From assembly GCA_022710975.1 (NCBI GenBank), contig JAKLGA010000006.1, positions 1-64,000 of the forward strand: a DNA stretch of 64,000 nucleotides, written 5' to 3'. The first letter of the stretch is position 1. Every line of letters begins with the position of its first letter. The translations under genes were made by a program, and so were the position numbers. Shown here in pieces: positions 1 to 64,000 of the stretch. The notes under the pieces are model-generated. The model saw only the letters and a list, made by a program, of their open reading frames with translations, was not told the DNA's origin and did no database searches. The DNA comes from Myxococcota bacterium. GTDB taxonomy: Bacteria > Myxococcota > B64-G9.

Positions 1-186
1 CTGGTCCACGTGGGTCACCGCCACCCGGTCCTGGATCTTCACCTCGGCCCGGTGGTACTTGATGGCCAGCGGCGGGATGCTGCCGTCGGTCGGCACCAGC
101 AGGCCGGTGGCCGAGGCCGGGCCGGCCAGGCCCAGGGCCGCGAGCAGCGTCAGACCGACGGCCACTTTCCAACTGCGCGAGTTCAT
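1..186 (-). CDS. VIT-domain exported protein, N-terminal part
   Basis: Only the first 62 codons lie in the window; the gene runs off the left edge. The start (ATG at 186) is preceded by a purine-rich ribosome site (AAGGGAG). Residues 1-27 form a signal peptide ending in a PASA-type cleavage region. The following segment, which begins LLVPTDGSIPPLAIKYHR and continues with an IQDRVAVTHVDQ-like stretch, is the typical opening of a VIT (vault/inter-alpha-trypsin) domain. VIT proteins usually carry a von Willebrand A domain further on, which cannot be seen here. Probably an envelope or secreted protein of unknown role. Confidence 0.75.
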   Translation of the reverse strand, partial: MNSRSWKVAVGLTLLAALGLAGPASATGLLVPTDGSIPPLAIKYHRAEVKIQDRVAVTHVDQ

Positions 187-328
187 GGACTTTCTCCCTT
201 CCTCTCGGTTCTTCGGCTGTCCCTCGTGGGCTATGGACGCATCAACCGCCCCCGGGATCCATGCTGCGGCTCCGCCGGTGGGGTGGCGCGCCGATGATAC
301 CCGTTCGGGCCGGGGACTGGAAGGGGAG

Positions 329-1435
329 TCAGGAGGCGGGCTGTTCGAGCAGCCGCCGGGCGTCGCGCTGGCCGGGCGCCAGCTCGAGCACCTTGCCGGC
401 GGCGGACTGGGCTGCCTCGAGGTGCCCGAGGCGCTCGAGCAGCAGGGCGGCCTCCAGGCGGGGCAGGAACCAGGCCGGGTCCAGCGCCGCCGCCTGCTCG
501 GCCTGGGCCAGGGCCTCCTCGAGCCGGCCGCTGCGGGAGAGCGCCCGGGACAGGAACAGCCGGTAGTGCGGGTGGCCGGGATCCAGCTCCACCGCGCGGG
601 CGAAGGCCCTGATCGCCTCCGGCAGGCGCGCCTGGCGCGTGAGCGAGTGGCCCAGGTTGGCGTGCGGCGGGGCGAAGGTCGGCTCGCGGCGCGCGGCCCG
701 GCGGTAGGCCTCGTCCGCCTCGGCCAGCCGGTTGGAGCGGGACAGCGCCACCCCCAGGTTGTTCCAGGCCCGCGCGAAGTCCGGGGCGATCCGGGTCGCC
801 AGGCGGAAGTCGGCGATGGCGGCCTCCGAGCCGAGCCCGCCCAGCTCCGGCTGGCTCCAGGAGCGCTCGTAGCCGCGGTTGTTGTAGAAGTCGGCGATGG
901 CCTGCGCGTCGGTGAGCGGGCGCAGGCGTCGGTGGTCCCGCGTCCGGCCGTCGAACTCCACGGCCTGCACCTCGGGGCCGAGCCGCACGCCCACCAGCAC
1001 GTGGCCGTACTCCACCAGCAGGCTGCCGCTCTTGCCCCGCTCGGGCCGCGCCTGGGAGGCGTCCAGGAAGAAGGCCTCCAGGCCCACGGCGCGCGCCATG
1101 GCCACGAACAGGTTCGCGTAGGACAGGCAGTTCCCCTGGCCGGTCGCCATCACCTCGCGCGCGGTGCGGGTCCCGTCCCGGTCGTAGCGCTCGAGGTAGC
1201 CCTTGGCGCGGAAGTGCGCCCGCAGGCGCTCGAGCCGCTGGCCCGGGTCGGCGGCCGAGCGGGTGATGTCCAGGGCGGCCCGGCGGATGTCCTCGTCGGC
1301 CGCGAAGGGGAGCTGCAGCCCCTCGAGCTCCGCCGGGGTCAGGCGTGCCCGCAGCTCGGCCAGGAGCGGATCGGCCGGGCCGGCGGCGCCGGCCGCGAGC
1401 AGGCCGGCGAGCGCGAACAGCGGCGTGGGGAACAT
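329..1435 (-). CDS. Exported transglutaminase-like / TPR protein
   Basis: The start is placed at the ATG at 1435 because it opens a signal peptide (MFPTPLFALAGLLAAGAAG) and has GGAGG upstream; the longer reading frame to 1510 has no such signal. The first half carries a transglutaminase-like core: the Cys in GQGNCLSYANLF, the His in EYGHVLVGV and an Asp in VEFD would make the Cys-His-Asp triad. The second half holds about five TPR units (for example ARAWNNLGVALSRSNRLAEA). Such proteins are common in the periplasm of Gram-negative bacteria, where the triad may act as a protease or crosslinker; the substrate is unknown. It stands alone, divergent from the tRNA gene. Confidence 0.8.
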   Translation of the reverse strand: MFPTPLFALAGLLAAGAAGPADPLLAELRARLTPAELEGLQLPFAADEDIRRAALDITRSAADPGQRLERLRAHFRAKGYLERYDRDGTRTAREVMATGQGNCLSYANLFVAMARAVGLEAFFLDASQARPERGKSGSLLVEYGHVLVGVRLGPEVQAVEFDGRTRDHRRLRPLTDAQAIADFYNNRGYERSWSQPELGGLGSEAAIADFRLATRIAPDFARAWNNLGVALSRSNRLAEADEAYRRAARREPTFAPPHANLGHSLTRQARLPEAIRAFARAVELDPGHPHYRLFLSRALSRSGRLEEALAQAEQAAALDPAWFLPRLEAALLLERLGHLEAAQSAAGKVLELAPGQRDARRLLEQPAS

Positions 1436-1503
1436 GGCGTGCCTGCCTCCGTGCTCCCTCTCCTCCGGCCCCATGGTAGCACGGATCCGGCCGAAGTTTT
1501 TAC

Positions 1504-1532
1504 TTGCCAAGGTTCCGGAGATCGTCTAGAAC
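1504..1532 (+). promoter_or_regulatory. Sigma-70-like promoter of tRNA-Val
   Basis: TTGCCA (1504-1509), 17-bp spacer, TAGAAC (1527-1532), about 20 bp before the mature tRNA end. Matches are good for this GC-rich sequence; no experimental support. Confidence 0.5.
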
Positions 1533-1552
1533 GCATCCTCGCCAGGTGAGGC

Positions 1553-1624
1553 GGGCGATTAACTCAGCGGAAGAGTGCCATCCTCACACGGTGGAAGTCG
1601 ACAGTTCGAATCTGTCATCGCCCA
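1553..1624 (+). tRNA. tRNA-Val (anticodon CAC)
   Basis: A complete cloverleaf can be folded. The acceptor arm pairs GGGCGAT with ATCGCCC, with A as discriminator. The anticodon arm CCATC/GGTGG encloses the loop CTCACAC, giving anticodon CAC. The T arm GACAG/CTGTC encloses TTCGAAT. The 3' CCA is not encoded. It is a single tRNA gene with its own promoter and a strong terminator directly behind it. Confidence 0.95.
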
Positions 1625-1631
1625 TCCTGGC

Positions 1632-1662
1632 AGCGGGCCCGGTCCTCCGGGCCCGCTTTTTT
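1632..1662 (+). terminator. Rho-independent terminator after tRNA-Val
   Basis: An 11-bp perfect GC-rich stem (1632-1642 with 1647-1657) has a 4-nt loop TCCT and runs into six T residues. It lies 7 bp behind the tRNA and separates it from the PEGA gene. Confidence 0.92.
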
Positions 1663-1688
1663 GTTTCCTCCGCGCCGGAAACAGGGAG

Positions 1689-1717
1689 TTGATCCGGCCT
1701 AGTTCTCGGTAGATACT
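1689..1717 (+). promoter_or_regulatory. Promoter for the PEGA-argS gene run
   Basis: TTGATC (1689-1694), 17-bp spacer, GATACT (1712-1717), followed by the strong ribosome site AGGAGGGG before the ATG at 1738. It would drive the tightly packed set up to 8256. Confidence 0.5.
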
Positions 1718-1737
1718 ACCCCCCGCGAGGAGGGGTC

Positions 1738-2853
1738 ATGAGAGCTCCCCGGTGGTCTTCGTTCTGCGTGTGGGTCGTGCTGTGCGCCGCGGCTCCAGCC
1801 GCCGCGCAGGAGCGCGCCACCGTGGCCAAGCTGGCCGTGCTCGACCTCGGCGACAAGGGCGTGGGCACGGATCTCGTCGCCCTGATGAGCGCCAGCGTGG
1901 CCCGCCAGCTGTCCTCCTACGGCGTGTTCGAGGTGATCACCCGCGCGGACGTGGGCAAGATGCTGCTGCACGTCCAGGACAAGCTGAGCGCCGGCTGCTC
2001 GAGCCCCGACTGCCTGGTCCAGGTGGGCGACGTGCTGGGCGCCGAGAAGCTCGTGGCCGGCGAGGTCGGCCTGGTGGGCAAGCGCTACCTCATCAGCCTG
2101 CAGCGCATGGACGTGAAGAAGGGTGTGGTCGAGAACCGCGTGCAGCGCGAGTTCGAGGGGCCGCTGGAGAAGATCCGCGAGGAGGTGCGCCTGGCGACCC
2201 ACCAGCTCGTGGAGGATCTACTCAAGCTCGAGAGCGGCACGCTGCTGCTGCAGGTGTCCGAGGAGGGCGCGGACGTCTCGCTGGACGGGACCGTGGTCGG
2301 CACCAGCCCGCTGAAGGGCCTGAGCGTGCCGGCCGGACCGCACGAGGTGCGGGTGAGCAAGCAGGGCTTCGTGGCCTGGGCGCGCACGCTGCAGATGCGC
2401 CCGCGCTCCACCGAGGCGCTGGAGGCGCGGCTCATCCCCTCGGCCGAGTTCATCCAGGCCTACGAGGACAAGGCCTTCAGCATGCGCCGCTGGGCCTGGA
2501 TCTCCTTCGCCACCTTCGCCGTGCTGGAGGGCGCCGCGCTCGGGCTGCGCCTGTACACCTGGCAGAAGTACGATCCGATCGAGGCGGACTACGAGGACCT
2601 GGTCGATCCGGCCGAGCGCTACCAGTTCTACCAGGATCACGTGGACCAGATTCGCCTGGCCGAGAAGCTGGACTACGCCGCCCTGGGCTCGGCCCTGGTG
2701 GGCGTGGTGCTCGGCGGCGTGAGCCTGTACCTGTTCCTCGAGGGCGAGGATCCCGACCGCTACGAGCTCTTCCGCGAGGCCTCCGTCGCGCCCCAGGTCG
2801 GGCTGAGCCCGCTGCCCGGCGGCGCCAACCTCAGCCTGGGCTGGTCGTTCTAG
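1738..2853 (+). CDS. Exported PEGA-domain protein with CsgG/FlgO-like N-terminus
   Basis: 371 aa. A signal peptide ends after PAAAQ (about residue 23). Residues 30-160 resemble the CsgG/FlgO-type fold found before PEGA domains in many Myxococcota proteins (KLAVLDLGDKGV, then a DVLGAEKLVAGEVGLV segment). Residues about 165-235 are a PEGA repeat (GTLLLQVSEEGADVSLDGT and a GPHEVRVSKQGF ending). Two hydrophobic segments follow (about 255-270 and 313-335). Likely an envelope-anchored surface or sensing protein; no enzyme motif is visible. First gene of a run whose later members overlap. Confidence 0.75.
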   Translation: MRAPRWSSFCVWVVLCAAAPAAAQERATVAKLAVLDLGDKGVGTDLVALMSASVARQLSSYGVFEVITRADVGKMLLHVQDKLSAGCSSPDCLVQVGDVLGAEKLVAGEVGLVGKRYLISLQRMDVKKGVVENRVQREFEGPLEKIREEVRLATHQLVEDLLKLESGTLLLQVSEEGADVSLDGTVVGTSPLKGLSVPAGPHEVRVSKQGFVAWARTLQMRPRSTEALEARLIPSAEFIQAYEDKAFSMRRWAWISFATFAVLEGAALGLRLYTWQKYDPIEADYEDLVDPAERYQFYQDHVDQIRLAEKLDYAALGSALVGVVLGGVSLYLFLEGEDPDRYELFREASVAPQVGLSPLPGGANLSLGWSF

Positions 2854-2869
2854 GATTCCCGCGCGCGAC

Positions 2870-3820
2870 ATGGGCACCCTGGCCATCACCGGCGTGTCGG
2901 GCCCGCTCGGGCAGGCCGTGCTCAGGCGCCTGGACGCCGCGGGCGCCGAGCGGCGCGTGGTGGGCATCGACCCGCGCTGGCCGGCCTTCAACCCGCCCCG
3001 CCTGCAGTACTACGGCCACGATCTGGCCGACCGGGCGGTGGGTGAGCTGCTGCGGCGCGAGGGGGTCGATCGGGTGCTGCACCTGGCCGTGCCCTGGCGC
3101 CTGCGCGACGAGCCGCGCGTCCGCCGGCAGGTGCTAGAGGGCGCCCAGAACCTGCTCGCGGCCTGCGCCGCCGCCGGCGTGCGCCACCTGGTGGTCCGCT
3201 CCAGCACGGTGGTCTACGGGCCCCGCGAGGAGCAGCAGGCGCCGCTGGGCGAGGAGGCGGCGCTGCGCGGCCACCCGCGGGTGGCCTTCGCCCGCGACCT
3301 GGTCAAGGTGGAGCTGCTGTGCGAGGCCTTCGCCGAGGCGCACCCGGAGGTCGTGGTCACGCGCTTGCGGGCGGCGCCCGTGGTGGGGCGCGGGGCCAGC
3401 CAGGTGCTGCAGCGGCTGCTGAGCGCGGTGCCCTGCCTGCCGCGGGTGCACGTGCGCCAGCCGGAGCTGCAGTTCCTGCACCTCGACGACATGCTCGCGG
3501 CCACGCTGCGGGCGCTGGAGCGGCCGCGGCCCGGGGCCTTCAACCTGGTGCCCGCCCGGCCGGTCGGCTTCGCGCGCCTGGCGGCGCTGCTGGGCAAGCG
3601 GGTGGTGTGGACGCCCGCGCCGCTGCTGTACCTGGCCTGGGAGCTCGGGCACCGCCTGGGGCTTTCCTGGACGCCCACCTCCTCGGCCGTGCTGGGCTAC
3701 CTGACGCAACCCTGGCTGGCCGATGGCGAGCGGGCCAGCGCGGAGCTCGACTTCCGGGCGCGCCACACCGCCGAGGAGGCCATCCAGGCCATGCTCGGCG
3801 TCGAAGGGGGCAAGCGATGA
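2870..3820 (+). CDS. NAD(P)-dependent epimerase/dehydratase-like SDR
   Basis: 316 aa with an N-terminal dinucleotide-binding motif (TGVSGPLG) and the general layout of an extended SDR: VLHLAVPW after strand 4, RSSTVVYGP for strand 5, then an FARDLVKVE helix. The usual catalytic Tyr of YxxxK appears as Phe, so it may bind a nucleotide without catalysis or use other residues. Similar proteins in related bacteria are annotated only as NAD-dependent epimerase. It overlaps the next gene by 4 bp (ATGA). Substrate unknown. Confidence 0.75.
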   Translation: MGTLAITGVSGPLGQAVLRRLDAAGAERRVVGIDPRWPAFNPPRLQYYGHDLADRAVGELLRREGVDRVLHLAVPWRLRDEPRVRRQVLEGAQNLLAACAAAGVRHLVVRSSTVVYGPREEQQAPLGEEAALRGHPRVAFARDLVKVELLCEAFAEAHPEVVVTRLRAAPVVGRGASQVLQRLLSAVPCLPRVHVRQPELQFLHLDDMLAATLRALERPRPGAFNLVPARPVGFARLAALLGKRVVWTPAPLLYLAWELGHRLGLSWTPTSSAVLGYLTQPWLADGERASAELDFRARHTAEEAIQAMLGVEGGKR

Positions 3821-5061
3821 GGCTGGCGATGCAGACGACTGGCGTGCGGCGCGTCGGGCGGCTCCTGGGGCGGCCTGGCTGGGCGGTCCTGGCGGCCCTG
3901 GCGTGGGGCGGCCTGGCGTGCGACGAGAGCCCGCCCACCATGGAGCCCGAGAGCTGGGAGGTGGAGAGCTCCTACCAGCGCGCCAACGCCGCGCTGGGCG
4001 AGGGCAAGCTGGGGGTGGCCGAGAAGGAGCTGCGCAAGGTGCTCGACCTGGACGGGAAGCACGTCGCGGCCCACACCAAGCTCGGCCGCACGCTGGCCGC
4101 CCGGGCCGCCCAGGAGCCGGCCCTGCGCGCGACCCTGCTCGCGGAGGCCCTGCGCGAGCTCGAGCGGGCCGCCGAGCTCGAGCCCCAGGGCCAGGTGGTG
4201 TGGGCCGAGCTGGCCCGGGTGGCGCAGCAGGCCGGCCAGCACGCCCGCGCGCAGACCGCCCTGGAGAAGGTGGTGGCGCTGGGCGGGCCGGTGGAGGAGA
4301 CGCTGCGGGAGCTCGGGCAGGTGCGCGTGGCCATGGGCCAGCACGCCGCGGCCGAGGCCGGCCTGCGCCAGGCCGTGGCGCAGGGCCACGACTACGGCGG
4401 CCTGTCCCTCGATCTCGGCCGGCTGCTGCTCGGGCAGGGCAAGGCCGACGAGGCCCGCAAGGTGCTCGAGGGCGTGGAGGCCTGCCCGAAGGCCAAGGGC
4501 GATCTGAAGCGGCCCCCGGCCTGCCCCACCGGCGAGTACTACGAGGCCCAGGACGAGCTGGGCGGGCTGGCCGTGCGGCAGGGCCGCCTGGCGGACGCGC
4601 GGGCGATCTACCTGCGCCTGGTGGAGATGTTCCCCGAGGACTACATGGCCTGGGAGGTGCTGGCCGCCCTCGACGAGCGGGAGGGCAAGCTGGTGGAGGC
4701 CGAGGCCAGGTACCGCCAGAGCCTGGAGGTGGACCGGCTGCACACCTCGGTGTGGCTGGGGCTGGGCCGGGTGCTCGTCGCCCAGGGGCGGCGGGAGGAG
4801 GCCGGCTACGCGCTGCGCAAGGCCGACGCCTACCTGGCCAAGAGCCCGGAGCAGGCCCTGGAGCTGGCCGACGAGCTGGTGAAGCTCGGCGATCTGGCCT
4901 GGGCGCGCGCCTCCCTGGAGCGGGCCCGCATCCTGGCGGAGGACCGGCCCGAGCTCCTGGCGCGCATCGAGCAGAAACTGGCCGGCCTGCCCCCCCCGGG
5001 CGCGGCCCCGGCCCCTCAACCCGCGCCGGCCCCGGACGCCGGCCAGCAGGTACCGCCATGA
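3817..5061 (+). CDS. TPR-repeat lipoprotein
   Basis: 414 aa. A basic N-terminus and hydrophobic stretch end in a lipobox-like GGLAC followed by Asp (Cys near residue 35). The body is made of TPR units from about residue 45 to 390, for example NAALGEGKLGVAEKELRKVL. It ends in a Pro/Ala-rich tail (GAAPAPQPAPAPDAG). The ATG overlaps the previous stop, and its stop overlaps the argS start by 4 bp, so it is translationally coupled on both sides. Probably an outer-membrane-anchored scaffold in the periplasm; Asp after the Cys could instead favour the inner membrane if the E. coli sorting rule holds here. Confidence 0.75.
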   Translation: MRLAMQTTGVRRVGRLLGRPGWAVLAALAWGGLACDESPPTMEPESWEVESSYQRANAALGEGKLGVAEKELRKVLDLDGKHVAAHTKLGRTLAARAAQEPALRATLLAEALRELERAAELEPQGQVVWAELARVAQQAGQHARAQTALEKVVALGGPVEETLRELGQVRVAMGQHAAAEAGLRQAVAQGHDYGGLSLDLGRLLLGQGKADEARKVLEGVEACPKAKGDLKRPPACPTGEYYEAQDELGGLAVRQGRLADARAIYLRLVEMFPEDYMAWEVLAALDEREGKLVEAEARYRQSLEVDRLHTSVWLGLGRVLVAQGRREEAGYALRKADAYLAKSPEQALELADELVKLGDLAWARASLERARILAEDRPELLARIEQKLAGLPPPGAAPAPQPAPAPDAGQQVPP

Positions 5062-6761
5062 AGGAACGCCTCCGCGCCGCCCTGCGCGCCGCCCTCACCC
5101 AGCGCCTGGGGGTGCCCCCGGCCGAGCTGCCCGACTTCTCCGTGGAGGTGCCCAACCTCGAGTCCCACGGCGACTTCGCCACCAACGCGGCCATGCTGCT
5201 CGCCAAGCGGCTGCGCAAGGCCCCGCGCGAGATCGCCGGCCTGCTCGGGCCCGCGCTGCAGGCCGCCCCGGAGGTGGACCGGGTCGAGGTGGCCGGGCCC
5301 GGTTTCCTGAACGTGTTCCTGAAGGCCGACGCCTGGCGGGCGCTGCTGTGGGACGTGCTGGCCGCCGGGGCCGACTACGGGCGCAGCGCGCGCGAGCGGC
5401 CCGCCCGGGTGATGGTGGAGTTCGTGTCCGCCAACCCCACCGGCCCGCTGCACTTCGGCCACGGGCGCGGGGCCGTGGTCGGGGACGTGGTGGCGCGGCT
5501 GCTGGCCTTCTCCGGCCACCAGGTCCAGCGCGAGTTCTACGTGAACGACGCCGGCAAGCAGGTACGCAACCTGGTCCTGTCCATGGTGCACTGGCTGCGC
5601 AAGGATCGCGGGCTCCCGGGCGAGCTGCCCGCGGACGGCTACCACGGCGCCTACGTGGCCGACCTGGCCCGCGCGGCGCCCGCGGAGCTCACCCGTTTCC
5701 TGCCCGGCGAACCCGACGAGGCGAGCCTCGTGGCGCTCGAGCGCTTCGGCGTGGCCGCCATGCTGGACGCCATCCGGCGCGATCTGGACGACTTCGGCGT
5801 GGCCATGGACCGCTTCTCCTCCGAGCGCGAGCTGCTCGGCTCCACCCGCCTGGCCGAGCTCCTCCAGGAGCTCCAGGCGCGCGGGGTCTACGAGGAGCGC
5901 GACGGCGCCCGCTGGTTCCTGGCGGACAGGTTCGGTGACGAGAAGCCGCGCGTGCTGATCAAGAGCGACGGCAGCCACACCTACTTCGCCAACGATCTGG
6001 CCTACCACCTGGACAAGCTGCGGCGCGGTTTCGAGCGGCTGATCAACGTGTGGGGGGCGGATCACCACGGCTACGTGCCGCGCATGCGGGCCGCGCTCCA
6101 GGCCCTGGGCCAGCCGCCGGAGGCCCTCGAGGTCATCCTGGTGCAGATGGTCAGCCTGCTGCGCGACGGCCAGCCGGTGGTGCTCTCCAAGCGGGCCGGC
6201 GACATCGTCACCCTGCGCGAGGTGTTCGAGGAGGTCGGCCGGGACGCCGCGCGCTTCTTCTTCCTGCTGCGCGGCTCGGACAGCCAGATGGAGTTCGATC
6301 TCGAGCTGGCCAAGCGCCGCTCGATGGACAACCCGGTCTACTACGTGCAGTACGGGCACGCCCGCCTGTGCAGCATCCTGGCCCGCGCCCGCGAGCGCGG
6401 CCTGCCGGTGCCCGGCCTCGAGAGCCGCGGCGCGCTGTCGCTGGCGCCGCTCGAGCTGCCCGAGGAGCTGCGGCTGGTGAAGAAGATGGCCGCCCTGGCC
6501 GAGGTGGTGCGCCGGGCGGCGGACAGCTGCATGCCGCACCAGGTGGTGTACTACCTGCAGGAGCTGACGGCCGACTTCCACTCGTACTACACGACCTACG
6601 GCAAGACGAGCCCCATCCTGGGCGGGCCCGCGGAGCGCGTGGCCGCCCGGCTGGTGCTGGTGCTGGCGCTGCGGCAGGTGGTGGCCAACTCCCTGGGGCT
6701 GCTGGGGGTGTCGGCGCCGGAGCGCATGGAGTCGCTCGGCGCGGAAGGTGAGGAAGGATGA
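5058..6761 (+). CDS. argS: Arginyl-tRNA synthetase
   Basis: 567 aa, normal for the family. It charges tRNA-Arg with arginine in the cytoplasm. Visible signatures: the N-terminal Add-1 domain (residues 1-100, with LESHGDFATNAAM), the class I HIGH motif as HFGH (132-135) after SANPTGPL, a KMSK-like LSKRAG loop, and the C-terminal anticodon-binding helices with VYYLQELTADFHSYY. The ATG at 5058 overlaps the upstream stop. Here it sits in an envelope-protein operon, an unusual but harmless setting. Confidence 0.97.
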   Translation: MKERLRAALRAALTQRLGVPPAELPDFSVEVPNLESHGDFATNAAMLLAKRLRKAPREIAGLLGPALQAAPEVDRVEVAGPGFLNVFLKADAWRALLWDVLAAGADYGRSARERPARVMVEFVSANPTGPLHFGHGRGAVVGDVVARLLAFSGHQVQREFYVNDAGKQVRNLVLSMVHWLRKDRGLPGELPADGYHGAYVADLARAAPAELTRFLPGEPDEASLVALERFGVAAMLDAIRRDLDDFGVAMDRFSSERELLGSTRLAELLQELQARGVYEERDGARWFLADRFGDEKPRVLIKSDGSHTYFANDLAYHLDKLRRGFERLINVWGADHHGYVPRMRAALQALGQPPEALEVILVQMVSLLRDGQPVVLSKRAGDIVTLREVFEEVGRDAARFFFLLRGSDSQMEFDLELAKRRSMDNPVYYVQYGHARLCSILARARERGLPVPGLESRGALSLAPLELPEELRLVKKMAALAEVVRRAADSCMPHQVVYYLQELTADFHSYYTTYGKTSPILGGPAERVAARLVLVLALRQVVANSLGLLGVSAPERMESLGAEGEEG

Positions 6762-7417
6762 GCGCGGCGCGGGAGGGGGAGGGCAAGCAGGCGTTCTTCT
6801 GGCTGGCGGCGCTGGTGCTGGGCGGGCTCATCTTCGCGGCCGGGGTCATGGTGGGCCGCGGGCTGGGCCAGCCGCCGCCGCCGGACATGCGCGATCCCCT
6901 GACGCGCCTCGACGAGCGCATCCAGCTCCCGCCGGCGCCGGACGGCGGCGCCCTGGACTTCCCCAGGGTGCTGGAGGGACCGCCGGTGGCGGCGCCCAGG
7001 CGCCCGGAGCCCGCGGCGGACGCCGGGCCGGCCCGCCCCGACGGCGGCGCCCCGCTCGCGGCCGGGCCCGACGCCGGCCAGGCCCCGCAGGCGACCGCCG
7101 ACGGCGCAGCGCCCGCGGCCGCGCCCGACGCGGGCCAGGCCGCCGAGCCCGCGGACGCCCGGCCGGCCGGGGGCAGCCCGCTCTGCCTCCAGGTGGCCTC
7201 CTTCCGGGAGCTCGCCCAGGCCGAGGCGCTGGTCACCAGGCTGCGCGCGGCGGGGTACCCGGAGGTGCGCGTCGGCTCGGCCGAGACCGGGGCCAAGGGC
7301 ACCTACTACCGGGTGCGGGCGGGCCGCTTCACCGAGCGCGTGGTCGCCGAGCAGGTGCGCGCGCGTCTGGAGCGGGAGGAGCGCCTGAAGGCCATGGTGC
7401 TGACGTGCGCGGACTAG
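6758..7417 (+). CDS. SPOR-domain inner-membrane protein
   Basis: 219 aa. It has a short cytoplasmic N-terminus, one membrane helix (about 12-33, FFWLAALVLGGLIFAAGVMVG), a long Ala/Pro/Asp-rich linker and a C-terminal SPOR domain (about 145-215, starting PLCLQVASFRELAQAEAL). SPOR domains bind denuded peptidoglycan at division sites, so a septal or wall role is likely. It overlaps argS by 4 bp; this argS-SPOR adjacency also occurs in other Proteobacteria. Confidence 0.85.
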   Translation: MSAAREGEGKQAFFWLAALVLGGLIFAAGVMVGRGLGQPPPPDMRDPLTRLDERIQLPPAPDGGALDFPRVLEGPPVAAPRRPEPAADAGPARPDGGAPLAAGPDAGQAPQATADGAAPAAAPDAGQAAEPADARPAGGSPLCLQVASFRELAQAEALVTRLRAAGYPEVRVGSAETGAKGTYYRVRAGRFTERVVAEQVRARLEREERLKAMVLTCAD

Positions 7418-8256
7418 CCCGCTTCGCGGGCAGGATACCCTTCGCGCGGGGAGGCGCGCTCGGGTATCTAGCCCCGCGCGCGGCCCTGCTCGGCCTGCTG
7501 CTCGCCGCCGGCCCGCTCCCGTCCGCGCAGCCCGCCCCCCCCCGCCTGGCCCAGGTGATCGTGGTCCTGGCCGACAACGAGCACCAGGGCATCGTGCCGG
7601 TCCCCGCGGAGCTGGGGAACGGCCTGGACGCGGACCGCAACCTGTACTGGGGCGCCCGCTACGGCCTGCGCACCTTCTTCCGGGACGCCGGCTGGAAGGT
7701 GGTGTGGCGCGAGCGGCCCGCCCAGGGCGAGGTGCTCGAGCGCCTGCTGCTGTCCGGGCCCTGGCGGGACGCGCCGATCCTGGTGCTGGCCGAGGCCTGG
7801 CGCGGGGACCGCATGCCCGCGGCCCTGAGCACCGGCCTGGCCTGGCTCGCGGGGCGCGGACCCGCGCGCAGCGCGCCCGGACCGGACGGCGCGCCCATCG
7901 CCTTCGGCGCCGCCGCCGGGCTGGTGGCCTTCGTCGGGCACGACGGGCTGATGGACGCTCCGCTGCAGGAACCGCCGGCCTGGCGGCCGGGCAGCGGCGT
8001 CCGCGAGGCGGTGATCATCGCCTGCGCCAGCAAGGCCTACTTCGCCGGCCCGCTCGAGGCCGCCGGGGCGAGGCCGTTGGTCTGGACCACGGGCCTGCTG
8101 GCCGCCGAGGCCTACAGCCTGGAGGCGGCGCTCGAGGGCTGGGCGCGGGCCGAGCCCACCCGCGCCGTCCGCGCGCGCGCGGCCCGGGCTTACGCCCGCT
8201 ACCAGCGCTGCTCCGAGGCGGCCGCCCGCCGCCTGTTCGACGTCAGTGGAAGATGA
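7405..8256 (+). CDS. Probable secreted protein of unknown function
   Basis: The only reasonable start is a GTG at 7405 inside the end of the SPOR gene, 13 bp of overlap. It gives a basic region followed by the hydrophobic stretch AALLGLLLAAGPLPSA and a likely cleavage before Gln-Pro. The mature part begins RLAQVIVVLADNEHQGIVPV and contains conserved-looking GNGLDADRNLYWGARYG and IIACASKAYF. I do not recognise the family with certainty; the alternating strands and Cys-Ala-Ser segment could belong to a Rossmann-like or caspase-like fold, which is speculation. Two hairpins (7417-7431 and 7432-7471) overlap its 5' end. Convergent with the FG-GAP gene; the two overlap by 14 bp. Confidence 0.55.
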   Translation: MRGLARFAGRIPFARGGALGYLAPRAALLGLLLAAGPLPSAQPAPPRLAQVIVVLADNEHQGIVPVPAELGNGLDADRNLYWGARYGLRTFFRDAGWKVVWRERPAQGEVLERLLLSGPWRDAPILVLAEAWRGDRMPAALSTGLAWLAGRGPARSAPGPDGAPIAFGAAAGLVAFVGHDGLMDAPLQEPPAWRPGSGVREAVIIACASKAYFAGPLEAAGARPLVWTTGLLAAEAYSLEAALEGWARAEPTRAVRARAARAYARYQRCSEAAARRLFDVSGR

Positions 8257-9811
8257 CGATCCCGCCGGTCTGCTGGCCGGTCTCGAAGTCGCCCTCGATG
8301 TGGGTGGGGATGCCGACGGCGAAGTCCTGCAGCCCGTCGCCGGTGAGATCGCCGAGGGGCAGCACGAGCTGGCCGAAGCCGTCCATGCCGAGCGGGGCAG
8401 GGGAGAGCAGCAGCCCGCTCGCCTCGCCGAAGCGCCCGGCGGCTCCGTCCAGCGGGTAGACCACCACCACCCCGGTGCCCACGAGCTCGGGCGAGGCGTC
8501 GGCGTCCTTCATGCCCGCCAGCAGCGCCCCGGCCCCGGGGCCCAGGTGATCGGGGGAGAAGGCGAACGAGGCGCCGAAGCCCACGTCCAGGAACCCGGCC
8601 GGCGGCACCAGCACCTGCTCGTGGGCCTGGGGGAAGCCGCCCGCCTCCAGGCGGTAGACGAACACGGCGCCGATCGGCGGCACCACCGGCGGCCCGACCT
8701 GCGCCCCGAAGTCGGGCGCGCCCACCAGCAGGAAGCGCTGCCCGCCGGCCTCGGCCAGGGCGAGCGCCGTGCCGAAGCCGATCTCCGCGTCCCCGCCCGG
8801 GGGGAAGAGCATGTGGCCCGGCCCGGCGGACCAGTCCGCCCCGCCGGCCCACACCAGCACACCGCCGGTGTGCGGGCCCGCGGCCTCCTGGTCGCGGACC
8901 AGCCCCCAGCCGCCCACGGCCAGGTCGGGCAGGCCGTCCCCGGTGAGGTCGCTCCACAGGATCGAGGCCCCCAGGTACTGGCGGTTGACCGCGAGCGGGG
9001 GCACCAGGGTCTGATCCTCGGTCGCGGGCAGGCCCGCGGCCGAGCCGCGGAAGATGGCCACCAGGCCGGTGTCGTCCGGCCCGGCGTTCTGCCCGCCGGC
9101 CAGCAGATCGTCGTACCCGTCGCCGTCCACGTCCGCGCACAGGACGGTCTGCCCGAGGACGTCCGAGCGCTGGCGCAGCCCCGGTGACAGCCCGTGCTGG
9201 GTGACCCGGGTGAGGTCCCAGGCGCCCTGCGCGTCGGCCCAGAACACGCTCACCCGGCCCACGGCGCTCACCTGGACGGACTCGCTCCACAGGTGGCTGG
9301 CCACCGGCAGCTCGAGCTGGCCGTCGCCGTCCGGGTCGCAGGGGTTGCCGAGGGTGTAGGCGAAGCCGCCGAGCAGCGCCCCGTCGGGCGGCTCGAGGAT
9401 CTGGAGCGCCCCGGCCAGCGAGTCCGGCACGGCGCCGCCGGCGAACAGGTACAGCCGGCCGGCCTGGCGGTCGCCGCCGATCACCCCGTCGAGGTCCGCG
9501 TAGTGCGCGCCCACGCCGAAGGCGCCCGCACCCAGGCCCCCGGCCTGGCCGAGCACCCGCCCGCTGATGCCGAAGAAGCCCCCGGCGCCGAGCAGCGCGC
9601 TGGCCTCGAGCTGGCGGACGCCCGGGTCGTCTCCATCGGAGCCGTCGGACGCGTCAGACCCGTCGGATGCGTCGGATGCGTCGGAGGCGTCGGATGCGTC
9701 GGACGCATCGAAGGCGTCAGGGCCGCCGTCCGGAACGGGGTCGCTGCCGAAGGTGCAGCCCGCGCTCCAGCCCAGCAGGGCGAGCGGGAGGAACCACGCG
9801 ATCCGGCTCAC
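8243..9811 (-). CDS. FG-GAP repeat surface lipoprotein with Asp-Ala-Ser stalk
   Basis: 522 aa from a GTG that overlaps the upstream stop (GTGA). A signal peptide ends in a lipobox (WSAGC). A low-complexity stalk follows, made of three-residue DAS/DGS units (coding bases about 9640-9715). The rest carries integrin-alpha-like FG-GAP repeats: DVDGDGYDDLLAGG, DLTGDGLPDLAVGG and DLTGDGLQDFAVGI are canonical Ca-binding loops, and other blades are degenerate. It would form a beta-propeller on the cell surface; ligand unknown. The stalk is encoded by imperfect 9-bp DNA repeats and may vary in length. Confidence 0.85.
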   Translation of the reverse strand: MSRIAWFLPLALLGWSAGCTFGSDPVPDGGPDAFDASDASDASDASDASDGSDASDGSDGDDPGVRQLEASALLGAGGFFGISGRVLGQAGGLGAGAFGVGAHYADLDGVIGGDRQAGRLYLFAGGAVPDSLAGALQILEPPDGALLGGFAYTLGNPCDPDGDGQLELPVASHLWSESVQVSAVGRVSVFWADAQGAWDLTRVTQHGLSPGLRQRSDVLGQTVLCADVDGDGYDDLLAGGQNAGPDDTGLVAIFRGSAAGLPATEDQTLVPPLAVNRQYLGASILWSDLTGDGLPDLAVGGWGLVRDQEAAGPHTGGVLVWAGGADWSAGPGHMLFPPGGDAEIGFGTALALAEAGGQRFLLVGAPDFGAQVGPPVVPPIGAVFVYRLEAGGFPQAHEQVLVPPAGFLDVGFGASFAFSPDHLGPGAGALLAGMKDADASPELVGTGVVVVYPLDGAAGRFGEASGLLLSPAPLGMDGFGQLVLPLGDLTGDGLQDFAVGIPTHIEGDFETGQQTGGIVIFH

Positions 9812-10455
9812 TCGGTGTCCTTCTTCTCCTGCATCCAGCGGTCCACCTGACCGTCGCCGTCCTCGTCCAGGCCCACCCTGTCGAGCTTGCCGTCGGTGTA
9901 GTACTCCCAGCGGTCCACGCGGCCGTTGTTGTCCCGGTCGCGCTCCACGCGGGCGAGCGAGTTCTTCTCGAAGAACTTCCACACGTCCGGCCGGGAGTCG
10001 AAGCTGAGGTCGTACTCCTGCCGGACCTTCGCCCCGCCCTGGAAGAAGGTGGTCACGTCGAAGCGCCCGTCGAAGTCCAGGTCCAGCTCGTCCTTGACGG
10101 TCTCCCCGCGGAAGTTGAAGTGGCGGCGGATGTCCACCTTGCCGTCGAAGTTGAAGTCCCACTCCTTGCGGGCCAGGTTCTCGCGGGTCTCACCGGGCCG
10201 GGCCGGGTCCTCCATGGTCGCGTAGTAGCCCCAGACGTCCGGCTTGTTGTCCCGGTTCAGATCGTATTCCTTCACCTTCTCGCCAGGTTGAGCGCCAAGC
10301 GGGGCGCCGGACTTGCGCTCGTCCCCCCCGGCCGGCCCGGTCTGCGGGCCCTGGTCGGGCTTCTCCTGATCCGAGGCACAGCCGCCCCAGGCGATCACGG
10401 CCACGCTCAGCGCGACCCCTGCCAGGACTCTCGAAATACGGTGCCAGGGCCTCAA
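9808..10455 (-). CDS. Lipoprotein with repeated DxDGxxD-type loops
   Basis: 215 aa from a TTG start, chosen because GAGGGAG lies 7 bp upstream and it opens a signal peptide ending in the lipobox WGGC. The mature protein is a run of units of about 20 residues: NRDNKPDVWGYY, NFDGKVDIRRHF, DFDGRFDVTTFF, SFDSRPDVWKFF, DNNGRVDRWEYY, DEDGDGQVDRW. Each resembles a Ca-binding loop followed by an aromatic pair. Proteins like this are frequent in Myxococcota but have no assigned function. Its stop overlaps the start of the FG-GAP gene, so the two are probably made together. Confidence 0.8.
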   Translation of the reverse strand: MRPWHRISRVLAGVALSVAVIAWGGCASDQEKPDQGPQTGPAGGDERKSGAPLGAQPGEKVKEYDLNRDNKPDVWGYYATMEDPARPGETRENLARKEWDFNFDGKVDIRRHFNFRGETVKDELDLDFDGRFDVTTFFQGGAKVRQEYDLSFDSRPDVWKFFEKNSLARVERDRDNNGRVDRWEYYTDGKLDRVGLDEDGDGQVDRWMQEKKDTE

Positions 10456-10572
10456 GTTCGCTCTCCCTCGCGGCTCGACTCCACCCCCGCGATGCCCGGC
10501 GAAGGGCCGGGTGCACCGAGACTAGTACAAGCCCGGTGGGCGCGCAAGGGGTACGCGTCCGCGCTCGTCACC

Positions 10573-10601
10573 TTGACAATATATCGAGTGGCATGTAGTG
10601 T
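10573..10601 (+). promoter_or_regulatory. Sigma-70 promoter of the RHH regulator operon
   Basis: Perfect TTGACA (10573-10578), 17-bp spacer, TAGTGT (10596-10601), 23 bp before the ATG, in a locally AT-rich patch. AGGAGG follows. Confidence 0.7.
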
Positions 10602-10623
10602 CCCTCGCGCGCAGGAGGCTTCC

Positions 10624-10806
10624 ATGGCTCGAAAGAAGATTTCGACCACCGTCTACATCACGCCCGAGCAGAACGAGCTGCTCAAGCTGCTCAACCGCAA
10701 GACCAAGGTCCCGGTGGCCGAGTACATCCGCGAGGGCATCGATCTGGTGCTGCTCAAGCACAAGGACCTCCTGCCCGGCCAGCTCTCCCTGGTCGAGGAT
10801 CGCTGA
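10624..10806 (+). CDS. Ribbon-helix-helix regulator
   Basis: 60 aa. The sequence reads [17 protein letters not shown] (ribbon strand and helix A) then [16 protein letters not shown] (helix B), the Arc/MetJ/CopG-type fold that dimerises on DNA. The last residues ([14 protein letters not shown]) form a short tail. It is led by a near-consensus promoter and AGGAGG, and is followed 11 bp later by the nucleotide-sugar genes. It may autoregulate the unit through sites near its own promoter; this is inferred from family habit only. Confidence 0.85.
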
Positions 10807-10817
10807 GCCGTCCCGCC

Positions 10818-11755
<938 letters not shown>

Positions 11756-11759
<4 letters not shown>

Positions 11760-12682
11760 AGATCCTGGTCACTGGCGGAGCCGGCTTCATCGGCTCCCAC
11801 GTCGCCGACCGCATGCTGACCGCGGGTCACGAGGTGCTCATCGCCGACGACCTGTCCACCGGCCGGGAGCGCAACCTGCCCAGCCGGGCGGCCTTCACCC
11901 GCCTGGACATCCGCAGCCCCGCCTTCGAGGAGTACGTGCTGCGGGAGAGACCCGAGGCCGTCTGCCACCTGGCCGCGCAGATCGACGTGCGCCGCTCGGT
12001 GGCCGATCCGCTGCTCGACGCGGGCATCAACGTCCTGGGCAGCCTGCGGCTGGCCAAGGCCGCGGCCCAGGCCGGTTGCCGGCAGATCATCTTCTCCTCG
12101 ACCGGCGGGGCGATCTACGGCGAGCAGGACGTGTTCCCGGCCGGCGAGGAGCACCCCTGCCGGCCGGTCAGCCCGTACGGCGCGTCCAAGCTGTGCGCCG
12201 AGGCCATGCTGGGCTACTTCGCCCGCACGGGCGGCCCGGCGCTCACCTGCCTGCGCTACGCCAACGTGTACGGCCCGCGCCAGGACCCGCACGGCGAGGC
12301 GGGCGTGGTGGCCATCTTCTGCGGCCGGCTGCTCCAGGGCCAGGCGCCCACCATCTACGGCGACGGTGGGCAGACCCGTGACTTCGTGTACGTGGGCGAC
12401 GTGGCGGAGGCCAACCTGCGCGCGCTCGAGCGCGGGCGGGACGGCGTGTTCAACATCGGCACCGGCCTGGAGACCGAGGTGAACACCATCGCGCGGCTGC
12501 TCATCGAGGCTAGCGGCTTCCAGGGCGCGGCGCGGTACGCCCCGGGCAAGCCCGGCGAGCAGCGCCGCAGCGTGATCGATCCCGGCCGCGCCGGGCGGGA
12601 GCTGGGCTGGCGCCCCACGGTGCCGCTGGCGGAGGGCCTGCGGCGCACGCTCGAGTTCTTCCGCGGACTGGAGGCTGGCTGA
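11756..12682 (+). CDS. UDP-glucose 4-epimerase-like SDR
   Basis: 308 aa from a GTG overlapping the previous stop. Extended [50 protein letters not shown] (YxxxK), [12 protein letters not shown] and a [15 protein letters not shown] stretch. This is the pattern of GalE-type epimerases of the archaeal/short bacterial kind. Likely interconverts UDP-hexoses for envelope glycans. Exact sugar specificity cannot be read from sequence. Two bases separate it from the signal peptidase gene. Confidence 0.85.
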
Positions 12683-12684
12683 GC

Positions 12685-13896
12685 ATGGGCAAGCGCGTCG
12701 AGCGCGCCCCCGCGCTGCCCAGGCGCTGGGGCCCGCGGCTGTGGTGGGTCGGCCTCCTGGTCGGCGTGGTGGCCTCCTACTTCGTGCTGCGCAACTTCGA
12801 GATGAGCTTCTGGGTCTTCCTGGGGGCCTTCCTGGCCTTCGCCGCCGGCGGCAGCCTGGGCGGGCGCGCGCTGGGGGAGCTGCTGGACCGCAGGCTGCGC
12901 AACGACTCCTGGATGCTGGCCGAGGAGCTCCGCCACGTGAAGGCGCTGCGGGCCTGGCTCGAGCGCGTGCTGGAGAAGCGCGGCGCCCGGCTGTCCGAGG
13001 ACGCCAAGCGGCGCCTGGGGGACGGCCTGCACCGCCTGAAGGACGTCCAGTCCCGGGAGGGCGCCACCTGGGAGGTGCTGCGCGACGCGCGCCTGGCCCT
13101 GGAGCAGCTCGGCGACGAGCACCTGGCCCGCTACAAGAAGGGCGTGGTGCGGGAGTACGTCGAGTCCATCGGGGTGGCGGTGCTGATCGCGCTGCTGCTG
13201 CGGGCCTTCGTCCTGGAGGCCTTCCAGATCCCCTCCGGCTCGATGATCCCCAGCCTGCGGGTGGGCGATCACATCTTCGTGAACAAGCTGTCCTACGGGG
13301 TGCGCATCCCGCTGCTGCCCCTGAAGATCTTCGGCCTGCGCATCCCGGCCGTGTCCTGGAACTGGTCGAGCCCCGCGCGAGGCGAGGTGATCGTGTTCAT
13401 CACCCCGGAGAACGAGGAAGAGGACTACATCAAGCGGGTGGTGGCGGTGGGCGGGGACACCATCGAGGTGCGCGGCGGGGTGGTGTACCTCAACCAGGAG
13501 CCGTACCCGCTCAGCGAGGACGGTGACTTCGAGTACGTCGATCTCGACGAGGACGGCGCCTTCCGCGGCAACGTGGCGACCCGGCGCTACCGCGAGCGCA
13601 TCGGCGAGCTGGAGCACCCCATCCTGCGCAAGTCCTGCGCCACGGACCGGGACTGCCTGCGCATCGGGCAACTCTGCGACCTCACCCAGGGGCTGTGCGT
13701 GCAGACGGACTTCGGGCCGTACACGGTGCCCGAGGGGCACGTGTTCTGCATGGGCGACAACCGCGACAACAGCCGCGACAGCCGGGTGTGGAAGTCGGTG
13801 CCGCTCGAGTTCGTCAAGGGCCGGGCCAAGTTCATCTGGTGGTCCTACCGCGAAGACAAGGTCCAGTGGGAGCGGATGTTCACCGGCATCCACTGA
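12685..13896 (+). CDS. lepB: Signal peptidase I with long N-terminal extension
   Basis: 403 aa. It removes signal peptides from exported proteins at the inner membrane. Two N-terminal hydrophobic segments (about 20-36 and 42-58) and a helical region (65-155) come before a third membrane helix (about 162-178). The catalytic Ser is in PSGSM (Ser186) and the general base Lys in DYIKRVVAVGGD (Lys250); GHVFCMGDNRDNSRDSR completes the family signature. An insert with four Cys (about residues 316-338) separates the two halves. The N-terminal helical extension is longer than in E. coli LepB. It lies in a sugar-SDR/pyrC run. Confidence 0.95.
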   Translation: MGKRVERAPALPRRWGPRLWWVGLLVGVVASYFVLRNFEMSFWVFLGAFLAFAAGGSLGGRALGELLDRRLRNDSWMLAEELRHVKALRAWLERVLEKRGARLSEDAKRRLGDGLHRLKDVQSREGATWEVLRDARLALEQLGDEHLARYKKGVVREYVESIGVAVLIALLLRAFVLEAFQIPSGSMIPSLRVGDHIFVNKLSYGVRIPLLPLKIFGLRIPAVSWNWSSPARGEVIVFITPENEEEDYIKRVVAVGGDTIEVRGGVVYLNQEPYPLSEDGDFEYVDLDEDGAFRGNVATRRYRERIGELEHPILRKSCATDRDCLRIGQLCDLTQGLCVQTDFGPYTVPEGHVFCMGDNRDNSRDSRVWKSVPLEFVKGRAKFIWWSYREDKVQWERMFTGIH

Positions 13897-13912
13897 GAGG
13901 GGTCCAGGCCGG

Positions 13913-15232
13913 ATGCAGCGAACGCTGGTGCTCGGCGGCCGGGTGATCGACCCGTCCCAGGGCCTCGACGGGCGGCGCGAGCTGGTGCTGTCGGGCGGCC
14001 GGGTCGAGGCGCTGTGCCGGCCGGGCGCGCCCGTGGCCCGCCCGCGCCAGGGCGACCGGGTGCTCTGTGCGCAGGGCCTGTGGGTCGTGCCCGGCCTGGT
14101 CGACGTGCACGTGCACCTGCGGGAGCCGGGCCAGACCCGGGCCGAGGGCGTGGCCGCGGGCACGGCCGCCGCGGCCGCGGGCGGCTTCACCACCGTGGTG
14201 TGCATGCCCAACACCCGTCCGGTCCTCGATCGGCCCGAGGTGGTGCGCCGCCTGCGCGGGGCCATCGCCCGCCGGGCACGCGTGCGGGTGGTGGTGGCCG
14301 CGGCGCTGTCCCTGGGGCTCGAGGGCCGCGAGGCGAGCGACCTGGAGGCCCTGGCCGCGGCCGGGGCCGGGGCGCTCTCGGACGACGGACGAGGGACGGG
14401 CTCGGGCGCGGTCCTGGCGCAGGCGCTCTCGCGGGGCGCGCGGCTCGGCCTGGCGGTCCTGGTGCACGCCGAGGACCACCGCCTGAGCGCCGGCGGGGTG
14501 CTGCGCGCGGGCCCGGTGGCCAGGCGCCTCGGGCTGCCTGGTCAGCCCGCCTCGGCCGAGGCCGCCCGGGTGGCGCGCGACCTGGGGTTGCTCGCCCGCG
14601 CGGGCGGCCGGCTGCACCTGCAGCACCTCAGCACGGCCCGGTCGGTGCGCCTGGTGCGCGCGGCCAAGCGGGCCGGGCTGCCGGTCACCTGCGAGGCCAC
14701 CCCGCACCACCTGTGCCTGGACGAGCGGGACGTGCTGGCGGGCGCCGGGCCCGGGGGACCGGACACGAACCTCAAGATGAACCCACCCCTCGGCCGGCCG
14801 GCCGACCGCCAGGCGCTGCTGGAGGCCCTGGCCGACGGGACCGTGGACGCCATCGCCACCGATCACGCCCCGCACCCGCGGGCGGCCAAGGCCCAGGGCT
14901 TCCTGCGGGCCCCCTTCGGCATCCTCGGCCTCGAGACGGCCCTGCCGCTCACCCTCGGGCTGGTGCGCGCGGGGGTGATCGACCTGCGCCGGGCCGTGGC
15001 GCTGCTGACCTGCGGCCCGGCCCGGGCCCTGGGGCTGCCGGCCGGCACGCTCGCCCCGGGCGCGGCCGCGGACGTGTGCGTCCTGGACGCGCGCCTGGCC
15101 TGGCGGCTCACGCCCGGGCAGGTGCGCTCGCGCTCGCGCAACACGCCCTTCATGGGCGTTCCGCTGCTCGGCCGGGCGGTGTACACTCTGGTCGGCGGGC
15201 GCGTGGTGCACAGCCTGGAGGCGACGCGGTGA
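13913..15232 (+). CDS. pyrC: Dihydroorotase
   Basis: 439 aa, class I (Bacillus-type) dihydroorotase, which closes carbamoyl aspartate to dihydroorotate in pyrimidine synthesis. Metal and substrate motifs are present: DVHVHLREPG (His66, His68), CMPNTRPV, ALSDDGRGTG, VHAEDHRL, LQHLSTARS, EATPHHL and ATDHAPH. The usual NPPLR loop reads NPPLG, a small deviation. The ATG at 13913 has GGGG/AGG upstream; 16 bp separate it from lepB. aspB/pyrB, its usual partner, is not here. Confidence 0.92.
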   Translation: MQRTLVLGGRVIDPSQGLDGRRELVLSGGRVEALCRPGAPVARPRQGDRVLCAQGLWVVPGLVDVHVHLREPGQTRAEGVAAGTAAAAAGGFTTVVCMPNTRPVLDRPEVVRRLRGAIARRARVRVVVAAALSLGLEGREASDLEALAAAGAGALSDDGRGTGSGAVLAQALSRGARLGLAVLVHAEDHRLSAGGVLRAGPVARRLGLPGQPASAEAARVARDLGLLARAGGRLHLQHLSTARSVRLVRAAKRAGLPVTCEATPHHLCLDERDVLAGAGPGGPDTNLKMNPPLGRPADRQALLEALADGTVDAIATDHAPHPRAAKAQGFLRAPFGILGLETALPLTLGLVRAGVIDLRRAVALLTCGPARALGLPAGTLAPGAAADVCVLDARLAWRLTPGQVRSRSRNTPFMGVPLLGRAVYTLVGGRVVHSLEATR

Positions 15233-15954
15233 TCTCCCAGAGCCTGATCGATTCCATCCTCGAGGAACTGTCCTCGCCCGAGCTGGACGAGGAGGTCCGC
15301 CTGGCGCGGGCGGCCTACTTCGAGCTCATCCCCGACCTGTGCGCGGACGATCCCTCCCACGAGGCCCTGACCCACTGCTTCCTGCACTGGCTGGTGCTGG
15401 ATCGCCCGCTGGCCGACGGGCGTGGCACGCCGCTCCAGGTCTACCTGGCCGAGCGCAGCCTGGCGCCCGAGGTCCGCCGGGAGCTGGCCGCGCTGGCGGC
15501 CAGCATCCACGGCCTATTCGAGGTGCAGCGGGTCGAGGAGCCGGGGGCGATCCTGCGCGATCTGCTCAGCCTCGAGGTGCTGCGGGTGACCGAGCGCCGG
15601 CAGCTCGCCGGCCTGGGGCGCGGGGACGTGCTCGAGGCCCGGCTCATCCCGGTCGGCGACAAGCTGGTGTTCGCCTCCGGGGCCCACCTGCTGCACCCCC
15701 CCAGGGCGCGGCTGCACCTCAAGCGGCTGGCCGCCCAGGCCCGCGAGGAGGGCCGGCCCGACCGGTTCGGGTTCATCCAGCGCACGCAGGCGCTCACCTT
15801 CCGCTACCGCGATCGCTACCGGGAGCGGGTGCCGGTGGAGCGGGTGTACGGGGACGGGGCTATGGCCCAGGCGCTGGAGCCTTCAGGGGCGCCGGAGCCG
15901 GCGGGGGCGCCGAGCCCTGGGCCAGGGCGCGGAACGCCTCCCCCAGCTCCTTGA
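15229..15954 (+). CDS. Conserved-looking protein of unknown function
   Basis: 241 aa from a GTG that overlaps the pyrC stop. No signal peptide or membrane helix is seen. It is mostly alpha-helical, with Leu/Glu/Arg-rich segments and the stretch RLIPVGDKLVFASGAHLLHPP, and it ends in a Pro/Gly-rich low-complexity tail (from about residue 215). Family not recognised. The last 95 bp overlap the tail of the convergent lipoprotein gene; the low-complexity tail falls in that overlap and is probably a by-product of it. Confidence 0.65.
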   Translation: MISQSLIDSILEELSSPELDEEVRLARAAYFELIPDLCADDPSHEALTHCFLHWLVLDRPLADGRGTPLQVYLAERSLAPEVRRELAALAASIHGLFEVQRVEEPGAILRDLLSLEVLRVTERRQLAGLGRGDVLEARLIPVGDKLVFASGAHLLHPPRARLHLKRLAAQAREEGRPDRFGFIQRTQALTFRYRDRYRERVPVERVYGDGAMAQALEPSGAPEPAGAPSPGPGRGTPPPAP

Positions 15955-17746
15955 GGTGCTCGGCCGGCAGGCGCGTGCTCAGCAGCAGCCGGCCGTGCTC
16001 CTGACCCAGGCGGATGAAAATGCCCGAGCGGGCCGGGGGCAGCGCCGGCGGGGGGGCCGAGTTGCCCAGCATGGCCTGGGTCTGGCGCATGGTCCAGGCG
16101 AACATGCGCGTCATCGACAGGTAGAACCAGCCCCCGGCGCCCTGCTCCAGGCCGCCCGCGGCGCTCTGGAAGGCGGGGGTGGCGATCAGCCCGGCCGGTC
16201 CCTTGGCCTGGGCCCGGCCGAGCGCCTCGGCCAGCAGCGCCTCGGGCTTGGGGCCCATGGCCAGGTAGGCCTTGCCGCCGGAGGCCGCGAGCGCCATGCG
16301 CATGCGGTCGCCGCCGTAGATCTGCCGCATGGCCGCGGCCTGGGGCGCGGGCAGGGCCGAGAGATCGATGACGAAGTCGTAGCCGACCAGGGCCGCCTCA
16401 CCGGCCTTGCCCAGGTCGCGCGGCCCGTCCAGGCTCATGCGCAACCCGGCGGTGGCGGTGGCGGAGTCCAGCAGCGGCCCCATGGACTTCATCAGGGCGG
16501 ACAGCACCTCCATGAAGCGGGCCTCCTCGCGGACGGCGAACACCTCGACCACCTGCATGCCGCCCTCGGGCTCGAGCGCCTCGGCGAACACGAGCTGCTC
16601 GCCGAACAGCCCCAGCATCTCCTTCATCGCGCCCAGCCACTCGGGCGGGAGCGCCTCGGGGTAGAAGGCCTGGACGACGGCCTCGCTGAAGGCCAGCAGG
16701 TCGGCCTGGAAGGGCTTCCACTGCACGTCCATGGCCGCGGCCATGAAGGCGTCCGGGGGCAGCATGCCCACCAGGGGCTCGAACTGGGCGGGGCGCTGGG
16801 CCTGCAGCAGGGTCTGGAAGAAGGAGCCCACCTCGGCGCCGAGCGCCAGGGTGAACATCCCGGCGTCGGGGGTCGCGCTCAGCGCGAAGCCGAGCTCGTG
16901 GAGCTGCTGGAAGCCCGCGAAGGCCTTGTCGAACATCATGCCCGCGACCGCCGCGGTCCGCTTGGGATCCCCGAGCTGCGCGCCGGCCTGGGCCTGCAGG
17001 CCCGCCTCGAGCTGGCCCTTGGCCATCATGGGCAGCATGGCCAGCTCCTGCTGGAAGGTCTTCCTCAGGAGGTCGAGGCGCAGGCTGCCCACCAGGCCGT
17101 CGGCCGGGGCCCCGGCGTCCAGGCGGGCCTCCAGCGCCGGCGCGGCCAGGAGCAGCGCCTCGCGGCTCATGGCCACCTCGGCCAGCGGCCCGCGGAAGCG
17201 CACGAACAGCGAGAGCTTCTGCCCGGCGGGCTTGGCCCCGCCCTGGAAGACCGCGCGGGTGTCCATCAGCTCGCGGCTGAGCTCGAGCACGCCGTCCTGC
17301 GCCGCCTCCGCCTGGCCGACCAGGGTCCAGGCGGGCGCGAGCGACGCCAGCACGGCCGGCTGGCCCTTGGTGACCACGGCCAGCACCCAGGGCGCCTGGG
17401 AGAAGCGCTTCGGGTCGAGCAGGGCCGCGGCCAGGGGGGCTCCGAGCTCCACCACGCTGGTGTCCTTCAGCCCGAGCATGCTCAGGCCCGCCTGGAGCTG
17501 CTGGCCGACGAGGCCCGCGGGCACCGGGGCCGCCTGCGAGGCCAGGGCCTCGCTGCGGGCCACGAGCTCGCGCAGGTTGCCCGCCATGGCCCAGCCCAGC
17601 ACCCCGTCGGGCAGCTCGCCGGCCTCGGGCGCGACCACCGGGCCGGCCAGGGCCTTGGGCGCCGGCGCCTCGGCCGGTGTCCTGGAGCAGGCCGCCGCGG
17701 CCAGCGCGAGCAGCGCGAATCCCACGCACAGGTTTCTCGTCTTCAT
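15860..17746 (-). CDS. Large lipoprotein of unknown function
   Basis: 628 aa. AGGAGG precedes the ATG at 17746. The signal peptide ends in a lipobox (AAAAC, Cys about residue 20). The mature part is Ala/Leu/Met-rich and contains many helix-forming segments (for example MLPMMAKGQLEAGLQAQAG) and three or four similar 'ALEPEGGMQVVEVF / LGAEVGSFF' strand blocks, which suggests a duplicated alpha/beta fold. No enzymatic motif recognised. It is last in the minus run argF-plsY-MATE side and overlaps the convergent gene by 95 bp at the 3' end. Confidence 0.75.
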   Translation of the reverse strand: MKTRNLCVGFALLALAAAACSRTPAEAPAPKALAGPVVAPEAGELPDGVLGWAMAGNLRELVARSEALASQAAPVPAGLVGQQLQAGLSMLGLKDTSVVELGAPLAAALLDPKRFSQAPWVLAVVTKGQPAVLASLAPAWTLVGQAEAAQDGVLELSRELMDTRAVFQGGAKPAGQKLSLFVRFRGPLAEVAMSREALLLAAPALEARLDAGAPADGLVGSLRLDLLRKTFQQELAMLPMMAKGQLEAGLQAQAGAQLGDPKRTAAVAGMMFDKAFAGFQQLHELGFALSATPDAGMFTLALGAEVGSFFQTLLQAQRPAQFEPLVGMLPPDAFMAAAMDVQWKPFQADLLAFSEAVVQAFYPEALPPEWLGAMKEMLGLFGEQLVFAEALEPEGGMQVVEVFAVREEARFMEVLSALMKSMGPLLDSATATAGLRMSLDGPRDLGKAGEAALVGYDFVIDLSALPAPQAAAMRQIYGGDRMRMALAASGGKAYLAMGPKPEALLAEALGRAQAKGPAGLIATPAFQSAAGGLEQGAGGWFYLSMTRMFAWTMRQTQAMLGNSAPPPALPPARSGIFIRLGQEHGRLLLSTRLPAEHLKELGEAFRALAQGSAPPPAPAPLKAPAPGP

Positions 17747-17793
17747 GGATCTTCCCTCCTGGGGCCCGATCTGCCCACACCCGGGGCGGGCGA

Positions 17794-19182
17794 TCAAGGG
17801 GCGGGCACCTCGGGCTCGACCAGCTCCACCCGGCGCCAGGCGCCGGTGCGGAAGCGCAGGTAGAGCGCGCCGGCCAGGAGCGCCAGGTAGGCCACCAGCC
17901 ACAGGGTGGCGCCCACCTCGCGCCCGCCCCAGAAGTAGACCGTGGCCAGGGCGCCGGGCACGAACACGGTCCAGGCGATCACCAGCCGGGCGACCAGCGG
18001 GAACAGGGTGTCGCCCGCGGCCCGCAGGGCCTCGGCCAGGGTGGTGGCCGTGGCGTCGAAGAGCTGCCAGGCCGCGGAGACCAGCAGCATGCGCACCCCG
18101 ACGGCGGTCACCTGGGCGGCGTCCGCGCCCCGGGCGAAGGGCAGCATCAGCGCCCCCGGCACGAGCAGGTAGGCCAGCCCCGCCAGGCCCTGCCAGGCCC
18201 CGGCCACGCGCACGGTCAGCCACACCAGGCCGGGCACCGCGTCCTTGCGGCCCGCGCCGATGGCCTGGCCCACCAGGATGGCACCCGCGCTGGCCAGGCC
18301 GAAGGCGGGCATGAAGGCCACCGAGTTGAGCAGGAAGACGGCGTTGATGGCCGCCAGCTCCGGCGTGCCCAGCCCGGCCACCACCACGTTGACGAAGAAG
18401 GCGAAGGCCAGGAACTCGAACAGCCAGTTGACGCCGTTCGGCAGCCCGAAGCGCAGCACCCGGCCGAGCTCGCGGCCGGCCAGGGCGGGCCGGGGGAAGG
18501 CCCGCCCCTCCCACAGGAAGTAGGCCAGCAGGCCGAGCAGCGCCGCCCAGGTGGCCAGGCTCGAGGCCAGCGCGGCCCCGACCACGCCCAGCGCCGGGGC
18601 GCCCAGGTGGCCGTCGATGAGCACCCAGTTCAGCGCCACGTTCAGCCCCATGGCCGCCAGGTTGGCCACCATGCCGGGCCGGGTGCGCCCGAGCCCCCCG
18701 AAGTAGTTGGCCAGCGCCTCGATGCCCACCACCGCGCCGCCGCTGAGCAGCCGCCAGGTGAGGTAGTCCAGCATGAGCCGCTCGACCTCCGGCTCGTAGG
18801 GCAGCCAGGCGAGCACGCGCGGCCAGGCCGGGATCGACAGCACGCACAGCGCCTGGACGCCGAGCGCGACCCCCAGGCCGTACCAGGCGTAGCGCCGGGC
18901 GGCCACGCGCTCACCGCGGCCGAAGAGCTGGGAGGTGAAGCTGGAGACGATGTACACGATCCCCAGCCCGAAGATCATCAGGGTGAAGGCGTTGCTCGCC
19001 CCGGTGGTGGTGGCCGCCAGGGCCGAGGCACCCAGGTGCGCGACCATCACCCCGTCCGCCAGGCTGACCACCACCTGGCTCAGGCGGGAGACGATCAGCG
19101 GCCAGGCCAGGGTGAGCAGGCTGCCCAGCGTGGCCGGTCCGGGCGGCACGCTCGTGCCGGGGTGGAGTCCGGGCTCGGACAT
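17794..19182 (-). CDS. MATE-family efflux transporter
   Basis: 462 aa with about twelve hydrophobic segments in two related halves. The first opens LTLAWPLIVSRLSQVVVSLADGVMVAHLG, typical of MATE transporters; the second has VNVVVAGLGTPELAAINAV and GAILVGQAIGAG. MATE proteins export cationic drugs or secondary metabolites with Na+ or H+ antiport. Substrate unknown. Only 7 bp separate it from plsY upstream, so the two may share a message. Confidence 0.92.
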   Translation of the reverse strand: MSEPGLHPGTSVPPGPATLGSLLTLAWPLIVSRLSQVVVSLADGVMVAHLGASALAATTTGASNAFTLMIFGLGIVYIVSSFTSQLFGRGERVAARRYAWYGLGVALGVQALCVLSIPAWPRVLAWLPYEPEVERLMLDYLTWRLLSGGAVVGIEALANYFGGLGRTRPGMVANLAAMGLNVALNWVLIDGHLGAPALGVVGAALASSLATWAALLGLLAYFLWEGRAFPRPALAGRELGRVLRFGLPNGVNWLFEFLAFAFFVNVVVAGLGTPELAAINAVFLLNSVAFMPAFGLASAGAILVGQAIGAGRKDAVPGLVWLTVRVAGAWQGLAGLAYLLVPGALMLPFARGADAAQVTAVGVRMLLVSAAWQLFDATATTLAEALRAAGDTLFPLVARLVIAWTVFVPGALATVYFWGGREVGATLWLVAYLALLAGALYLRFRTGAWRRVELVEPEVPAP

Positions 19183-19189
19183 GGCGTCC

Positions 19190-19804
19190 CTAGGCCGGCC
19201 GGCGGCGGAAGAGCCTGGGCTCCTCGCCCCGCAGCATGCGCGCGAGGTTGGCGCGGTGGGTGGCGAGCAGGACCGCGGCCAGGGCGGCGCCGGCGGCCAC
19301 GGCCGGTGCGGGCTGGCCGCGCAGCAGCAGCAGGGCGGGGAAGGCGAGCGCCATGCCCAGCGAGCCCAGCGAGCCCCAGCCGGTGGCCAGCGCGAGCGCC
19401 AGCCACACGCACGGCCCGCCCAGCCCCACCACCCAGTCCAGCCCGAGCATGACGCCCAGCGAGGTGGCCACCCCCTTGCCGCCCCGGAAGCCGTGGAACA
19501 GCGGCAGCAGGTTGCCGGCCAGCAGGCCGGCCAGGCCGGCGTAGGGCATCCACGGCCCGGGCAGCAGGCGCAGGGCCAGCCAGGCCGCCAGCGCGCCGCG
19601 GCCCGCGTCCAGCCCGAGCACCAGGAGCGCCCAGCCCTTGCCCAGCACCCGGGCCGCGTTCAGCGTGCCGGCGTTGCCCGAGCCCTGGGCGCGGAGGTCT
19701 CCCCGGCCCAGCAGGCGGGTGAGCACCACCCCGAAGCTCACCGAGCCCGCCAGGTAGGCGGCCAGGGAGAACAGGCCGAGATCGAGCCACGCAGATCCGG
19801 TCAA
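19190..19804 (-). CDS. plsY: Glycerol-3-phosphate acyltransferase PlsY
   Basis: 204 aa, the usual size. It transfers the acyl group of acyl-phosphate to glycerol 3-phosphate, the first step of phospholipid synthesis, in the inner membrane. Motifs: GSGNAGTLNAARVLG (residues about 41-55), LFHGFRGGKGVATSLGV (about 102-118) and several membrane helices. The start is a TTG at 19804, supported by AGGGGAG 7 bp upstream. No plsX is next to it. Confidence 0.93.
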   Translation of the reverse strand: MTGSAWLDLGLFSLAAYLAGSVSFGVVLTRLLGRGDLRAQGSGNAGTLNAARVLGKGWALLVLGLDAGRGALAAWLALRLLPGPWMPYAGLAGLLAGNLLPLFHGFRGGKGVATSLGVMLGLDWVVGLGGPCVWLALALATGWGSLGSLGMALAFPALLLLRGQPAPAVAAGAALAAVLLATHRANLARMLRGEEPRLFRRRPA

Positions 19805-19835
19805 CGCGTTTCTCCCCTGATCACGGGCGCGTCGG

Positions 19836-19915
19836 TCACCTCACCCCCGCCAGTGCTCGAACCTGCCAACGCTTCCCCCTCTCCCCAGGGGAGAGGGGGA
19901 CAGGGGGTGAGGTGA
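19836..19915. repeat. Nested palindrome between argF and plsY
   Basis: A 12-bp outer arm TCACCTCACCCC (19836-19847) is perfectly complementary to GGGGTGAGGTGA (19904-19915). Inside is a second hairpin: CCCCCTCTCCCC at 19875-19886 against GGGGAGAGGGGG at 19888-19899. The size and shape recall dispersed REP/MITE-type repeats; it could also slow RNA polymerase between argF and plsY. No T-run follows, so it is not a standard terminator. Confidence 0.7.
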
Positions 19916-19922
19916 ACGCGCG

Positions 19923-20858
19923 TCAGCGGATGACCATGACCAGGACGGCCATCTGGGCGTGCAGGCGGTTCTCGGCCTCGTCGAACACCACCGACTGCGG
20001 CCCCTCGATCACCTCGTCGGTGATCTCCTCGCCCCGGTGCGCGGGCAGGCAGTGCAGCACGATGGCGTCCCGGTTGGCCTTGGCCAGGGCCTGGGCGTTG
20101 AGCTGCAGCGGGCGCATGGCCTTGGCCTTGCGCTCCTTCTCCGCCTCCTGGCCCATGCTGGCCCACACGTCGGTGTACAGCACGTCCGCGCCCTTGAGCG
20201 CCTTGCCGATGTCGTGGCTGACCTCGAGCCTGGAGCCGTGGCGCTTGCCCACCTCGCGGGCGCGGGCCAGGATGTCGGCGTTCGGCTCGAAGCCCCGGGG
20301 CACGGCCACCGTCATGTGCATGCCCGCCAGCGCGCAGCCCTGCAGCAGGGAGTGGGCCACGTTGTTGCCGTCGCCCAGGAAGGTGAGCTTCAGCCCCTCG
20401 AGCCGGCCGAGCTTCTCCCGCACGGTCATCAGGTCGGCCAGGATCTGGCAGGGGTGCTCGAGATCGGTCAGCCCGTTGACCACCGGCACCGTGGCGTGCT
20501 TCGCCAGCTCCAGCACGATGTCGTGCCCGAAGGTGCGGGCCATGATCGCGTCGCAGTAGCGCGACAGCGTGCGGGCGATGTCGGCCGTGGTCTCCCGCGC
20601 GCCGAGCTGGATGTCGGTCGGGCCCAGGTAGATGCCGTGCCCGCCGTAGCGGGTCATGCCGGCCTCGAACGACACCCGCGTGCGCAGGCTGGGCTTCTGG
20701 AAGATGAGCGCCAGGTTCTTGCCCACGAAGGGTGTGAACGGCTCGCTGCGCTTGTGCTTGCGCTTCAGCTCGTCGGCCGTGTCGAGGATCTGGAAGAACT
20801 CCTCGCGGCTGAGGTCGCCCAGCGACACCAGGCTCTTGCCCTTGAGCGAGACGGTCAT
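19923..20858 (-). CDS. argF: Ornithine carbamoyltransferase
   Basis: 311 aa. It makes citrulline from ornithine and carbamoyl phosphate. The carbamoyl-phosphate loop reads KPSLRTRVSFE (Ser57-Arg61), followed by ARTFGHD, the HPCQILADLMT motif, DVWASMGQE and the ornithine loop HCLPAHRG. GGAGGAG lies 5-6 bp before the ATG. It is 13 bp behind the cyclic-2,3-DPG-synthetase-like gene and surely on its transcript. Other arginine genes are not in the window. Confidence 0.95.
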   Translation of the reverse strand: MTVSLKGKSLVSLGDLSREEFFQILDTADELKRKHKRSEPFTPFVGKNLALIFQKPSLRTRVSFEAGMTRYGGHGIYLGPTDIQLGARETTADIARTLSRYCDAIMARTFGHDIVLELAKHATVPVVNGLTDLEHPCQILADLMTVREKLGRLEGLKLTFLGDGNNVAHSLLQGCALAGMHMTVAVPRGFEPNADILARAREVGKRHGSRLEVSHDIGKALKGADVLYTDVWASMGQEAEKERKAKAMRPLQLNAQALAKANRDAIVLHCLPAHRGEEITDEVIEGPQSVVFDEAENRLHAQMAVLVMVIR

Positions 20859-20871
20859 CGCGGCTCCTCCC

Positions 20872-22200
20872 TCAGGCGAAGCGCTTGCGGATGAGGTCCG
20901 CCAGCGTGGGCGTGCCCACGTCGGCCAGCTTGTAGAACACGCGCATGGCCGGCTTGCCGAGATCGATCACCCGCCGCAGGTCGATGGGCGTGCCCAGCAG
21001 GATGAGATCGCATGGCACCTTGTCGATGGTGGCCTTGAGGTCGGCGAGCTGCGCCTCGCTGTAGCCCATGGCCGGCAGCAGGCCCTTCACGTGGCCGTAC
21101 TTCTTGTAGGTCGCCTCGATGGAGCCCACCGCGAAGGGTTTGGGATCGACGATCTCGGCCGCGCCGAAGCGTCTGGCGGCCAGCACGCCCGCGCCGTAGG
21201 TCATCTCGCCGTGGGTCAGGGTGGGGCCGTCCTCGATCACCAGCACCTTCTTGCCGGCCACCGCCTCGGGCTTCTCCACGCTGATGGGGGAGTTGGCGCG
21301 CAGGATGGTCGCGCGCGGGTTGGCCGCCCGGGCGTTCTGCTCCACCTTCTGGACGTCCTCGGGCTTGGCGCTGTCGCACTTGTTGATCACGATCACGTCG
21401 GCCGCGCGCAGGTTGGCCTCGCCCGGGTGGTAGCCCAGCTCGTGCCCGGGGCGGTGCGGATCCACCAGCACGATCTGCAGATCGGCCTTGTAGAAGGGCA
21501 GGTCGTTGTTGCCGCCGTCCCAGATGATGACGTCGGCCTCCCGCTCGGCCTTGCGCAGGATCTTCTCGTAGTCCACGCCGGCGTAGACCACCACGCCGTT
21601 CTCGATGTGCGGCTCGTACTCCTCGCGCTCCTCGATGGTGCACTTGTGCTTGACGAGATCCTTCAGCTTGCCGAAGCGCTGCACCGCCTGGACGGCCAGG
21701 TCGCCGTAGGGCATGGGGTGGCGGATGGCCACCACCTTCTTGCCCATGTCCTGGAGGCACTTGACCACGTAGCGGGTGGTCTGGCTCTTGCCCACGCCCG
21801 TGCGCACCGCGCAGATGCTGATGACCGGCTTGGTCGAGGCGACGCAGGTGGCCTTGGGGCCCATCATGCGGAAGTCGGCGCCCGCAGCCAGCACCCGGGA
21901 GGCCTTGTGCATCACGTCCGGGTGGGCCACGTCGCTGTAGGCGAACACCACCTCGTCCACGCCGAGCTGCTTGATCAGCTCCTCGAGCTTGGACTCCTCG
22001 TGGATGGGGATGCCGTTCGGGTACAGCCGTCCGGCCAGCTTGGGCGGGTACTGCCGGCCCGCGATGTCGGGGATCTGCGTGGCGGTGAAGGCCACCACCT
22101 CGCACTTGCTGTTCTTGCGGTAGAAGGTGTTGAAGTTGTGGAAGTCGCGCCCGGCCGCGCCCATGATGAGGACCTTGGTCTTGGCTTTGCCCGTCGGCAT
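20872..22200 (-). CDS. Cyclic 2,3-diphosphoglycerate synthetase-like GTPase
   Basis: 442 aa. The start at 22200 is preceded by GGAGG; a longer frame to 22305 lacks a ribosome site. It begins KAKTKVLIMGAAGRDFHNFN, has a P-loop-like VRTGVGKSQTTR (about residue 130), DVIIWDGGNNDLPF and VINKCDS (NKxD-like guanine site). This pattern fits the family named after archaeal cyclic 2,3-diphosphoglycerate synthetase. Bacterial members have no established role, and the link to argF makes a function in carbamoyl-phosphate or amino-acid metabolism conceivable (inference). Confidence 0.78.
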   Translation of the reverse strand: MPTGKAKTKVLIMGAAGRDFHNFNTFYRKNSKCEVVAFTATQIPDIAGRQYPPKLAGRLYPNGIPIHEESKLEELIKQLGVDEVVFAYSDVAHPDVMHKASRVLAAGADFRMMGPKATCVASTKPVISICAVRTGVGKSQTTRYVVKCLQDMGKKVVAIRHPMPYGDLAVQAVQRFGKLKDLVKHKCTIEEREEYEPHIENGVVVYAGVDYEKILRKAEREADVIIWDGGNNDLPFYKADLQIVLVDPHRPGHELGYHPGEANLRAADVIVINKCDSAKPEDVQKVEQNARAANPRATILRANSPISVEKPEAVAGKKVLVIEDGPTLTHGEMTYGAGVLAARRFGAAEIVDPKPFAVGSIEATYKKYGHVKGLLPAMGYSEAQLADLKATIDKVPCDLILLGTPIDLRRVIDLGKPAMRVFYKLADVGTPTLADLIRKRFA

Positions 22201-22248
22201 GGTTCCTCCGAAGTGAATCGGTTGGTACTCGTCCGTTGGCCGGCCCCA

Positions 22249-22277
22249 GGAGTAGCCCATGGGGAGGTGGCTGTCAA
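22249..22277 (-). promoter_or_regulatory. Promoter for the cDPGS-argF unit
   Basis: On the minus strand: perfect TTGACA (22277-22272), 17-bp spacer, TACTCC (22254-22249), about 50 bp before the ATG at 22200. Confidence 0.6.
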
Positions 22278-22290
22278 GGCCAGCAACGCA

Positions 22291-22319
22291 TTGAACTATC
22301 GTCAAAAAGGGGATAGCCT
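22291..22319 (+). promoter_or_regulatory. Promoter for the U32 peptidase unit
   Basis: TTGAAC (22291-22296), 17-bp spacer, TAGCCT (22314-22319), about 30 bp before the GTG at 22350, in a short AT-rich patch. It is divergent from the cDPGS promoter, and the two -35 boxes lie 13 bp apart. Confidence 0.5.
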
Positions 22320-22349
22320 CGGGTCCGGTTCGCGGTCCGGGAGGCCGGG

Positions 22350-24605
22350 GTGACGCAGGCTGGACCCAGCACCGATCGGCCGCCCGAGCTGCTCGCGCCC
22401 GCGGGCGGCTTCGAGGCGGCCTGGCACGCCTTCGAGGCCGGCGCGGACGCGGTCTACCTCGGGCTGGGCGACTTCTCGGCGCGCAAGGCCGCGCGCAACT
22501 TCTCCTGGGACGAGCTGCGCGTGCTCAGGCGCCTGGCGGGCGAGCGCGGCCGGCGGGTGTACGTCGCGGTCAACACCGTGGTCGGCGCGGCCGAGCTGCC
22601 GCGGCTGGCCGAGCGCCTGTTCGAGCTGGAGCTGCTCGGCGTCGACGCGGTCATCGTCCAGGATCTCGGGGTGCTGTCGCTGCTGCGGCGGAGCTTCCCC
22701 GGGCTCGCGGTCCACGCCTCGACCCAGATGGCGGTGCACGACGGGCGCGGCCTGGACGAGCTCGTCCGGCTCGGGGTGCGCCGGGTGATCCTGCCGCGCG
22801 AGCTGTCGCGGGACGAGATCGCCGCCCTGCACCGGCGGCAGCCCGGGCTGGAGCTCGAGGTCTTCGTGCACGGCGCGCTGTGCTACAGCTTCTCGGGCGC
22901 GTGCCTGGCCTCCGGGCTGCTGCTCGGCCGCTCCGGGAACCGGGGCGAGTGCGCCCAGCTCTGCCGGGGCTGGTACGAGGTCCGCGGCCGGCGCGACTAC
23001 CTGTTCTCCTGCAACGACCTGGCGCTCGAGGAGGACGCACTCGGCCTGGGCGCCCTCGGGGTGAGGGCGCTCAAGATCGAGGGCCGCATGAAGCCGCCCG
23101 AGTACGTCCGGGCGGTGGTCGCGCTGTACCGCGCGCTGCTCGACCGGGGCGGCCGGCTGCCGCCCGGGGAGCTCGAGGAGCACCGGCGGCGCATCGCCCT
23201 GACCTTCGCCCGCGGCGCGACCCAGGGTTTCCTCGGCGACCGCCGCGGCGAGCGGCTGCTGTCGCGCGACTACCCCGCGCACCGCGGGGTGCCGCTGGGG
23301 AAGGTGGAGCGGCGCGACCCGTCCGGCTTCACCCTGACGCTGGGGCAGCCGGTCGGGCTGCACGACGGCCTGATGTACTTCGGGCCCGGGCAGCCGCCCG
23401 AGCCTGTGCGCTTCCCCCTGCTGCATCTCCGGCGGCACCCGCTCCGGGCCGGGGCGGAGGCCGCGCCCGTCGCCACGCCGGTCGCCCGGGCCGGCGAGCG
23501 GGTGAGCATCGCCTGCCCGGACCCGCCGCCGGTCGGTCGCGAGGTGTTCCTGATCTCGTCGCGCGCGCTCGACCTCAGGGCGGTGAAGCCGGGCTCGCTG
23601 CCGCCCCACGTCGTGCCGCTCGCGGCCCGGGCCGAGCTGGCAGCGGACGGCCTCACCCTGAGCGCCGCGCTGGGGGGCCGCGAGCTGCGGCGGTCCTACC
23701 CGCTCGCGGTCGAGCCGGCCCGCGTGCCCAAGGACTTCCGCGCGGTCCTGGCGGCGCTGCTGGCCGAGTCGGGCACGCACCCGTTCCAGGTGCAGGCGGT
23801 CGAGCTGCGCGTGGCCAGCGGCCTGGACGCCGGGCGGCTCTTCGTCCGGCCCTCGGTGCTCAAGCGGGTCAAGAACGAGTTCTACCTCGCCCTGGAAGAG
23901 AACCTGGCCGGGGCGCGCAGCGAGCGCGTGGCGCAGGCGCTCGCCGGCGGGCCTCCGCTGGAGCTCGCGGCCTGGCCGCAGGGGCTGCGCGCCGAGCTCC
24001 CCCGGCGCCTGCTGTCCCCGCCGGGGGCGCTGCCCTTCGCGGCGCGGGTCGGCGGGCCCGAGGGCCTGGCGGCGGTCGACGGCCTGGTCGCCCTGCCGCT
24101 GAAGCCGATCGCGCTGGCCGACGAGGACTACTACCCGGCCGTGGAGCGGCTGTGCCTCTCCCGCCCGGAGCTGCGCTTCCTGGTGGGGCTCAACAACCTC
24201 GCCCAGCTCCCCTTCGCCCGCGAGCTCGGCGCCCGGGCGGCCCACGTGTCCTTCTTCGGCGACGTGTACACCTACCTGGCCAACCCGGCCGCGGTGCGCT
24301 TCCTGTTCGGCGCCGTGCCGCGGCTGCTGTTCGCCTACGGCTGGCTCGAGGGCACGGCCGAGCAGCGCGCGGCCCTGCGCGCGGAGCTGCCCGCCGAGCT
24401 CGCCGGGCGCGTGCTCGAGCCGGGCCCGGGCTTCGCGCCGCCGCTGTTCGTCTCGCGCGTGTGCCTGGCGCGCCACGCCCTGGACGCCTGCCGGCCCGAC
24501 TGCCCGCGGGACTTCTCCTACGAGCTCCGGGAGGGCGGGCGGACCTGGCGGGCGGTCGTGGCCGACTGCCTGACCTACGTGTTCTCCTCGGGCGCGGGCG
24601 CATGA
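22350..24605 (+). CDS. U32-family peptidase-like protein (RlhA/YhbU type)
   Basis: 751 aa, GTG start. The N-terminal part is a TIM-barrel opening PELLAPAGGFEAAWHAFEAGADAVYLGLG, with EVFVHGALCYSFSG and a Cys cluster (GACLASG and GECAQLCR) like the Fe-S cluster ligands of U32 proteins. ALKIEGRMKPPEYV is also typical. Characterised relatives modify RNA (23S rRNA C2501 hydroxylation, or tRNA U34 hydroxylation with prephenate-derived groups) rather than cut proteins. This one is long, with a C-terminal extension of its own. Its stop overlaps the next start by 4 bp. Confidence 0.85.
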   Translation: MTQAGPSTDRPPELLAPAGGFEAAWHAFEAGADAVYLGLGDFSARKAARNFSWDELRVLRRLAGERGRRVYVAVNTVVGAAELPRLAERLFELELLGVDAVIVQDLGVLSLLRRSFPGLAVHASTQMAVHDGRGLDELVRLGVRRVILPRELSRDEIAALHRRQPGLELEVFVHGALCYSFSGACLASGLLLGRSGNRGECAQLCRGWYEVRGRRDYLFSCNDLALEEDALGLGALGVRALKIEGRMKPPEYVRAVVALYRALLDRGGRLPPGELEEHRRRIALTFARGATQGFLGDRRGERLLSRDYPAHRGVPLGKVERRDPSGFTLTLGQPVGLHDGLMYFGPGQPPEPVRFPLLHLRRHPLRAGAEAAPVATPVARAGERVSIACPDPPPVGREVFLISSRALDLRAVKPGSLPPHVVPLAARAELAADGLTLSAALGGRELRRSYPLAVEPARVPKDFRAVLAALLAESGTHPFQVQAVELRVASGLDAGRLFVRPSVLKRVKNEFYLALEENLAGARSERVAQALAGGPPLELAAWPQGLRAELPRRLLSPPGALPFAARVGGPEGLAAVDGLVALPLKPIALADEDYYPAVERLCLSRPELRFLVGLNNLAQLPFARELGARAAHVSFFGDVYTYLANPAAVRFLFGAVPRLLFAYGWLEGTAEQRAALRAELPAELAGRVLEPGPGFAPPLFVSRVCLARHALDACRPDCPRDFSYELREGGRTWRAVVADCLTYVFSSGAGA

Positions 24606-25753
24606 GGCCCCCAGCCCGCATCGTCGTGTCCGCGACCGCCTTCAGAGGCTCGCTTTCGGCGCCGGCTGCCTGCGCGACGCTGGCCGCCGGGCTGCGCCGG
24701 GCCTGGCCGGCCGCCCGCGTCGACGAGATCCCGGTGGCCGACGGCGGGGACGGGACCCTGGACTCGCTTCTCGCGGCCGGGGCGCTCGCGCTCCGATCGG
24801 CCCTGGTGACGGGGCCGCTGGGCGCGCCCGTCTCGGCGCGCCTGGGCTGGCTGGCCGGTGAGGGCGGCGGGGCGGTGGTGGAGAGCGCCGAGGCCTGCGG
24901 GCTGGGGCGGGTGCCCCTGGGGTCCAGGCGACCGCTCGTGGCCACGACGCGCGGAGTGGGGGAGCTCCTGGGGGCCGCACTTTCGCTGGGCGCACGCCAA
25001 GTGGTGCTGGGTCTGGGCGGCTCCGCTTCCAGCGACGGCGGGGCCGGCCTGGCCCAGGCGCTCGGCTTCCGGCTGCTCGACCGGGCGGGGCGAGAGCTCG
25101 GCCCGGGTGGGGGTGCGCTCCGCGCGCTCGCCTGCATCGTCTCGCCCGACTCGCCCGCCTGGCGCGGGGCGGAGCTCCTGGCCGCCTGCGACGTACAGGC
25201 GCCGCTGCTCGGGCAGCGCGGCGCGGCCCGCCAGTTCGGGCCCCAGAAGGGCGCCGAACCCGCCGAGGTGGAGGCGCTCGAGGAGGGGTTGGCGAGGCTG
25301 GCCGAGCGCTGGCGCGAGGACCTGGGCCAGGACGTGGCCCTGCGTCCGGGCGCGGGCGCGGCCGGCGGCCTGGGCGGCGGACTGATGGCCTTCCTGGGGG
25401 CGCGCATGGTGTCCGGGGTGGAGTGGGTCCTGGAGCGGATCGGGCTCGAGGCGCGGATCATCGACGCCGATCTGGTGGTGACCGGGGAAGGGCAAGCGGA
25501 CGGGCAGAGCTTGGAGGGCAAGGCGGTGCTCGGCGTGGCCCGCCTCGCGGAACGCCTCGGCGTGCCCGTGGCGCTCGTGGCCGGACGGCTCGGCCCGGGT
25601 GCGGAGCGGCTGAAGGAGCACGGGGTGCGCTGGCTGCGGACCGTGGACCGCGGCGAGCTCAGCCTCGACCAGGCCCTGCAGCCCGAGGTCGCGCGGCGTC
25701 TCCTCGAGCAGGCCGCCCTCGAGTTGGCGCTCGAGCTGCAAAGCACGACTTGA
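24602..25753 (+). CDS. Glycerate kinase
   Basis: 383 aa, GarK/GlxK-type. It phosphorylates D-glycerate using ATP. Signatures: VADGGDGTLDSLLAAG (about 48-63), GLGGSASSDGGAGLAQALG, AACDVQAPLLGQRGAARQFGPQKGA and VTGEGQADGQSLEGKA. The ATG overlaps the U32 stop. Whether the product is 2- or 3-phosphoglycerate cannot be told; enolase is about 15 kb away. Confidence 0.92.
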   Translation: MRPPARIVVSATAFRGSLSAPAACATLAAGLRRAWPAARVDEIPVADGGDGTLDSLLAAGALALRSALVTGPLGAPVSARLGWLAGEGGGAVVESAEACGLGRVPLGSRRPLVATTRGVGELLGAALSLGARQVVLGLGGSASSDGGAGLAQALGFRLLDRAGRELGPGGGALRALACIVSPDSPAWRGAELLAACDVQAPLLGQRGAARQFGPQKGAEPAEVEALEEGLARLAERWREDLGQDVALRPGAGAAGGLGGGLMAFLGARMVSGVEWVLERIGLEARIIDADLVVTGEGQADGQSLEGKAVLGVARLAERLGVPVALVAGRLGPGAERLKEHGVRWLRTVDRGELSLDQALQPEVARRLLEQAALELALELQSTT

Positions 25754-25792
25754 AGGAATGGGGTCAACGAACTGAAAAGAAATAATAGTTCA

Positions 25793-26533
25793 GTGCTGGT
25801 TCTGTCCTGTGCGCTGGGGCTGGTGTGCGGGGAGGAGTCCGTCCGCCCGGCCTTCGCCGAGACCTGCCCGCCGATCGCCGGGGGTGGGGCCGGCCTGGCG
25901 GAGCAGGACGTCGAGGCGCGCCTCGAGTTCATCCGCGCCGAGCTCGGTCGGGAGTCGGCCCGGGCTCAGCGCTGGACCACCGCCTGGCAGGTGAGCTTCG
26001 GGCTGGCCACCGGGGCCCAGCTCGCGGTCATGCCGTTCTTCGACGACCGGGACATGCGGATCGAGCTGGCGGTGGGCGCCGGCAAGTCCGCCGTCGGGCT
26101 GGCCGGCCTGCTGGTGATGCCGCTGGTGGTGAACCGCGCCCCGCAGGCGCTCGAGGGCTGGGCGGGCTCGGAGACGCTCGGCCGCTGCGCCCTGCTGGCC
26201 CAGGCCGAGGGGCTGCTGCTGGAGGCGGCCGAGAGCGAGGCCGCCGGGAGGGGCTGGCTGATGCACGGCGCCAACGTCCTGCTGAACGCCGGCGCGGGGG
26301 TGGCCCTGGGCTGGGGGCTCGACCGCTGGCAGACCGCCGCCATCAACGCCAGCGCCGGCCTGGCCGTGGGCGTGCTGATGATCCTGACCCAGCCCGACGC
26401 CCTCGAGGACGTCCTGGTGCGCTACCGCGGCGGAGAGCTCGGGCGCGACGAGGCGGACCCGCGGGCCAGCTTCTTCGTGGCCCCGGCCTGCACCCCGTCC
26501 GGCGCCGGCCTGCAGCTCTCCATCGTGTTCTAG
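25793..26533 (+). CDS. Exported hydrophobic protein of unknown function
   Basis: 246 aa from a GTG at 25793; no ATG is available and the ribosome site (AAAAGAAA) is weak, so the start is uncertain. The N-terminus LVLSCALGLVCGEESVRPAFA looks like a short signal peptide. Later segments (NVLLNAGAGVALGWGLDRW and INASAGLAVGVLMIL) look membrane-inserted or amphipathic. It ends FVAPACTPSGAGLQLSIVF, with a terminal Phe as in outer-membrane proteins. No family recognised. The 45 bp before it are unusually AT-rich for this genome. Confidence 0.6.
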   Translation: MLVLSCALGLVCGEESVRPAFAETCPPIAGGGAGLAEQDVEARLEFIRAELGRESARAQRWTTAWQVSFGLATGAQLAVMPFFDDRDMRIELAVGAGKSAVGLAGLLVMPLVVNRAPQALEGWAGSETLGRCALLAQAEGLLLEAAESEAAGRGWLMHGANVLLNAGAGVALGWGLDRWQTAAINASAGLAVGVLMILTQPDALEDVLVRYRGGELGRDEADPRASFFVAPACTPSGAGLQLSIVF

Positions 26534-26612
26534 CGCCCCGGGCGGGTTGGACTCCGGGTCGGGGCTGTGCAACCCTGGAGGCAACCGGCCGCGGACCGCG
26601 AGGAGGATGAGC

Positions 26613-27161
26613 GTGGGCGAGGACAAGCAGCGACCCGACGACACCCGGCAGGTGATCGAGTCCATCGGCGAGGGGGCCAAGTCCACGGTGGTGCTGCAGG
26701 GCAAGATCCTCAAGAAGCTCTACCAGGCCACCCTGGGCGCCATCGGGCGGCGGTTCGCCCGCGCCACCTGGCTGGGCAAGCTGTTCATCCTGGCCGGGCT
26801 CCTGGGGGCCCTGGGCCTGGGCTTCCTGATCGCCCGCGAGTGCCTGGTCGTCGGCTGGGAGCGCAGCCGCCAGGTGGTGCTGTCCTCCGCGGTCGAGGCC
26901 CGCCAGGGGCCGGACGAGCGCTCGGGCGGGCTGGCCCGCGTCGCGGCCGGCGAGCGGCTGGTCCGGGTGGGCGAGGCCGAGGAGTGGTGGTCGGTCCAGC
27001 AGCCGGGCTGGAGGGCGCCGGGCTGGATCCCCAAGGCCGCGGGGCGCGCGGAGGACGGGCTGCGGGTAGTCATCGACTACCGGATGAAGGGCTACGGCTC
27101 GGGCTTCCTCGGCGCCCTGCTGCTCATGTGCATCGGCTTCTGGCTGAAGAAGCGGGTCTGA
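26613..27161 (+). CDS. Membrane protein with SH3-like middle region
   Basis: 182 aa. The start is set at the GTG at 26613 because AGGAGG (26601-26606) lies 6 bp before it; the ATG at 26607 is too close to that site. A cytoplasmic N-terminus (about 55 aa) is followed by a membrane helix (LFILAGLLGALGLGFLIA), a periplasmic part with SH3b-like features (VRVGEAEEWWSVQQPGW and a GWIPKAAG ending) and a second hydrophobic helix (FLGALLLMCIGFWL). Function unknown. Confidence 0.65.
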   Translation: MGEDKQRPDDTRQVIESIGEGAKSTVVLQGKILKKLYQATLGAIGRRFARATWLGKLFILAGLLGALGLGFLIARECLVVGWERSRQVVLSSAVEARQGPDERSGGLARVAAGERLVRVGEAEEWWSVQQPGWRAPGWIPKAAGRAEDGLRVVIDYRMKGYGSGFLGALLLMCIGFWLKKRV

Positions 27162-27190
27162 GCCGGCGGCCCGGCCGGCGCCTTTCGGGG

Positions 27191-27220
27191 TTGATCGATC
27201 GCCGCCGGGTGGGGTAGCAT
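27191..27220 (+). promoter_or_regulatory. Promoter for greA
   Basis: TTGATC (27191-27196), 18-bp spacer, TAGCAT (27215-27220), 57 bp before the greA ATG. Confidence 0.5.
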
Positions 27221-27227
27221 GCCCCCG

Positions 27228-27250
27228 GGGCGCCGCGATCCGCGGCGCCC
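27228..27250 (+). promoter_or_regulatory. Perfect hairpin at the 5' end of the greA message
   Basis: GGGCGCCGCG (27228-27237), loop ATC, CGCGGCGCCC (27241-27250). It begins about where the transcript from the promoter at 27191 would start, so the mRNA would open with a 10-bp stem. This may stabilise the message or affect early elongation, the step GreA itself acts on. No T-run, so not a terminator. Confidence 0.55.
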
Positions 27251-27276
27251 TGTTCGTAGGGAAGGGAAGCGCGGAC

Positions 27277-27750
27277 ATGGAACGGGTTCCGATGACCCCC
27301 CAGGGGTACCAGAAGCTCCAGGAGGAGCTCAAGCGCATGAAGGCCGAGGACCGGCCGCGCATCATCCAGGCCATCGAGGAGGCCCGCGGGCACGGGGATC
27401 TCAGCGAGAACGCCGAGTACGACGCCGCCAAGGAGGCCCAGGGCCACCTCGACCAGCGCATCAAGGAGGTCGAGGACAAGCTGGCCCGCGCGCAGATCAT
27501 CAAGCCCTCGGAGCTGGGCGGCGACAAGGTGATCTTCGGCGCCACGGTGGTGGTCAACGACCTGACCCGCGAGAAGCACATGACCTACCAGCTGGTGGGG
27601 GAGGACGAGAGCGATCTCGCCAAGGGCCGGCTGTCCATCAGCTCGCCGCTGGGCCGGGCGCTGGTCGGCAAGATCAAGGGCGAGGTGTTCCTGTTCAACA
27701 GCCCGGCCGGCGAGCGCGAGCTCGAGGTCGAGGAGATCCGCTTCGAATGA
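27277..27750 (+). CDS. greA: Transcription elongation factor GreA
   Basis: 157 aa, full length. GreA rescues backtracked RNA polymerase by stimulating cleavage of the nascent RNA. It has an N-terminal coiled coil (residues 1-75, MTPQGYQKLQEELKRMK) and its acidic tip GDLSENAEYDAAKE, then the C-terminal FKBP-like domain ending in SPLGRALVGKIKGEVF. Its stop overlaps the TPR lipoprotein start by 4 bp. Confidence 0.97.
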   Translation: MERVPMTPQGYQKLQEELKRMKAEDRPRIIQAIEEARGHGDLSENAEYDAAKEAQGHLDQRIKEVEDKLARAQIIKPSELGGDKVIFGATVVVNDLTREKHMTYQLVGEDESDLAKGRLSISSPLGRALVGKIKGEVFLFNSPAGERELEVEEIRFE

Positions 27751-28994
27751 GCCCGCGCGCGTCACTGGCCCCCCTGATCGGCCTGGGCCTCGCCGCCCTG
27801 CTGGCGCTGGCCTGCTCGCCGGTGGCCGAGCTGCTGCGGGAGGGCGACGAGCTGGCCGGCCAGGGCAAGCTCGCGGAGGCCCTGGCCAAGTACGCCGAGG
27901 CCGACACCCACGAGACCGAGACGGCCGGAGGCCGCATGCGCGCCGGGGCGCTGCAGCTCAAGGCCGCCAAGTACGAGGCGGCCGTGGCGGCCTTCGAGGC
28001 CGCCCTGGAGAAGGTGCCGTCCTCCGCGGACGCCTACCTCGGGCTGGCCCGCGCCTACCAGGCCCAGGCCGTGATCCCGGCCGCGCTGCAGGCCCTGGAG
28101 AAGGCGGCCCAGCTCGCGCCTGCGCGGGCCGAGGTGCCCCTGCTGCGGGGCCAGGTGCTGCTCGCGCAGGCCAAGCCGGACGAGGCCCTGGCCTTCTTCG
28201 AACAGGCCATCCGGCTCGACGCCCGCCTGGGCGAGGCCCACCTGCGCCGGGGCGACGTGTACTTCAGCAAGGGCGACATCAAGGAGGCGCTGCGGGCCTA
28301 CAACCTCGCCATCGCCACCAGCCCGGACAACGTGGAGGCCACCATCCAGGCCGGCCGCTGCTACCTGCTGGGCGGGAAGGCCGACAAGGCCGCGGCCACC
28401 CTGGAGGGCGCGCTGGCCAAGGACCGCCGCAACCCGTGGGCGTTCTACTACCTGGGCGAGGCCCAGGTGCAGGCCCGTCAGGTGGAGAAGGCCGTCCTGT
28501 CCCTGCAGAACGCGCTCCGGCTGAAGCCCGACCTCGGCCGGGCCTACCTGCTGCTCGGGCAGATCTACGAGAAGAACCTGCTGGTGGATCGGGCCCACGA
28601 CGCCTTCCAGCGCGCGGTCAAGGTCTCGCCCGAGCTGCTGGAGGCCCACATCGCGCTGGCCAAGGCGCAGCTCGAGCGCAAGGACAACACCGGGGCCCGC
28701 CGGACCCTGGAGGGCGCGCTCAAGGCGCACGCGGACTGCCTGCCCTGCCGCGTGCTGCTCGGCCGGCTGCACCTCGAGCAGAAGCGCTTCAAGCAGGCGG
28801 TCGAGGTGCTGGAGAAGGTGGTCCAGGTGGACTACGACGACAACGAGGCCCACTTCCTGCTCGGCCAGGCGTACGCCCTGCTGGGCATGCTGGCCAAGGC
28901 CACCGCCGAGTACAACGCCCTGGCCATGGCCAACGACACGGCCCGGGCCACGGCCCTGCTGCAGCTCATCCAGCGCAAGGGCGGTGGGCGGTAG
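27747..28994 (+). CDS. TPR-repeat lipoprotein
   Basis: 415 aa. A signal peptide ends in the lipobox LALAC (Cys about residue 23). The remainder is ten or so TPR units, for example EALRAYNLAIATSPDNVEA and AVLSLQNALRLKPDLGRAY, with a CLPC pair near residue 330. Probable periplasmic scaffold. The ATG overlaps the greA stop (ATGA), so it is coupled to greA. Exact partner unknown. Confidence 0.8.
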   Translation: MSPRASLAPLIGLGLAALLALACSPVAELLREGDELAGQGKLAEALAKYAEADTHETETAGGRMRAGALQLKAAKYEAAVAAFEAALEKVPSSADAYLGLARAYQAQAVIPAALQALEKAAQLAPARAEVPLLRGQVLLAQAKPDEALAFFEQAIRLDARLGEAHLRRGDVYFSKGDIKEALRAYNLAIATSPDNVEATIQAGRCYLLGGKADKAAATLEGALAKDRRNPWAFYYLGEAQVQARQVEKAVLSLQNALRLKPDLGRAYLLLGQIYEKNLLVDRAHDAFQRAVKVSPELLEAHIALAKAQLERKDNTGARRTLEGALKAHADCLPCRVLLGRLHLEQKRFKQAVEVLEKVVQVDYDDNEAHFLLGQAYALLGMLAKATAEYNALAMANDTARATALLQLIQRKGGGR

Positions 28995-28995
28995 G

Positions 28996-31131
28996 ATGAC
29001 CCCCGAGCGAGACCCGCTCGAGAGCCCCATCCAGTACGTCAAGGGCGTGGGTCCGAGGCTGGCCGAGCGCTTCGCGGCGCACGACATCCACACCGTGGGC
29101 GACGCGCTGCGCTTCCTGCCCAGGCGCTACGAGGACCGGCCGCTGGTCGCCTCCATCTCCGCGCTCCGGCCCGGCGAGCAGGCCGCCTTCCTGGCCCAGG
29201 TGCTCGACTTCGGCATGCGCCACGCCGGCCGCGGCCGGCGCATCTTCGAGCTGCTGCTCGGCGACGCCAGCGGCCGGATCCTGTGCCGCTGGTTCAACTT
29301 CCACCCCCAGTCCTTCGCCCGGCGCTTCCAGCGCGGCGCCCGCGTGCGGGTGGCCGGGTTGGTCGAGCTGTACCGGGGCCAGCGCCAGCTGGTGCACCCC
29401 GAGGTCGAGCCCGCGCCCGAGGAGGCCGGGGAGGCGGACGCGGCCTCCGAGGCGCTGGAGGCCGAGCGGCTGATCCCCGTCTACCCCGAGGTGGAGGGCG
29501 TCTACCCCAAGGCGCTCAGGCGCATCCAGGCGCGCGTGGTGGACGCCTACGCCGCCCAGGCCCGGGACGTGCTGCCGGCCTGGGTGCGGGCGGCCCACGG
29601 GCTGCCGGAGCTCGCGGCGGCGCTCGGCGCGGTGCACCGCCCCGGGCCGGACGCCGACGTGGAGCTGCTCAACGGCTTCCGCTCGCCGGGCCAGCGCCGG
29701 CTGGTGTTCGAGGAGTTCTTCCTGCTGCAGCTCGGCCTGGCGCTCAGGCGCGAGCGCGTCCGCCGCCAGCGGGCCCACGGCCTGTGCGCCGGGGGCGACT
29801 ACGCCGCGCTGGCCGAGCGCCTGTTCGGCTTCGCGCTGACCCCCGCGCAGCGCCGGGTGCTGGAGGAGCTCCTGCGCGATCTGGCCGCCGAGCGGCCGAT
29901 GAACCGCCTGCTGCAGGGCGACGTGGGCTCGGGCAAGACGGCCCTGGCGGTGCTGGCCGCGGTGGCCGTCTCGCGCGCCGCCGGCCAGACGGCGCTCATG
30001 GCGCCGACCGAGGTGCTGGCCGAGCAGCACCACCGCCGCATCGCGGAGCTGCTGCGCCGCGGCCCGGACGCCCTGGAGACGGTGCTGCTGACCGCGGCCG
30101 TCAAGGGGGACGAGCGGCGCCGGGCGTTCGAGGCCATCCGCTCGGGCCGCGCCGGGCTGGTGATCGGCACCCAAGCGCTGCTCGAGGAGGCGGTCGAGTT
30201 CCACCGCCTGGGCCTGTGCGTGATCGACGAGCAGCACCGTTTCGGGGTGCTGCAGCGCGCCCGGCTGCGCGGCAAGGGCCTGGCGCCCCACGTGCTGGTG
30301 ATGACGGCGACGCCCATCCCGCGCACGCTGGCCATGACGCTGTACGGAGACCTCGACGTGTCCATCCTGGACGAGCTGCCGCCCGGCCGCCAGGCGGTGC
30401 GCACGCAGGTGCTGCGCGGCGGCCAGGTGGGCCAGGCCTACCGGGCCGTGCGGCGCGAGGTCGAGACCGGGGGCCAGGCCTACCTGATCTACCCGCTGGT
30501 GGAGGCCTCCGAGAAGATCGATCTGCGCGACGCGACCCGCATGGCGGAGGAGCTCGCGGCCGGCGCCTTCCGCGGCCTGCGCCTGGGGCTGCTGCACGGC
30601 CGCATGCCGGCGGAGGAGAAGGACGCGGTCATGCGGCGCTTCGCCGCGGGCGAGCTGGACGTGCTGGTGTCGACCACGGTCGTGGAGGTCGGCGTGGACG
30701 TGGCCCGGGCCGGGGTCATGGTGATCGAGCACGCGGAGCGTTTCGGCCTGAGCCAGCTCCACCAGCTGCGCGGGCGGGTGGGGCGGGGCAGCCGGCCGGG
30801 CAGCTGCTTCCTGGTGGCGCACGAGCTGGGCTCCGAGGACGCCCGGGCGCGGCTCAAGGTCATGGAGCGCACCACGGACGGGTTCGTGATCGCCGAGGAG
30901 GATCTCGCCATCCGCGGGCCGGGAGAGTTCCTGGGCACCCGCCAGTCGGGGCTGCCGGCCTTCTCGGTGGGCAACCTGGCCCGCGACGCGGACGTGCTGA
31001 GCGAGGCGCGCCGCACGGCCTTCGAGCTGATCGAGCGCGACCCCGAGCTGCGCGCGCCCGAGCACCAGGCCCTGCGGGACGCGCTGTGGCGCCGCTGGGG
31101 ACAGCGGCTCATGCTGGCCGAGGTGGCCTGA
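28996..31131 (+). CDS. recG: ATP-dependent DNA helicase RecG
   Basis: 711 aa. RecG remodels stalled forks and branch structures. The N-terminal wedge/OB region (IQYVKGVGPRLAERF, then LLGDASGRILCRWFN) leads into the helicase core: Walker A GDVGSGKT, the DEQH box in VIDEQHRFGVLQ, TATPIPRTLAMTLYGDLD, and motif VI QLRGRVGRG. The ATG at 28996 follows the TPR stop by 1 bp. An alternative GTG at 28984 would add four residues. Confidence 0.96.
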   Translation: MTPERDPLESPIQYVKGVGPRLAERFAAHDIHTVGDALRFLPRRYEDRPLVASISALRPGEQAAFLAQVLDFGMRHAGRGRRIFELLLGDASGRILCRWFNFHPQSFARRFQRGARVRVAGLVELYRGQRQLVHPEVEPAPEEAGEADAASEALEAERLIPVYPEVEGVYPKALRRIQARVVDAYAAQARDVLPAWVRAAHGLPELAAALGAVHRPGPDADVELLNGFRSPGQRRLVFEEFFLLQLGLALRRERVRRQRAHGLCAGGDYAALAERLFGFALTPAQRRVLEELLRDLAAERPMNRLLQGDVGSGKTALAVLAAVAVSRAAGQTALMAPTEVLAEQHHRRIAELLRRGPDALETVLLTAAVKGDERRRAFEAIRSGRAGLVIGTQALLEEAVEFHRLGLCVIDEQHRFGVLQRARLRGKGLAPHVLVMTATPIPRTLAMTLYGDLDVSILDELPPGRQAVRTQVLRGGQVGQAYRAVRREVETGGQAYLIYPLVEASEKIDLRDATRMAEELAAGAFRGLRLGLLHGRMPAEEKDAVMRRFAAGELDVLVSTTVVEVGVDVARAGVMVIEHAERFGLSQLHQLRGRVGRGSRPGSCFLVAHELGSEDARARLKVMERTTDGFVIAEEDLAIRGPGEFLGTRQSGLPAFSVGNLARDADVLSEARRTAFELIERDPELRAPEHQALRDALWRRWGQRLMLAEVA

Positions 31132-31148
31132 CGGATTGCGAGGCGACC

Positions 31149-31894
31149 ATGCGATGCGAGGCGTGCGGGCAGGAACAACCCGAGGGCGTGCGGTTCTGCG
31201 GGGTGTGCGGGCTGAGCGTGACCAGGGTCCGCCCGGCCGCGCCCGCGGCGCCGGCCGAGCCGGGCGCGGCGCGGACCATCCTGCGCTGCGAGGCCTGCGG
31301 CCGTGAGCAGGCCAGCGGGCGGCTGTGCGACGCCTGCGGCATGCGCCTGGCCGAGCTGCCGGCGCCCGGCGGGCCGGTCAGGTGCCCGAACTGCGGCCAC
31401 GAGCAGGTCGGGGGGGGCTTCTGCGACGGCTGCGGCATCCGCATCGTGCAGGTCCCCGCGGAGACCGCGCGCAGGGTGCGGTGCCCCGGCTGCGGGCACG
31501 AGCAGCTCGGCTCGGAGGTGTGCGAGAGCTGCGGCCTGCGCATCGAGGCCCCGCCCGCGCCGCACGTGGTGCAGGTGCGCTGCCCGACCTGCGGCCACGA
31601 GCAGGCCGGCTCGGAGATCTGCGAGGCCTGCGGCATGCGCATCGAGGCCCCGCCCGAGGCGCCCCCGGGCGGGGCGGTGCGCTGCCCCAACTGCGGGCAC
31701 GAGCAGGGCGCCGCGGGCTTCTGCGACGCCTGCGGCATGCGCATCCCGCCCCCGCCGCGCCCGGCCAGCCCGGCGCCGGCCCTGCGCCGCGGGGAGGAGA
31801 TCACCGCCCGCTGCCCGGGCTGCGGGCGCCTGCTGAGCGTGCCGCGCTGCCGCATGTGCGGCGTCAGGGTCCCGGGCATCCCCGAGGAGCAGAA

Positions 31895-31898
<4 letters not shown>
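31149..31898 (+). CDS. Seven-fold zinc-ribbon repeat protein
   Basis: 249 aa, with seven copies of a short CxxC...CxxC ribbon separated by Pro/Ala-rich linkers. Examples are CEACGREQASGRLCDACG, CPNCGHEQVGGGFCDGCG and CPTCGHEQAGSEICEACG; the first has a longer spacing and the last is degenerate. The linkers carry repeated GMRIEAPP-like segments. No signal peptide or membrane segment was seen, so it is probably cytoplasmic and binds about seven Zn ions. Function unknown; such ribbons bind nucleic acids or proteins. It lies between recG and lipA; its stop overlaps the lipA start by 4 bp. Confidence 0.85.
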
Positions 31899-32745
<847 letters not shown>

Positions 32746-32749
<4 letters not shown>

Positions 32750-32775
32750 AGGGCTGGCGGCCTGTCTGGTAGGCT
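32746..32775 (+). promoter_or_regulatory. Possible promoter for the SRPBCC gene
   Basis: TTGAAG (32746-32751) overlapping the lipA stop, 18-bp spacer, TAGGCT (32770-32775), 45 bp before the ATG at 32820. Confidence 0.35.
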
Positions 32776-32819
32776 CGGGCAGCCAGGGTGGGTGTGGGGG
32801 AGGAGGAGCGGGCGAGGAG

Positions 32820-33260
32820 ATGGCCGAGGCGGTGCGCAGCATCGAGGTGGAGGTATGTCCCGAGAAGTTCTTCCAGGTCATCACGGACTTCGAGCGCTAC
32901 CCGGAGTTCCTCCAGGCGGTGGGGCTCCGGGCCATCCAGGTGCTCAGCCGGGCGGAGCGCGAGGTGGTCGTGGAGCACGAGGTCAAGCTCATGGGCAAGG
33001 GGGTCAAGTACACCCTGCGCTACGCCCTCGAGCCGGCCAGCCGCCTCGGCTGGAGCCTGGTGACGGGGAACCTCATGTCGGTCAACGACGGGTCCTGGAC
33101 CCTCGAGCCCCTGGAGGGCGGCCGGCGCACCCGGGCCACCTACCGTCTGGTCATGAAGGTCGGGGTGCTGGTGCCGGCGGCCATCGTGACCGCCCTGGCG
33201 GCCACCCAGCTCCCGGCCATGCTCGACGCGTTCAAGCGCCGGGCGGAGGCGCTGGCCTGA
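32820..33260 (+). CDS. SRPBCC-fold (START/COQ10-like) protein
   Basis: 146 aa. It reads as a complete SRPBCC/polyketide-cyclase-like domain: the N-terminal strand SIEVEVCPEKFFQVITDFERYPEFLQAV, central strands to about residue 115, and the long C-terminal helix (VTALAATQLPAMLDAFKRRA). Such domains bind hydrophobic ligands such as quinones or lipids. COQ10-type members help ubiquinone function, but this is only a family hint. No signal peptide. It is followed 39 bp later by the XRE-cupin regulator. Confidence 0.8.
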   Translation: MAEAVRSIEVEVCPEKFFQVITDFERYPEFLQAVGLRAIQVLSRAEREVVVEHEVKLMGKGVKYTLRYALEPASRLGWSLVTGNLMSVNDGSWTLEPLEGGRRTRATYRLVMKVGVLVPAAIVTALAATQLPAMLDAFKRRAEALA

Positions 33261-33299
33261 GGGTGCAGCCGACCCTGCCCGCGCGGGGGGGAGAGTAGC

Positions 33300-33905
33300 A
33301 TGTCGGCTCCGAGTGAACAGGCCTTGCCGGTCGGGGAGCGCATCAAGCGCCTGCGGGAGGGCGCCTGCCTGAGCGTGGAGCAGCTCGCCCAGCGCATCGG
33401 GCTGGACGCCGAGGAGCTCCGGCGCATCGAGGAGCGGCTCATCTCGCCCCCCCTGGGGGTGCTGGTCAAGGTGTGCGACGGCCTGGGGGTGCGCCTCGGG
33501 CACTTCTTCGACCACGGCCCGCGCAAGCTCTTCTCCCTGGTGCGGGCGGCCGACGAGAAGGTGGCCACCCGCTTCGCGGCCAAGGACGGCACCGACTTCG
33601 GGATCGAGTACCGCGCCCTGGGCTCGGAGAAGCGCGAGCGCCGGATGGACCCGTTCCTGATCACCTTCGACGCCACCTCCGAGCACCCGGTCGAGCTGGA
33701 GGGGCTGTCGACCCACGGCGGGGAGGAGTTCCTGTTCGTGCTGGAGGGGGAGATCGAGATCCTGCTGCAGGACGACCGGCTGGTGCTGGGCCCGGGGGAC
33801 TCGGTCTACTACGACGCCAACATGCCCCACCGCGTGTCCCACACCGGCAAGGGCACCTCGCGGGTGCTGGCGGTGATCAGCCTGCCGCGGGGCGAGAAGT
33901 CCTGA
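33300..33905 (+). CDS. XRE-type helix-turn-helix regulator with cupin domain
   Basis: 201 aa. Residues about 10-68 form an HTH_XRE domain (GERIKRLREGACLSVEQLAQRIGLDAEEL). The C-terminal half is a cupin: the EEFLFVLEGEIEILLQDD and GDSVYYDANMPHRV segments are its two conserved motifs, with a His that could bind metal. This architecture is common in regulators that sense small molecules such as amino acids, putrescine or organic acids. A strong ribosome site (GGGGGGAGAG) precedes the ATG. Regulated genes are unknown; it is the last gene before the anomalous island. Confidence 0.88.
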   Translation: MSAPSEQALPVGERIKRLREGACLSVEQLAQRIGLDAEELRRIEERLISPPLGVLVKVCDGLGVRLGHFFDHGPRKLFSLVRAADEKVATRFAAKDGTDFGIEYRALGSEKRERRMDPFLITFDATSEHPVELEGLSTHGGEEFLFVLEGEIEILLQDDRLVLGPGDSVYYDANMPHRVSHTGKGTSRVLAVISLPRGEKS

Positions 33906-33989
33906 GCGCGGCGGATCGCCAGACCCCTTGATGCGGCGCGACCGTCCGGGTGGGAGCGGGCTCAGGCTCGGAGTGGCGGAGTGCGTGGA

Positions 33990-34010
33990 GGGGCGGGGAG
34001 TGGGGCCGGG
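33990..34010 (+). other. Possible G-quadruplex motif
   Basis: Four G-runs (GGGG C GGGG AGT GGGG CC GGG) fit the standard G3+N1-7 pattern. It lies in the 236-bp gap between the XRE-cupin gene and the AT-richer island, just before the first copy of the 57-bp repeat. Apart from this and the repeat the gap shows nothing clear. Confidence 0.45.
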
Positions 34011-34031
34011 AGGCGAGCGCGGAGCGCGGAG

Positions 34032-34088
34032 TGGACGTCGAGCGCCTCGTCGGGAAATGTAGATAATGCAGGAACGTCCCCTATTGCG
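34032..34088 (+). repeat. 57-bp direct repeat, copy 1
   Basis: Starts TGGACGTCGAGCGCCTCGTC and ends CCCTATTGCG. It matches copy 2 (34979-35035) at 54 of 57 positions, with the three differences close together near the middle. It ends 53 bp before the first island lipoprotein gene. TTGCG at its end could serve as a -35 element (inference). Confidence 0.9.
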
Positions 34089-34141
34089 CAGATTTAGTAG
34101 ATTGGAGACTACAGAAATACTCCTTAGGCGGGAGGAGTGGC

Positions 34142-34915
34142 ATGAATAGCTTGCGCCTTTCTTTGGGCCTCGCGTTTTTCGCGTGGTGTTTGGTCAGCTG
34201 TAGGAGCGGAGAAGTATCTGGGCAACAGGACGCCGGCACAAACAGCGGTGGCATTACTGTGTGGTCGGACATTGAAAAGAAGATCGACAGTATGGATAGA
34301 GGTGACGAAAACGAACAGGCGATGAGGCATGTTTATGAGGGATTGCTTGATCGGGTGGAATTGCAGACGCCAGACGGAAGATCTGCGATTAGTTATGCGG
34401 TATACAGGCACTGTGCAAAAAAAAGGTCAATAGAGTTGCAGAAATCCACAGGGACGTTGATTGGGCATGATGTCTTGGAGATCTGTTTTACAGAATACCT
34501 AGACTTGCTGGCTGAGCGTGAGGAGACGGATGCTATTATGGCAATTGTCAAGATGGCTCCAAAGGATTATGTTGAACACAGAGTGATATGGAGTGTTCTA
34601 AAGAAGCATGACACTCAAGATAGAATTCGCAACCTAGCGGAACTACTGGCGGATACGACGGGATATTGCGTGGATTTTCTAAAGTACGCTAAGGATCCTA
34701 ACAAGTGCTTGAGGGATGCAGCTGCACATAATCGAGGCATGTTCAAGGAGTTTTGGATAGATAACTATTTTTCGGAGAGGCGAAGCGAGGCAATGGGCTT
34801 TATTGAACGGTTGAAAAGCAGCGGGGCTATCGTTGTTGATAAATCAGGAGAGCCTCATGCTTGTTGCGAGCTTTTGGATAACAAGATAGTTGAAGGCAGA
34901 CTTGGACCAAGATAA
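34142..34915 (+). CDS. Low-GC lipoprotein of unknown function (island gene 1)
   Basis: 257 aa. The base composition (about 45-50 percent GC by eye) differs sharply from the genome, a sign of recent transfer. A good ribosome site (GGAGGAG) lies before the ATG. The signal peptide ends in the lipobox LVSC. After a Gly-rich linker (TNSGGITVWSDI) the body is helical, with spaced Cys residues and a VVDKSGEPHACCELL segment. No known family recognised. The shared VxDKSG motif and the similar layout suggest that the next gene is a distant paralogue. Confidence 0.8.
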   Translation: MNSLRLSLGLAFFAWCLVSCRSGEVSGQQDAGTNSGGITVWSDIEKKIDSMDRGDENEQAMRHVYEGLLDRVELQTPDGRSAISYAVYRHCAKKRSIELQKSTGTLIGHDVLEICFTEYLDLLAEREETDAIMAIVKMAPKDYVEHRVIWSVLKKHDTQDRIRNLAELLADTTGYCVDFLKYAKDPNKCLRDAAAHNRGMFKEFWIDNYFSERRSEAMGFIERLKSSGAIVVDKSGEPHACCELLDNKIVEGRLGPR

Positions 34916-34978
34916 CAGGGCCTCCGATGGTGGGCCTCCGATGGTGCCCCTCCGTTGGTGCCAGGTGATTTCTGAGGC

Positions 34979-35035
34979 TGGACGTCGAGCGCCTCGTCGG
35001 GAAATGTGAACAATGCAGGAACGTCCCCTATTGCG
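34979..35035 (+). repeat. 57-bp direct repeat, copy 2
   Basis: Second copy of the repeat at 34032-34088 (3 mismatches). It ends 77 bp before island gene 2. Just upstream, 34919-34944, the short unit GGCCTCCGATGGT occurs twice in tandem. Confidence 0.9.
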
Positions 35036-35112
35036 AAGGTGGTATTGCGTGTAAGCGTATAAACATTGCTGGTTTTATCGCGAGAGAGTTCTAGGGACGA
35101 GGAGGAATACAC

Positions 35113-35871
35113 ATGCTAGCCAGAAGAATGGCAGTGATTCTGCTATTATTCGGAACTGCATGCACGGAAGTGCAAGAATCACCAGATGTTACAGCGAGCT
35201 ATTCGGGGGGAATAGGGAGCGTATCCATAGCCGCGAAGGTAGCCGCAGAAAAGTATTCAGAGGAGTTGATAGAGAACAATAATCCGGAGAATATTCGCGC
35301 AGTTCTAGATGAGATACGGAATAGCCATGAGGCTGCAGAGGCTTCATGGATTGCTAGGGAGACCTTTGTGGGGATCATTGGTAGAAAAGGGGGCAGTGGA
35401 GAACAGCTGAATCGATATGCTACATTGATCAGAAGTCTGGCGGGTGAACTCTGCAAGCGAGGCGATGTCGGCACGTTGCGAGGAGTGGTGCATAGTTGCA
35501 AGGCTATGGTTAATGCACCTGAATTCTGGGATGGATTGATGGAATGTGATGGCAATCCGAAAGTAAGAGAGTTTCTTGATGAGATGTCGGAGGAAAACTA
35601 CAGACTGTTGAAGTATGAGGCGGACCTATGTGAGAGAATTCTAAGGGAGAGTGTAGTTCTGGACAAATCTGGCGTAGATGTCGAGTTGTTCCAGGAAATG
35701 GCAAGGAGAAGAGAGGTTAGCGCCAGAAGCTGTCTCGAAAGATTCAGAAGTACAAAGAGGTGTATTCTTTCAAGAGACCACAAGCCGATGAAGATGTGCG
35801 GAGAGATGAGGAACGAATTGCTGGATAGTTTGTTCAATGCGCCCTCCAACCCAGGTGCCAGGGTCCCGTGA
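35113..35871 (+). CDS. Low-GC lipoprotein of unknown function (island gene 2)
   Basis: 252 aa, again AT-richer than its surroundings. The ATG follows GAGGAGGAA. The signal peptide ends in the lipobox FGTAC (Cys about residue 17), then a short linker with SGGIG and a helical, charged body with several Cys. VVLDKSGVDVELFQEMA corresponds to VVDKSGEPHACCELL of gene 1. Each gene has a copy of the same 57-bp repeat upstream, so the pair probably arose by duplication of a gene plus its 5' region. Function unknown. Confidence 0.8.
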   Translation: MLARRMAVILLLFGTACTEVQESPDVTASYSGGIGSVSIAAKVAAEKYSEELIENNNPENIRAVLDEIRNSHEAAEASWIARETFVGIIGRKGGSGEQLNRYATLIRSLAGELCKRGDVGTLRGVVHSCKAMVNAPEFWDGLMECDGNPKVREFLDEMSEENYRLLKYEADLCERILRESVVLDKSGVDVELFQEMARRREVSARSCLERFRSTKRCILSRDHKPMKMCGEMRNELLDSLFNAPSNPGARVP

Positions 35872-35910
35872 GGAGGCAGTCGTAGCCTCAGGGAGCCCAG
35901 GGGCGACGGA

Positions 35911-36946
35911 TCGAGTTCGTATGCGCACCTCGGCATGTTGGATGGAGACTCGCCGACTTCGCACGGATGCTGCAGCACTTTGAATCATTCATCGCGCGCT
36001 TTGAATGCACCCTTCACCATCCTGCCTGGAGCCTCGGGGACTTCGCCCCGAGGCTTCGCCAGTTCGTCTGCGGTGACGCGCACCTTCCACGCGTGAGGCC
36101 GCGGTTCGAGCGCGGAACGGGCAACGCTGGACGGAGAACCGGGCGTTCTGAACGCGCACGGGACCATCTCGGCCGAGGACGTGGCGAGGTCTCCCGGATG
36201 CACGGGCCGAGTCACCGCCATGATTGGACATTTCAAATGGGCCGCCCGACAGTTCGGCTGGAAGGCCCCACAGATGCTCCGGGAGTTCCAACCGCGGACC
36301 GGGCGCTTCGAACGCGCCCGGAGCCGCCTCGAACCACGACGTGTCGCTCGCTCCGCAGCGATCCGTGACGCACCCTCGCGCATTTCCGACTCATCCGTGG
36401 GGATGTCTGACGTGGTTGGGCGAAACCGTGACGCGGTTGGGAGCATGTCTGGCGTAGCTGGGCGCATGTAAGACGCACCCTCGCGCATGCGTGACGCGCT
36501 TTCGCCGATGTGTGACGCGGATCCGGACGTTTCGGACAGAGGGGCGTGGAGTTCGAACCCTGGTTGGCGCATGTCTGACGCGGTTGGGCCGATTTCGAAC
36601 CTGGTGGCAGGCAGGTTCCGCGGTGTCTGGTCGAGCTCAACCGCATGCGCGGCAGCAGGCCGCCCGACCTCCGGACACGCGTGACGGACCTCGGCGCGTT
36701 TCGTTTCAGCCTCTCGACATGTGCCGCTGACCTGGCCGCACCTCGATCCCACCTCACGGAAAGTCGATCGGACCTGCGTGCATGTCAAACGCACCTCGCC
36801 GGATCTCGATCTCTACTTCGCGCGGTTCGATCCGACCTTCCTGGACCCATCTCTCACCTCGCCGCATGTGCATCGGACCTCCCAGGAGTTCGATCCCGCC
36901 TCCGTACGATTCTCGCCGACCTGGCGGGAGGTACCGCCGCCCCGCG
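35911..36946. repeat. Array of degenerate 21-bp tandem units
   Basis: This long gap (35872-37208) is filled mainly by units of exactly 21 bp. Clear examples in one register start at 36401, 36422, 36443, 36464, 36485, 36506, 36527, 36548, 36569 and 36590; the best-kept read like GCATGTCTGACGCGGTTGGG. From about 35975 units of the type GCGCTTTGAATGCACCC continue in another phase, and near 36700 the phase shifts by one base, after which units read like GCACCTCGATCCCACCTCAC. About 49 units in total, no two identical over a long stretch. Because 21 is divisible by 3, several frames stay open on both strands, giving heptapeptide-repeat ORFs, but none has a ribosome site. 36947-37208 holds no recognisable gene. 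Confidence 0.85.
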
Positions 36947-37164
36947 GATGCGGTCGACTCGGGGAGGGCCATGCCCGCCGGACCTGGACGAGGTTCGCGC
37001 AGACCCGGCGGGCCCCGCCTCCAGGTGTGGCCCGCTTTCAACCTGGCTGCGGGTGGCTGGCACCCGGCGGGCATCTGCGGCGGGGGTGGCGCACCCTGGG
37101 TGGGAGATGCCTTTCGGGTTGCGACCTGTCGGGTTGCGACCTTCCCTCCACCTGGCTGATGAGC

Positions 37165-37170
37165 TACAAT
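37165..37170 (+). promoter_or_regulatory. Possible -10 box for the Cys-rich lipoprotein
   Basis: TACAAT, with TTCCCT (37142-37147) 17 bp upstream as a poor -35. It lies 39 bp before the ATG at 37209. Confidence 0.3.
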
Positions 37171-37208
37171 GCGCCAGGAAAAGACCCGGGCATCGAAGGA
37201 GGGATTGG

Positions 37209-39902
37209 ATGGGGACCCTGCAGATCAAGAGGCAGTTCCGCGCGCCCGTTGGCATGGCCCTGCTCCTGGGCGCAGCCCTGGCCTGGCCCGGCTGCGTGGA
37301 CTACGATGCGCCGACCCCATGTGAGTCCGATGCCGCCTGCGGCGCGGAGCAGGCCTGCGACCTGGCCAGGGGGTTCTGTCGCCCCCTGTCCTGCGTGCGC
37401 GCCTGCGAGGTGCGCGAGTGCGGAGACGACGGCTGTGGCTTGAGCTGCGGTACCTGCCTCGCTGGCGAGAGCTGCAGCGCGGAAGGACAGTGCCTCGGAA
37501 CATGCGCGCCCGACTGCACCGGCCGGGAGTGCGGGGACGACGGCTGCGGCGGGAGCTGCGGGGCCTGCGGGGTGGGCGAGGTCTGCACCCCGGGAGGCAT
37601 GTGCCTCGGCGACTACCCCTGCTGCGGTACCCGGGAGTGCGGTCCGGATCCTTGCTTGGGCGAGTCATGCGGCACCTGCAGCGAGGGCGAGCTCTGCGAC
37701 GCGAGCGGCCGGTGCCAGCCCTGCACCCCCGATTGCGCCGGCCGCGAGTGCGGCCTTGATCCGGTGTGCGGGCTGCTGTGTGGCGAGTGTCTGCCCGGCC
37801 AGGCCTGCTCGGCCGACGGCATGTGCGAGGGTGAACCCCCCTGCTGCGGGATGCTGGAATGCGGTCCCGATCCTTGCGCCGGCACCTCCTGCGGCACCTG
37901 CGGGCTGGACGAGGTGTGCGAGGCCGGCGCCTGCCGCTCCAGCCTCCGGTTGATGGGCGAGGCCTGCCAGGAGTCGAACGAGTGCGAGACCGGCTGGTGT
38001 CTGCGCTACGCCGACGGCACGGGCTACTGCACCGCCCGCGATTGCCTGCGGCCGGAGGACTGCGTGAACCACGCCGCGGGCGAGACCGCGCTCATGTGCT
38101 GCGTGGACGTGGGCGGCGACTTCAGGGTGTGCCTGAAGATCGAGCCTGGCTATACCTGTGGCATCCAGGACAAGACCTGCGGCCAGTCGTGTGTCGGCCA
38201 GCTGGACTCGGCCTGCGATCCGAACCATCACTGCCTGACGACCCAGGAGACGTACTGCTCTCACAACTGCGTGACCAACGCGGACTGCAACGACTGCCAG
38301 AGCGAGGATCCGGACGTCTTCTTCCAGTGCCAGGTGGTCGACGGAGGGGACTCCGCTTGCGTCGCCTCTGCGGATCAGTCCTGCACGGCTTCCTCTCAGT
38401 GCTCCGCGGGCGAGGTCTGCGCGCCCCACCTCGATCCGACCGGCCACGCTCTGCAGGGTTACTGCGGTGCCCGCGGCGCCCTGCCGGCCGGGGCCGAGTG
38501 CAGCGAGGACGACGATCAGTGCATGGGCATGTGCGTGAATGCCCACTGCTCGGAGGTGTGCGAGTCCGACGGCGACTGCCCAGAGCAAAGCTCCTGCACG
38601 TCGGTTTCTCTGTGCCGAACCATGGAGGGGACAGGGGAGTGCGCCGTCTGCACCGAGTCGTTCCCCGCCATCAGGATGTGCCTCTGGTACCCGATCGGAC
38701 AGCAGCCAGCGGGAGCGGCCTGCGCCTTCGGCGCCATCAACCCCGACGCGGGCGACTGTCTGCCGGGCCTGGCCTGCCTGGGTGTCGACGCCGCCGAGGA
38801 GCCATGCGCGACCGCTGGCGACTGCGATTCGGTCTTCCAGGGGAACTGGAACAGCGAGTGCGTGACCGGTGCCTGCGGCAACCCGGACCACTGCGGCTTC
38901 TCGTTCTGCTCTCCGCGCTGCGCCCTGGACGGTTCCTGCGAGCAGGGCTTCCAGCCGGCGCTCGTGGGCGAGGACTGCTACTGCCTCCCGGCCCCGGAGC
39001 CCGGCACCGCGCAGCAGGGCGATCCCTGCCCGTTCGATCTCACCAACGCGGATGCCGAGAGCTGCGCCAGCGGCCTGATCTGCCTGGGCATCCCGGCGGA
39101 CTTGACGTCCCTCGCCTGCGTCAGCGCGGACGACTGCCTGGTCGACTTCCAGGCCTCCTGGAACCCGGACTGCGTGGACGTGGCCGGCTCGGGCCGCTGC
39201 GGCGCCTCCTTCTGCTCGAGCCCCTGCGACGCGCAGGGCAACTGCCCGGCGGGCGCCATCCCGCAGACCGTGAGCGGAAGCTGCTACTGCATCCCGGACG
39301 ACGCCGGCGCCAGCGCCGCGGGCGATCCCTGCCCGTTCGGCGATACGAACATCGACGCGGATCTCTGCCAGGCCGGCTTGGCCTGCCTGGGCTTCAGCGT
39401 CGAGGCCGGATCGCCAGACTGCCCGAACGGGGACGCGGACTGCGTCACCGCCTTGGGCGCGGCCTTCAACCCGGACTGCGTGGACTTCGGCGGCGCGCCC
39501 AAGTGCGGCGCCTCCTTCTGCTCCGCGGAGTGCGCCCTGGACGGCTCCTGCGAGACGGGCTTCGTCCCGCAGGCCATCGAAGCCACCTGCTACTGCATCC
39601 CGGCCGACGTCGGCGGGAGCGCCGCGGGCGAGCCCTGCCCCTTCGACCAGGTCAACGCGGACGCGGACGCGTGCGCTGTCGGCCTGACCTGCCTGGGAAT
39701 CTCTCAGGATCCGATCGGAACCCCATGCCCTGCGGGTGTGGCGGACTGCCTGGCCTACTATGCAGCCTACTGGAATCTCGATTGCGTGAGTGGTGGCTGT
39801 GGTGCCTCCTTCTGCTCTCCGGAGTGCACCGCGGGTGCCTGCGATGTGGGTTTCGACCCCTACGACATCGAGGGCGCCTGCTACTGTGTCCCCAATCAGT
39901 GA
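37209..39902 (+). CDS. Cys-rich repeat lipoprotein
   Basis: 897 aa. The start is the ATG at 37209, with AGGAGGG 5 bp before it; the frame is open much further upstream into the 21-bp array but that part is not protein-like. The signal peptide ends in the lipobox WPGC. Residues about 35-245 carry short Cys-rich units such as GRECGDDGCGGSCGACG, common in surface proteins of Bradymonadales/Myxococcota-type bacteria. The C-terminal half has four tandem repeats of about 90-105 residues, each beginning near GDPCPFDxxNxDA, with CLG, NxDCV, CGASFCS and ending CYCxP. Surely disulfide-rich and surface-exposed; function unknown. Confidence 0.85.
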   Translation: MGTLQIKRQFRAPVGMALLLGAALAWPGCVDYDAPTPCESDAACGAEQACDLARGFCRPLSCVRACEVRECGDDGCGLSCGTCLAGESCSAEGQCLGTCAPDCTGRECGDDGCGGSCGACGVGEVCTPGGMCLGDYPCCGTRECGPDPCLGESCGTCSEGELCDASGRCQPCTPDCAGRECGLDPVCGLLCGECLPGQACSADGMCEGEPPCCGMLECGPDPCAGTSCGTCGLDEVCEAGACRSSLRLMGEACQESNECETGWCLRYADGTGYCTARDCLRPEDCVNHAAGETALMCCVDVGGDFRVCLKIEPGYTCGIQDKTCGQSCVGQLDSACDPNHHCLTTQETYCSHNCVTNADCNDCQSEDPDVFFQCQVVDGGDSACVASADQSCTASSQCSAGEVCAPHLDPTGHALQGYCGARGALPAGAECSEDDDQCMGMCVNAHCSEVCESDGDCPEQSSCTSVSLCRTMEGTGECAVCTESFPAIRMCLWYPIGQQPAGAACAFGAINPDAGDCLPGLACLGVDAAEEPCATAGDCDSVFQGNWNSECVTGACGNPDHCGFSFCSPRCALDGSCEQGFQPALVGEDCYCLPAPEPGTAQQGDPCPFDLTNADAESCASGLICLGIPADLTSLACVSADDCLVDFQASWNPDCVDVAGSGRCGASFCSSPCDAQGNCPAGAIPQTVSGSCYCIPDDAGASAAGDPCPFGDTNIDADLCQAGLACLGFSVEAGSPDCPNGDADCVTALGAAFNPDCVDFGGAPKCGASFCSAECALDGSCETGFVPQAIEATCYCIPADVGGSAAGEPCPFDQVNADADACAVGLTCLGISQDPIGTPCPAGVADCLAYYAAYWNLDCVSGGCGASFCSPECTAGACDVGFDPYDIEGACYCVPNQ

Positions 39903-39907
39903 GACCC

Positions 39908-39956
39908 CCTTTCCCTGGCCTTTCCCTGGGGCCTTTCCCTGGTGCCCTTTCCCTGG
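39908..39956. repeat. Short tandem repeat (CCTTTCCCTGG) x4
   Basis: Four 11-bp copies at 39908, 39919, 39932 and 39946, separated by 0, 2 and 3 bp. It begins 5 bp after the stop of the Cys-rich lipoprotein. The following GGTGCCAGGCGAT resembles GGTGCCAGGTGAT at 34959, near the 57-bp repeat. The rest of the 322-bp gap to 40224 holds the inverted repeat and possible sigma-54 promoter listed separately. Confidence 0.8.
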
Positions 39957-40121
39957 TGCCAGGCGATCGCAACCCGGGAAGGGACACGCGAATGCCGATG
40001 GGCCAGCTTGCGTGCACCCCGCAGTTTTTTCCAGCCGGCTGACAATTTTTGCCGTGTTTCCGGCCTGTTCGCCGGTCACAAGCAGCCCTGGGTTCCGTTT
40101 CCTGTGTAATCTGTTGAATTT

Positions 40122-40142
40122 GAATGGATAAATTCTCCATTC
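40122..40142 (+). promoter_or_regulatory. Inverted repeat, possible operator or enhancer site
   Basis: GAATGGA (40122-40128), 7-nt centre TAAATTC, TCCATTC (40136-40142), with partial extension outward (TTT / AAA). It lies 13 bp before the possible sigma-54 promoter, in an AT-rich patch. Could bind a regulator. Confidence 0.4.
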
Positions 40143-40154
40143 GAAACAGATCCT

Positions 40155-40169
40155 TGGCCCGGATCTTGC
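40155..40169 (+). promoter_or_regulatory. Possible sigma-54 (-24/-12) promoter
   Basis: TGGCCCG (40155-40161), 4 bp, TTGC (40166-40169). This fits the TGGCACG-N4-TTGC pattern with the exact GG-to-GC spacing. The start would be near 40181, 44 bp before the small acidic ORF. No sigma-54 activator gene is visible in the window. Confidence 0.5.
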
Positions 40170-40224
40170 GTCTTTGGTTTTCGGAACTAGGATGAGGGTA
40201 CACGAGGCGAGGAGGCCTCAGGTC

Positions 40225-40401
40225 ATGCTGGATGCCTTCATCATCGAGGAGCTCAAGCGGCGCGAGGACCAACGGCGCAAGCAGGAGCGGCCGACTCTCG
40301 AGGTGCCCGAGGATGGCGACACCCACGACCCGGAGGACGGGTCCGCCCGCGATGAGCAGGACGGCGAGCGCGGGGTGATCATCATCGACTACGGCGCCTG
40401 A
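40225..40401 (+). CDS. Small acidic protein of unknown function
   Basis: 58 aa. The ATG at 40225 is preferred, with GGAGG 9 bp upstream; an ATG at 40192 would add 11 residues but has only TAGG. The sequence starts with the helix MLDAFIIEELKRREDQRRK, has an acidic, low-complexity middle (DGDTHDPEDGSARDEQDGE) and ends in the hydrophobic strand GVIIIDYGA. The middle looks disordered. It resembles no family I can name. It precedes enolase by 147 bp on the same strand, and a hairpin without T-run (40424-40441) lies between. Confidence 0.65.
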   Translation: MLDAFIIEELKRREDQRRKQERPTLEVPEDGDTHDPEDGSARDEQDGERGVIIIDYGA

Positions 40402-41841
<1,440 letters not shown>

Positions 41842-41844
41842 CGC

Positions 41845-43548
41845 TCACCCGCCCAGCAGATCGAACCACACCTTCGGCTGCCTGCGGGGGGTCTGGGACT
41901 CGATCACCGCCGCCCAGGCGAGCAGGCGGTGCTCCTCCCACATGCGGCCGATGAGCTGCAGCCCGACAGGCAGCCCCTCGGGGGTGTAGCCGGCGGGCAC
42001 GGAGATGGCCGGCAGCCCGGTCAGGTTGGCGGCCGGGGCGAAGCGCATGATGCGCTCGAGGGCGTTCAGATCGGACTCGCCGGCGCGCAGCGCGTCCCGG
42101 GGGATGGGCAGCGCGGCGCAGGCCGTGGCCGGGGTGGCCAGGGCGTCCACCTGCGCCAGCGCCCCGTGGAAGTGGGCCGCCAGCCGGGTGCGCAGCCGCT
42201 GGGCGTGCACGTAGTCGGCGGCCGTCAGCCGGTTGGCGAGCGCCAGGTTCAGGCGCGTGTCTCCGCCGTAGTCCTTGCGGTGCTGGGCGCGGTGCTCGAG
42301 CTGGGAGGCGGCCATCTCGGACACGATGGTCACCATGTGGACCACCCGCAGCAGCGCGAGCTCGGGCAGGCGGACCGCCACCCGGGTGGCGCCGGCCCGC
42401 TCCAGGATCTCCAGCCCGCGCAGGCAGGCCGCCACCACGGCTGGCTCCGCGTCCCGGAACCAGGGCTCGTACACCCCGATCCGCAGCCCGTGGAGATCGG
42501 TCCGCCCGAAGCCGTCCAGGGTGGGCGGCGGCTGGCCCCAGGTGTTCGGATCGGCCGGATCCGGGCCGGCCATCAGCAGGTAGCCCAGCGCCGCGTCGCG
42601 GGCGCTGGCGGCGATGGGCCCCACGTGGGCCACGCTCCAGCACAGGGGCGCCGCGCCCCGCTCGCTGACCCGCCCGAAGGTGGGCTTGAGGCCCACCGCG
42701 CCGCACAGCGCGGCCGGGATGCGGATCGAGCCCCCGCCGTCCGCGCCCACGGCCAGCGGGCACAACCCCGCCGCCACGGCCGCGGCCGGGCCGCTGGAGG
42801 AGCCGCCGGTGATGCGCTCCGGCGCGTGCGGGTTGCGAACGGCGCCGTGGTGCGGGTTCACCCCGGTCACGCCCAGGCCGATCTCGTGCATGTTGGCCTT
42901 GCCGATCAGCACGGCCCCGGCCGCGCGCAGCCGGGCCACGGCCGTGGCGTCCTCCGCGGCCGGCCCCCGGGCGCCCAGGAAGCGGGTGCCCACCGTGGTG
43001 GGGTAGCCGCGCTGGTCGAGCTCGTCCTTGACCACCACCGGGATCCCGTCCAGGGGCGAGAGGGCCTCGCCCCGCGCCAGGCGCGCGGCCGCGGCCCAGG
43101 CCTGGGCGTGGACGTCCTCGGAGTCCTGGGCCAGGATGGCCCGCAGCGGGGGCGTCAGCGCCTCGGCCCGGGCGCAGCAGGCCAGCGCGAGCTCGGCCAC
43201 GGCCACCGGATCCGTGCGGCGCTCGCGGTAGGCCCGGGCCAGGTCGCCCACCGTGGGGGGGAAGAACCCCTCGGGCCGGGCGGGCTCGGGCAGCGCCGCC
43301 AGGCGCAGTGGATCGGGCGCGTGGCCGGGCGCGGGCGGGCTGGACGGGGCGGGCGGCGGCTGCAGGGTCGGCGCCTCGGTCGAGCCGGCCGCGCGCAGCT
43401 CCGGCACGCCGGCGCTGGTGAGCAGGGTGCCGGACAGGGCCGCGCCGCCCAGGCGCCCCTCCGCCAGCCCGGCCAGGAGCTCGAGGGTGCGGCCCGCGGT
43501 GCGCGGCGCGCGGATGGGCTTCAGATCGTAGCGGTCGTCGCCGGTCAT
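41845..43548 (-). CDS. Amidase-signature hydrolase
   Basis: 567 aa. Ser-cisSer-Lys amidase: Lys174 in IPVVVKDELDQ, the Ser cluster in GGSSSGPAAAVAAG (250-252) and the nucleophile Ser274 in GADGGGSIRIPAA. An N-terminal extension of about 95 residues, Pro/Ala-rich, precedes the domain. No signal peptide is evident. Substrate unknown; amidases of this type act on small amides, acylated amino acids or amidated tRNA. It is the last gene of the long minus-strand block and may be read from that transcript; 21 bp separate it from the barrel gene upstream. Confidence 0.9.
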   Translation of the reverse strand: MTGDDRYDLKPIRAPRTAGRTLELLAGLAEGRLGGAALSGTLLTSAGVPELRAAGSTEAPTLQPPPAPSSPPAPGHAPDPLRLAALPEPARPEGFFPPTVGDLARAYRERRTDPVAVAELALACCARAEALTPPLRAILAQDSEDVHAQAWAAAARLARGEALSPLDGIPVVVKDELDQRGYPTTVGTRFLGARGPAAEDATAVARLRAAGAVLIGKANMHEIGLGVTGVNPHHGAVRNPHAPERITGGSSSGPAAAVAAGLCPLAVGADGGGSIRIPAALCGAVGLKPTFGRVSERGAAPLCWSVAHVGPIAASARDAALGYLLMAGPDPADPNTWGQPPPTLDGFGRTDLHGLRIGVYEPWFRDAEPAVVAACLRGLEILERAGATRVAVRLPELALLRVVHMVTIVSEMAASQLEHRAQHRKDYGGDTRLNLALANRLTAADYVHAQRLRTRLAAHFHGALAQVDALATPATACAALPIPRDALRAGESDLNALERIMRFAPAANLTGLPAISVPAGYTPEGLPVGLQLIGRMWEEHRLLAWAAVIESQTPRRQPKVWFDLLGG

Positions 43549-43569
43549 GTCCCCTCCCGTGGGTGGGTC

Positions 43570-44184
43570 TCAGAGCGTCCAGCCCAGCAAGGCGTGGGCG
43601 GTCAGCAGGATCCCGGGGAAGCCCAGGGCGCCCTGGGCGTCCGCCTCGAGCCCCAGCCAGAGGTGGCGCTGGGGGGTGTGCCAGACGAAGCCCAGGCCCC
43701 CGAGCCAGCCCAGGCGCAGGTCGCCGTCGAAGCCCTCGACGCGCACCAGGATGTCCGGCCGGACCCACTGCACGCCCACCCCGCCGCGGGCGAACAGATC
43801 GAAGCGCCCCAGCGGCAACGCCAGGCGCAGGCCGCCGTGGGCGGCGTGGGTGGTGAAGGTGCCGGGCTGCGGGGGCGCGGGCTGGTCGGTGTCGTGCAGC
43901 GCGCTGGTCCAGGCGGCCTCCACGGCCAGGTAGGGCCACAGCTCGTAGGCGGCCTGGAAGGAGAACACCGCGCCCACGTCGGCCATCGGACCGACCGCCC
44001 CGACCCACACCGCCGGCCCGACCGAGGCCCGCAGCTGCAGCCCGCGCGGGATGGCGTCCTCCGGGGCGGGGCACTCCGCGCCCTCCGGCGCGGGCGCCTC
44101 CTCGGCCCGGCCCGCGCCCGGCGCCAGCAGGCCCAGCGCCAGGCACGACGCCAGGGCGAGCCGGGACACGCGCGCGGCGCTCAT
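43570..44184 (-). CDS. Outer-membrane beta-barrel protein (possible NfsH/GltH counterpart)
   Basis: 204 aa. A signal peptide ends near GAGRAEE (about residue 27). The rest shows alternating hydrophobic strands (QLRASVGPAVWVGAV, LAVEAAWTSAL, FDLFARGGVGVQWV, LGWLGGLGFVWHTP) and ends in Leu, as expected for a small barrel. It overlaps the upstream lipoprotein by 4 bp. In Myxococcus a barrel (GltH/NfsH) follows the TonB-like protein G; the position here matches, but sequence homology was not tested. Confidence 0.7.
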   Translation of the reverse strand: MSAARVSRLALASCLALGLLAPGAGRAEEAPAPEGAECPAPEDAIPRGLQLRASVGPAVWVGAVGPMADVGAVFSFQAAYELWPYLAVEAAWTSALHDTDQPAPPQPGTFTTHAAHGGLRLALPLGRFDLFARGGVGVQWVRPDILVRVEGFDGDLRLGWLGGLGFVWHTPQRHLWLGLEADAQGALGFPGILLTAHALLGWTL

Positions 44185-44810
44185 CCCCCCTCCCGCACGC
44201 GGACGGTGAGCTCGAGCTCCACGCGGGCCTGCTCCTCGCCGGGCAGGGACGCGCCCAGCAGCCAGGCGAGCGGCGCCGGGCCCTGCCCGGGCGAGGGGGG
44301 CTCGCAGGCCGGGTGGTGGCCGGCCGACCAGGCCAGCTCGGCGGCGGTGAGCTCGCCCTCGGAGAAGGAGCGCACCACCGCCTCGCCCGGCCCCAGCCGG
44401 TGGAGGTGGAAGGCGAACACCTCCACCCGCGGGCGGTCCGGCAGCACGTCGGGATCGGGCCAGCCGGGCTCGGCCTCGGCGCCCACCCACACCTCCACGC
44501 TGGCCGCCTCGCCCGTCAGGTGGGTGAGCTTGTAGTCCACCCGCAGCTCGAGCGTGGAGACGACCTGCACCAGGTGGTCGCAGGCGCAGGGCGGCTCCCG
44601 GTCGGGGTGGTCGCGCAGGCAGGACTGCAGGTCCTCGAGCGCGGCCCGCTGCCCGGCGTCGAGCGGCAGCTCGAAGGTGCGGGCGGCCGTGCGCTCCTCG
44701 AGCGGGGTCGGGGCCTCCAGCGTGTAGGGCCCGAAGTAGCGCTCGGGGGTGCAGGCGCCGCCGAGCAGCGCCAGGGCGAGGGCCAGGCAGGCGAGGGGCG
44801 CGGCGCTCAT
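44181..44810 (-). CDS. Lipoprotein of unknown function
   Basis: 209 aa. The signal peptide ends in the lipobox LLGGAC (Cys about residue 20). The mature protein is strand-rich with a CLRDHPDREPPCACDH Cys cluster and EVFAFHLHRLG. No family recognised. It overlaps both neighbours by 4 bp (TonB-like protein upstream, barrel downstream), so all three are coupled and probably work together. Confidence 0.75.
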   Translation of the reverse strand: MSAAPLACLALALALLGGACTPERYFGPYTLEAPTPLEERTAARTFELPLDAGQRAALEDLQSCLRDHPDREPPCACDHLVQVVSTLELRVDYKLTHLTGEAASVEVWVGAEAEPGWPDPDVLPDRPRVEVFAFHLHRLGPGEAVVRSFSEGELTAAELAWSAGHHPACEPPSPGQGPAPLAWLLGASLPGEEQARVELELTVRVREGG

Positions 44811-46225
44811 TGGCTCCGTCCGAAGCTGAACGGGTAGACCACGCGCACCTTGCCGCCCTGGGGCACGGGGAAGCGCCAGCGGCGGATGAAGCGCACCAGG
44901 CAGCTGGCCACCTGCTCCCCGGCGGTGCGGTTGGAAAGGCCGTTGTCGGGGATGTTGACCGTCCTGACCGAGCCGTCCGGCTCGATGATGAAGTCGACCA
45001 CGATCTTGCCGCGCAGGGTGGGGAAGCGCATCAGCTGGGACTCGTAGCAGTAGCGGATCGAGCCCTTGTTGCGCATGACCACGTCCGCGATCTGCTTCTT
45101 CGACAGCGTGCCGCCGGTGACCTGGGCGCCCTCGGCCGGCATGGCCAGCTCCACGCGCGCCTCCGCGCGGCCCGCCAGGCGGCTGCCGCTGGCCGCCTCC
45201 CGCCCGGCCTGGCCCACCCGCGGGCCGTCCGCCCGCGCGTCCTGGCCGACCGCCTCGGTGCTGGTGCGGGCGTGCTGGAGCGAGGCGGCCAGGCCCTCCT
45301 CGCCGACCGAGCCCAGCACGCGCGCCCGGCCCTTCTCCAGGTCGCGCATGGCCGACTCCAGGCTGCGGTTCAGCCCGCTCTCGTCCAGCAGGTTGGACAG
45401 CGAGCGGTTGGACTTGCGGGCCTCCGACATGGCCGCCACCAGGCCCTTGTTGGCCACCTTGTCGCGCAGCCGCTTGCGCGCCTCGTCGCCCTCGTCGGCC
45501 GGTCGCTCGGGCGGCGCCTCCGGCCGGGCCTCGGGCCTGGCCTCCGGGCGGGTCTCCGGCTTCTCCTTGCGCTTGCGCTCCTCCTCCTCGCGCCGGCGGC
45601 GCTCCTCCTCGCGCAGCTTCTTCGCGTCGCGCTGGAGCTCCTCGACGGCGTTGGGATCCTCGATCACGAACGACACGAAGCGCTCCGGCAGCTGCTCCAC
45701 GGTGAACTCCGTGGCCGGGGCGCCGAACAGGCGCGAGGCGAACACCACCAGCAGCAGAAACCCCATGCTCCCGGCGAAGATGCCCGAGACCAGCCGGTCG
45801 AGCCCGAGCACGTCCACCAGGCCGGGGGGCGGGGGTGCGGCGCCGGCCTGGACGAAGTCGAAGGCCAGGCCCACCCGGCCGAAGACCAGCACCCCGCGGT
45901 CGGCCTCGGTCAGCCCGACGTGCAGCGCGCCGTCGCGCTGCTCACCCACCTCGGCCCGCCCGGCCAGCAGCTCCTCCACGTCCCAGCTCCTGCCGCCCAG
46001 CGAGAGCTGGCCGCGCATGCCCGCGCGCAGCCGCAGCTCGGCGCTGCCGCGGCCGGCCTTGAGCAGGGCGAAGCGGCGCCCCAGGCCCTCCGCCCGCAGG
46101 GCGAAGGTGTTCCGCCAGGAGTCGCCCGCGGTGACCGCCTGGCCGGGCCGGAACACGCGCTCCTCGAACAGGGTCCGTTCCCAGACCATGGAGCAGCGCA
46201 GCAGGTGGGGGGCGGTGTTCGGCAT
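44807..46225 (-). CDS. Inner-membrane protein with TonB-like tail (NfsG/GltG-like)
   Basis: 472 aa. The N-terminal 130 residues form a cytoplasmic strand-rich region, perhaps an FHA-like fold. A membrane helix follows (about 150-170, SGIFAGSMGFLLLVVFASRL), then a charged coiled region (about 195-260, EERRRREEEERKRKEK), a periplasmic linker and a C-terminal TonB-like domain. The tail (YCYESQLMRFPTLRGKIVVD, then VASCLVRFIRRWRFPVP and YPFSF) fits the AgmX/PglI-type tail of myxobacterial gliding and sporulation proteins. This layout would span the inner membrane and periplasm to transmit force or signal. Confidence 0.8.
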   Translation of the reverse strand: MPNTAPHLLRCSMVWERTLFEERVFRPGQAVTAGDSWRNTFALRAEGLGRRFALLKAGRGSAELRLRAGMRGQLSLGGRSWDVEELLAGRAEVGEQRDGALHVGLTEADRGVLVFGRVGLAFDFVQAGAAPPPPGLVDVLGLDRLVSGIFAGSMGFLLLVVFASRLFGAPATEFTVEQLPERFVSFVIEDPNAVEELQRDAKKLREEERRRREEEERKRKEKPETRPEARPEARPEAPPERPADEGDEARKRLRDKVANKGLVAAMSEARKSNRSLSNLLDESGLNRSLESAMRDLEKGRARVLGSVGEEGLAASLQHARTSTEAVGQDARADGPRVGQAGREAASGSRLAGRAEARVELAMPAEGAQVTGGTLSKKQIADVVMRNKGSIRYCYESQLMRFPTLRGKIVVDFIIEPDGSVRTVNIPDNGLSNRTAGEQVASCLVRFIRRWRFPVPQGGKVRVVYPFSFGRSQ

Positions 46226-46239
46226 GCTCGTTCCGGCGG

Positions 46240-46268
46240 ATTCTCCAATCCCCCTTGGGACGTGTCAA
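46240..46268 (-). promoter_or_regulatory. Internal promoter before the TonB-like gene
   Basis: Minus strand: perfect TTGACA (46268-46263), 17-bp spacer, GAGAAT (46245-46240), 15 bp before the ATG at 46225. It would give the last genes of the block a second transcript. Confidence 0.5.
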
Positions 46269-46272
46269 GGCG

Positions 46273-46291
46273 CCCGGAGGTTCCCTCCGGG
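46273..46291 (-). terminator. Hairpin after the small exported gene, possible attenuator
   Basis: Perfect 8-bp stem CCCGGAGG/CCTCCGGG with a 3-nt loop (46273-46280 with 46284-46291), 15 bp downstream of the stop at 46307 on the minus strand. No T-run, so it may only slow or protect the RNA; the promoter follows directly. Confidence 0.35.
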
Positions 46292-46306
46292 GCCGGGCCC
46301 GGGGGC

Positions 46307-46585
46307 TCACAGGAAGGGCGCGTCGCGGGTCTCGAGGGTGCGCCGGGTCAGGTCCGGGTCGGGCAGCCGGAAGGAGCGGAAGCGCGTGCGGATGCGTTTC
46401 AGGAAGTAGAGCAGCTGGGGCGCCTTCACGTTGCCCTCGACGTCCAGCTCGTCGAAGCGGTAGACGCGCACCGAGCCGGCCTCCTTGCCCGCCGGGGCCG
46501 CGGGCTCGGCCGCGCCGGCCGGCCAGGCCAGGCACACGCTCAGGCACAAGAGCAGGGCAAGCACGCGCCGGGGCAGGCTGGTCAT
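46307..46585 (-). CDS. Small exported protein (possible NfsF/GltF counterpart)
   Basis: 92 aa. The signal peptide ends near WPAGAAEP. The mature part of about 65 residues has VRVYRFDELDVEGNVKAPQL followed by LYFLKRIRTRFRSFRLP, which resembles the FDxLDVEGxxxxPxxxY-type motif found near TonB-like proteins in Myxococcota. Its ATG overlaps the stop of the TPR lipoprotein by 4 bp. In the Nfs/Glt order a small protein (F) stands between E and G, as here. Confidence 0.7.
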   Translation of the reverse strand: MTSLPRRVLALLLCLSVCLAWPAGAAEPAAPAGKEAGSVRVYRFDELDVEGNVKAPQLLYFLKRIRTRFRSFRLPDPDLTRRTLETRDAPFL

Positions 46586-47757
46586 GGCTTGGCTCCTGGC
46601 TTGGATCCCGCGCCCAGCGGGCCGGGCGCCTTGGCGGGCGCCTCCGCGGGGCACGCGGCCGGGTTCTGCAGGCGCAGATCCTCCATCAGCTCGCGGGTGC
46701 GGCGGGCCAGGGCCTCCTCCGCCCGGCCCGAGGCCAGCAGGCGGCGGAAGGCCTCGCAGGCCCAGTCCGGCTTGCCGCGGTGGTTCATGTACAGCAGCCC
46801 CAGGTTGAACATGGACTCCGGGTTCTGGCCGTCCAGGCCCAGGACCTTCTGGTAGCTGCGCTCGGCCTCCTCGATGCGCCCCAGCCCGCGCTGGGCCACC
46901 GCCAGCCCGACCAGCCCCGGCAGGAAGCCCGGCACGCGCTGGGTCAGGCGCTGGTACACCCCGGCCGCCCGCGCGTAGTCGGCGCTCTGCATGTACACGG
47001 CCGCGGCGTTCAGGAAGGCCTCGGGCAGGGGGGGCTCGCGCGCGGCGGCCTTCTGGAACATCTCCAGCGCCTCCTGCACCCGGCCCGAGCGCAGGCGCGC
47101 CAGCCCGAGGTTGTTCAGCACCTCGGCCTGGTCCGGCGACAGCGCCAGCGCGCGGCGGAACAGATCCTCGGCCATCTCGTGGCGATCGGTCTCGGAGAAG
47201 CTGGTGGCCAGGTTGTTGTACGCCAGCACGTCGCGCGGGTCGCGATCCAGCACGAAGCGGGCCTGCTCGATGGCCTTGTCGTGATCGCCCTGCAGGCGGT
47301 AGAGCACCGCCAGGCTGTTGCGCGCGGCGAAGTCGTCCGGCCGGGCCTCGATCAGCTCCTCGAGCATGTCGACCGCCTCGCCCAGCCGGCCCGCCCGGCG
47401 GGCGGCCGAGGCCAGGTCGAACAGCGCCGCCCGATCCCCCGGCTTGAGGTCGAGCGCCCGCACGAAGGCGGCCCGGGCCTTGGCGTAGTCGTTGCCCCGG
47501 TCGTACAGCACCCCCAGGTTGTAGTGCGCCTCGAACAACTCCGGGTCCGCCGCCGCGGCCGCCTCGAAGGCGGTGACCGCCTCGTAGTAGCTGGTGCCCT
47601 TCTTGGAGCCGAGCAGGCGGATGCCCTGGTTGAACTTCTCGACCGCCGCGCGCTTCTGGCGGGCCAGGCCGTCGTCGGGCTTCACCACGGGCGGCGGGCT
47701 GCAGCCCGCGCCGGCGAGCCACAGGGCCGCCAGGGCCGCTGCCAGGGCGCGCCTCAT
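46582..47757 (-). CDS. TPR lipoprotein (NfsE/GltE/AglT-like)
   Basis: 391 aa. The signal peptide ends in the lipobox LAGAGC (Cys about residue 19). Seven or more TPR units follow, from FNQGIRLLGSKKGTSYYEAV through AVLYRLQGDHDKAIEQARFVL to NLGLLYMNHRGKPDWACEAF. A Pro/Ala-rich end closes it. Overlaps neighbours by 4 bp on both sides. In Myxococcus the E component is a TPR lipoprotein directly after the large TPR protein D; size and position agree. Confidence 0.8.
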   Translation of the reverse strand: MRRALAAALAALWLAGAGCSPPPVVKPDDGLARQKRAAVEKFNQGIRLLGSKKGTSYYEAVTAFEAAAAADPELFEAHYNLGVLYDRGNDYAKARAAFVRALDLKPGDRAALFDLASAARRAGRLGEAVDMLEELIEARPDDFAARNSLAVLYRLQGDHDKAIEQARFVLDRDPRDVLAYNNLATSFSETDRHEMAEDLFRRALALSPDQAEVLNNLGLARLRSGRVQEALEMFQKAAAREPPLPEAFLNAAAVYMQSADYARAAGVYQRLTQRVPGFLPGLVGLAVAQRGLGRIEEAERSYQKVLGLDGQNPESMFNLGLLYMNHRGKPDWACEAFRRLLASGRAEEALARRTRELMEDLRLQNPAACPAEAPAKAPGPLGAGSKPGAKP

Positions 47758-50700
47758 GGCTTGCCCTTCCCGGCGGGGGCCGCGGGCGCCGGCAGGGGCG
47801 GCAGCGGCAGGGGTTTCTGCAGCAGCGGGAACTCGAGGAAGGAGTCGGCCCAGCGGGTGCCCGGGCGCGCCTCGGGCTCCTGGGGCCACTTGCCCGGGTC
47901 GAGCTTCCGCAGCATCTCGATGGTGCGGAAGGTCCACTGGCTGGTGTAGTCGTGCTTGCGGGCGGTCTCCGCGCTCAGGCTGAAGGCCGACAGGGCCTTG
48001 TCCTCGATGGGGAAGGCCAGGCTCTGCAGCTCCTGCCGGTACACCTCGGCCTCCTCGGCGCTCAGCCCCGCGGGCATGGGGGCCTGGTAGATGGCCTGGG
48101 CGAAGCGCGCGTACATGTCGCCGATGCGGAAGAGCGCGGCCGAGGCCCACTCGAGGTGCCCGGCCGCGACCACCTGGACGAACAGGCCCTCGGCCTTCTT
48201 GAGCAGGTCGGCCTTCTGCTTCAGCCCCTTGACCAGGCTGGGCAGGGGCGGCCGGAGCTGGATGCGCTCGTACTCGGCGTACACCAGCTCCCCGAGCAGG
48301 AAGCGGCAGTGGGCGGCCGACTCGAGCTCCGCCCCGGCGGGCGGCTTGCCCGCGGGGAAGAGCGCGCAGCGCTCGAGCTCCTTCTGGGCCAGGCCGGGCT
48401 TGCCCTGGCGCTGGAGGGCCAGCCCGAGCTGCAGCCCGGCCTCCCGCGGCCTGGCCTGCCGGGCCGGGGGGAGCTTGCGGTAGCGGCGCAGGACCTCCTC
48501 GGCCCGCCTGGCGTCGCCGGCGTCGCCGAGCGCTCGGGCGGCCGCCAGCAGCGCCTCGGGGGTCTGCTCGTGCCCGGGGTTCGCCCGGGTGAACTCCTCG
48601 AGCAGCTCGGCCTCGCGGGCGGACTCCCGCAGGGCCCGGTGCAGCAGCGCGGCCTGCAGCAGCCCGCCCGCGGCGCGTTCGTCCCTGGGGAAGCGGCGGG
48701 CGAAGTCGGTGTAGGCGGAGGCCGCGCGCGCGTAGTCGTACTGGCGCTCGAACACGCCGGCGATGACGAACAGGGCGTCCGCGGCCTTGTCCGGGTAGCG
48801 CGACACGACCTCCTGGTAGGCGGCCACGGCGGCGGCCTTCTCGCCCGCCTTCTCCAGGGACACGGCCGCGTTGAACAGCGCCTTGGAGGCCAGCTCCGAG
48901 GTGGGGAACTCGTCGGACACGCGCCGGTAGGCGCGCTCGGCCCGGCGGTGCTCGCCCGCCGCGCCCAGCGCCGTGGCGGCCTGGAACATGGCCGCCGGGA
49001 TGAGCTCGGGCAGCTGCTTGCCCAGCGGCCGTTCGGCGAACCAGCCCTTCTCCAGGAAGTGGCGCGCCAGCCGCTCCACCTCGTCCCAGCGGGCCGCCCG
49101 CGAGGCGCAGTCCAGCGCCAGGTCGGCCGCCGGCTCGGCGTAGCGATCGGCCGGGCGGGCCTCCACCAGGGCCACGAAGCGCTTGCTGGCGGGCTCGAAG
49201 TGCCCCCGGGCGTAGAGCGTCCGGCCCACCTCGAAGGAGAGCTGGCCGATGCGCTCCTGCTCGGGCCCCAGGGCGAGGTAGACCTCGGCGGCGCTGACGA
49301 AGCCGCGCTCGGCCTCCGGCAGCGCCTCGGGCTTGGGGGGCGGCTCGGGGGGCGGGGGAGCCTGCCGGCGCAGGACGTCCCAGGCCAGCACCGCGGCGTA
49401 GGCCGCCTCCTTGCGCAGGCCGGGCTCGGCGGCCCGCTGGGCGGCCTGGCCGTAGTGGCCGGCGGCCTCGGCGTGGCGGCCGAGCTGGTGGAGCACCTCC
49501 CCCAGGTAGAAGTGCATGCCCGGCGCCGGCGGGGTCTCGGGGAACATGGCCAGGTAGGCGCGGTAGGCCTGCTCGGCCACCTGGTAGGCCTTGGGCTCCT
49601 TGGCCGCCTGGGCCTGCTGGTGGCGCTTGAGGGCCACCTGGCGCAGCGCCGCCTCGGCCAGCTCGGTGGCCCGCGCCACGGCCGCGGGCGCCTGGCGGTT
49701 GGCCTGGGCCCAGGCCGAGCCCGGCCCGTAGGTCTCGGCCAGCGCGCGCCGGGCCTCCAGGCCGGCCTCGGCGCGGCCGTCCTGCTCGAAGGCCTGGGCG
49801 ATGCGGGCCTGGTGGTCCGGGCTCTTGGGCGAGAGCGGGAACCGCTCCACCAGCAGGCGCCAGGCCTCGATGGCCTTGGGGAAACGCGCCTGGCGGAAGA
49901 ACACCTCGGCCAGCCCGTCCAGCACGCGGATCGAGTAGTCCTCGCCGCCCACCTGCTGCATGAAGCGGTAGGCCTCCTTGGCCCCGCCCGCCTCGGAGAA
50001 GGTCAGCGCCAGATCCTCGAGGGTCTCCTTCTCCAGATCGCCGGAGGCGGTCTCCACGCGCTCGCCTGCCTGCGTGGCCGCCTTGCGCCCGCGGGCCCGC
50101 TCCAGGACCCGGCGGAAGAACTCGGCCGCCTCGCGGGCCCGCCCGCGCTTGAAGTGGCACCAGGCCGTCTTGTACAGCGCCAGATCGGTCAGCGGCGAGT
50201 CCGGCTGGGCCAGCACCGCGGCGTAGCGCTTCAGCGCGCCCTCGAACTCGGCGTGGTCGAACTCGTACTCGCCGATCGCCAGCTGGGCGTCGGGGGCGAA
50301 GGGGCTCCCGGGGTAGCGCTGCAGCAGCGAGCGGAACACGCCGAGCGCGGCCTGCTCGTCGCCCAGCTCGTTGAGCGCGAAGCCGTACAGGTACAGCACG
50401 GTGTCGCTGCGGGCGAAGTCGGGGTGCTTCTCGAGCAGCTCCTCGTAGACCAGGAGCGACTCGCGCAGCTCCAGGCGCGGCTCGCGCGGCCGCTCCGCGA
50501 GGGCGCCCTGGCGGAAGGCGTCGAGCTGCTGCTCGTAGCGCTTCATGTCCTGGAGCATGCGCGCCTCGGCCCGCTCCCACTGCAGCTCGGCCAGGCGGAA
50601 CAGGGCGTCGGCCCGCTCCGCGGCGGCGGGGTGCCGATCCAGGAACTCCCGCAGCAGGCCGATGGCCGCGTCGCGCTGGCGATCCACCTCCGCCTCGCGC

Positions 50701-50867
50701 TGCTGCATCTGGGCCTCGACCCAGCTCGGACCGCCGGGGACGGGTGGGCAGGCGGGCGGGGCGGGGCAGGGGTCGGCCGCGCCGCACGGCCCCCCGGCCG
50801 CGGCCGGGCGGGGCAGCAGGGCGAGCGCCAGCGCGGCGCCCGCGAGCAGGCAGCCTCGACGGCTCAC
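47754..50867 (-). CDS. Giant TPR protein (NfsD/GltD/AgmU-like)
   Basis: 1037 aa from a GTG overlapping the previous stop (GTGA); an in-frame ATG at 50885 would overlap more. The signal peptide ends near RPAAAGGP, followed by a Cys/Pro-rich stretch (CGAADPCPAPPACPPVP). Nearly all the rest is TPR-like helix pairs, e.g. DAAIGLLREFLDRHPAAAERADALFRLAELQWE. It would be a large periplasmic scaffold, as proposed for AgmU/GltD. Several units have the 'aggregated tail' Ala-Gly-Asp-Ala pattern. Homology is judged by size, domain type and gene order only. Confidence 0.8.
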   Translation of the reverse strand: MSRRGCLLAGAALALALLPRPAAAGGPCGAADPCPAPPACPPVPGGPSWVEAQMQQREAEVDRQRDAAIGLLREFLDRHPAAAERADALFRLAELQWERAEARMLQDMKRYEQQLDAFRQGALAERPREPRLELRESLLVYEELLEKHPDFARSDTVLYLYGFALNELGDEQAALGVFRSLLQRYPGSPFAPDAQLAIGEYEFDHAEFEGALKRYAAVLAQPDSPLTDLALYKTAWCHFKRGRAREAAEFFRRVLERARGRKAATQAGERVETASGDLEKETLEDLALTFSEAGGAKEAYRFMQQVGGEDYSIRVLDGLAEVFFRQARFPKAIEAWRLLVERFPLSPKSPDHQARIAQAFEQDGRAEAGLEARRALAETYGPGSAWAQANRQAPAAVARATELAEAALRQVALKRHQQAQAAKEPKAYQVAEQAYRAYLAMFPETPPAPGMHFYLGEVLHQLGRHAEAAGHYGQAAQRAAEPGLRKEAAYAAVLAWDVLRRQAPPPPEPPPKPEALPEAERGFVSAAEVYLALGPEQERIGQLSFEVGRTLYARGHFEPASKRFVALVEARPADRYAEPAADLALDCASRAARWDEVERLARHFLEKGWFAERPLGKQLPELIPAAMFQAATALGAAGEHRRAERAYRRVSDEFPTSELASKALFNAAVSLEKAGEKAAAVAAYQEVVSRYPDKAADALFVIAGVFERQYDYARAASAYTDFARRFPRDERAAGGLLQAALLHRALRESAREAELLEEFTRANPGHEQTPEALLAAARALGDAGDARRAEEVLRRYRKLPPARQARPREAGLQLGLALQRQGKPGLAQKELERCALFPAGKPPAGAELESAAHCRFLLGELVYAEYERIQLRPPLPSLVKGLKQKADLLKKAEGLFVQVVAAGHLEWASAALFRIGDMYARFAQAIYQAPMPAGLSAEEAEVYRQELQSLAFPIEDKALSAFSLSAETARKHDYTSQWTFRTIEMLRKLDPGKWPQEPEARPGTRWADSFLEFPLLQKPLPLPPLPAPAAPAGKGKP

Positions 50868-52711
50868 TGGTACTCGTCCGGCCATCCCTCTCCGTCGTAG
50901 GGCCAGTACTCCAGCCCCTCGTCGAGCGCCCCGGACTCGGCCAGCGCCCGCAGCGCCGAGAGCGGGTAGCGCCCCAGCGCCAGGTTCTGCACCTCGATCT
51001 CCAGGGCCTGCTTGCGGCCCACCACCGCGTCCACCTTGCCCAGCGAGGCCTGGCGCGCCCAGATGGCCACCTGCTGGCTGGCCCGCCGCAGGTGCGCCGC
51101 GCGCGCCGCCTGCAGGAGCGCCTCGGCCGAGCGCGTGGCCGCGGCCAGGCGCAGCGCCAGCGCCCCGAGCGAGGCGCGCTCCGCGTCCAGGTAGGCCAGC
51201 GGGGTGCGGGCGGGATCGGCCGCCGTCGCGGCCGGGGCCCGCGCCCAGGCCCCCGCCTCGAGGCGGACGAGCTGCGCGCGGGCGCGCTCGCGGGCCGCCT
51301 CCACCCGGGCGGCCACCTGGCCGAGCTCCTCGAGCGCGGCGGCCGCGCCCTCGGCCCGGCCGAAGCGCGCCCGCAGGTCCGCGGCCCGCTGGGACAGCCC
51401 GTCCGCCCGGCTCAGCTCGGCCCGCAGGCGCTCGGCCAGGAGCTCGCCGGCGGGCGCGGCCTCGGTCCGCCGGGGCATGCCCGTGCGCACCCGCTCGAGC
51501 TCCGCCCGCAGGCGCGCCAGGGCCTCCCGGGAGTGCGCCAGGCCGGCGGCCAGCGCCTCGGCGCGCCGCTCCCGGCCCGCGAGCGGGACCCAGGGTTGCA
51601 CCTCGGTCGGCAGGGCCCGCGGGGCCGCCCCGGCGGCCTGCGCCTCGAGCGCGGCGCCCAGCGCCTCCAGCCGGCCGGCGTCCGCCCGGAGCAGCGCCTC
51701 GGCCTCGTCCCAGCGGCAGGCGGCCAGGTGGGTGTAGGCCAGCAGCAGGCGCGCGGCGGGCTCGTCCTCCCAGGCCGCGGGCTGCAGGAGCAGCGCCTCC
51801 AGCTCCGCGGCGGCCGCGTCCAGCCGGCCCGCCCGCTGCAGCGACCAGGCCAGCTCGTAGCGGGCCCGCGGGCCCACCCAGGGGTCGTCCTCCACCCGCC
51901 GGTAGGTGTCCGCGGCGTGCATGAACTTGCCGCGCTCGTAGCGCAGGCGGGCCAGCGCCAGCCAGGCGTGGGCGACCGCCTGGGCCGCCTGGTCGGACAG
52001 GAAGAAGGGCTCGCGGCCGGAGGCGGGCCGCCGCACGAGCCTGCACAGCTCGTCCTCGGCCGCCTCGCGGTCGCCCCGCTCCAGGGCGATGAGCGCCAGC
52101 AGGTAGCGGGCCGAGGCGTACAGGCGGCTGGCCGGTCCGATGCGGCCCAGCGGCTCCCGGGCGCGCTCGGGGTGCCCGAGCGTCAGCAGCGCCTTGCCCT
52201 GCAGGTAGGCCACCTCGTCGGTCTCCCCGGGCTCGAGGCGGAGGGACGCGAGCGGCGTCAGGGCGGGCTCGAACTCGTCCGAGCGCAGGGTCAGCTCCAC
52301 CAGCCGGCGCAGGGCGGGCCCGCGCAGGTCGGAGGGCGGGCTGCGTCCGATCAGCTCGAGCAGGAGCTGCCGCGCCCGGACCAGCGCGCCCTCGCGCGCC
52401 AGCGCGCTGGCCAGGTAGTAGCGGGCGGTGTCGGCGGCCGGCTCGCCGGCCAGGCGGGTGAAGCGCGGGTCCAGCAGCAGGGCGCCCAGCGCCCGGGCCG
52501 CGGCCTGGCTGGCGCCGTCCAGGTACAGCGTCTCGGCCCCGCGCAGGCGCTCGGCCAGCTCCGCCGGGCTGGCCTCGGCCGCGGCGGGCGCCCCCGCCCT
52601 GGCCGGCCGCGCCTGCTGGGCCAGCCAGCGCCTGAGCTCGGTCTCGGGCCCGTGCAGCAGGTCGGCCTGCGCCAGGAGCCCGAGCCACGCCAGCACCCAC
52701 ACACCCAGCAT
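50864..52711 (-). CDS. Exported TPR/coiled-coil protein (possible NfsC/GltC counterpart)
   Basis: 615 aa. The ATG at 52711 is chosen because GGAGGCGAG lies just before it; the frame extends six codons further. The signal peptide ends near GLLAQA. The first 330 residues are TPR-like (for example ARYYLASALAREGALVRARQLL); residues about 375-520 are Ala/Leu/Arg-rich coiled-coil; the end (YPLSALRALAESGALDEGLEYWPYDG) has a Trp/Tyr-rich tail. It lies directly upstream of the giant TPR gene with a 4-bp overlap, as C precedes D in Nfs. Confidence 0.75.
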   Translation of the reverse strand: MLGVWVLAWLGLLAQADLLHGPETELRRWLAQQARPARAGAPAAAEASPAELAERLRGAETLYLDGASQAAARALGALLLDPRFTRLAGEPAADTARYYLASALAREGALVRARQLLLELIGRSPPSDLRGPALRRLVELTLRSDEFEPALTPLASLRLEPGETDEVAYLQGKALLTLGHPERAREPLGRIGPASRLYASARYLLALIALERGDREAAEDELCRLVRRPASGREPFFLSDQAAQAVAHAWLALARLRYERGKFMHAADTYRRVEDDPWVGPRARYELAWSLQRAGRLDAAAAELEALLLQPAAWEDEPAARLLLAYTHLAACRWDEAEALLRADAGRLEALGAALEAQAAGAAPRALPTEVQPWVPLAGRERRAEALAAGLAHSREALARLRAELERVRTGMPRRTEAAPAGELLAERLRAELSRADGLSQRAADLRARFGRAEGAAAALEELGQVAARVEAARERARAQLVRLEAGAWARAPAATAADPARTPLAYLDAERASLGALALRLAAATRSAEALLQAARAAHLRRASQQVAIWARQASLGKVDAVVGRKQALEIEVQNLALGRYPLSALRALAESGALDEGLEYWPYDGEGWPDEYQ

Positions 52712-52736
52712 CTCGCCTCCAGCGGCCACGGCCGGC

Positions 52737-53375
52737 TCAGCGGCCGGTGGTGAAGCTCGCCTCGATGTCCACGTCCCAGCTCCCCTCGGGCGCTTCCCCC
52801 GCCAGATCGTCCGTGTCGGGCGGGTCGCCGTCCTGCTCGGCCTCGAAGCGGGCCCGGGTCACGGCGCCCTCCCGCAGGTGCACCGCCAGCCCGCTGCCGG
52901 CCAGGTAGCCGGGCGGGGCGCCCTCCGGCTCGCCCGGCCCCCGCGCCAGCACCCGCACCAGGAGCAGGTGGCGGCCGGGCGGCAGGTGGCCGTCGAAGAG
53001 CTGGAGCAGCTGCACGCTCGGCGGGCGCTGGAAGTCCTGGGCGTAGGTCAGCGCGCCGTCCAGCCACAGCTCCACGCGCGCGAGCTGGAAGGGCGCGTCC
53101 AGCTCGCCCCGGTAGGTGACCGTCAGCCGCGCCCCGAACAGCTTCTCGGCCAGCACGCCCAGGCGGGCCTCGGCCGCGGCCAGCTCGTCCCGCAGGCGGC
53201 TCTGCTCGAGCGCGATCTCGGCCAGGGCCTTCTCGTCCAGCCCACCGGCCTCCGGCGCGGCCGCCGCCGGCGCGTCGGCTGGCGCGGCCGCCGGCGCTCC
53301 CGGGCCCGCCAGGGCCACGCCGGCCAGGACCAGGCCGGACAGGCACAGCGCGGTCAACCAGACACGTGCGGCCAT
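52737..53375 (-). CDS. Exported protein with coiled-coil and strand-rich domain
   Basis: 212 aa. The signal peptide ends near GVALAGPG; an Ala/Pro linker and a short coiled coil (AEIALEQSRLRDELAAAEARLGVL) follow, then a strand-rich domain with VELWLDGALTYAQDFQRPP and GRHLLLVRVLARG, which looks like an Ig/PEGA-like sandwich. It lies between a barrel lipoprotein and the TPR gene. No counterpart can be named with confidence; GltK is a lipoprotein and this lacks a lipobox. Confidence 0.7.
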   Translation of the reverse strand: MAARVWLTALCLSGLVLAGVALAGPGAPAAAPADAPAAAAPEAGGLDEKALAEIALEQSRLRDELAAAEARLGVLAEKLFGARLTVTYRGELDAPFQLARVELWLDGALTYAQDFQRPPSVQLLQLFDGHLPPGRHLLLVRVLARGPGEPEGAPPGYLAGSGLAVHLREGAVTRARFEAEQDGDPPDTDDLAGEAPEGSWDVDIEASFTTGR

Positions 53376-53389
53376 GTGCGCACCTCCGC

Positions 53390-54739
53390 TCAGAACTCGG
53401 CCGCGAGGCCGACGAAACCGCCCAGTCCCCAGCCCGCGTCGAAGGCGCGCGGCGCGCCTCCGGCCAGGGAGTCGTAGGCGCTGAAGCCGTTGGGGGGATC
53501 CTCGAAGCCGAAGTCGGAGCGCACCACCCTGACGCCGAGCTCCAGGTGGAGCGCGCGGAACATGCCCATCAGGCGCCCCTCGATCGGCAGGAAGGCCAGG
53601 CCCAGGGAGGCCTGGGCCCACCAGGCCAGGTAGGCCGAGAGCTGCCGATCGGCCGTCCAGTAGCTCCCGGGCGGGCCGTCGGGGTAATCGTCGCGGTAGA
53701 AGCTGGCGCGGATCTGGTGGTAGGCCCCGCCCTCCAGGGACAGCCGGGCCAGGTCGCCCAGGCGCTGGTGGTAGCCGAGCTGGACCCGGGCGTGCTCGAC
53801 CCGCCAGGTGTCCGCGCCGTACCCGCCGCCGAGCTCCAGCGCGCCCGCCAGGGCGGGCAGCAGGAAGCGCGCCCTCAGCAGGGCCCCGAAACGCGCGCGC
53901 GAGCCCGGGTGCTGCTCGGGCAGCACCTGGGGCGCCGCGCCCGGGGGGGCCGCGGGCTCACCGGGCCGGTGGCTCCACAGGCTCACCTGGCGGTAGGGGC
54001 TCTGCAGGAAGCCCTGCTCCAGGCGCGCCTCGAGATCGAGGCGCAGCGCCACCCCCGGCAGGAAGCCCTGCTCGAGCGCCGCCAGGAAGCAGTCCTCGTC
54101 GCGGCGCGCGTCGAGGGGCTCCCCGCCCGCGGGCCGGTGGGTGGCGTCCACCTCGACGAAGGCGATGCGCCGGAGGTAGCCGACCTCCAGCAGGGTGTCG
54201 CGGCCGAGCACGTGGGTGCGGGCGGAGAAGCCCGGCTCGTGGCGATCCCCGTCCCAGGCCGTCCGGTAGCGGTAGCCGGCCCGCAGCAGGCTGGTGCCGT
54301 CGTCGTACAGCAGGGCCGCGTCCGGTCCGTGCTCGAGCCGGGTGAGGTCGAGCGGCCCGGCGAAGCCGTCGAGCTTGTGCACCCGCTCGCGGCTCCAGCC
54401 CTCGCCGTAGCCGGCCTCGAGCCCGAAGCCCTCGACCAGCTCCAGGGCGGCCCGCAGGCTCGTCGCCTGGCTCGCCGCGCGGGCGTCGGCCCCGGGATCC
54501 CCGTCGGCCGAGAGCGCGAGCCGCAGGCTGTCGGCGGGCAGCGGCGCGTGGACCGGCGAGCCCCCGCCGGGGGGCTCCACGACCGCCGCGGGCGCGAAGC
54601 CCATGAGCGGGTCGGCCAGCGCCTCGCGCTCCACCAGGCGCTCGGCCGCGCAGCCCGGCAGCGCGAGCGCGAGCAGCAGCCCGGCGCAGCGCGCCCGGCC
54701 GCGCGAGCGGGCCGCGGGCGGTGCGCTCAGGGCACCCAA
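53390..54739 (-). CDS. Barrel-type outer-membrane lipoprotein
   Basis: 449 aa from a TTG at 54739, with GGGGG upstream; it overlaps the previous stop by 13 bp. A hydrophobic signal ends in the lipobox ALPGC. The body has many amphipathic strands ending in aromatic residues (GLEAGYGEGWSRE, LLRAGYRYRTAW, LLEVGYLRRIAFVEV, RARFLLPALAGALELGGGYG, LELGVRVVRSDFGF) and the final residues are GLAAEF. This is a large barrel resembling DUF3570-type proteins. Predicted to insert in the outer membrane; substrate unknown. Confidence 0.72.
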   Translation of the reverse strand: MGALSAPPAARSRGRARCAGLLLALALPGCAAERLVEREALADPLMGFAPAAVVEPPGGGSPVHAPLPADSLRLALSADGDPGADARAASQATSLRAALELVEGFGLEAGYGEGWSRERVHKLDGFAGPLDLTRLEHGPDAALLYDDGTSLLRAGYRYRTAWDGDRHEPGFSARTHVLGRDTLLEVGYLRRIAFVEVDATHRPAGGEPLDARRDEDCFLAALEQGFLPGVALRLDLEARLEQGFLQSPYRQVSLWSHRPGEPAAPPGAAPQVLPEQHPGSRARFGALLRARFLLPALAGALELGGGYGADTWRVEHARVQLGYHQRLGDLARLSLEGGAYHQIRASFYRDDYPDGPPGSYWTADRQLSAYLAWWAQASLGLAFLPIEGRLMGMFRALHLELGVRVVRSDFGFEDPPNGFSAYDSLAGGAPRAFDAGWGLGGFVGLAAEF

Positions 54740-55377
54740 AAACCGACCCCCAGGGCGAGTCCCAGGCTGTTGGTGACCCGCTGGCTGCCCAGCAGGTTCT
54801 GCACCTGGATGTAGTCGCGCACGTCGAGCCGCAGCGACAGCCACGAGTTGGTGAACACCTTGATGCCCAGGCCGACGTGGTAGGTCAGCCCCTCGCTGGT
54901 GCGGCTGTCGGTCAGCCCCAGGCCGGCCGACAGGTAGATGTCGAAGTGGGGGATGGCCGCCTGCAGCAGCATGAACTTGCCGTGGATGGGGTGCCAGGCC
55001 AGGCCGAACTGGTAGATGAAGGCGTGCTCGTCCTCGAGCAGCTCGTAGCCGGTGTAGCCCTCGACCTGCTCGGCCAGGGTCGAGGACAGGTGGGTGTAGG
55101 CGAAGCCGAGCTCCACGCCGAAGTCCTCGGTGGCGTGGAAGGTGTAGGACAGGCCCGCCAGCGGCGCGGCGCCCATCAGCTCGTTCATGAACAGCCCGCC
55201 CAGGACGTTGATCTCGTGCCGCAGCGCCTTGGTGAAGTCGCGCTTGGCCAGGCCCTTGCGGCTGCCCTCCTCGGTCTCGGGCGGCTCCGGACAGGTCGCC
55301 CGCGCGGCGGGGGGGACGGCCAGCGTGAGCGTGAGCATGAGCGCCAGTCCAAGGCGGAGCGGCCTCGTGTTCGGCAT
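54727..55377 (-). CDS. Outer-membrane barrel (OMP_myx_plus-like; possible NfsB/GltB counterpart)
   Basis: 216 aa. The signal peptide ends near PAARATCPEPP. KALRHEINVLGGLFMNELMG and GLSYTFHATEDFGVELGFAYTHL open the barrel, followed by YQFGLAWHPIHGKF and FDIYLSAGLGLTDS. This pattern is typical of a small outer-membrane barrel family widespread in Myxococcota, and the 63335 gene at the window end has the same style. Placed beside the SH3b-barrel gene, it would be the second of two barrels at the head of the operon, as NfsA-NfsB. Confidence 0.75.
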   Translation of the reverse strand: MPNTRPLRLGLALMLTLTLAVPPAARATCPEPPETEEGSRKGLAKRDFTKALRHEINVLGGLFMNELMGAAPLAGLSYTFHATEDFGVELGFAYTHLSSTLAEQVEGYTGYELLEDEHAFIYQFGLAWHPIHGKFMLLQAAIPHFDIYLSAGLGLTDSRTSEGLTYHVGLGIKVFTNSWLSLRLDVRDYIQVQNLLGSQRVTNSLGLALGVGFWVP

Positions 55378-55409
55378 GCGGTGCACCCGTTTTCTCCTCG
55401 TCCCGTGCC

Positions 55410-56225
55410 TCAGAAGGCCCACATCAGGCCGCCGGTCACCATCAGCAGCGCCCAGCTCTGCTCCGCGTCGAAGGTCAGGGTCTCGCGGACGTCGACGCGG
55501 AAGGTGATGCCATCCTGGAAGGCCAGCAGCAGCCCGCCGCCGGCCATCAGCATCGGGTAGGTCTTGTCGCTCAGCAGGCGCCCCTCCCGGTTGGGCAGGC
55601 TGGTGGCGCCCCCGCCGCCCAGGGCGGCGAAGGGGGTGAGCGTGCGCCAGGGTCCCACGGTGACCACCAGCTCCCCGCCGTACAGCAGCATCCCCCCCAG
55701 CCGGCCGGCCGACTGCCCGACCAGCACCTCGAGCAGGTAGTGCGGGCTGGGCTGGTAGCCCAGGCGCACCAGGAAGAAGCCGTCCCGATCGAGCGCGCCG
55801 GCGCCGACGGAGATGCACAGCTGGTCCTCGCCCAGGATGGAGGGGCCGAGCACCTCGCGGAACAGCCAGCTCGGCTGGCTGGTCGGTTCGTCCTCGTCCG
55901 CCAGCTCGAACGGCCAGACCAGCTCGGTCAGCACCCAGCCGCTGGTGGCGCGGGACAGGCGGATGCGGTACCAGGCCCCGTCCGGGCTGCGATCGAGGGC
56001 CTCGTACACCTGGCCCTGGCCGACCCGGCCCACCTCGCGGTAGGAGCCCCCGGGCCCGGCCCGCACCGGGACGCTGCGGGCCATGACCTTGAGCATGACG
56101 CTGCGGCCGGAGGCGAACCACCCGCCGCCCAGGCCCCTGGCCAGGCCCGGACCGGGCGCGAGCAGGAGCAGCAGCCCGGCCGCGACCAGCCAGCCCCGCG
56201 CCGTGGAGCCCGGGCAGCGCCTCAC
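55410..56225 (-). CDS. SH3b-domain outer-membrane protein (possible NfsA/GltA counterpart)
   Basis: 271 aa, GTG start overlapping the previous stop. The signal peptide ends near PGLARGLGG. Residues about 45-115 are an SH3b domain (SVPVRAGPGGSYREVGRVGQGQ, then WYRIRLSRATSGWV), which often binds peptidoglycan. The C-terminal part has barrel-type strands (FFLVRLGYQPSPHYLLEVLVG, ITFRVDVRETLTF) and ends in GLMWAF. A wall-contacting domain joined to a barrel fits an envelope-spanning machine. Confidence 0.72.
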   Translation of the reverse strand: MRRCPGSTARGWLVAAGLLLLLAPGPGLARGLGGGWFASGRSVMLKVMARSVPVRAGPGGSYREVGRVGQGQVYEALDRSPDGAWYRIRLSRATSGWVLTELVWPFELADEDEPTSQPSWLFREVLGPSILGEDQLCISVGAGALDRDGFFLVRLGYQPSPHYLLEVLVGQSAGRLGGMLLYGGELVVTVGPWRTLTPFAALGGGGATSLPNREGRLLSDKTYPMLMAGGGLLLAFQDGITFRVDVRETLTFDAEQSWALLMVTGGLMWAF

Positions 56226-56695
56226 GGCGGGCCCCCTGCGCTGCTGCGCAGCCAGGACAGGATCTCCTCGCGCGCGGCGGGCGTGAGCGCCGCCCGGCCC
56301 GGGTGGGAGCCGGGTTCGTCCGCGCCCCAGGCCAGGAGCTGGCTGGCCTCGGGGAAGCCGAGGTCGCAGAACGCCAGCACCGTGTAGTAGTCCGCCAGGA
56401 AGGGCTGGGGGAGATCCAGGGGGTGGACCGGGTGGCTGGCCGCGGGCAGGGGCTCGGGCGAGGCGGTCAGCCGCAGGCTGGCGTCCTCGCGGCCGTGGCA
56501 GGCGGCCGCGGCGCAGGCCGAGGAGAGCTGCGGATGGACCTGGCGGGCGAAACGTTCAGGATCGGGCAGCCGCTGGATGGGCCCCAGCGTGCGGGTGCCG
56601 TCGTCGACCGTCCCGCAGGCCGCGAGCGAGCCGCCCCAGGCGCACAGGCCCAGCGCCAATGCAATGCGTCGCGCTGCTCGTTTCTTGGCGCTCAT
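56222..56695 (-). CDS. Small lipoprotein, first gene of the Nfs/Glt-like block
   Basis: 157 aa from the ATG at 56695. The signal peptide ends in the lipobox SLAAC (Cys about residue 27). ACAAAACHGREDASL contains a CxxxxxCH motif reminiscent of a c-type haem site but not the standard CxxCH. The latter part is helical and Pro-rich. The -10 element of the predicted promoter (56706-56711) covers the alternative ATG at 56710, so the message would be nearly leaderless from 56695. Confidence 0.65.
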   Translation of the reverse strand: MSAKKRAARRIALALGLCAWGGSLAACGTVDDGTRTLGPIQRLPDPERFARQVHPQLSSACAAAACHGREDASLRLTASPEPLPAASHPVHPLDLPQPFLADYYTVLAFCDLGFPEASQLLAWGADEPGSHPGRAALTPAAREEILSWLRSSAGGPP

Positions 56696-56705
56696 CGGAG
56701 CCCAG

Positions 56706-56735
56706 TTCATACGCACGGCGGGGGGCAAATGTCAA
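56706..56735 (-). promoter_or_regulatory. Promoter of the Nfs/Glt-like block
   Basis: Minus strand: perfect TTGACA (56735-56730), 18-bp spacer, TATGAA (56711-56706). Transcription would start near 56699, only a few bases before the ATG at 56695. Confidence 0.55.
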
Positions 56736-56797
56736 CGCGATTCTCTGGAACCATCTGAAATCGTTGGTCTAACCTGTCCTCGCGGCAAGGCTGCGGC

Positions 56798-56826
56798 TTG
56801 ACACGGGAATTCGGCACCGCTATACT
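56798..56826 (+). promoter_or_regulatory. Near-consensus sigma-70 promoter
   Basis: TTGACA (56798-56803), 17-bp spacer, TATACT (56821-56826). The best match to the consensus in the window; it leads the small Lys/Ala-rich gene at 56892. It is divergent from the Nfs/Glt-like block promoter. Confidence 0.78.
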
Positions 56827-56891
56827 TCGCTCCGTTCCGGGCCAGGGGGGAAGATCGGGCACCGGGTCGCTGGTGACGAGGAGGTGGATGG

Positions 56892-57065
56892 ATGGCAGAG
56901 GAGAAGGCGAACAAGAAGGCCGCGGCGGTCGGCGAGGCGGAACCGGGCAAGACCAAGGTGGATGCGACCAAGCGGAGAAATCCTGGCGCGGCGACGCCCT
57001 CCAAGAAGGCAGTGACCAAGACGTCCTCGAAGCAGGCCCCGAAGGACTGGGACCACGTGACCTGA
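56892..57065 (+). CDS. Small Lys/Ala-rich basic protein
   Basis: 57 aa: 11 Lys, 2 Arg and 11 Ala. It opens MAEEKANKKAAAVGEAEPGK, continues with KVDATKRRNPGAATPSKKAV and ends QAPKDWDHVT. GAGGAGGTGG lies before the ATG, and a near-consensus promoter 66 bp upstream suggests strong expression. The composition recalls histone-H1-like or other nucleic-acid-binding tails, but no family is recognised. No signal peptide. Confidence 0.72.
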   Translation: MAEEKANKKAAAVGEAEPGKTKVDATKRRNPGAATPSKKAVTKTSSKQAPKDWDHVT

Positions 57066-57166
57066 GCCCCCGCCCGCGGGGCGAACTCCACGACGCGCGC
57101 CGCGCGCCGCCCGCCCAGGGCGGCCTGGAGAGATCTGTCAGGGGATGTCGCCTCCCGCAGCCGAAG

Positions 57167-58114
57167 TCAGGGAATATCGCGATCCTTGGGCTTGACCTTC
57201 TGCTGGTCGAGGGCGGAGTCCTTGACCTGCTCGAGGGTGGCGCGGAACTGCTCGGCGCGCTCGAGATCGAGCTGGCGGGAGTAGTCCTTGTAGATCATCC
57301 AGCCGATCCACAGGGCCGCGCCGATCAGCACCAGCAGCGCCAGGATCAGGATCTCGCGGGTGCCGAAGGTGAACACGGTGCGCACGACGCGCTGCGGGCT
57401 GGCCATGCGGTCCGTGGGAGAGCGGAACGGCTCGGCGCGGAAGTCGGTCGTACCCGTGCGCTGGCCCGAGCCCGCCTTCTTCTTGGGCTGGGCCGAGCTC
57501 ATGTCGAACTGGCGGATGTCCAGGGGCTCGAGGGCGGGGTCGGAGACCTCGCCGGGCTCGGGCACGGGCCCGCCGGCCGTGGGCGTCTTGCGCATGCCCA
57601 GCTCGTCCAGCGCCAGATCGAGGGGCTGGGCTCCGCCCGGGCGCGGGAAGACGCCCGAGGACAGATCCTCGACCAGGGCCTTGAACGGCGCGGGCGGCGG
57701 CGGCACCTTCCGGTCGGGCCGGGCGCTGCGCGCCGGGGGCGGGGTGGACTTGACCTGCGGCTTGGGTTTGGCGGCGGGCGGACGCTTGCCCGCGCCAGGG
57801 GCCGGGGTCCCGCTGTTGAGGGGCATGAAGACCGGGAGGAGGTCTCCGCCGAGCGAGGTGGAGACGGGCGCATCCCGGGACGCGTCCTTGGGGGAGGCCG
57901 CCTGGATCGAGGGCAGGTCGAGGACCTCGGTGGCCTCCTCGTTCGAACCCTCGACGGTGTCCGCGAACAGGTCCGGTAGGATCTCGGACGGCTGGGGCAG
58001 GCTGGCCTTGGTGTCGACGGAGATGTCGACCTCGAACTCGTCGTGGGCATGGACGACCTTGCCAGGTTTTTTCCGGCCGCTCGCGCCCTTGGGTTCGTCG
58101 CCTGGAGCGGACAT
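57167..58114 (-). CDS. Membrane protein with long Pro-rich cytoplasmic region
   Basis: 315 aa. The ATG at 58114 follows GAGGAG. About 245 residues of charged, Pro-rich sequence (KSTPPPARSARPDRKVPPPP) come before a single membrane helix (EILILALLVLIGAALWIGWM, about 262-281) and a short charged tail (YSRQLDLERAEQFRATLEQ). Not recognised. The N-terminal region contains EFEVDISVDTKASLPQPSE, which could be a docking site. It is divergent from the Ser/Thr kinase gene, whose linker has a similar style; it might be a kinase substrate (speculation). Confidence 0.7.
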   Translation of the reverse strand: MSAPGDEPKGASGRKKPGKVVHAHDEFEVDISVDTKASLPQPSEILPDLFADTVEGSNEEATEVLDLPSIQAASPKDASRDAPVSTSLGGDLLPVFMPLNSGTPAPGAGKRPPAAKPKPQVKSTPPPARSARPDRKVPPPPAPFKALVEDLSSGVFPRPGGAQPLDLALDELGMRKTPTAGGPVPEPGEVSDPALEPLDIRQFDMSSAQPKKKAGSGQRTGTTDFRAEPFRSPTDRMASPQRVVRTVFTFGTREILILALLVLIGAALWIGWMIYKDYSRQLDLERAEQFRATLEQVKDSALDQQKVKPKDRDIP

Positions 58115-58142
58115 CCCGCGTTCTCCTCGGCACCAGGCCCCC

Positions 58143-58172
58143 ATCCTATCCCCGCTCTTTCCGGCGGTGCAA
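58143..58172 (-). promoter_or_regulatory. Promoter for the Pro-rich membrane protein
   Basis: Minus strand: TTGCAC (58172-58167), 18-bp spacer, TAGGAT (58148-58143), about 30 bp before the ATG at 58114. Confidence 0.5.
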
Positions 58173-58216
58173 GAACGGCTCCCGCGCTGCGGGGCGCCCC
58201 CCGGCGTCCAGCGGCC

Positions 58217-58245
58217 TTGACACCTCCGGCGCGGCGCGCTACGTT
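58217..58245 (+). promoter_or_regulatory. Promoter for the Ser/Thr kinase unit
   Basis: TTGACA (58217-58222), 17-bp spacer, TACGTT (58240-58245), 50 bp before the kinase ATG. Confidence 0.6.
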
Positions 58246-58294
58246 GGGCCGCCTTCTCCAGGGTTCCCGAAGGCTTGCGAGGTGCCGGAAGACC

Positions 58295-59884
58295 ATGTTC
58301 AGCCCGCGCATGTTCGGAAAGTACTACCTGGTCGACCGCCTGGCGGTGGGGGGCATGGCCGAGATCTTTCGCGCCAAGATGTACGGCGTGGACGGTTTCG
58401 AGAAGGACATGGTGGTCAAGCAGATCCTCCCGCAGTACGCGCGCAACCGCGAGTTCATCCAGATGTTCGTGGACGAGGCCAAGATCACGGTCTCGCTGTC
58501 GCACGGCAACATCGTCCCGGTCTTCGAGCTCGGGCAGATCGAGGGCGTGTACTTCATCGCCATGGAGCAGGTGGACGGCAAGAACCTGGGGGAGACGCTG
58601 GACGCCTGCCTCGACCAGGGCAAGGGCCTGAGCCTGCCCCACGCGCTGTTCGTCTCGGCCGAGATGCTGGCCGGGCTGGCCTACGCGCACCGCAGGGCGG
58701 ACGAGCAGGGCCAGCCTCTGGGCATCGTCCACCGCGACATCTCGCCGCAGAACATCCTGCTGTCGTACGAGGGCGAGGTGAAGATCGTCGACTTCGGCAT
58801 CGCCCGCGCGGCCACCAAGATGCACGAGACCCAGGCCGGGGTGATCAAGGGCAAGTTCGGTTACATGTCCCCGGAGCAGGCCATGGGCCACGACGTGGAC
58901 GCGCGCAGCGACATCTTCGCCGCGGGCATCCTGCTCTTCGAGATGCTCACCCTGGAGCGGCTGTTCGCCTCGGATCGCGAGGCCGTGACCCTCGACCGGG
59001 TCAAGCGGGCGGACGTGCCCACGCCCTCCAAGGTGAACCCGGCGCTCTCGCCGCGCCTGGACGCGATCATGTTCAAGGCCCTGGCCCGCAGGCCCGAGGA
59101 CCGCTTCCAGACCGCGGACGAGATGCGGCAGGCGGTGCTGAAACACCTGTTCGAGCTGAACACGGTGGCCAACGCGAGCACGCTGTCGGGCTACCTCAAG
59201 GACCTGTTCGCGGCCGAGCTGGCCGAGCGGCGCAAGCAGCCCAGGCTCAGCCTGCCTCCGCCTGCCCAGGCCGCGCCCGCCCAGGCCGCGCCCGTCCAGG
59301 CCAGGCCGCAGGCCGCGCCCCCGGCGCCCGCCCGCCTGCCGGCCCGGCCCGACGCGCTGCTGTCTTCGGTCCCCGTGGCCGGCCCCGCGGTCCCGGTCCC
59401 GGCGGCCGCGCCGGGCGCCCGGCCCGGAGCGCTCGAGGTCGGCCCCGGCGGGGACGGCGAGGAGGCGCTGGACGACTTCTCCTACCTGCGCGCCGGGCGG
59501 CGCATCAAGCTGTTCGTGCTGCTCGGCGTGGTGCTGGGGCTGGCCGCCTTCGGTTTCCTGTTCCGCGACCAGATCGCCCGCGTGTTCACCACGGTCAACG
59601 AGGTGATCGACGAGTCGTCCCACCGCCTGGCCAGGAAGCAGCTGGGCACGGTGACCGTCAACAGCAGGCCCTCCGGCGCCAAGGTCTACTTCGGCGGCCG
59701 CCAGGTGGGCACGACCAACCTGCGCATCGGCAGCATCGATCCGGACCAGGAGTTCGAGCTGGTGCTGACGCTCGAGGGCCACCCGCCCTGGAGCCGGATG
59801 ATCAAGCCCAGCGACTGGAAGCAGGGCCAGGACAAGATGGAGATCGAGGTCTACCAGGACTGGACCGCGGGCGGGCTGAAGTGA
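58295..59884 (+). CDS. Transmembrane Ser/Thr protein kinase with PEGA domain
   Basis: 529 aa. Hanks-type kinase domain at residues 7-285: Gly loop VGGMAEIF (18-25), Lys42 in VVKQIL, Glu61, catalytic HRDISPQN (146-153) and DFG (166-168), then GYMSPEQ. Catalytic residues are all intact. A Pro/Ala-rich linker (about 310-400) leads to a membrane helix (about 410-428, FVLLGVVLGLAAFGFLF) and an outside PEGA domain (TVTVNSRPSGAKVYFGG). It is a receptor-type kinase that would sense the envelope. Two further genes follow with 24-bp and 0-bp gaps and may be partners. Confidence 0.93.
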   Translation: MFSPRMFGKYYLVDRLAVGGMAEIFRAKMYGVDGFEKDMVVKQILPQYARNREFIQMFVDEAKITVSLSHGNIVPVFELGQIEGVYFIAMEQVDGKNLGETLDACLDQGKGLSLPHALFVSAEMLAGLAYAHRRADEQGQPLGIVHRDISPQNILLSYEGEVKIVDFGIARAATKMHETQAGVIKGKFGYMSPEQAMGHDVDARSDIFAAGILLFEMLTLERLFASDREAVTLDRVKRADVPTPSKVNPALSPRLDAIMFKALARRPEDRFQTADEMRQAVLKHLFELNTVANASTLSGYLKDLFAAELAERRKQPRLSLPPPAQAAPAQAAPVQARPQAAPPAPARLPARPDALLSSVPVAGPAVPVPAAAPGARPGALEVGPGGDGEEALDDFSYLRAGRRIKLFVLLGVVLGLAAFGFLFRDQIARVFTTVNEVIDESSHRLARKQLGTVTVNSRPSGAKVYFGGRQVGTTNLRIGSIDPDQEFELVLTLEGHPPWSRMIKPSDWKQGQDKMEIEVYQDWTAGGLK

Positions 59885-59908
59885 GGGCCGCAGGGACGGG
59901 AGGCTGAG

Positions 59909-60721
59909 ATGGCGACGAAGCTGGAGAAGGCCCAGGTCGACTACGAGAAGCTGCTGCGCGACCTCGGAACGCGGGCGGAGATGGTGGGGGTGCTGGACAA
60001 GGCCGAGCCCGCCATCCTGAAGAACTACCGCAAGGCGCAGGAGTCCGTGGAGGATCGCAAGGTCGAGCTGGGCTTCATCCAGGGCGAGCTCGAGCGGATC
60101 AAGAGCACCGAGCAGAGCTCGATGGAGCAGCTCGAGCAGGAGCTGGCCGGCGCCAGGGAGGAGCTCAAACGCCTGGAGAAGGCCATCGATATCAAGAAGG
60201 ACAAGGCCAAGCCCTTCTCCACCAAGCTGGCCGGCGCGGAGTACGACATCAAGTTCGTCGAGCGGGCCCTGGCGGAGGAGACCCTCAAGACGAAGAAGGC
60301 GCGCGAGGTGGAGGACTTCAAGAAGGCCAAGGATCACGAGGAGAACATCAAGCGCCTGAAGATCGAGGTGCTCAAGCGGCGCAAGGCCCTCCAGGACCTC
60401 AAGCATGAGATCCACGAGCTGGAGCTCCCGGCCAAGGGGCTGGAGAAGCAGAAGGAGGAGCTCACCGCCCGCCTGGCCGAGCTCGAGGAGAAGGTCGAGC
60501 TCGCCAAGGAGGACACGGGCGGGGACTCCCTGGCCGAGCTCGAGCGGCAGCTCGAGGAGAAACAGCGCGACGTGCGCATGGCCGAGCAGCACATGCTGGA
60601 CGTGCTGGCCGACGTGGGCGAGGATCTCTACGACAAGCGCGTCGATCACCCCGTGCTGGAGAAGTACTACTCCGATCTCGACGTCGTGGCGCAGGCCATC
60701 GACAAGCTCCAGGAGGGTTGA
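59909..60721 (+). CDS. Coiled-coil protein
   Basis: 270 aa, almost entirely charged helix with heptad pattern: ELERIKSTEQSSMEQLEQEL, AREELKRLEKAIDIKKDKAK and ELTARLAELEEKVELAKED are clear examples. No signal peptide or membrane helix, so probably cytoplasmic. A break near residue 205 (GGDSLAELERQLEEKQ) separates two coils. It follows the kinase by 24 bp, so it may be a partner or substrate (inference). Confidence 0.8.
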   Translation: MATKLEKAQVDYEKLLRDLGTRAEMVGVLDKAEPAILKNYRKAQESVEDRKVELGFIQGELERIKSTEQSSMEQLEQELAGAREELKRLEKAIDIKKDKAKPFSTKLAGAEYDIKFVERALAEETLKTKKAREVEDFKKAKDHEENIKRLKIEVLKRRKALQDLKHEIHELELPAKGLEKQKEELTARLAELEEKVELAKEDTGGDSLAELERQLEEKQRDVRMAEQHMLDVLADVGEDLYDKRVDHPVLEKYYSDLDVVAQAIDKLQEG

Positions 60722-62356
60722 GTGCGCCCCCTCCGCACGCGCCTGGCCACCTGGGCCGGCGCCCTGTGCGCGCTGCTGCTCGCCGGCTGCCCCGCCTCGG
60801 GTCCCGACCCGGCCCGGCCCTGGGCGCTGGTGCTGGCCGAGGCCGCCAGCGCGGCCGAGGCCGCCGAGCTGGCCGAGGCGCTGGGCGCCGAGCGGCCCGA
60901 GCTCGAGGGCGCCACCGCCGTCAGCCTGCCCAGCCCGGCGGGCCCGGCGCGCCACCTGGTGCTCAGCCGGCCCCTGGCCGAGCGGGCCGAGGCGGAGCAG
61001 CTCCGCGCCGCGTTGCTCCAGGGCCGCGCCGGCCAGCTCGAGCTGCTCGACTTCCGCACCCTGCCGCCGCCCGTGCAGGCCGCCGCGCCCGAGCCCAGCG
61101 CGCCCGAGGAGGCGGCCGAGCTCGAGCGCCTGGCGGCCTGGTTGCCGGAGGCGGCCGGGGCCGAGCTCGAGGACCTGCTGCTGCTGTCCCAGCCGGAGCG
61201 GCTGGGCCGGAGCGCCGGCGACATGGTCGGCTGGGCCGCGCCCGCGGCCTGGGCGCGCGCGCACGCGGGCCTGGGCTGGAGCGCGCTCGCCCAGGCGCGC
61301 TACCGGCTGGGCGAGGGGAGCCAGGTGCGGGTGTTCGTCGGCCTGGTCGATCCGGCCCAGGCCGAGGGACCCGATGCGCTGCGGCGGGTGTTCGACTTCC
61401 TCGAGGAGCACGTGCGGAGCGCCGAGCCGCTCCCCCCGCCCGAGGCGGCCCCGCCCCCCCGCGGCGCGAAGGCGAAGAAGAAGGCCAAGGCGCCCGCGCG
61501 CCGGGGCAAGCGGCCGCCCCCCCCGCCGGCGCCCGCGCCGGCCCTGGGCGCGGACGGCGAGCTGGCCCTGGTGCCCGTGGTCAAGGAGCTGCCCGCGCCG
61601 CAGGCCAAGCTCCTGCCCTGGGGGCCGGGCGAGGTGTTCGTGGTCGGGCAGGTGGCCTTCGTGCCCACCCGGCACATCCAGGCGGACACGGGTCTGGCGA
61701 CCGCCTGGCTCGCCTGGCTGCCCGAGCGCAAGGGCGTGGCCCTGTTCCTGTTCGACGATCCGGCCCGCGGCGAGCCCTGGCTCGCCCCGCGCGGCCTGCG
61801 CGGCTCACCCGGGTTGCAGCTCCACCCGTGGGTGCGGAAGGTGTGGAGCTACCTGCCGGACGCCACCATGCCCGGCGAGCGGCTGGACCGGCTGGGGGCC
61901 ACCCGCCTGGGCGCCTGGGCGCCGGCCGGGGTGCGCAAGCTGCCCCAGATCGCCGCCCTGGCCGAGCGGCCGGTGCTGTTCGCGGGCTACCGCTCGGACA
62001 AGCTGGCCTGGCAGCTGCTCTGGGTCCAGACCGGCGATCCGCAGGCGGCCAAGCTGCTGTTCGAGCAGGGCATCGTCCAGCCGCGCCAGCAGCTCATCCA
62101 GGCCGTGCTCGGCAGCAAGCGCGCGGTGAGCTACGACGTGGGCGTCACCCTGAGGGAGCTGGGGGACGTGCAGGCCTGGCAGCTGCTGGGGGCGGCCGAG
62201 GGGCGCTTGCAGGAGTTGTACTTCCAGCGGGGGGACGAGGTCTGGCTGGTGACCGGCTCGGGCCCGCAGAGCGGGGAGGCCGGCGGCCGGATGAGCATCC
62301 AGGATCTGCTGGGCCGGGCCGACAGCTTGCCCTTCTGGCCCGCCTCCGTGGAATGA
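60722..62356 (+). CDS. Lipoprotein of unknown function
   Basis: 544 aa from a GTG at 60722, with AGGAGGG before it and immediately after the previous stop. The signal peptide ends in the lipobox LLLAGC. The first 220 residues are Ala/Glu/Leu-rich helical; a basic Lys/Pro/Ala stretch (GAKAKKKAKAPARRGKRPPP) follows; the C-terminal half (about 285-540) is more globular, with VFVVGQVAFVPTRHIQADTG and VALFLFDDPARGEPW. No family recognised. Probably envelope-anchored and co-expressed with the kinase. Confidence 0.75.
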   Translation: MRPLRTRLATWAGALCALLLAGCPASGPDPARPWALVLAEAASAAEAAELAEALGAERPELEGATAVSLPSPAGPARHLVLSRPLAERAEAEQLRAALLQGRAGQLELLDFRTLPPPVQAAAPEPSAPEEAAELERLAAWLPEAAGAELEDLLLLSQPERLGRSAGDMVGWAAPAAWARAHAGLGWSALAQARYRLGEGSQVRVFVGLVDPAQAEGPDALRRVFDFLEEHVRSAEPLPPPEAAPPPRGAKAKKKAKAPARRGKRPPPPPAPAPALGADGELALVPVVKELPAPQAKLLPWGPGEVFVVGQVAFVPTRHIQADTGLATAWLAWLPERKGVALFLFDDPARGEPWLAPRGLRGSPGLQLHPWVRKVWSYLPDATMPGERLDRLGATRLGAWAPAGVRKLPQIAALAERPVLFAGYRSDKLAWQLLWVQTGDPQAAKLLFEQGIVQPRQQLIQAVLGSKRAVSYDVGVTLRELGDVQAWQLLGAAEGRLQELYFQRGDEVWLVTGSGPQSGEAGGRMSIQDLLGRADSLPFWPASVE

Positions 62357-62370
62357 ACTTCATTTTTTTC

Positions 62371-62398
62371 TTGCATCCCCTGGTTCGGTGGCTATAAT
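62371..62398 (+). promoter_or_regulatory. Promoter of rplC
   Basis: TTGCAT (62371-62376), 16-bp spacer, perfect TATAAT (62393-62398). A seven-T tract lies just upstream (62363-62369) and may act as an UP element. This is a strong promoter, as expected for a ribosomal gene. Confidence 0.75.
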
Positions 62399-62406
62399 TC
62401 AGCGCT

Positions 62407-62435
62407 CTCGAAATCCGGCAGGGCGCCGGATCGAG
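62407..62435 (+). promoter_or_regulatory. Leader hairpin before rplC
   Basis: CTCG-AA-ATCCGGC (62407-62419) pairs with GCCGGAT-CGAG (62425-62435) around a 5-nt loop AGGGC, with a 2-nt bulge. It lies in the 74-nt leader, upstream of the ribosome site AAGGAG. It might be a ribosomal-protein autoregulatory site, though no known L3 or L4 mimic is recognised. Confidence 0.5.
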
Positions 62436-62478
62436 GTTCGGAAGGGCGCGAATACGCGGACTGCGAAGGAGTTTTGCG

Positions 62479-63135
62479 ATGTCCAGGGCGATTCTGGGAC
62501 GTAAGGTCGGCATGACCCAGATCTTCGACGAGGCGGGCCAGGTGATTCCCGTCACGGTCGTGCAGGCGGGTCCCTGCGTGGTGGTCCAGAAGCGGACCGC
62601 GGCCAAGCACCGCTACACGGCGCTGCAGATCGGCTTCGACGAGATCGCGGGCCGCAAGCTGACCAAGCCCGTGCGGGGCGTGTTCGAGCGGCTGGAGCTC
62701 AAGCCCCAGCGCTTCCTGCGCGAGGTGCGCATGAGCGCGGAGGAGGTCGAGGCCTACAAGGTGGGCGACACCATCAAGGTCTCCATCTTCGCCGCCGGCG
62801 AGTACGTCGACGTGGAGGGCATGACCAAGGGCAAGGGCTTCCAGGGCGTGGTGAAGCGCTTCCACTTCCGGGGCGCGAACCAGACCCACGGCACCCACGA
62901 GTACCGTCGCCACGGCGGCGCCATCGGCTGCCGCGAGGATCCCGGCCACATCTTCAAGGGCCGCGGGATGCCCGGCCACATGGGCCACACGCGCGTCACC
63001 ACCCCGAACCTCAAGGTGGTGAAGGTGGACGCGGATCAGAACCTGCTGCTGATCCACGGCGCCGTGCCCGGCTCCAAGGGCGCGCTCCTGTTCGTGCACA
63101 AGGCCGTCAAGCACATGGCCAAGCAGGGCCTGTGA
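62479..63135 (+). CDS. rplC: Ribosomal protein L3 (stand-alone)
   Basis: 218 aa, normal length. L3 binds 23S rRNA near the peptidyl transferase centre and starts 50S assembly. It opens ILGRKVGMTQIFDEAGQVIP; the central loop reads GTHEYRRHGGAIGCREDPGH, and MPGHMGHTRVTTPNL follows. In E. coli, Gln150 in the equivalent GSIGQ motif is methylated; here Cys stands in its place. It is not flanked by rpsJ, rplD, rplW or other S10-operon genes: upstream is a lipoprotein, downstream an outer-membrane barrel. Confidence 0.95.
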   Translation: MSRAILGRKVGMTQIFDEAGQVIPVTVVQAGPCVVVQKRTAAKHRYTALQIGFDEIAGRKLTKPVRGVFERLELKPQRFLREVRMSAEEVEAYKVGDTIKVSIFAAGEYVDVEGMTKGKGFQGVVKRFHFRGANQTHGTHEYRRHGGAIGCREDPGHIFKGRGMPGHMGHTRVTTPNLKVVKVDADQNLLLIHGAVPGSKGALLFVHKAVKHMAKQGL

Positions 63136-63245
63136 GCCACCTCACACCCTGAGCCCTCCGGCCGCTTCCGGGCCTCCGCTCCCGCTCCTCCCGCCCTGGT
63201 AATCAGATGTGGTCCAGAGTGGGAATCATCAATTAAAGAAATTGC

Positions 63246-63275
63246 TTGCCTTGCCTCCGGAGGCTGTCATATATC
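63246..63275 (+). promoter_or_regulatory. Possible promoter for the terminal barrel gene
   Basis: TTGCCT (63246-63251), 18-bp spacer, TATATC (63270-63275), about 60 bp before the ATG at 63335. The AT-rich stretch 63215-63245 upstream could be an UP element. Confidence 0.45.
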
Positions 63276-63334
63276 CGGTTGCAACCATGGCTTGCTACCG
63301 TTCCTCCAAACAGCGCAGCGGAGATTCCAAGACC

Positions 63335-64000
63335 ATGCGTAATCGACGAAGCCTGCTCGCATTTGTGTGGGTCCTGGGCCTTGTCGCCGCCTTCCCCGCC
63401 GCAGCCCGGGAAGGCGAGCCCGAGGTCGTGGTCGCCAACCGCATGTTCGACATGGGGGGGAAGTTCGAGGTGGCCTTCTCCCCGCTCACGGTCTCCGTGT
63501 TCGACAAGTACACGCGCCACTTCGGCCTCGATCTCGGCCTGGTGTACTACTTCCACGACACCATCGGCATCGAGATCGAGGGCGGCTACAACTACGTGGC
63601 CGGCTGGCGGGTGCTGCTGACCGACATCGTCGCCAAGAGCGCCCTGCAGGCCCCGGTGGAGAAGCTGCCGCTGACGGATCTGAAGTACATGCAGGGCTAC
63701 GCCCAGGGCGGGCTGATCTTCAGCCCGCTGTACGGCAAGCTCAACCTGTCCTCGGAGCTGGCCTTCGGCATCAACCTGTACTTCGTGGCCGGCGGCGGGG
63801 TGGGCTTCTACAAGTACCCGCTGCGCGGGATCGGCACGGGCGGACATCTCGAGAACCAGCTCTACGCGAGCGACATGAGCATCAAGGGCATGTTCTACTT
63901 CGGCGGCGGCGTGCGGCTGCACGCGCTGGACTGGTTCAGCCTCAGGCTGGAGGTGCGCGATCAGTGCGCGCCGGACAGCTACGTCGCGGACAAGAAGACG
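63335..64000 (+). CDS. Outer-membrane beta-barrel protein, N-terminal part
   Basis: 222 codons to the window edge with no stop. The ATG at 63335 opens the signal peptide (LLAFVWVLGLVAAFPAAAR); an in-frame ATG at 63287 has no ribosome site. The body shows strands such as FEVAFSPLTVSVFDKYTRHF, IGIEIEGGYNYVAGW and LNLSSELAFGINLYFVAGGG. This is the OMP_myx_plus-type small barrel style, like the 54727 gene. Function unknown. Confidence 0.8.
   Translation, partial: MRNRRSLLAFVWVLGLVAAFPAAAREGEPEVVVANRMFDMGGKFEVAFSPLTVSVFDKYTRHFGLDLGLVYYFHDTIGIEIEGGYNYVAGWRVLLTDIVAKSALQAPVEKLPLTDLKYMQGYAQGGLIFSPLYGKLNLSSELAFGINLYFVAGGGVGFYKYPLRGIGTGGHLENQLYASDMSIKGMFYFGGGVRLHALDWFSLRLEVRDQCAPDSYVADKKT

Follow-up and report, generated by a model that had tools for sequence, protein, structure and literature searches.

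The twelve-gene operon at 43570-56695 of the window, the whole 64,000-nucleotide stretch of Myxococcota DNA analysed here, very probably belongs to the Agl-Glt/Nfs class of envelope machines and forms a distinct, lineage-specific branch of it, judging from the homologues it encodes and their positions in trees. By the same comparisons, its closest relative is neither Nfs nor Glt but the G4 system of Myxococcus. The best explanation as a whole, which we consider likely, is a lineage-specific Agl-Glt/Nfs branch using a motor supplied in trans and moving a platform at the cell surface. Agl-Glt/Nfs machines have been noted earlier in many configurations (PMC3858216), to which the operon adds a further branch; a literature search, not complete, found no paper describing this branch. 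As a stable, separately evolving branch with defined lineage-specific parts and no in-cluster motor, the operon tests how far one motor can serve different envelope machines, and it provides a defined new branch of motor-coupled systems for study.

Organisation of the operon

The operon comprises twelve minus-strand genes, running from 56695 down to 43570 in the order lipo1, SH3-barrel, A, B, X2, C, D, E, F, G, lipo2 and H. All the open reading frames, with the order and protein types assigned in a first-pass annotation of the DNA, were confirmed; gene starts were corrected versus the first listing, and the start codon of B is TTG. The description of most genes as overlapping by 4 bp just holds, with the exact overlap at 6 of the 11 junctions and the others consisting of one 13-bp overlap and gaps of 14, 25, 32 and 81 bp (81 bp being the largest). 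The genes, and a candidate thirteenth upstream, are:

lipo1, 56222-56695, minus strand: 157-residue lipoprotein with lipobox LAAC
SH3-barrel, 55410-56225, minus strand: exported; bacterial SH3 domain followed by a predicted OMP_myx_plus-like outer-membrane barrel
A, 54727-55377, minus strand: predicted outer-membrane barrel of the GltA/GltB/NfsA/NfsB type
B, 53390-54739, minus strand: 449-residue lipoprotein (LPGC), predicted outer-membrane barrel
X2, 52737-53375, minus strand: exported; homologue of the neighbour of the GltC homologue in G4-type clusters
C, 50864-52711, minus strand: exported TPR protein of the GltC/NfsC type
D, 47754-50867, minus strand: giant exported TPR protein (1037 residues) of the GltD/NfsD type
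E, 46582-47757, minus strand: TPR lipoprotein of the GltE/NfsE type
F, 46307-46585, minus strand: 92-residue exported protein in the GltF/NfsF position
G, 44807-46225, minus strand: inner-membrane protein with a TonB-like (AgmX/PglI) periplasmic tail
lipo2, 44181-44810, minus strand: lipoprotein (GGAC)
H, 43570-44184, minus strand: predicted outer-membrane barrel in the GltH position, by CglE-type profile and family alignment
Candidate thirteenth gene, 57167-58114, minus strand: Pro-rich cytosolic protein with a single C-terminal TM helix, upstream of lipo1

Homology of A, C, D, E, F, G and H to Glt and Nfs parts, proposed at first pass together with an nfsA-H-like gene order, is borne out on both counts, the homology by profile matches and by alignments of D. 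Homologues of GltC, GltD, GltE and GltG are encoded together in the operon, the core by which the Agl-Glt/Nfs class is recognised. The TPR and TonB-like proteins find their expected counterparts, D by alignment (23-32% identity, mostly across 700-1000 residues, to D from Glt, Nfs, G4 and core clusters) and E and G by matches below the curated cut-offs of NCBIfam GltE (137 bits, cut-off 225) and GltG (150 bits, cut-off 650, the alignment starting at model position 206). C matches GltC at 46 bits (cut-off 450) and H matches CglE at 37 bits (cut-off 70), while F weakly matches, at profile level, the F proteins of Nfs and G4 clusters. The cytosolic domain of G, 143 residues long, lacks FHA and is followed by a single TM helix at about residues 144-163 and the tail, which scores 93 bits with myxo_SS_tail, above the curated cut-off; a profile search of G against solved structures returned nothing. 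A reaches 118 bits with OMP_myx_plus (cut-off 60), and a profile built from its family retrieves the barrels encoded in Glt and Nfs clusters. Among the NCBIfam-matched proteins C, E, G, H and A, curated cut-offs are passed only by A and the tail domain of G.

Lipoboxes are carried by lipo1, B, E and lipo2. Orthologues of lipo1 are present in G002-G008, with an invariant CX4CH plus HPG and a likeness to small heme-motif lipoproteins, and the protein has no match among Pfam or NCBIfam families. The SH3-barrel protein, kept within the same bacterial family (f1), matches SH3_3 (E 4.5e-9) and, partially and below the cut-off of 60, OMP_myx_plus (28 bits); B has a weak match to DUF3570. The AlphaFold2 model of X2 (pLDDT 75) contains a long helix and a beta-sandwich, for which the best neighbour in a fold search had Z 8.0 and nothing matched at E <= 0.001. 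Besides its lipobox, lipo2 has four invariant cysteines and is modelled as a jelly roll (pLDDT 88); the fold search ranks viral capsid proteins, BcsB and generic jelly rolls equally at Z about 8, and we therefore read no function from the fold. The candidate thirteenth gene has the same direction as the operon and a counterpart upstream in two other genera (28% identity), with none upstream at the remaining family loci, and its membership of the operon is uncertain.

Conservation within one family

Family f1, a group of uncultured Myxococcota, comprises nine genera among the sampled genomes, that of the window included; the next relatives share only the phylum, and the related genomes identified are all MAGs. 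Seven other genera have the lipo1-to-F block, with protein identities of about 37-66% and identical order wherever contigs are long enough; the G-lipo2-H block is present in all nine. Because both blocks recur across the genera of the family, conservation of the operon is, by this comparison, far beyond chance, and the linkage in related genomes that the first-pass annotation had proposed to check is present. The two blocks are fused in one uninterrupted operon only in the window and G004. They lie on different contigs in G002 and G008, and in G003 and G005 genes intervene between F and G. The 1.6-kb F-G gap of G003 was considered as a site for a motor gene and rejected, as by eye it holds an opposite-strand gene for a beta-lactamase/serine-hydrolase-type lipoprotein; the 4.9-kb gap of G005 likewise holds opposite-strand genes, one of them by eye like a TonB-dependent receptor, and no motor.

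Four genes had been put forward as extra members relative to Glt and Nfs. This stands for B and lipo2, which are family-specific: lipo2 occurs in 9/9 family f1 genomes and 0/186 other Myxococcota genomes, and B in 9/9 at 559-756 bits and elsewhere in just five genomes at 20-42 bits. On these counts, B and lipo2 are lineage-specific extra parts. It does not stand for the gene at 52737, which is the X2 of G4-type clusters and occurs in 138 of 195 Myxococcota genomes. When 84,980 named species genomes were scanned with D, a search that reaches close relatives only, six loci were retrieved, all in MAGs.

Placement relative to Glt, Nfs and G4

In a tree of D plus E (35 rows, 1352 columns) the window clade is recovered with 100/100 support as sister to the G4-type clade (100/98), with Glt and Nfs in a separate clade (91/88). 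The AU test rejects a tree in which the window clade joins Glt/Nfs (p-AU 0.0078). The C tree agrees, with the window C sister to G4 at support 98; in the G tree the window clade stands apart from Glt/Nfs, with too little support (82/51) to settle whether the window G is closer to G4. The operon also has the G4-type arrangement of X2 beside C and a G without FHA, and falls beside the G4 clade, as its sister, not inside it. By the D+E tree and AU test, the operon is neither Glt nor Nfs. The first-pass suggestion that it is ancestral we dropped, because two added parts, B and lipo2, are confined to one family and D, E and C lie beside G4, with nothing placing the operon at the base; all roots are midpoints only, so the branches are given no older or younger ordering.

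The same genome encodes several other clusters of Glt/Nfs type, which bear directly on whether the operon could be the organism's spore-coat or gliding system. That it is the Nfs (spore-coat) system is suggested by nfsA-H of M. xanthus, also a single operon with the same gene order (PMC3858216) and with A, C, D, E, F, G and H types in common. However, a cluster of A-B-C-D-E-F-G-H order, with D and E closest to Nfs and an H above the CglE cut-off, starts at the end of the window and runs through C26:63-76k; it falls on the Nfs side of the D+E tree, whereas the operon does not, as the AU result makes clear. The operon further differs from Nfs in the addition of lipo1, the SH3 domain, B, X2 and lipo2 and in a G without FHA, and the Nfs identity is extremely unlikely. 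An identity with the gliding machine (gltA-K in M. xanthus) is very unlikely as well: homologues of C, D, E, G, H and the barrels occur in both, and an AglRQS orthologue, presumably acting in trans for the operon as for Glt, is present in the genome, but a better Glt cluster lies on C9, scoring 618 bits with GltC (above 450), 635 with GltG (just below 650) and 116 with CglE (above 70) where the operon proteins fall far below the GltC, GltE, GltG and CglE equivalog cut-offs. GltI, GltJ and GltK are also missing from the operon, in which there is no gene of GltI size and the GltJ profile finds only a partial match via the tail (43 bits, cut-off 450).

Within the window the Nfs-clade cluster begins at 63203-64000 on the plus strand, just after a ribosomal protein L3 gene, and continues to C26:76k (L081); G003 has a cluster of the same Nfs clade on the same contig (L224). 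Two further clusters in the genome have their own motor, one of G4 type (C1:45-58k) and one of core type (C1:230-250k). Core2/G5-type clusters L222 (G136:C1:1556000-1575500), L080 and L228 form one clade in the D+E tree (100/100) that spans family f1 and the Myxococcus-like G136, the two family members having an in-cluster motor.

A candidate motor in trans

The window, operon included, contains no motor gene, as the first-pass annotation had noted, and none was seen in or beside either block at the family f1 loci inspected. M. xanthus runs both Glt and Nfs with a single AglRQS motor, which contacts GltG/NfsG (PMC3858216), and a motorless operon is therefore expected in this class. The genome has eight MotA/ExbB genes, four of them followed by two ExbD genes each. 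Two of these R-Q-S-like triplets lie within clusters, and two stand alone at C1:429-430k and C1:658-659k. The suggested search for AglRQS/ExbBD-type genes led to the former: in the ExbB tree, in which several end branches are long and deeper splits uncertain, the C1:430k triplet (ExbB-ExbD-ExbD) groups with a triplet at 8.56 Mb in G136 (support 95), which from its position is taken as AglRQS. The C1:430k triplet has orthologues in seven other family f1 genomes. By analogy with M. xanthus, we lean slightly towards this AglRQS orthologue as the operon's motor, acting in trans, though coupling may differ since the operon G lacks the FHA domain of GltG.

The operon's machine could instead be driven by the stand-alone C1:658k triplet or by the motor that belongs to the G4-type cluster (C1:54-56k). 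The sister relationship of D, E and C to G4, and the frequency with which G4-type clusters have their own R-Q-S, speak for such an arrangement, but the G4 motor is encoded alongside its own G and the C1:658k triplet falls outside the Agl clade, so that we regard it as rather unlikely. Less probable is a static, motorless outer-membrane complex, for export or anchoring, built from Glt-type parts. The missing motor genes at the family loci would fit this, and the extra barrel B, the SH3 domain and the jelly-roll lipoprotein could serve anchoring or export; yet G retains its membrane helix and conserved TonB-like tail, and Glt and Nfs, likewise without an in-cluster motor, are motor-driven.

A proposed model of the machine

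The operon's machine, moved by a motor supplied in trans in the reading we prefer, probably spans the whole cell envelope. The predicted parts are an inner-membrane TonB-like G, a periplasmic scaffold in which F and X2 join the TPR proteins C, D and E, and, at the outer membrane, a platform made up of the four predicted barrels (SH3-barrel, A, B and H) and the lipoproteins lipo1 and lipo2. In M. xanthus, AglRQS moves an envelope complex and its attached polymer along the surface (PMC3858216), and GltA, GltB and GltC assemble into a subcomplex of the outer membrane and periplasm (PMC4488436). Following these Myxococcus systems, G would couple to the proton-driven AglR-Q-S, and the TPR scaffold would relay the force beyond the peptidoglycan to the barrels; judging from its domain family, the SH3 domain might touch the peptidoglycan. 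The platform with its lipoproteins would then travel over the cell surface, where it would transport or remodel a bound surface polymer; Glt handles slime, and Nfs the Exo coat, in this way. A surface glycan is a possible cargo by this analogy, suggested tentatively. It is doubtful whether the operon encodes a dedicated transport machine with its own cargo, in which the SH3-barrel protein holds on to peptidoglycan, a new platform made of B and lipo2 binds glycan or acts as an adhesin, and heme c is bound by lipo1; if it did, a redox role or a role in surface contact, neither known in Glt/Nfs, would be coupled to a motor-driven envelope machine.

G4 and its linkage to mglBA

To our knowledge, Glt and Nfs are the only such systems of M. 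xanthus with a known function. G4 of M. xanthus is the cluster with the gltD homologue MXAN_1922, disruption of which left motility unaffected, and its function there is not known (PMC3169522). We infer that the L086 cluster of the Myxococcus-like genome G136 is G4, since G136 MglA is identical at 194 of 195 positions to a solved MglA chain and the L086 order, mglB, mglA, X2, C, D, is that expected from the locus tags MXAN_1926 and 1925 of mglB and mglA (PMC3983030) and 1922. The operon shares with G4 the parts X2-C-D-E-F-G, with G lacking FHA in both, but has four barrels together with lipo1, lipo2 and B, and lacks mglBA (absent from the window and from the eight orthologous loci L069-L076) and an in-cluster R-Q-S motor. 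A core complex of GltC, D, E and G with AglRQS has been described in Gamma- and Deltaproteobacteria (Luciano 2011, PMC3169522); the operon contains the four Glt-type proteins but differs in having no motor gene and a large outer-membrane addition.

Of 18 G4-type loci from nine Myxococcota families, 16 have mglB-mglA upstream of the cluster, and many of the clusters also have an R-Q-S motor; in L124 mglBA is several kb from its cluster. The linked loci are:

L107:7723-9951 with L079, and L086:9174-11075: mglBA-linked G4-type loci
L109-L116, L118, L120, L121, L124, L125 and L176: further mglBA-linked G4-type loci

No statement of this linkage was found in the parts of the literature searched. 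The widespread association of G4-type clusters with the mglBA polarity switch in Myxococcota provides a handle on the role of G4.

Neighbouring genes

In the window an amidase gene (41845-43548, minus strand) directly follows H; it is absent beside H in G004, where an enolase gene is found instead, and a homologue (39%) directly precedes G in G008 (L232:8330-9841). A small Lys/Ala-rich ORF of 57 residues (56892-57065, plus strand), with a purine-rich stretch directly before its ATG, separates the operon from the membrane-protein gene upstream. Beyond lie divergent genes (58043-62356, plus strand) for a Ser/Thr kinase with a PEGA domain, a coiled-coil protein and a lipoprotein, a neighbourhood common to G006 (L074), the kinases being 63% identical. 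At 36645-39902 (plus strand) a large Cys-rich repeat protein has a lipoprotein-like start within its ORF, and the adjacent 32-36 kb region has a low GC content of 0.62.
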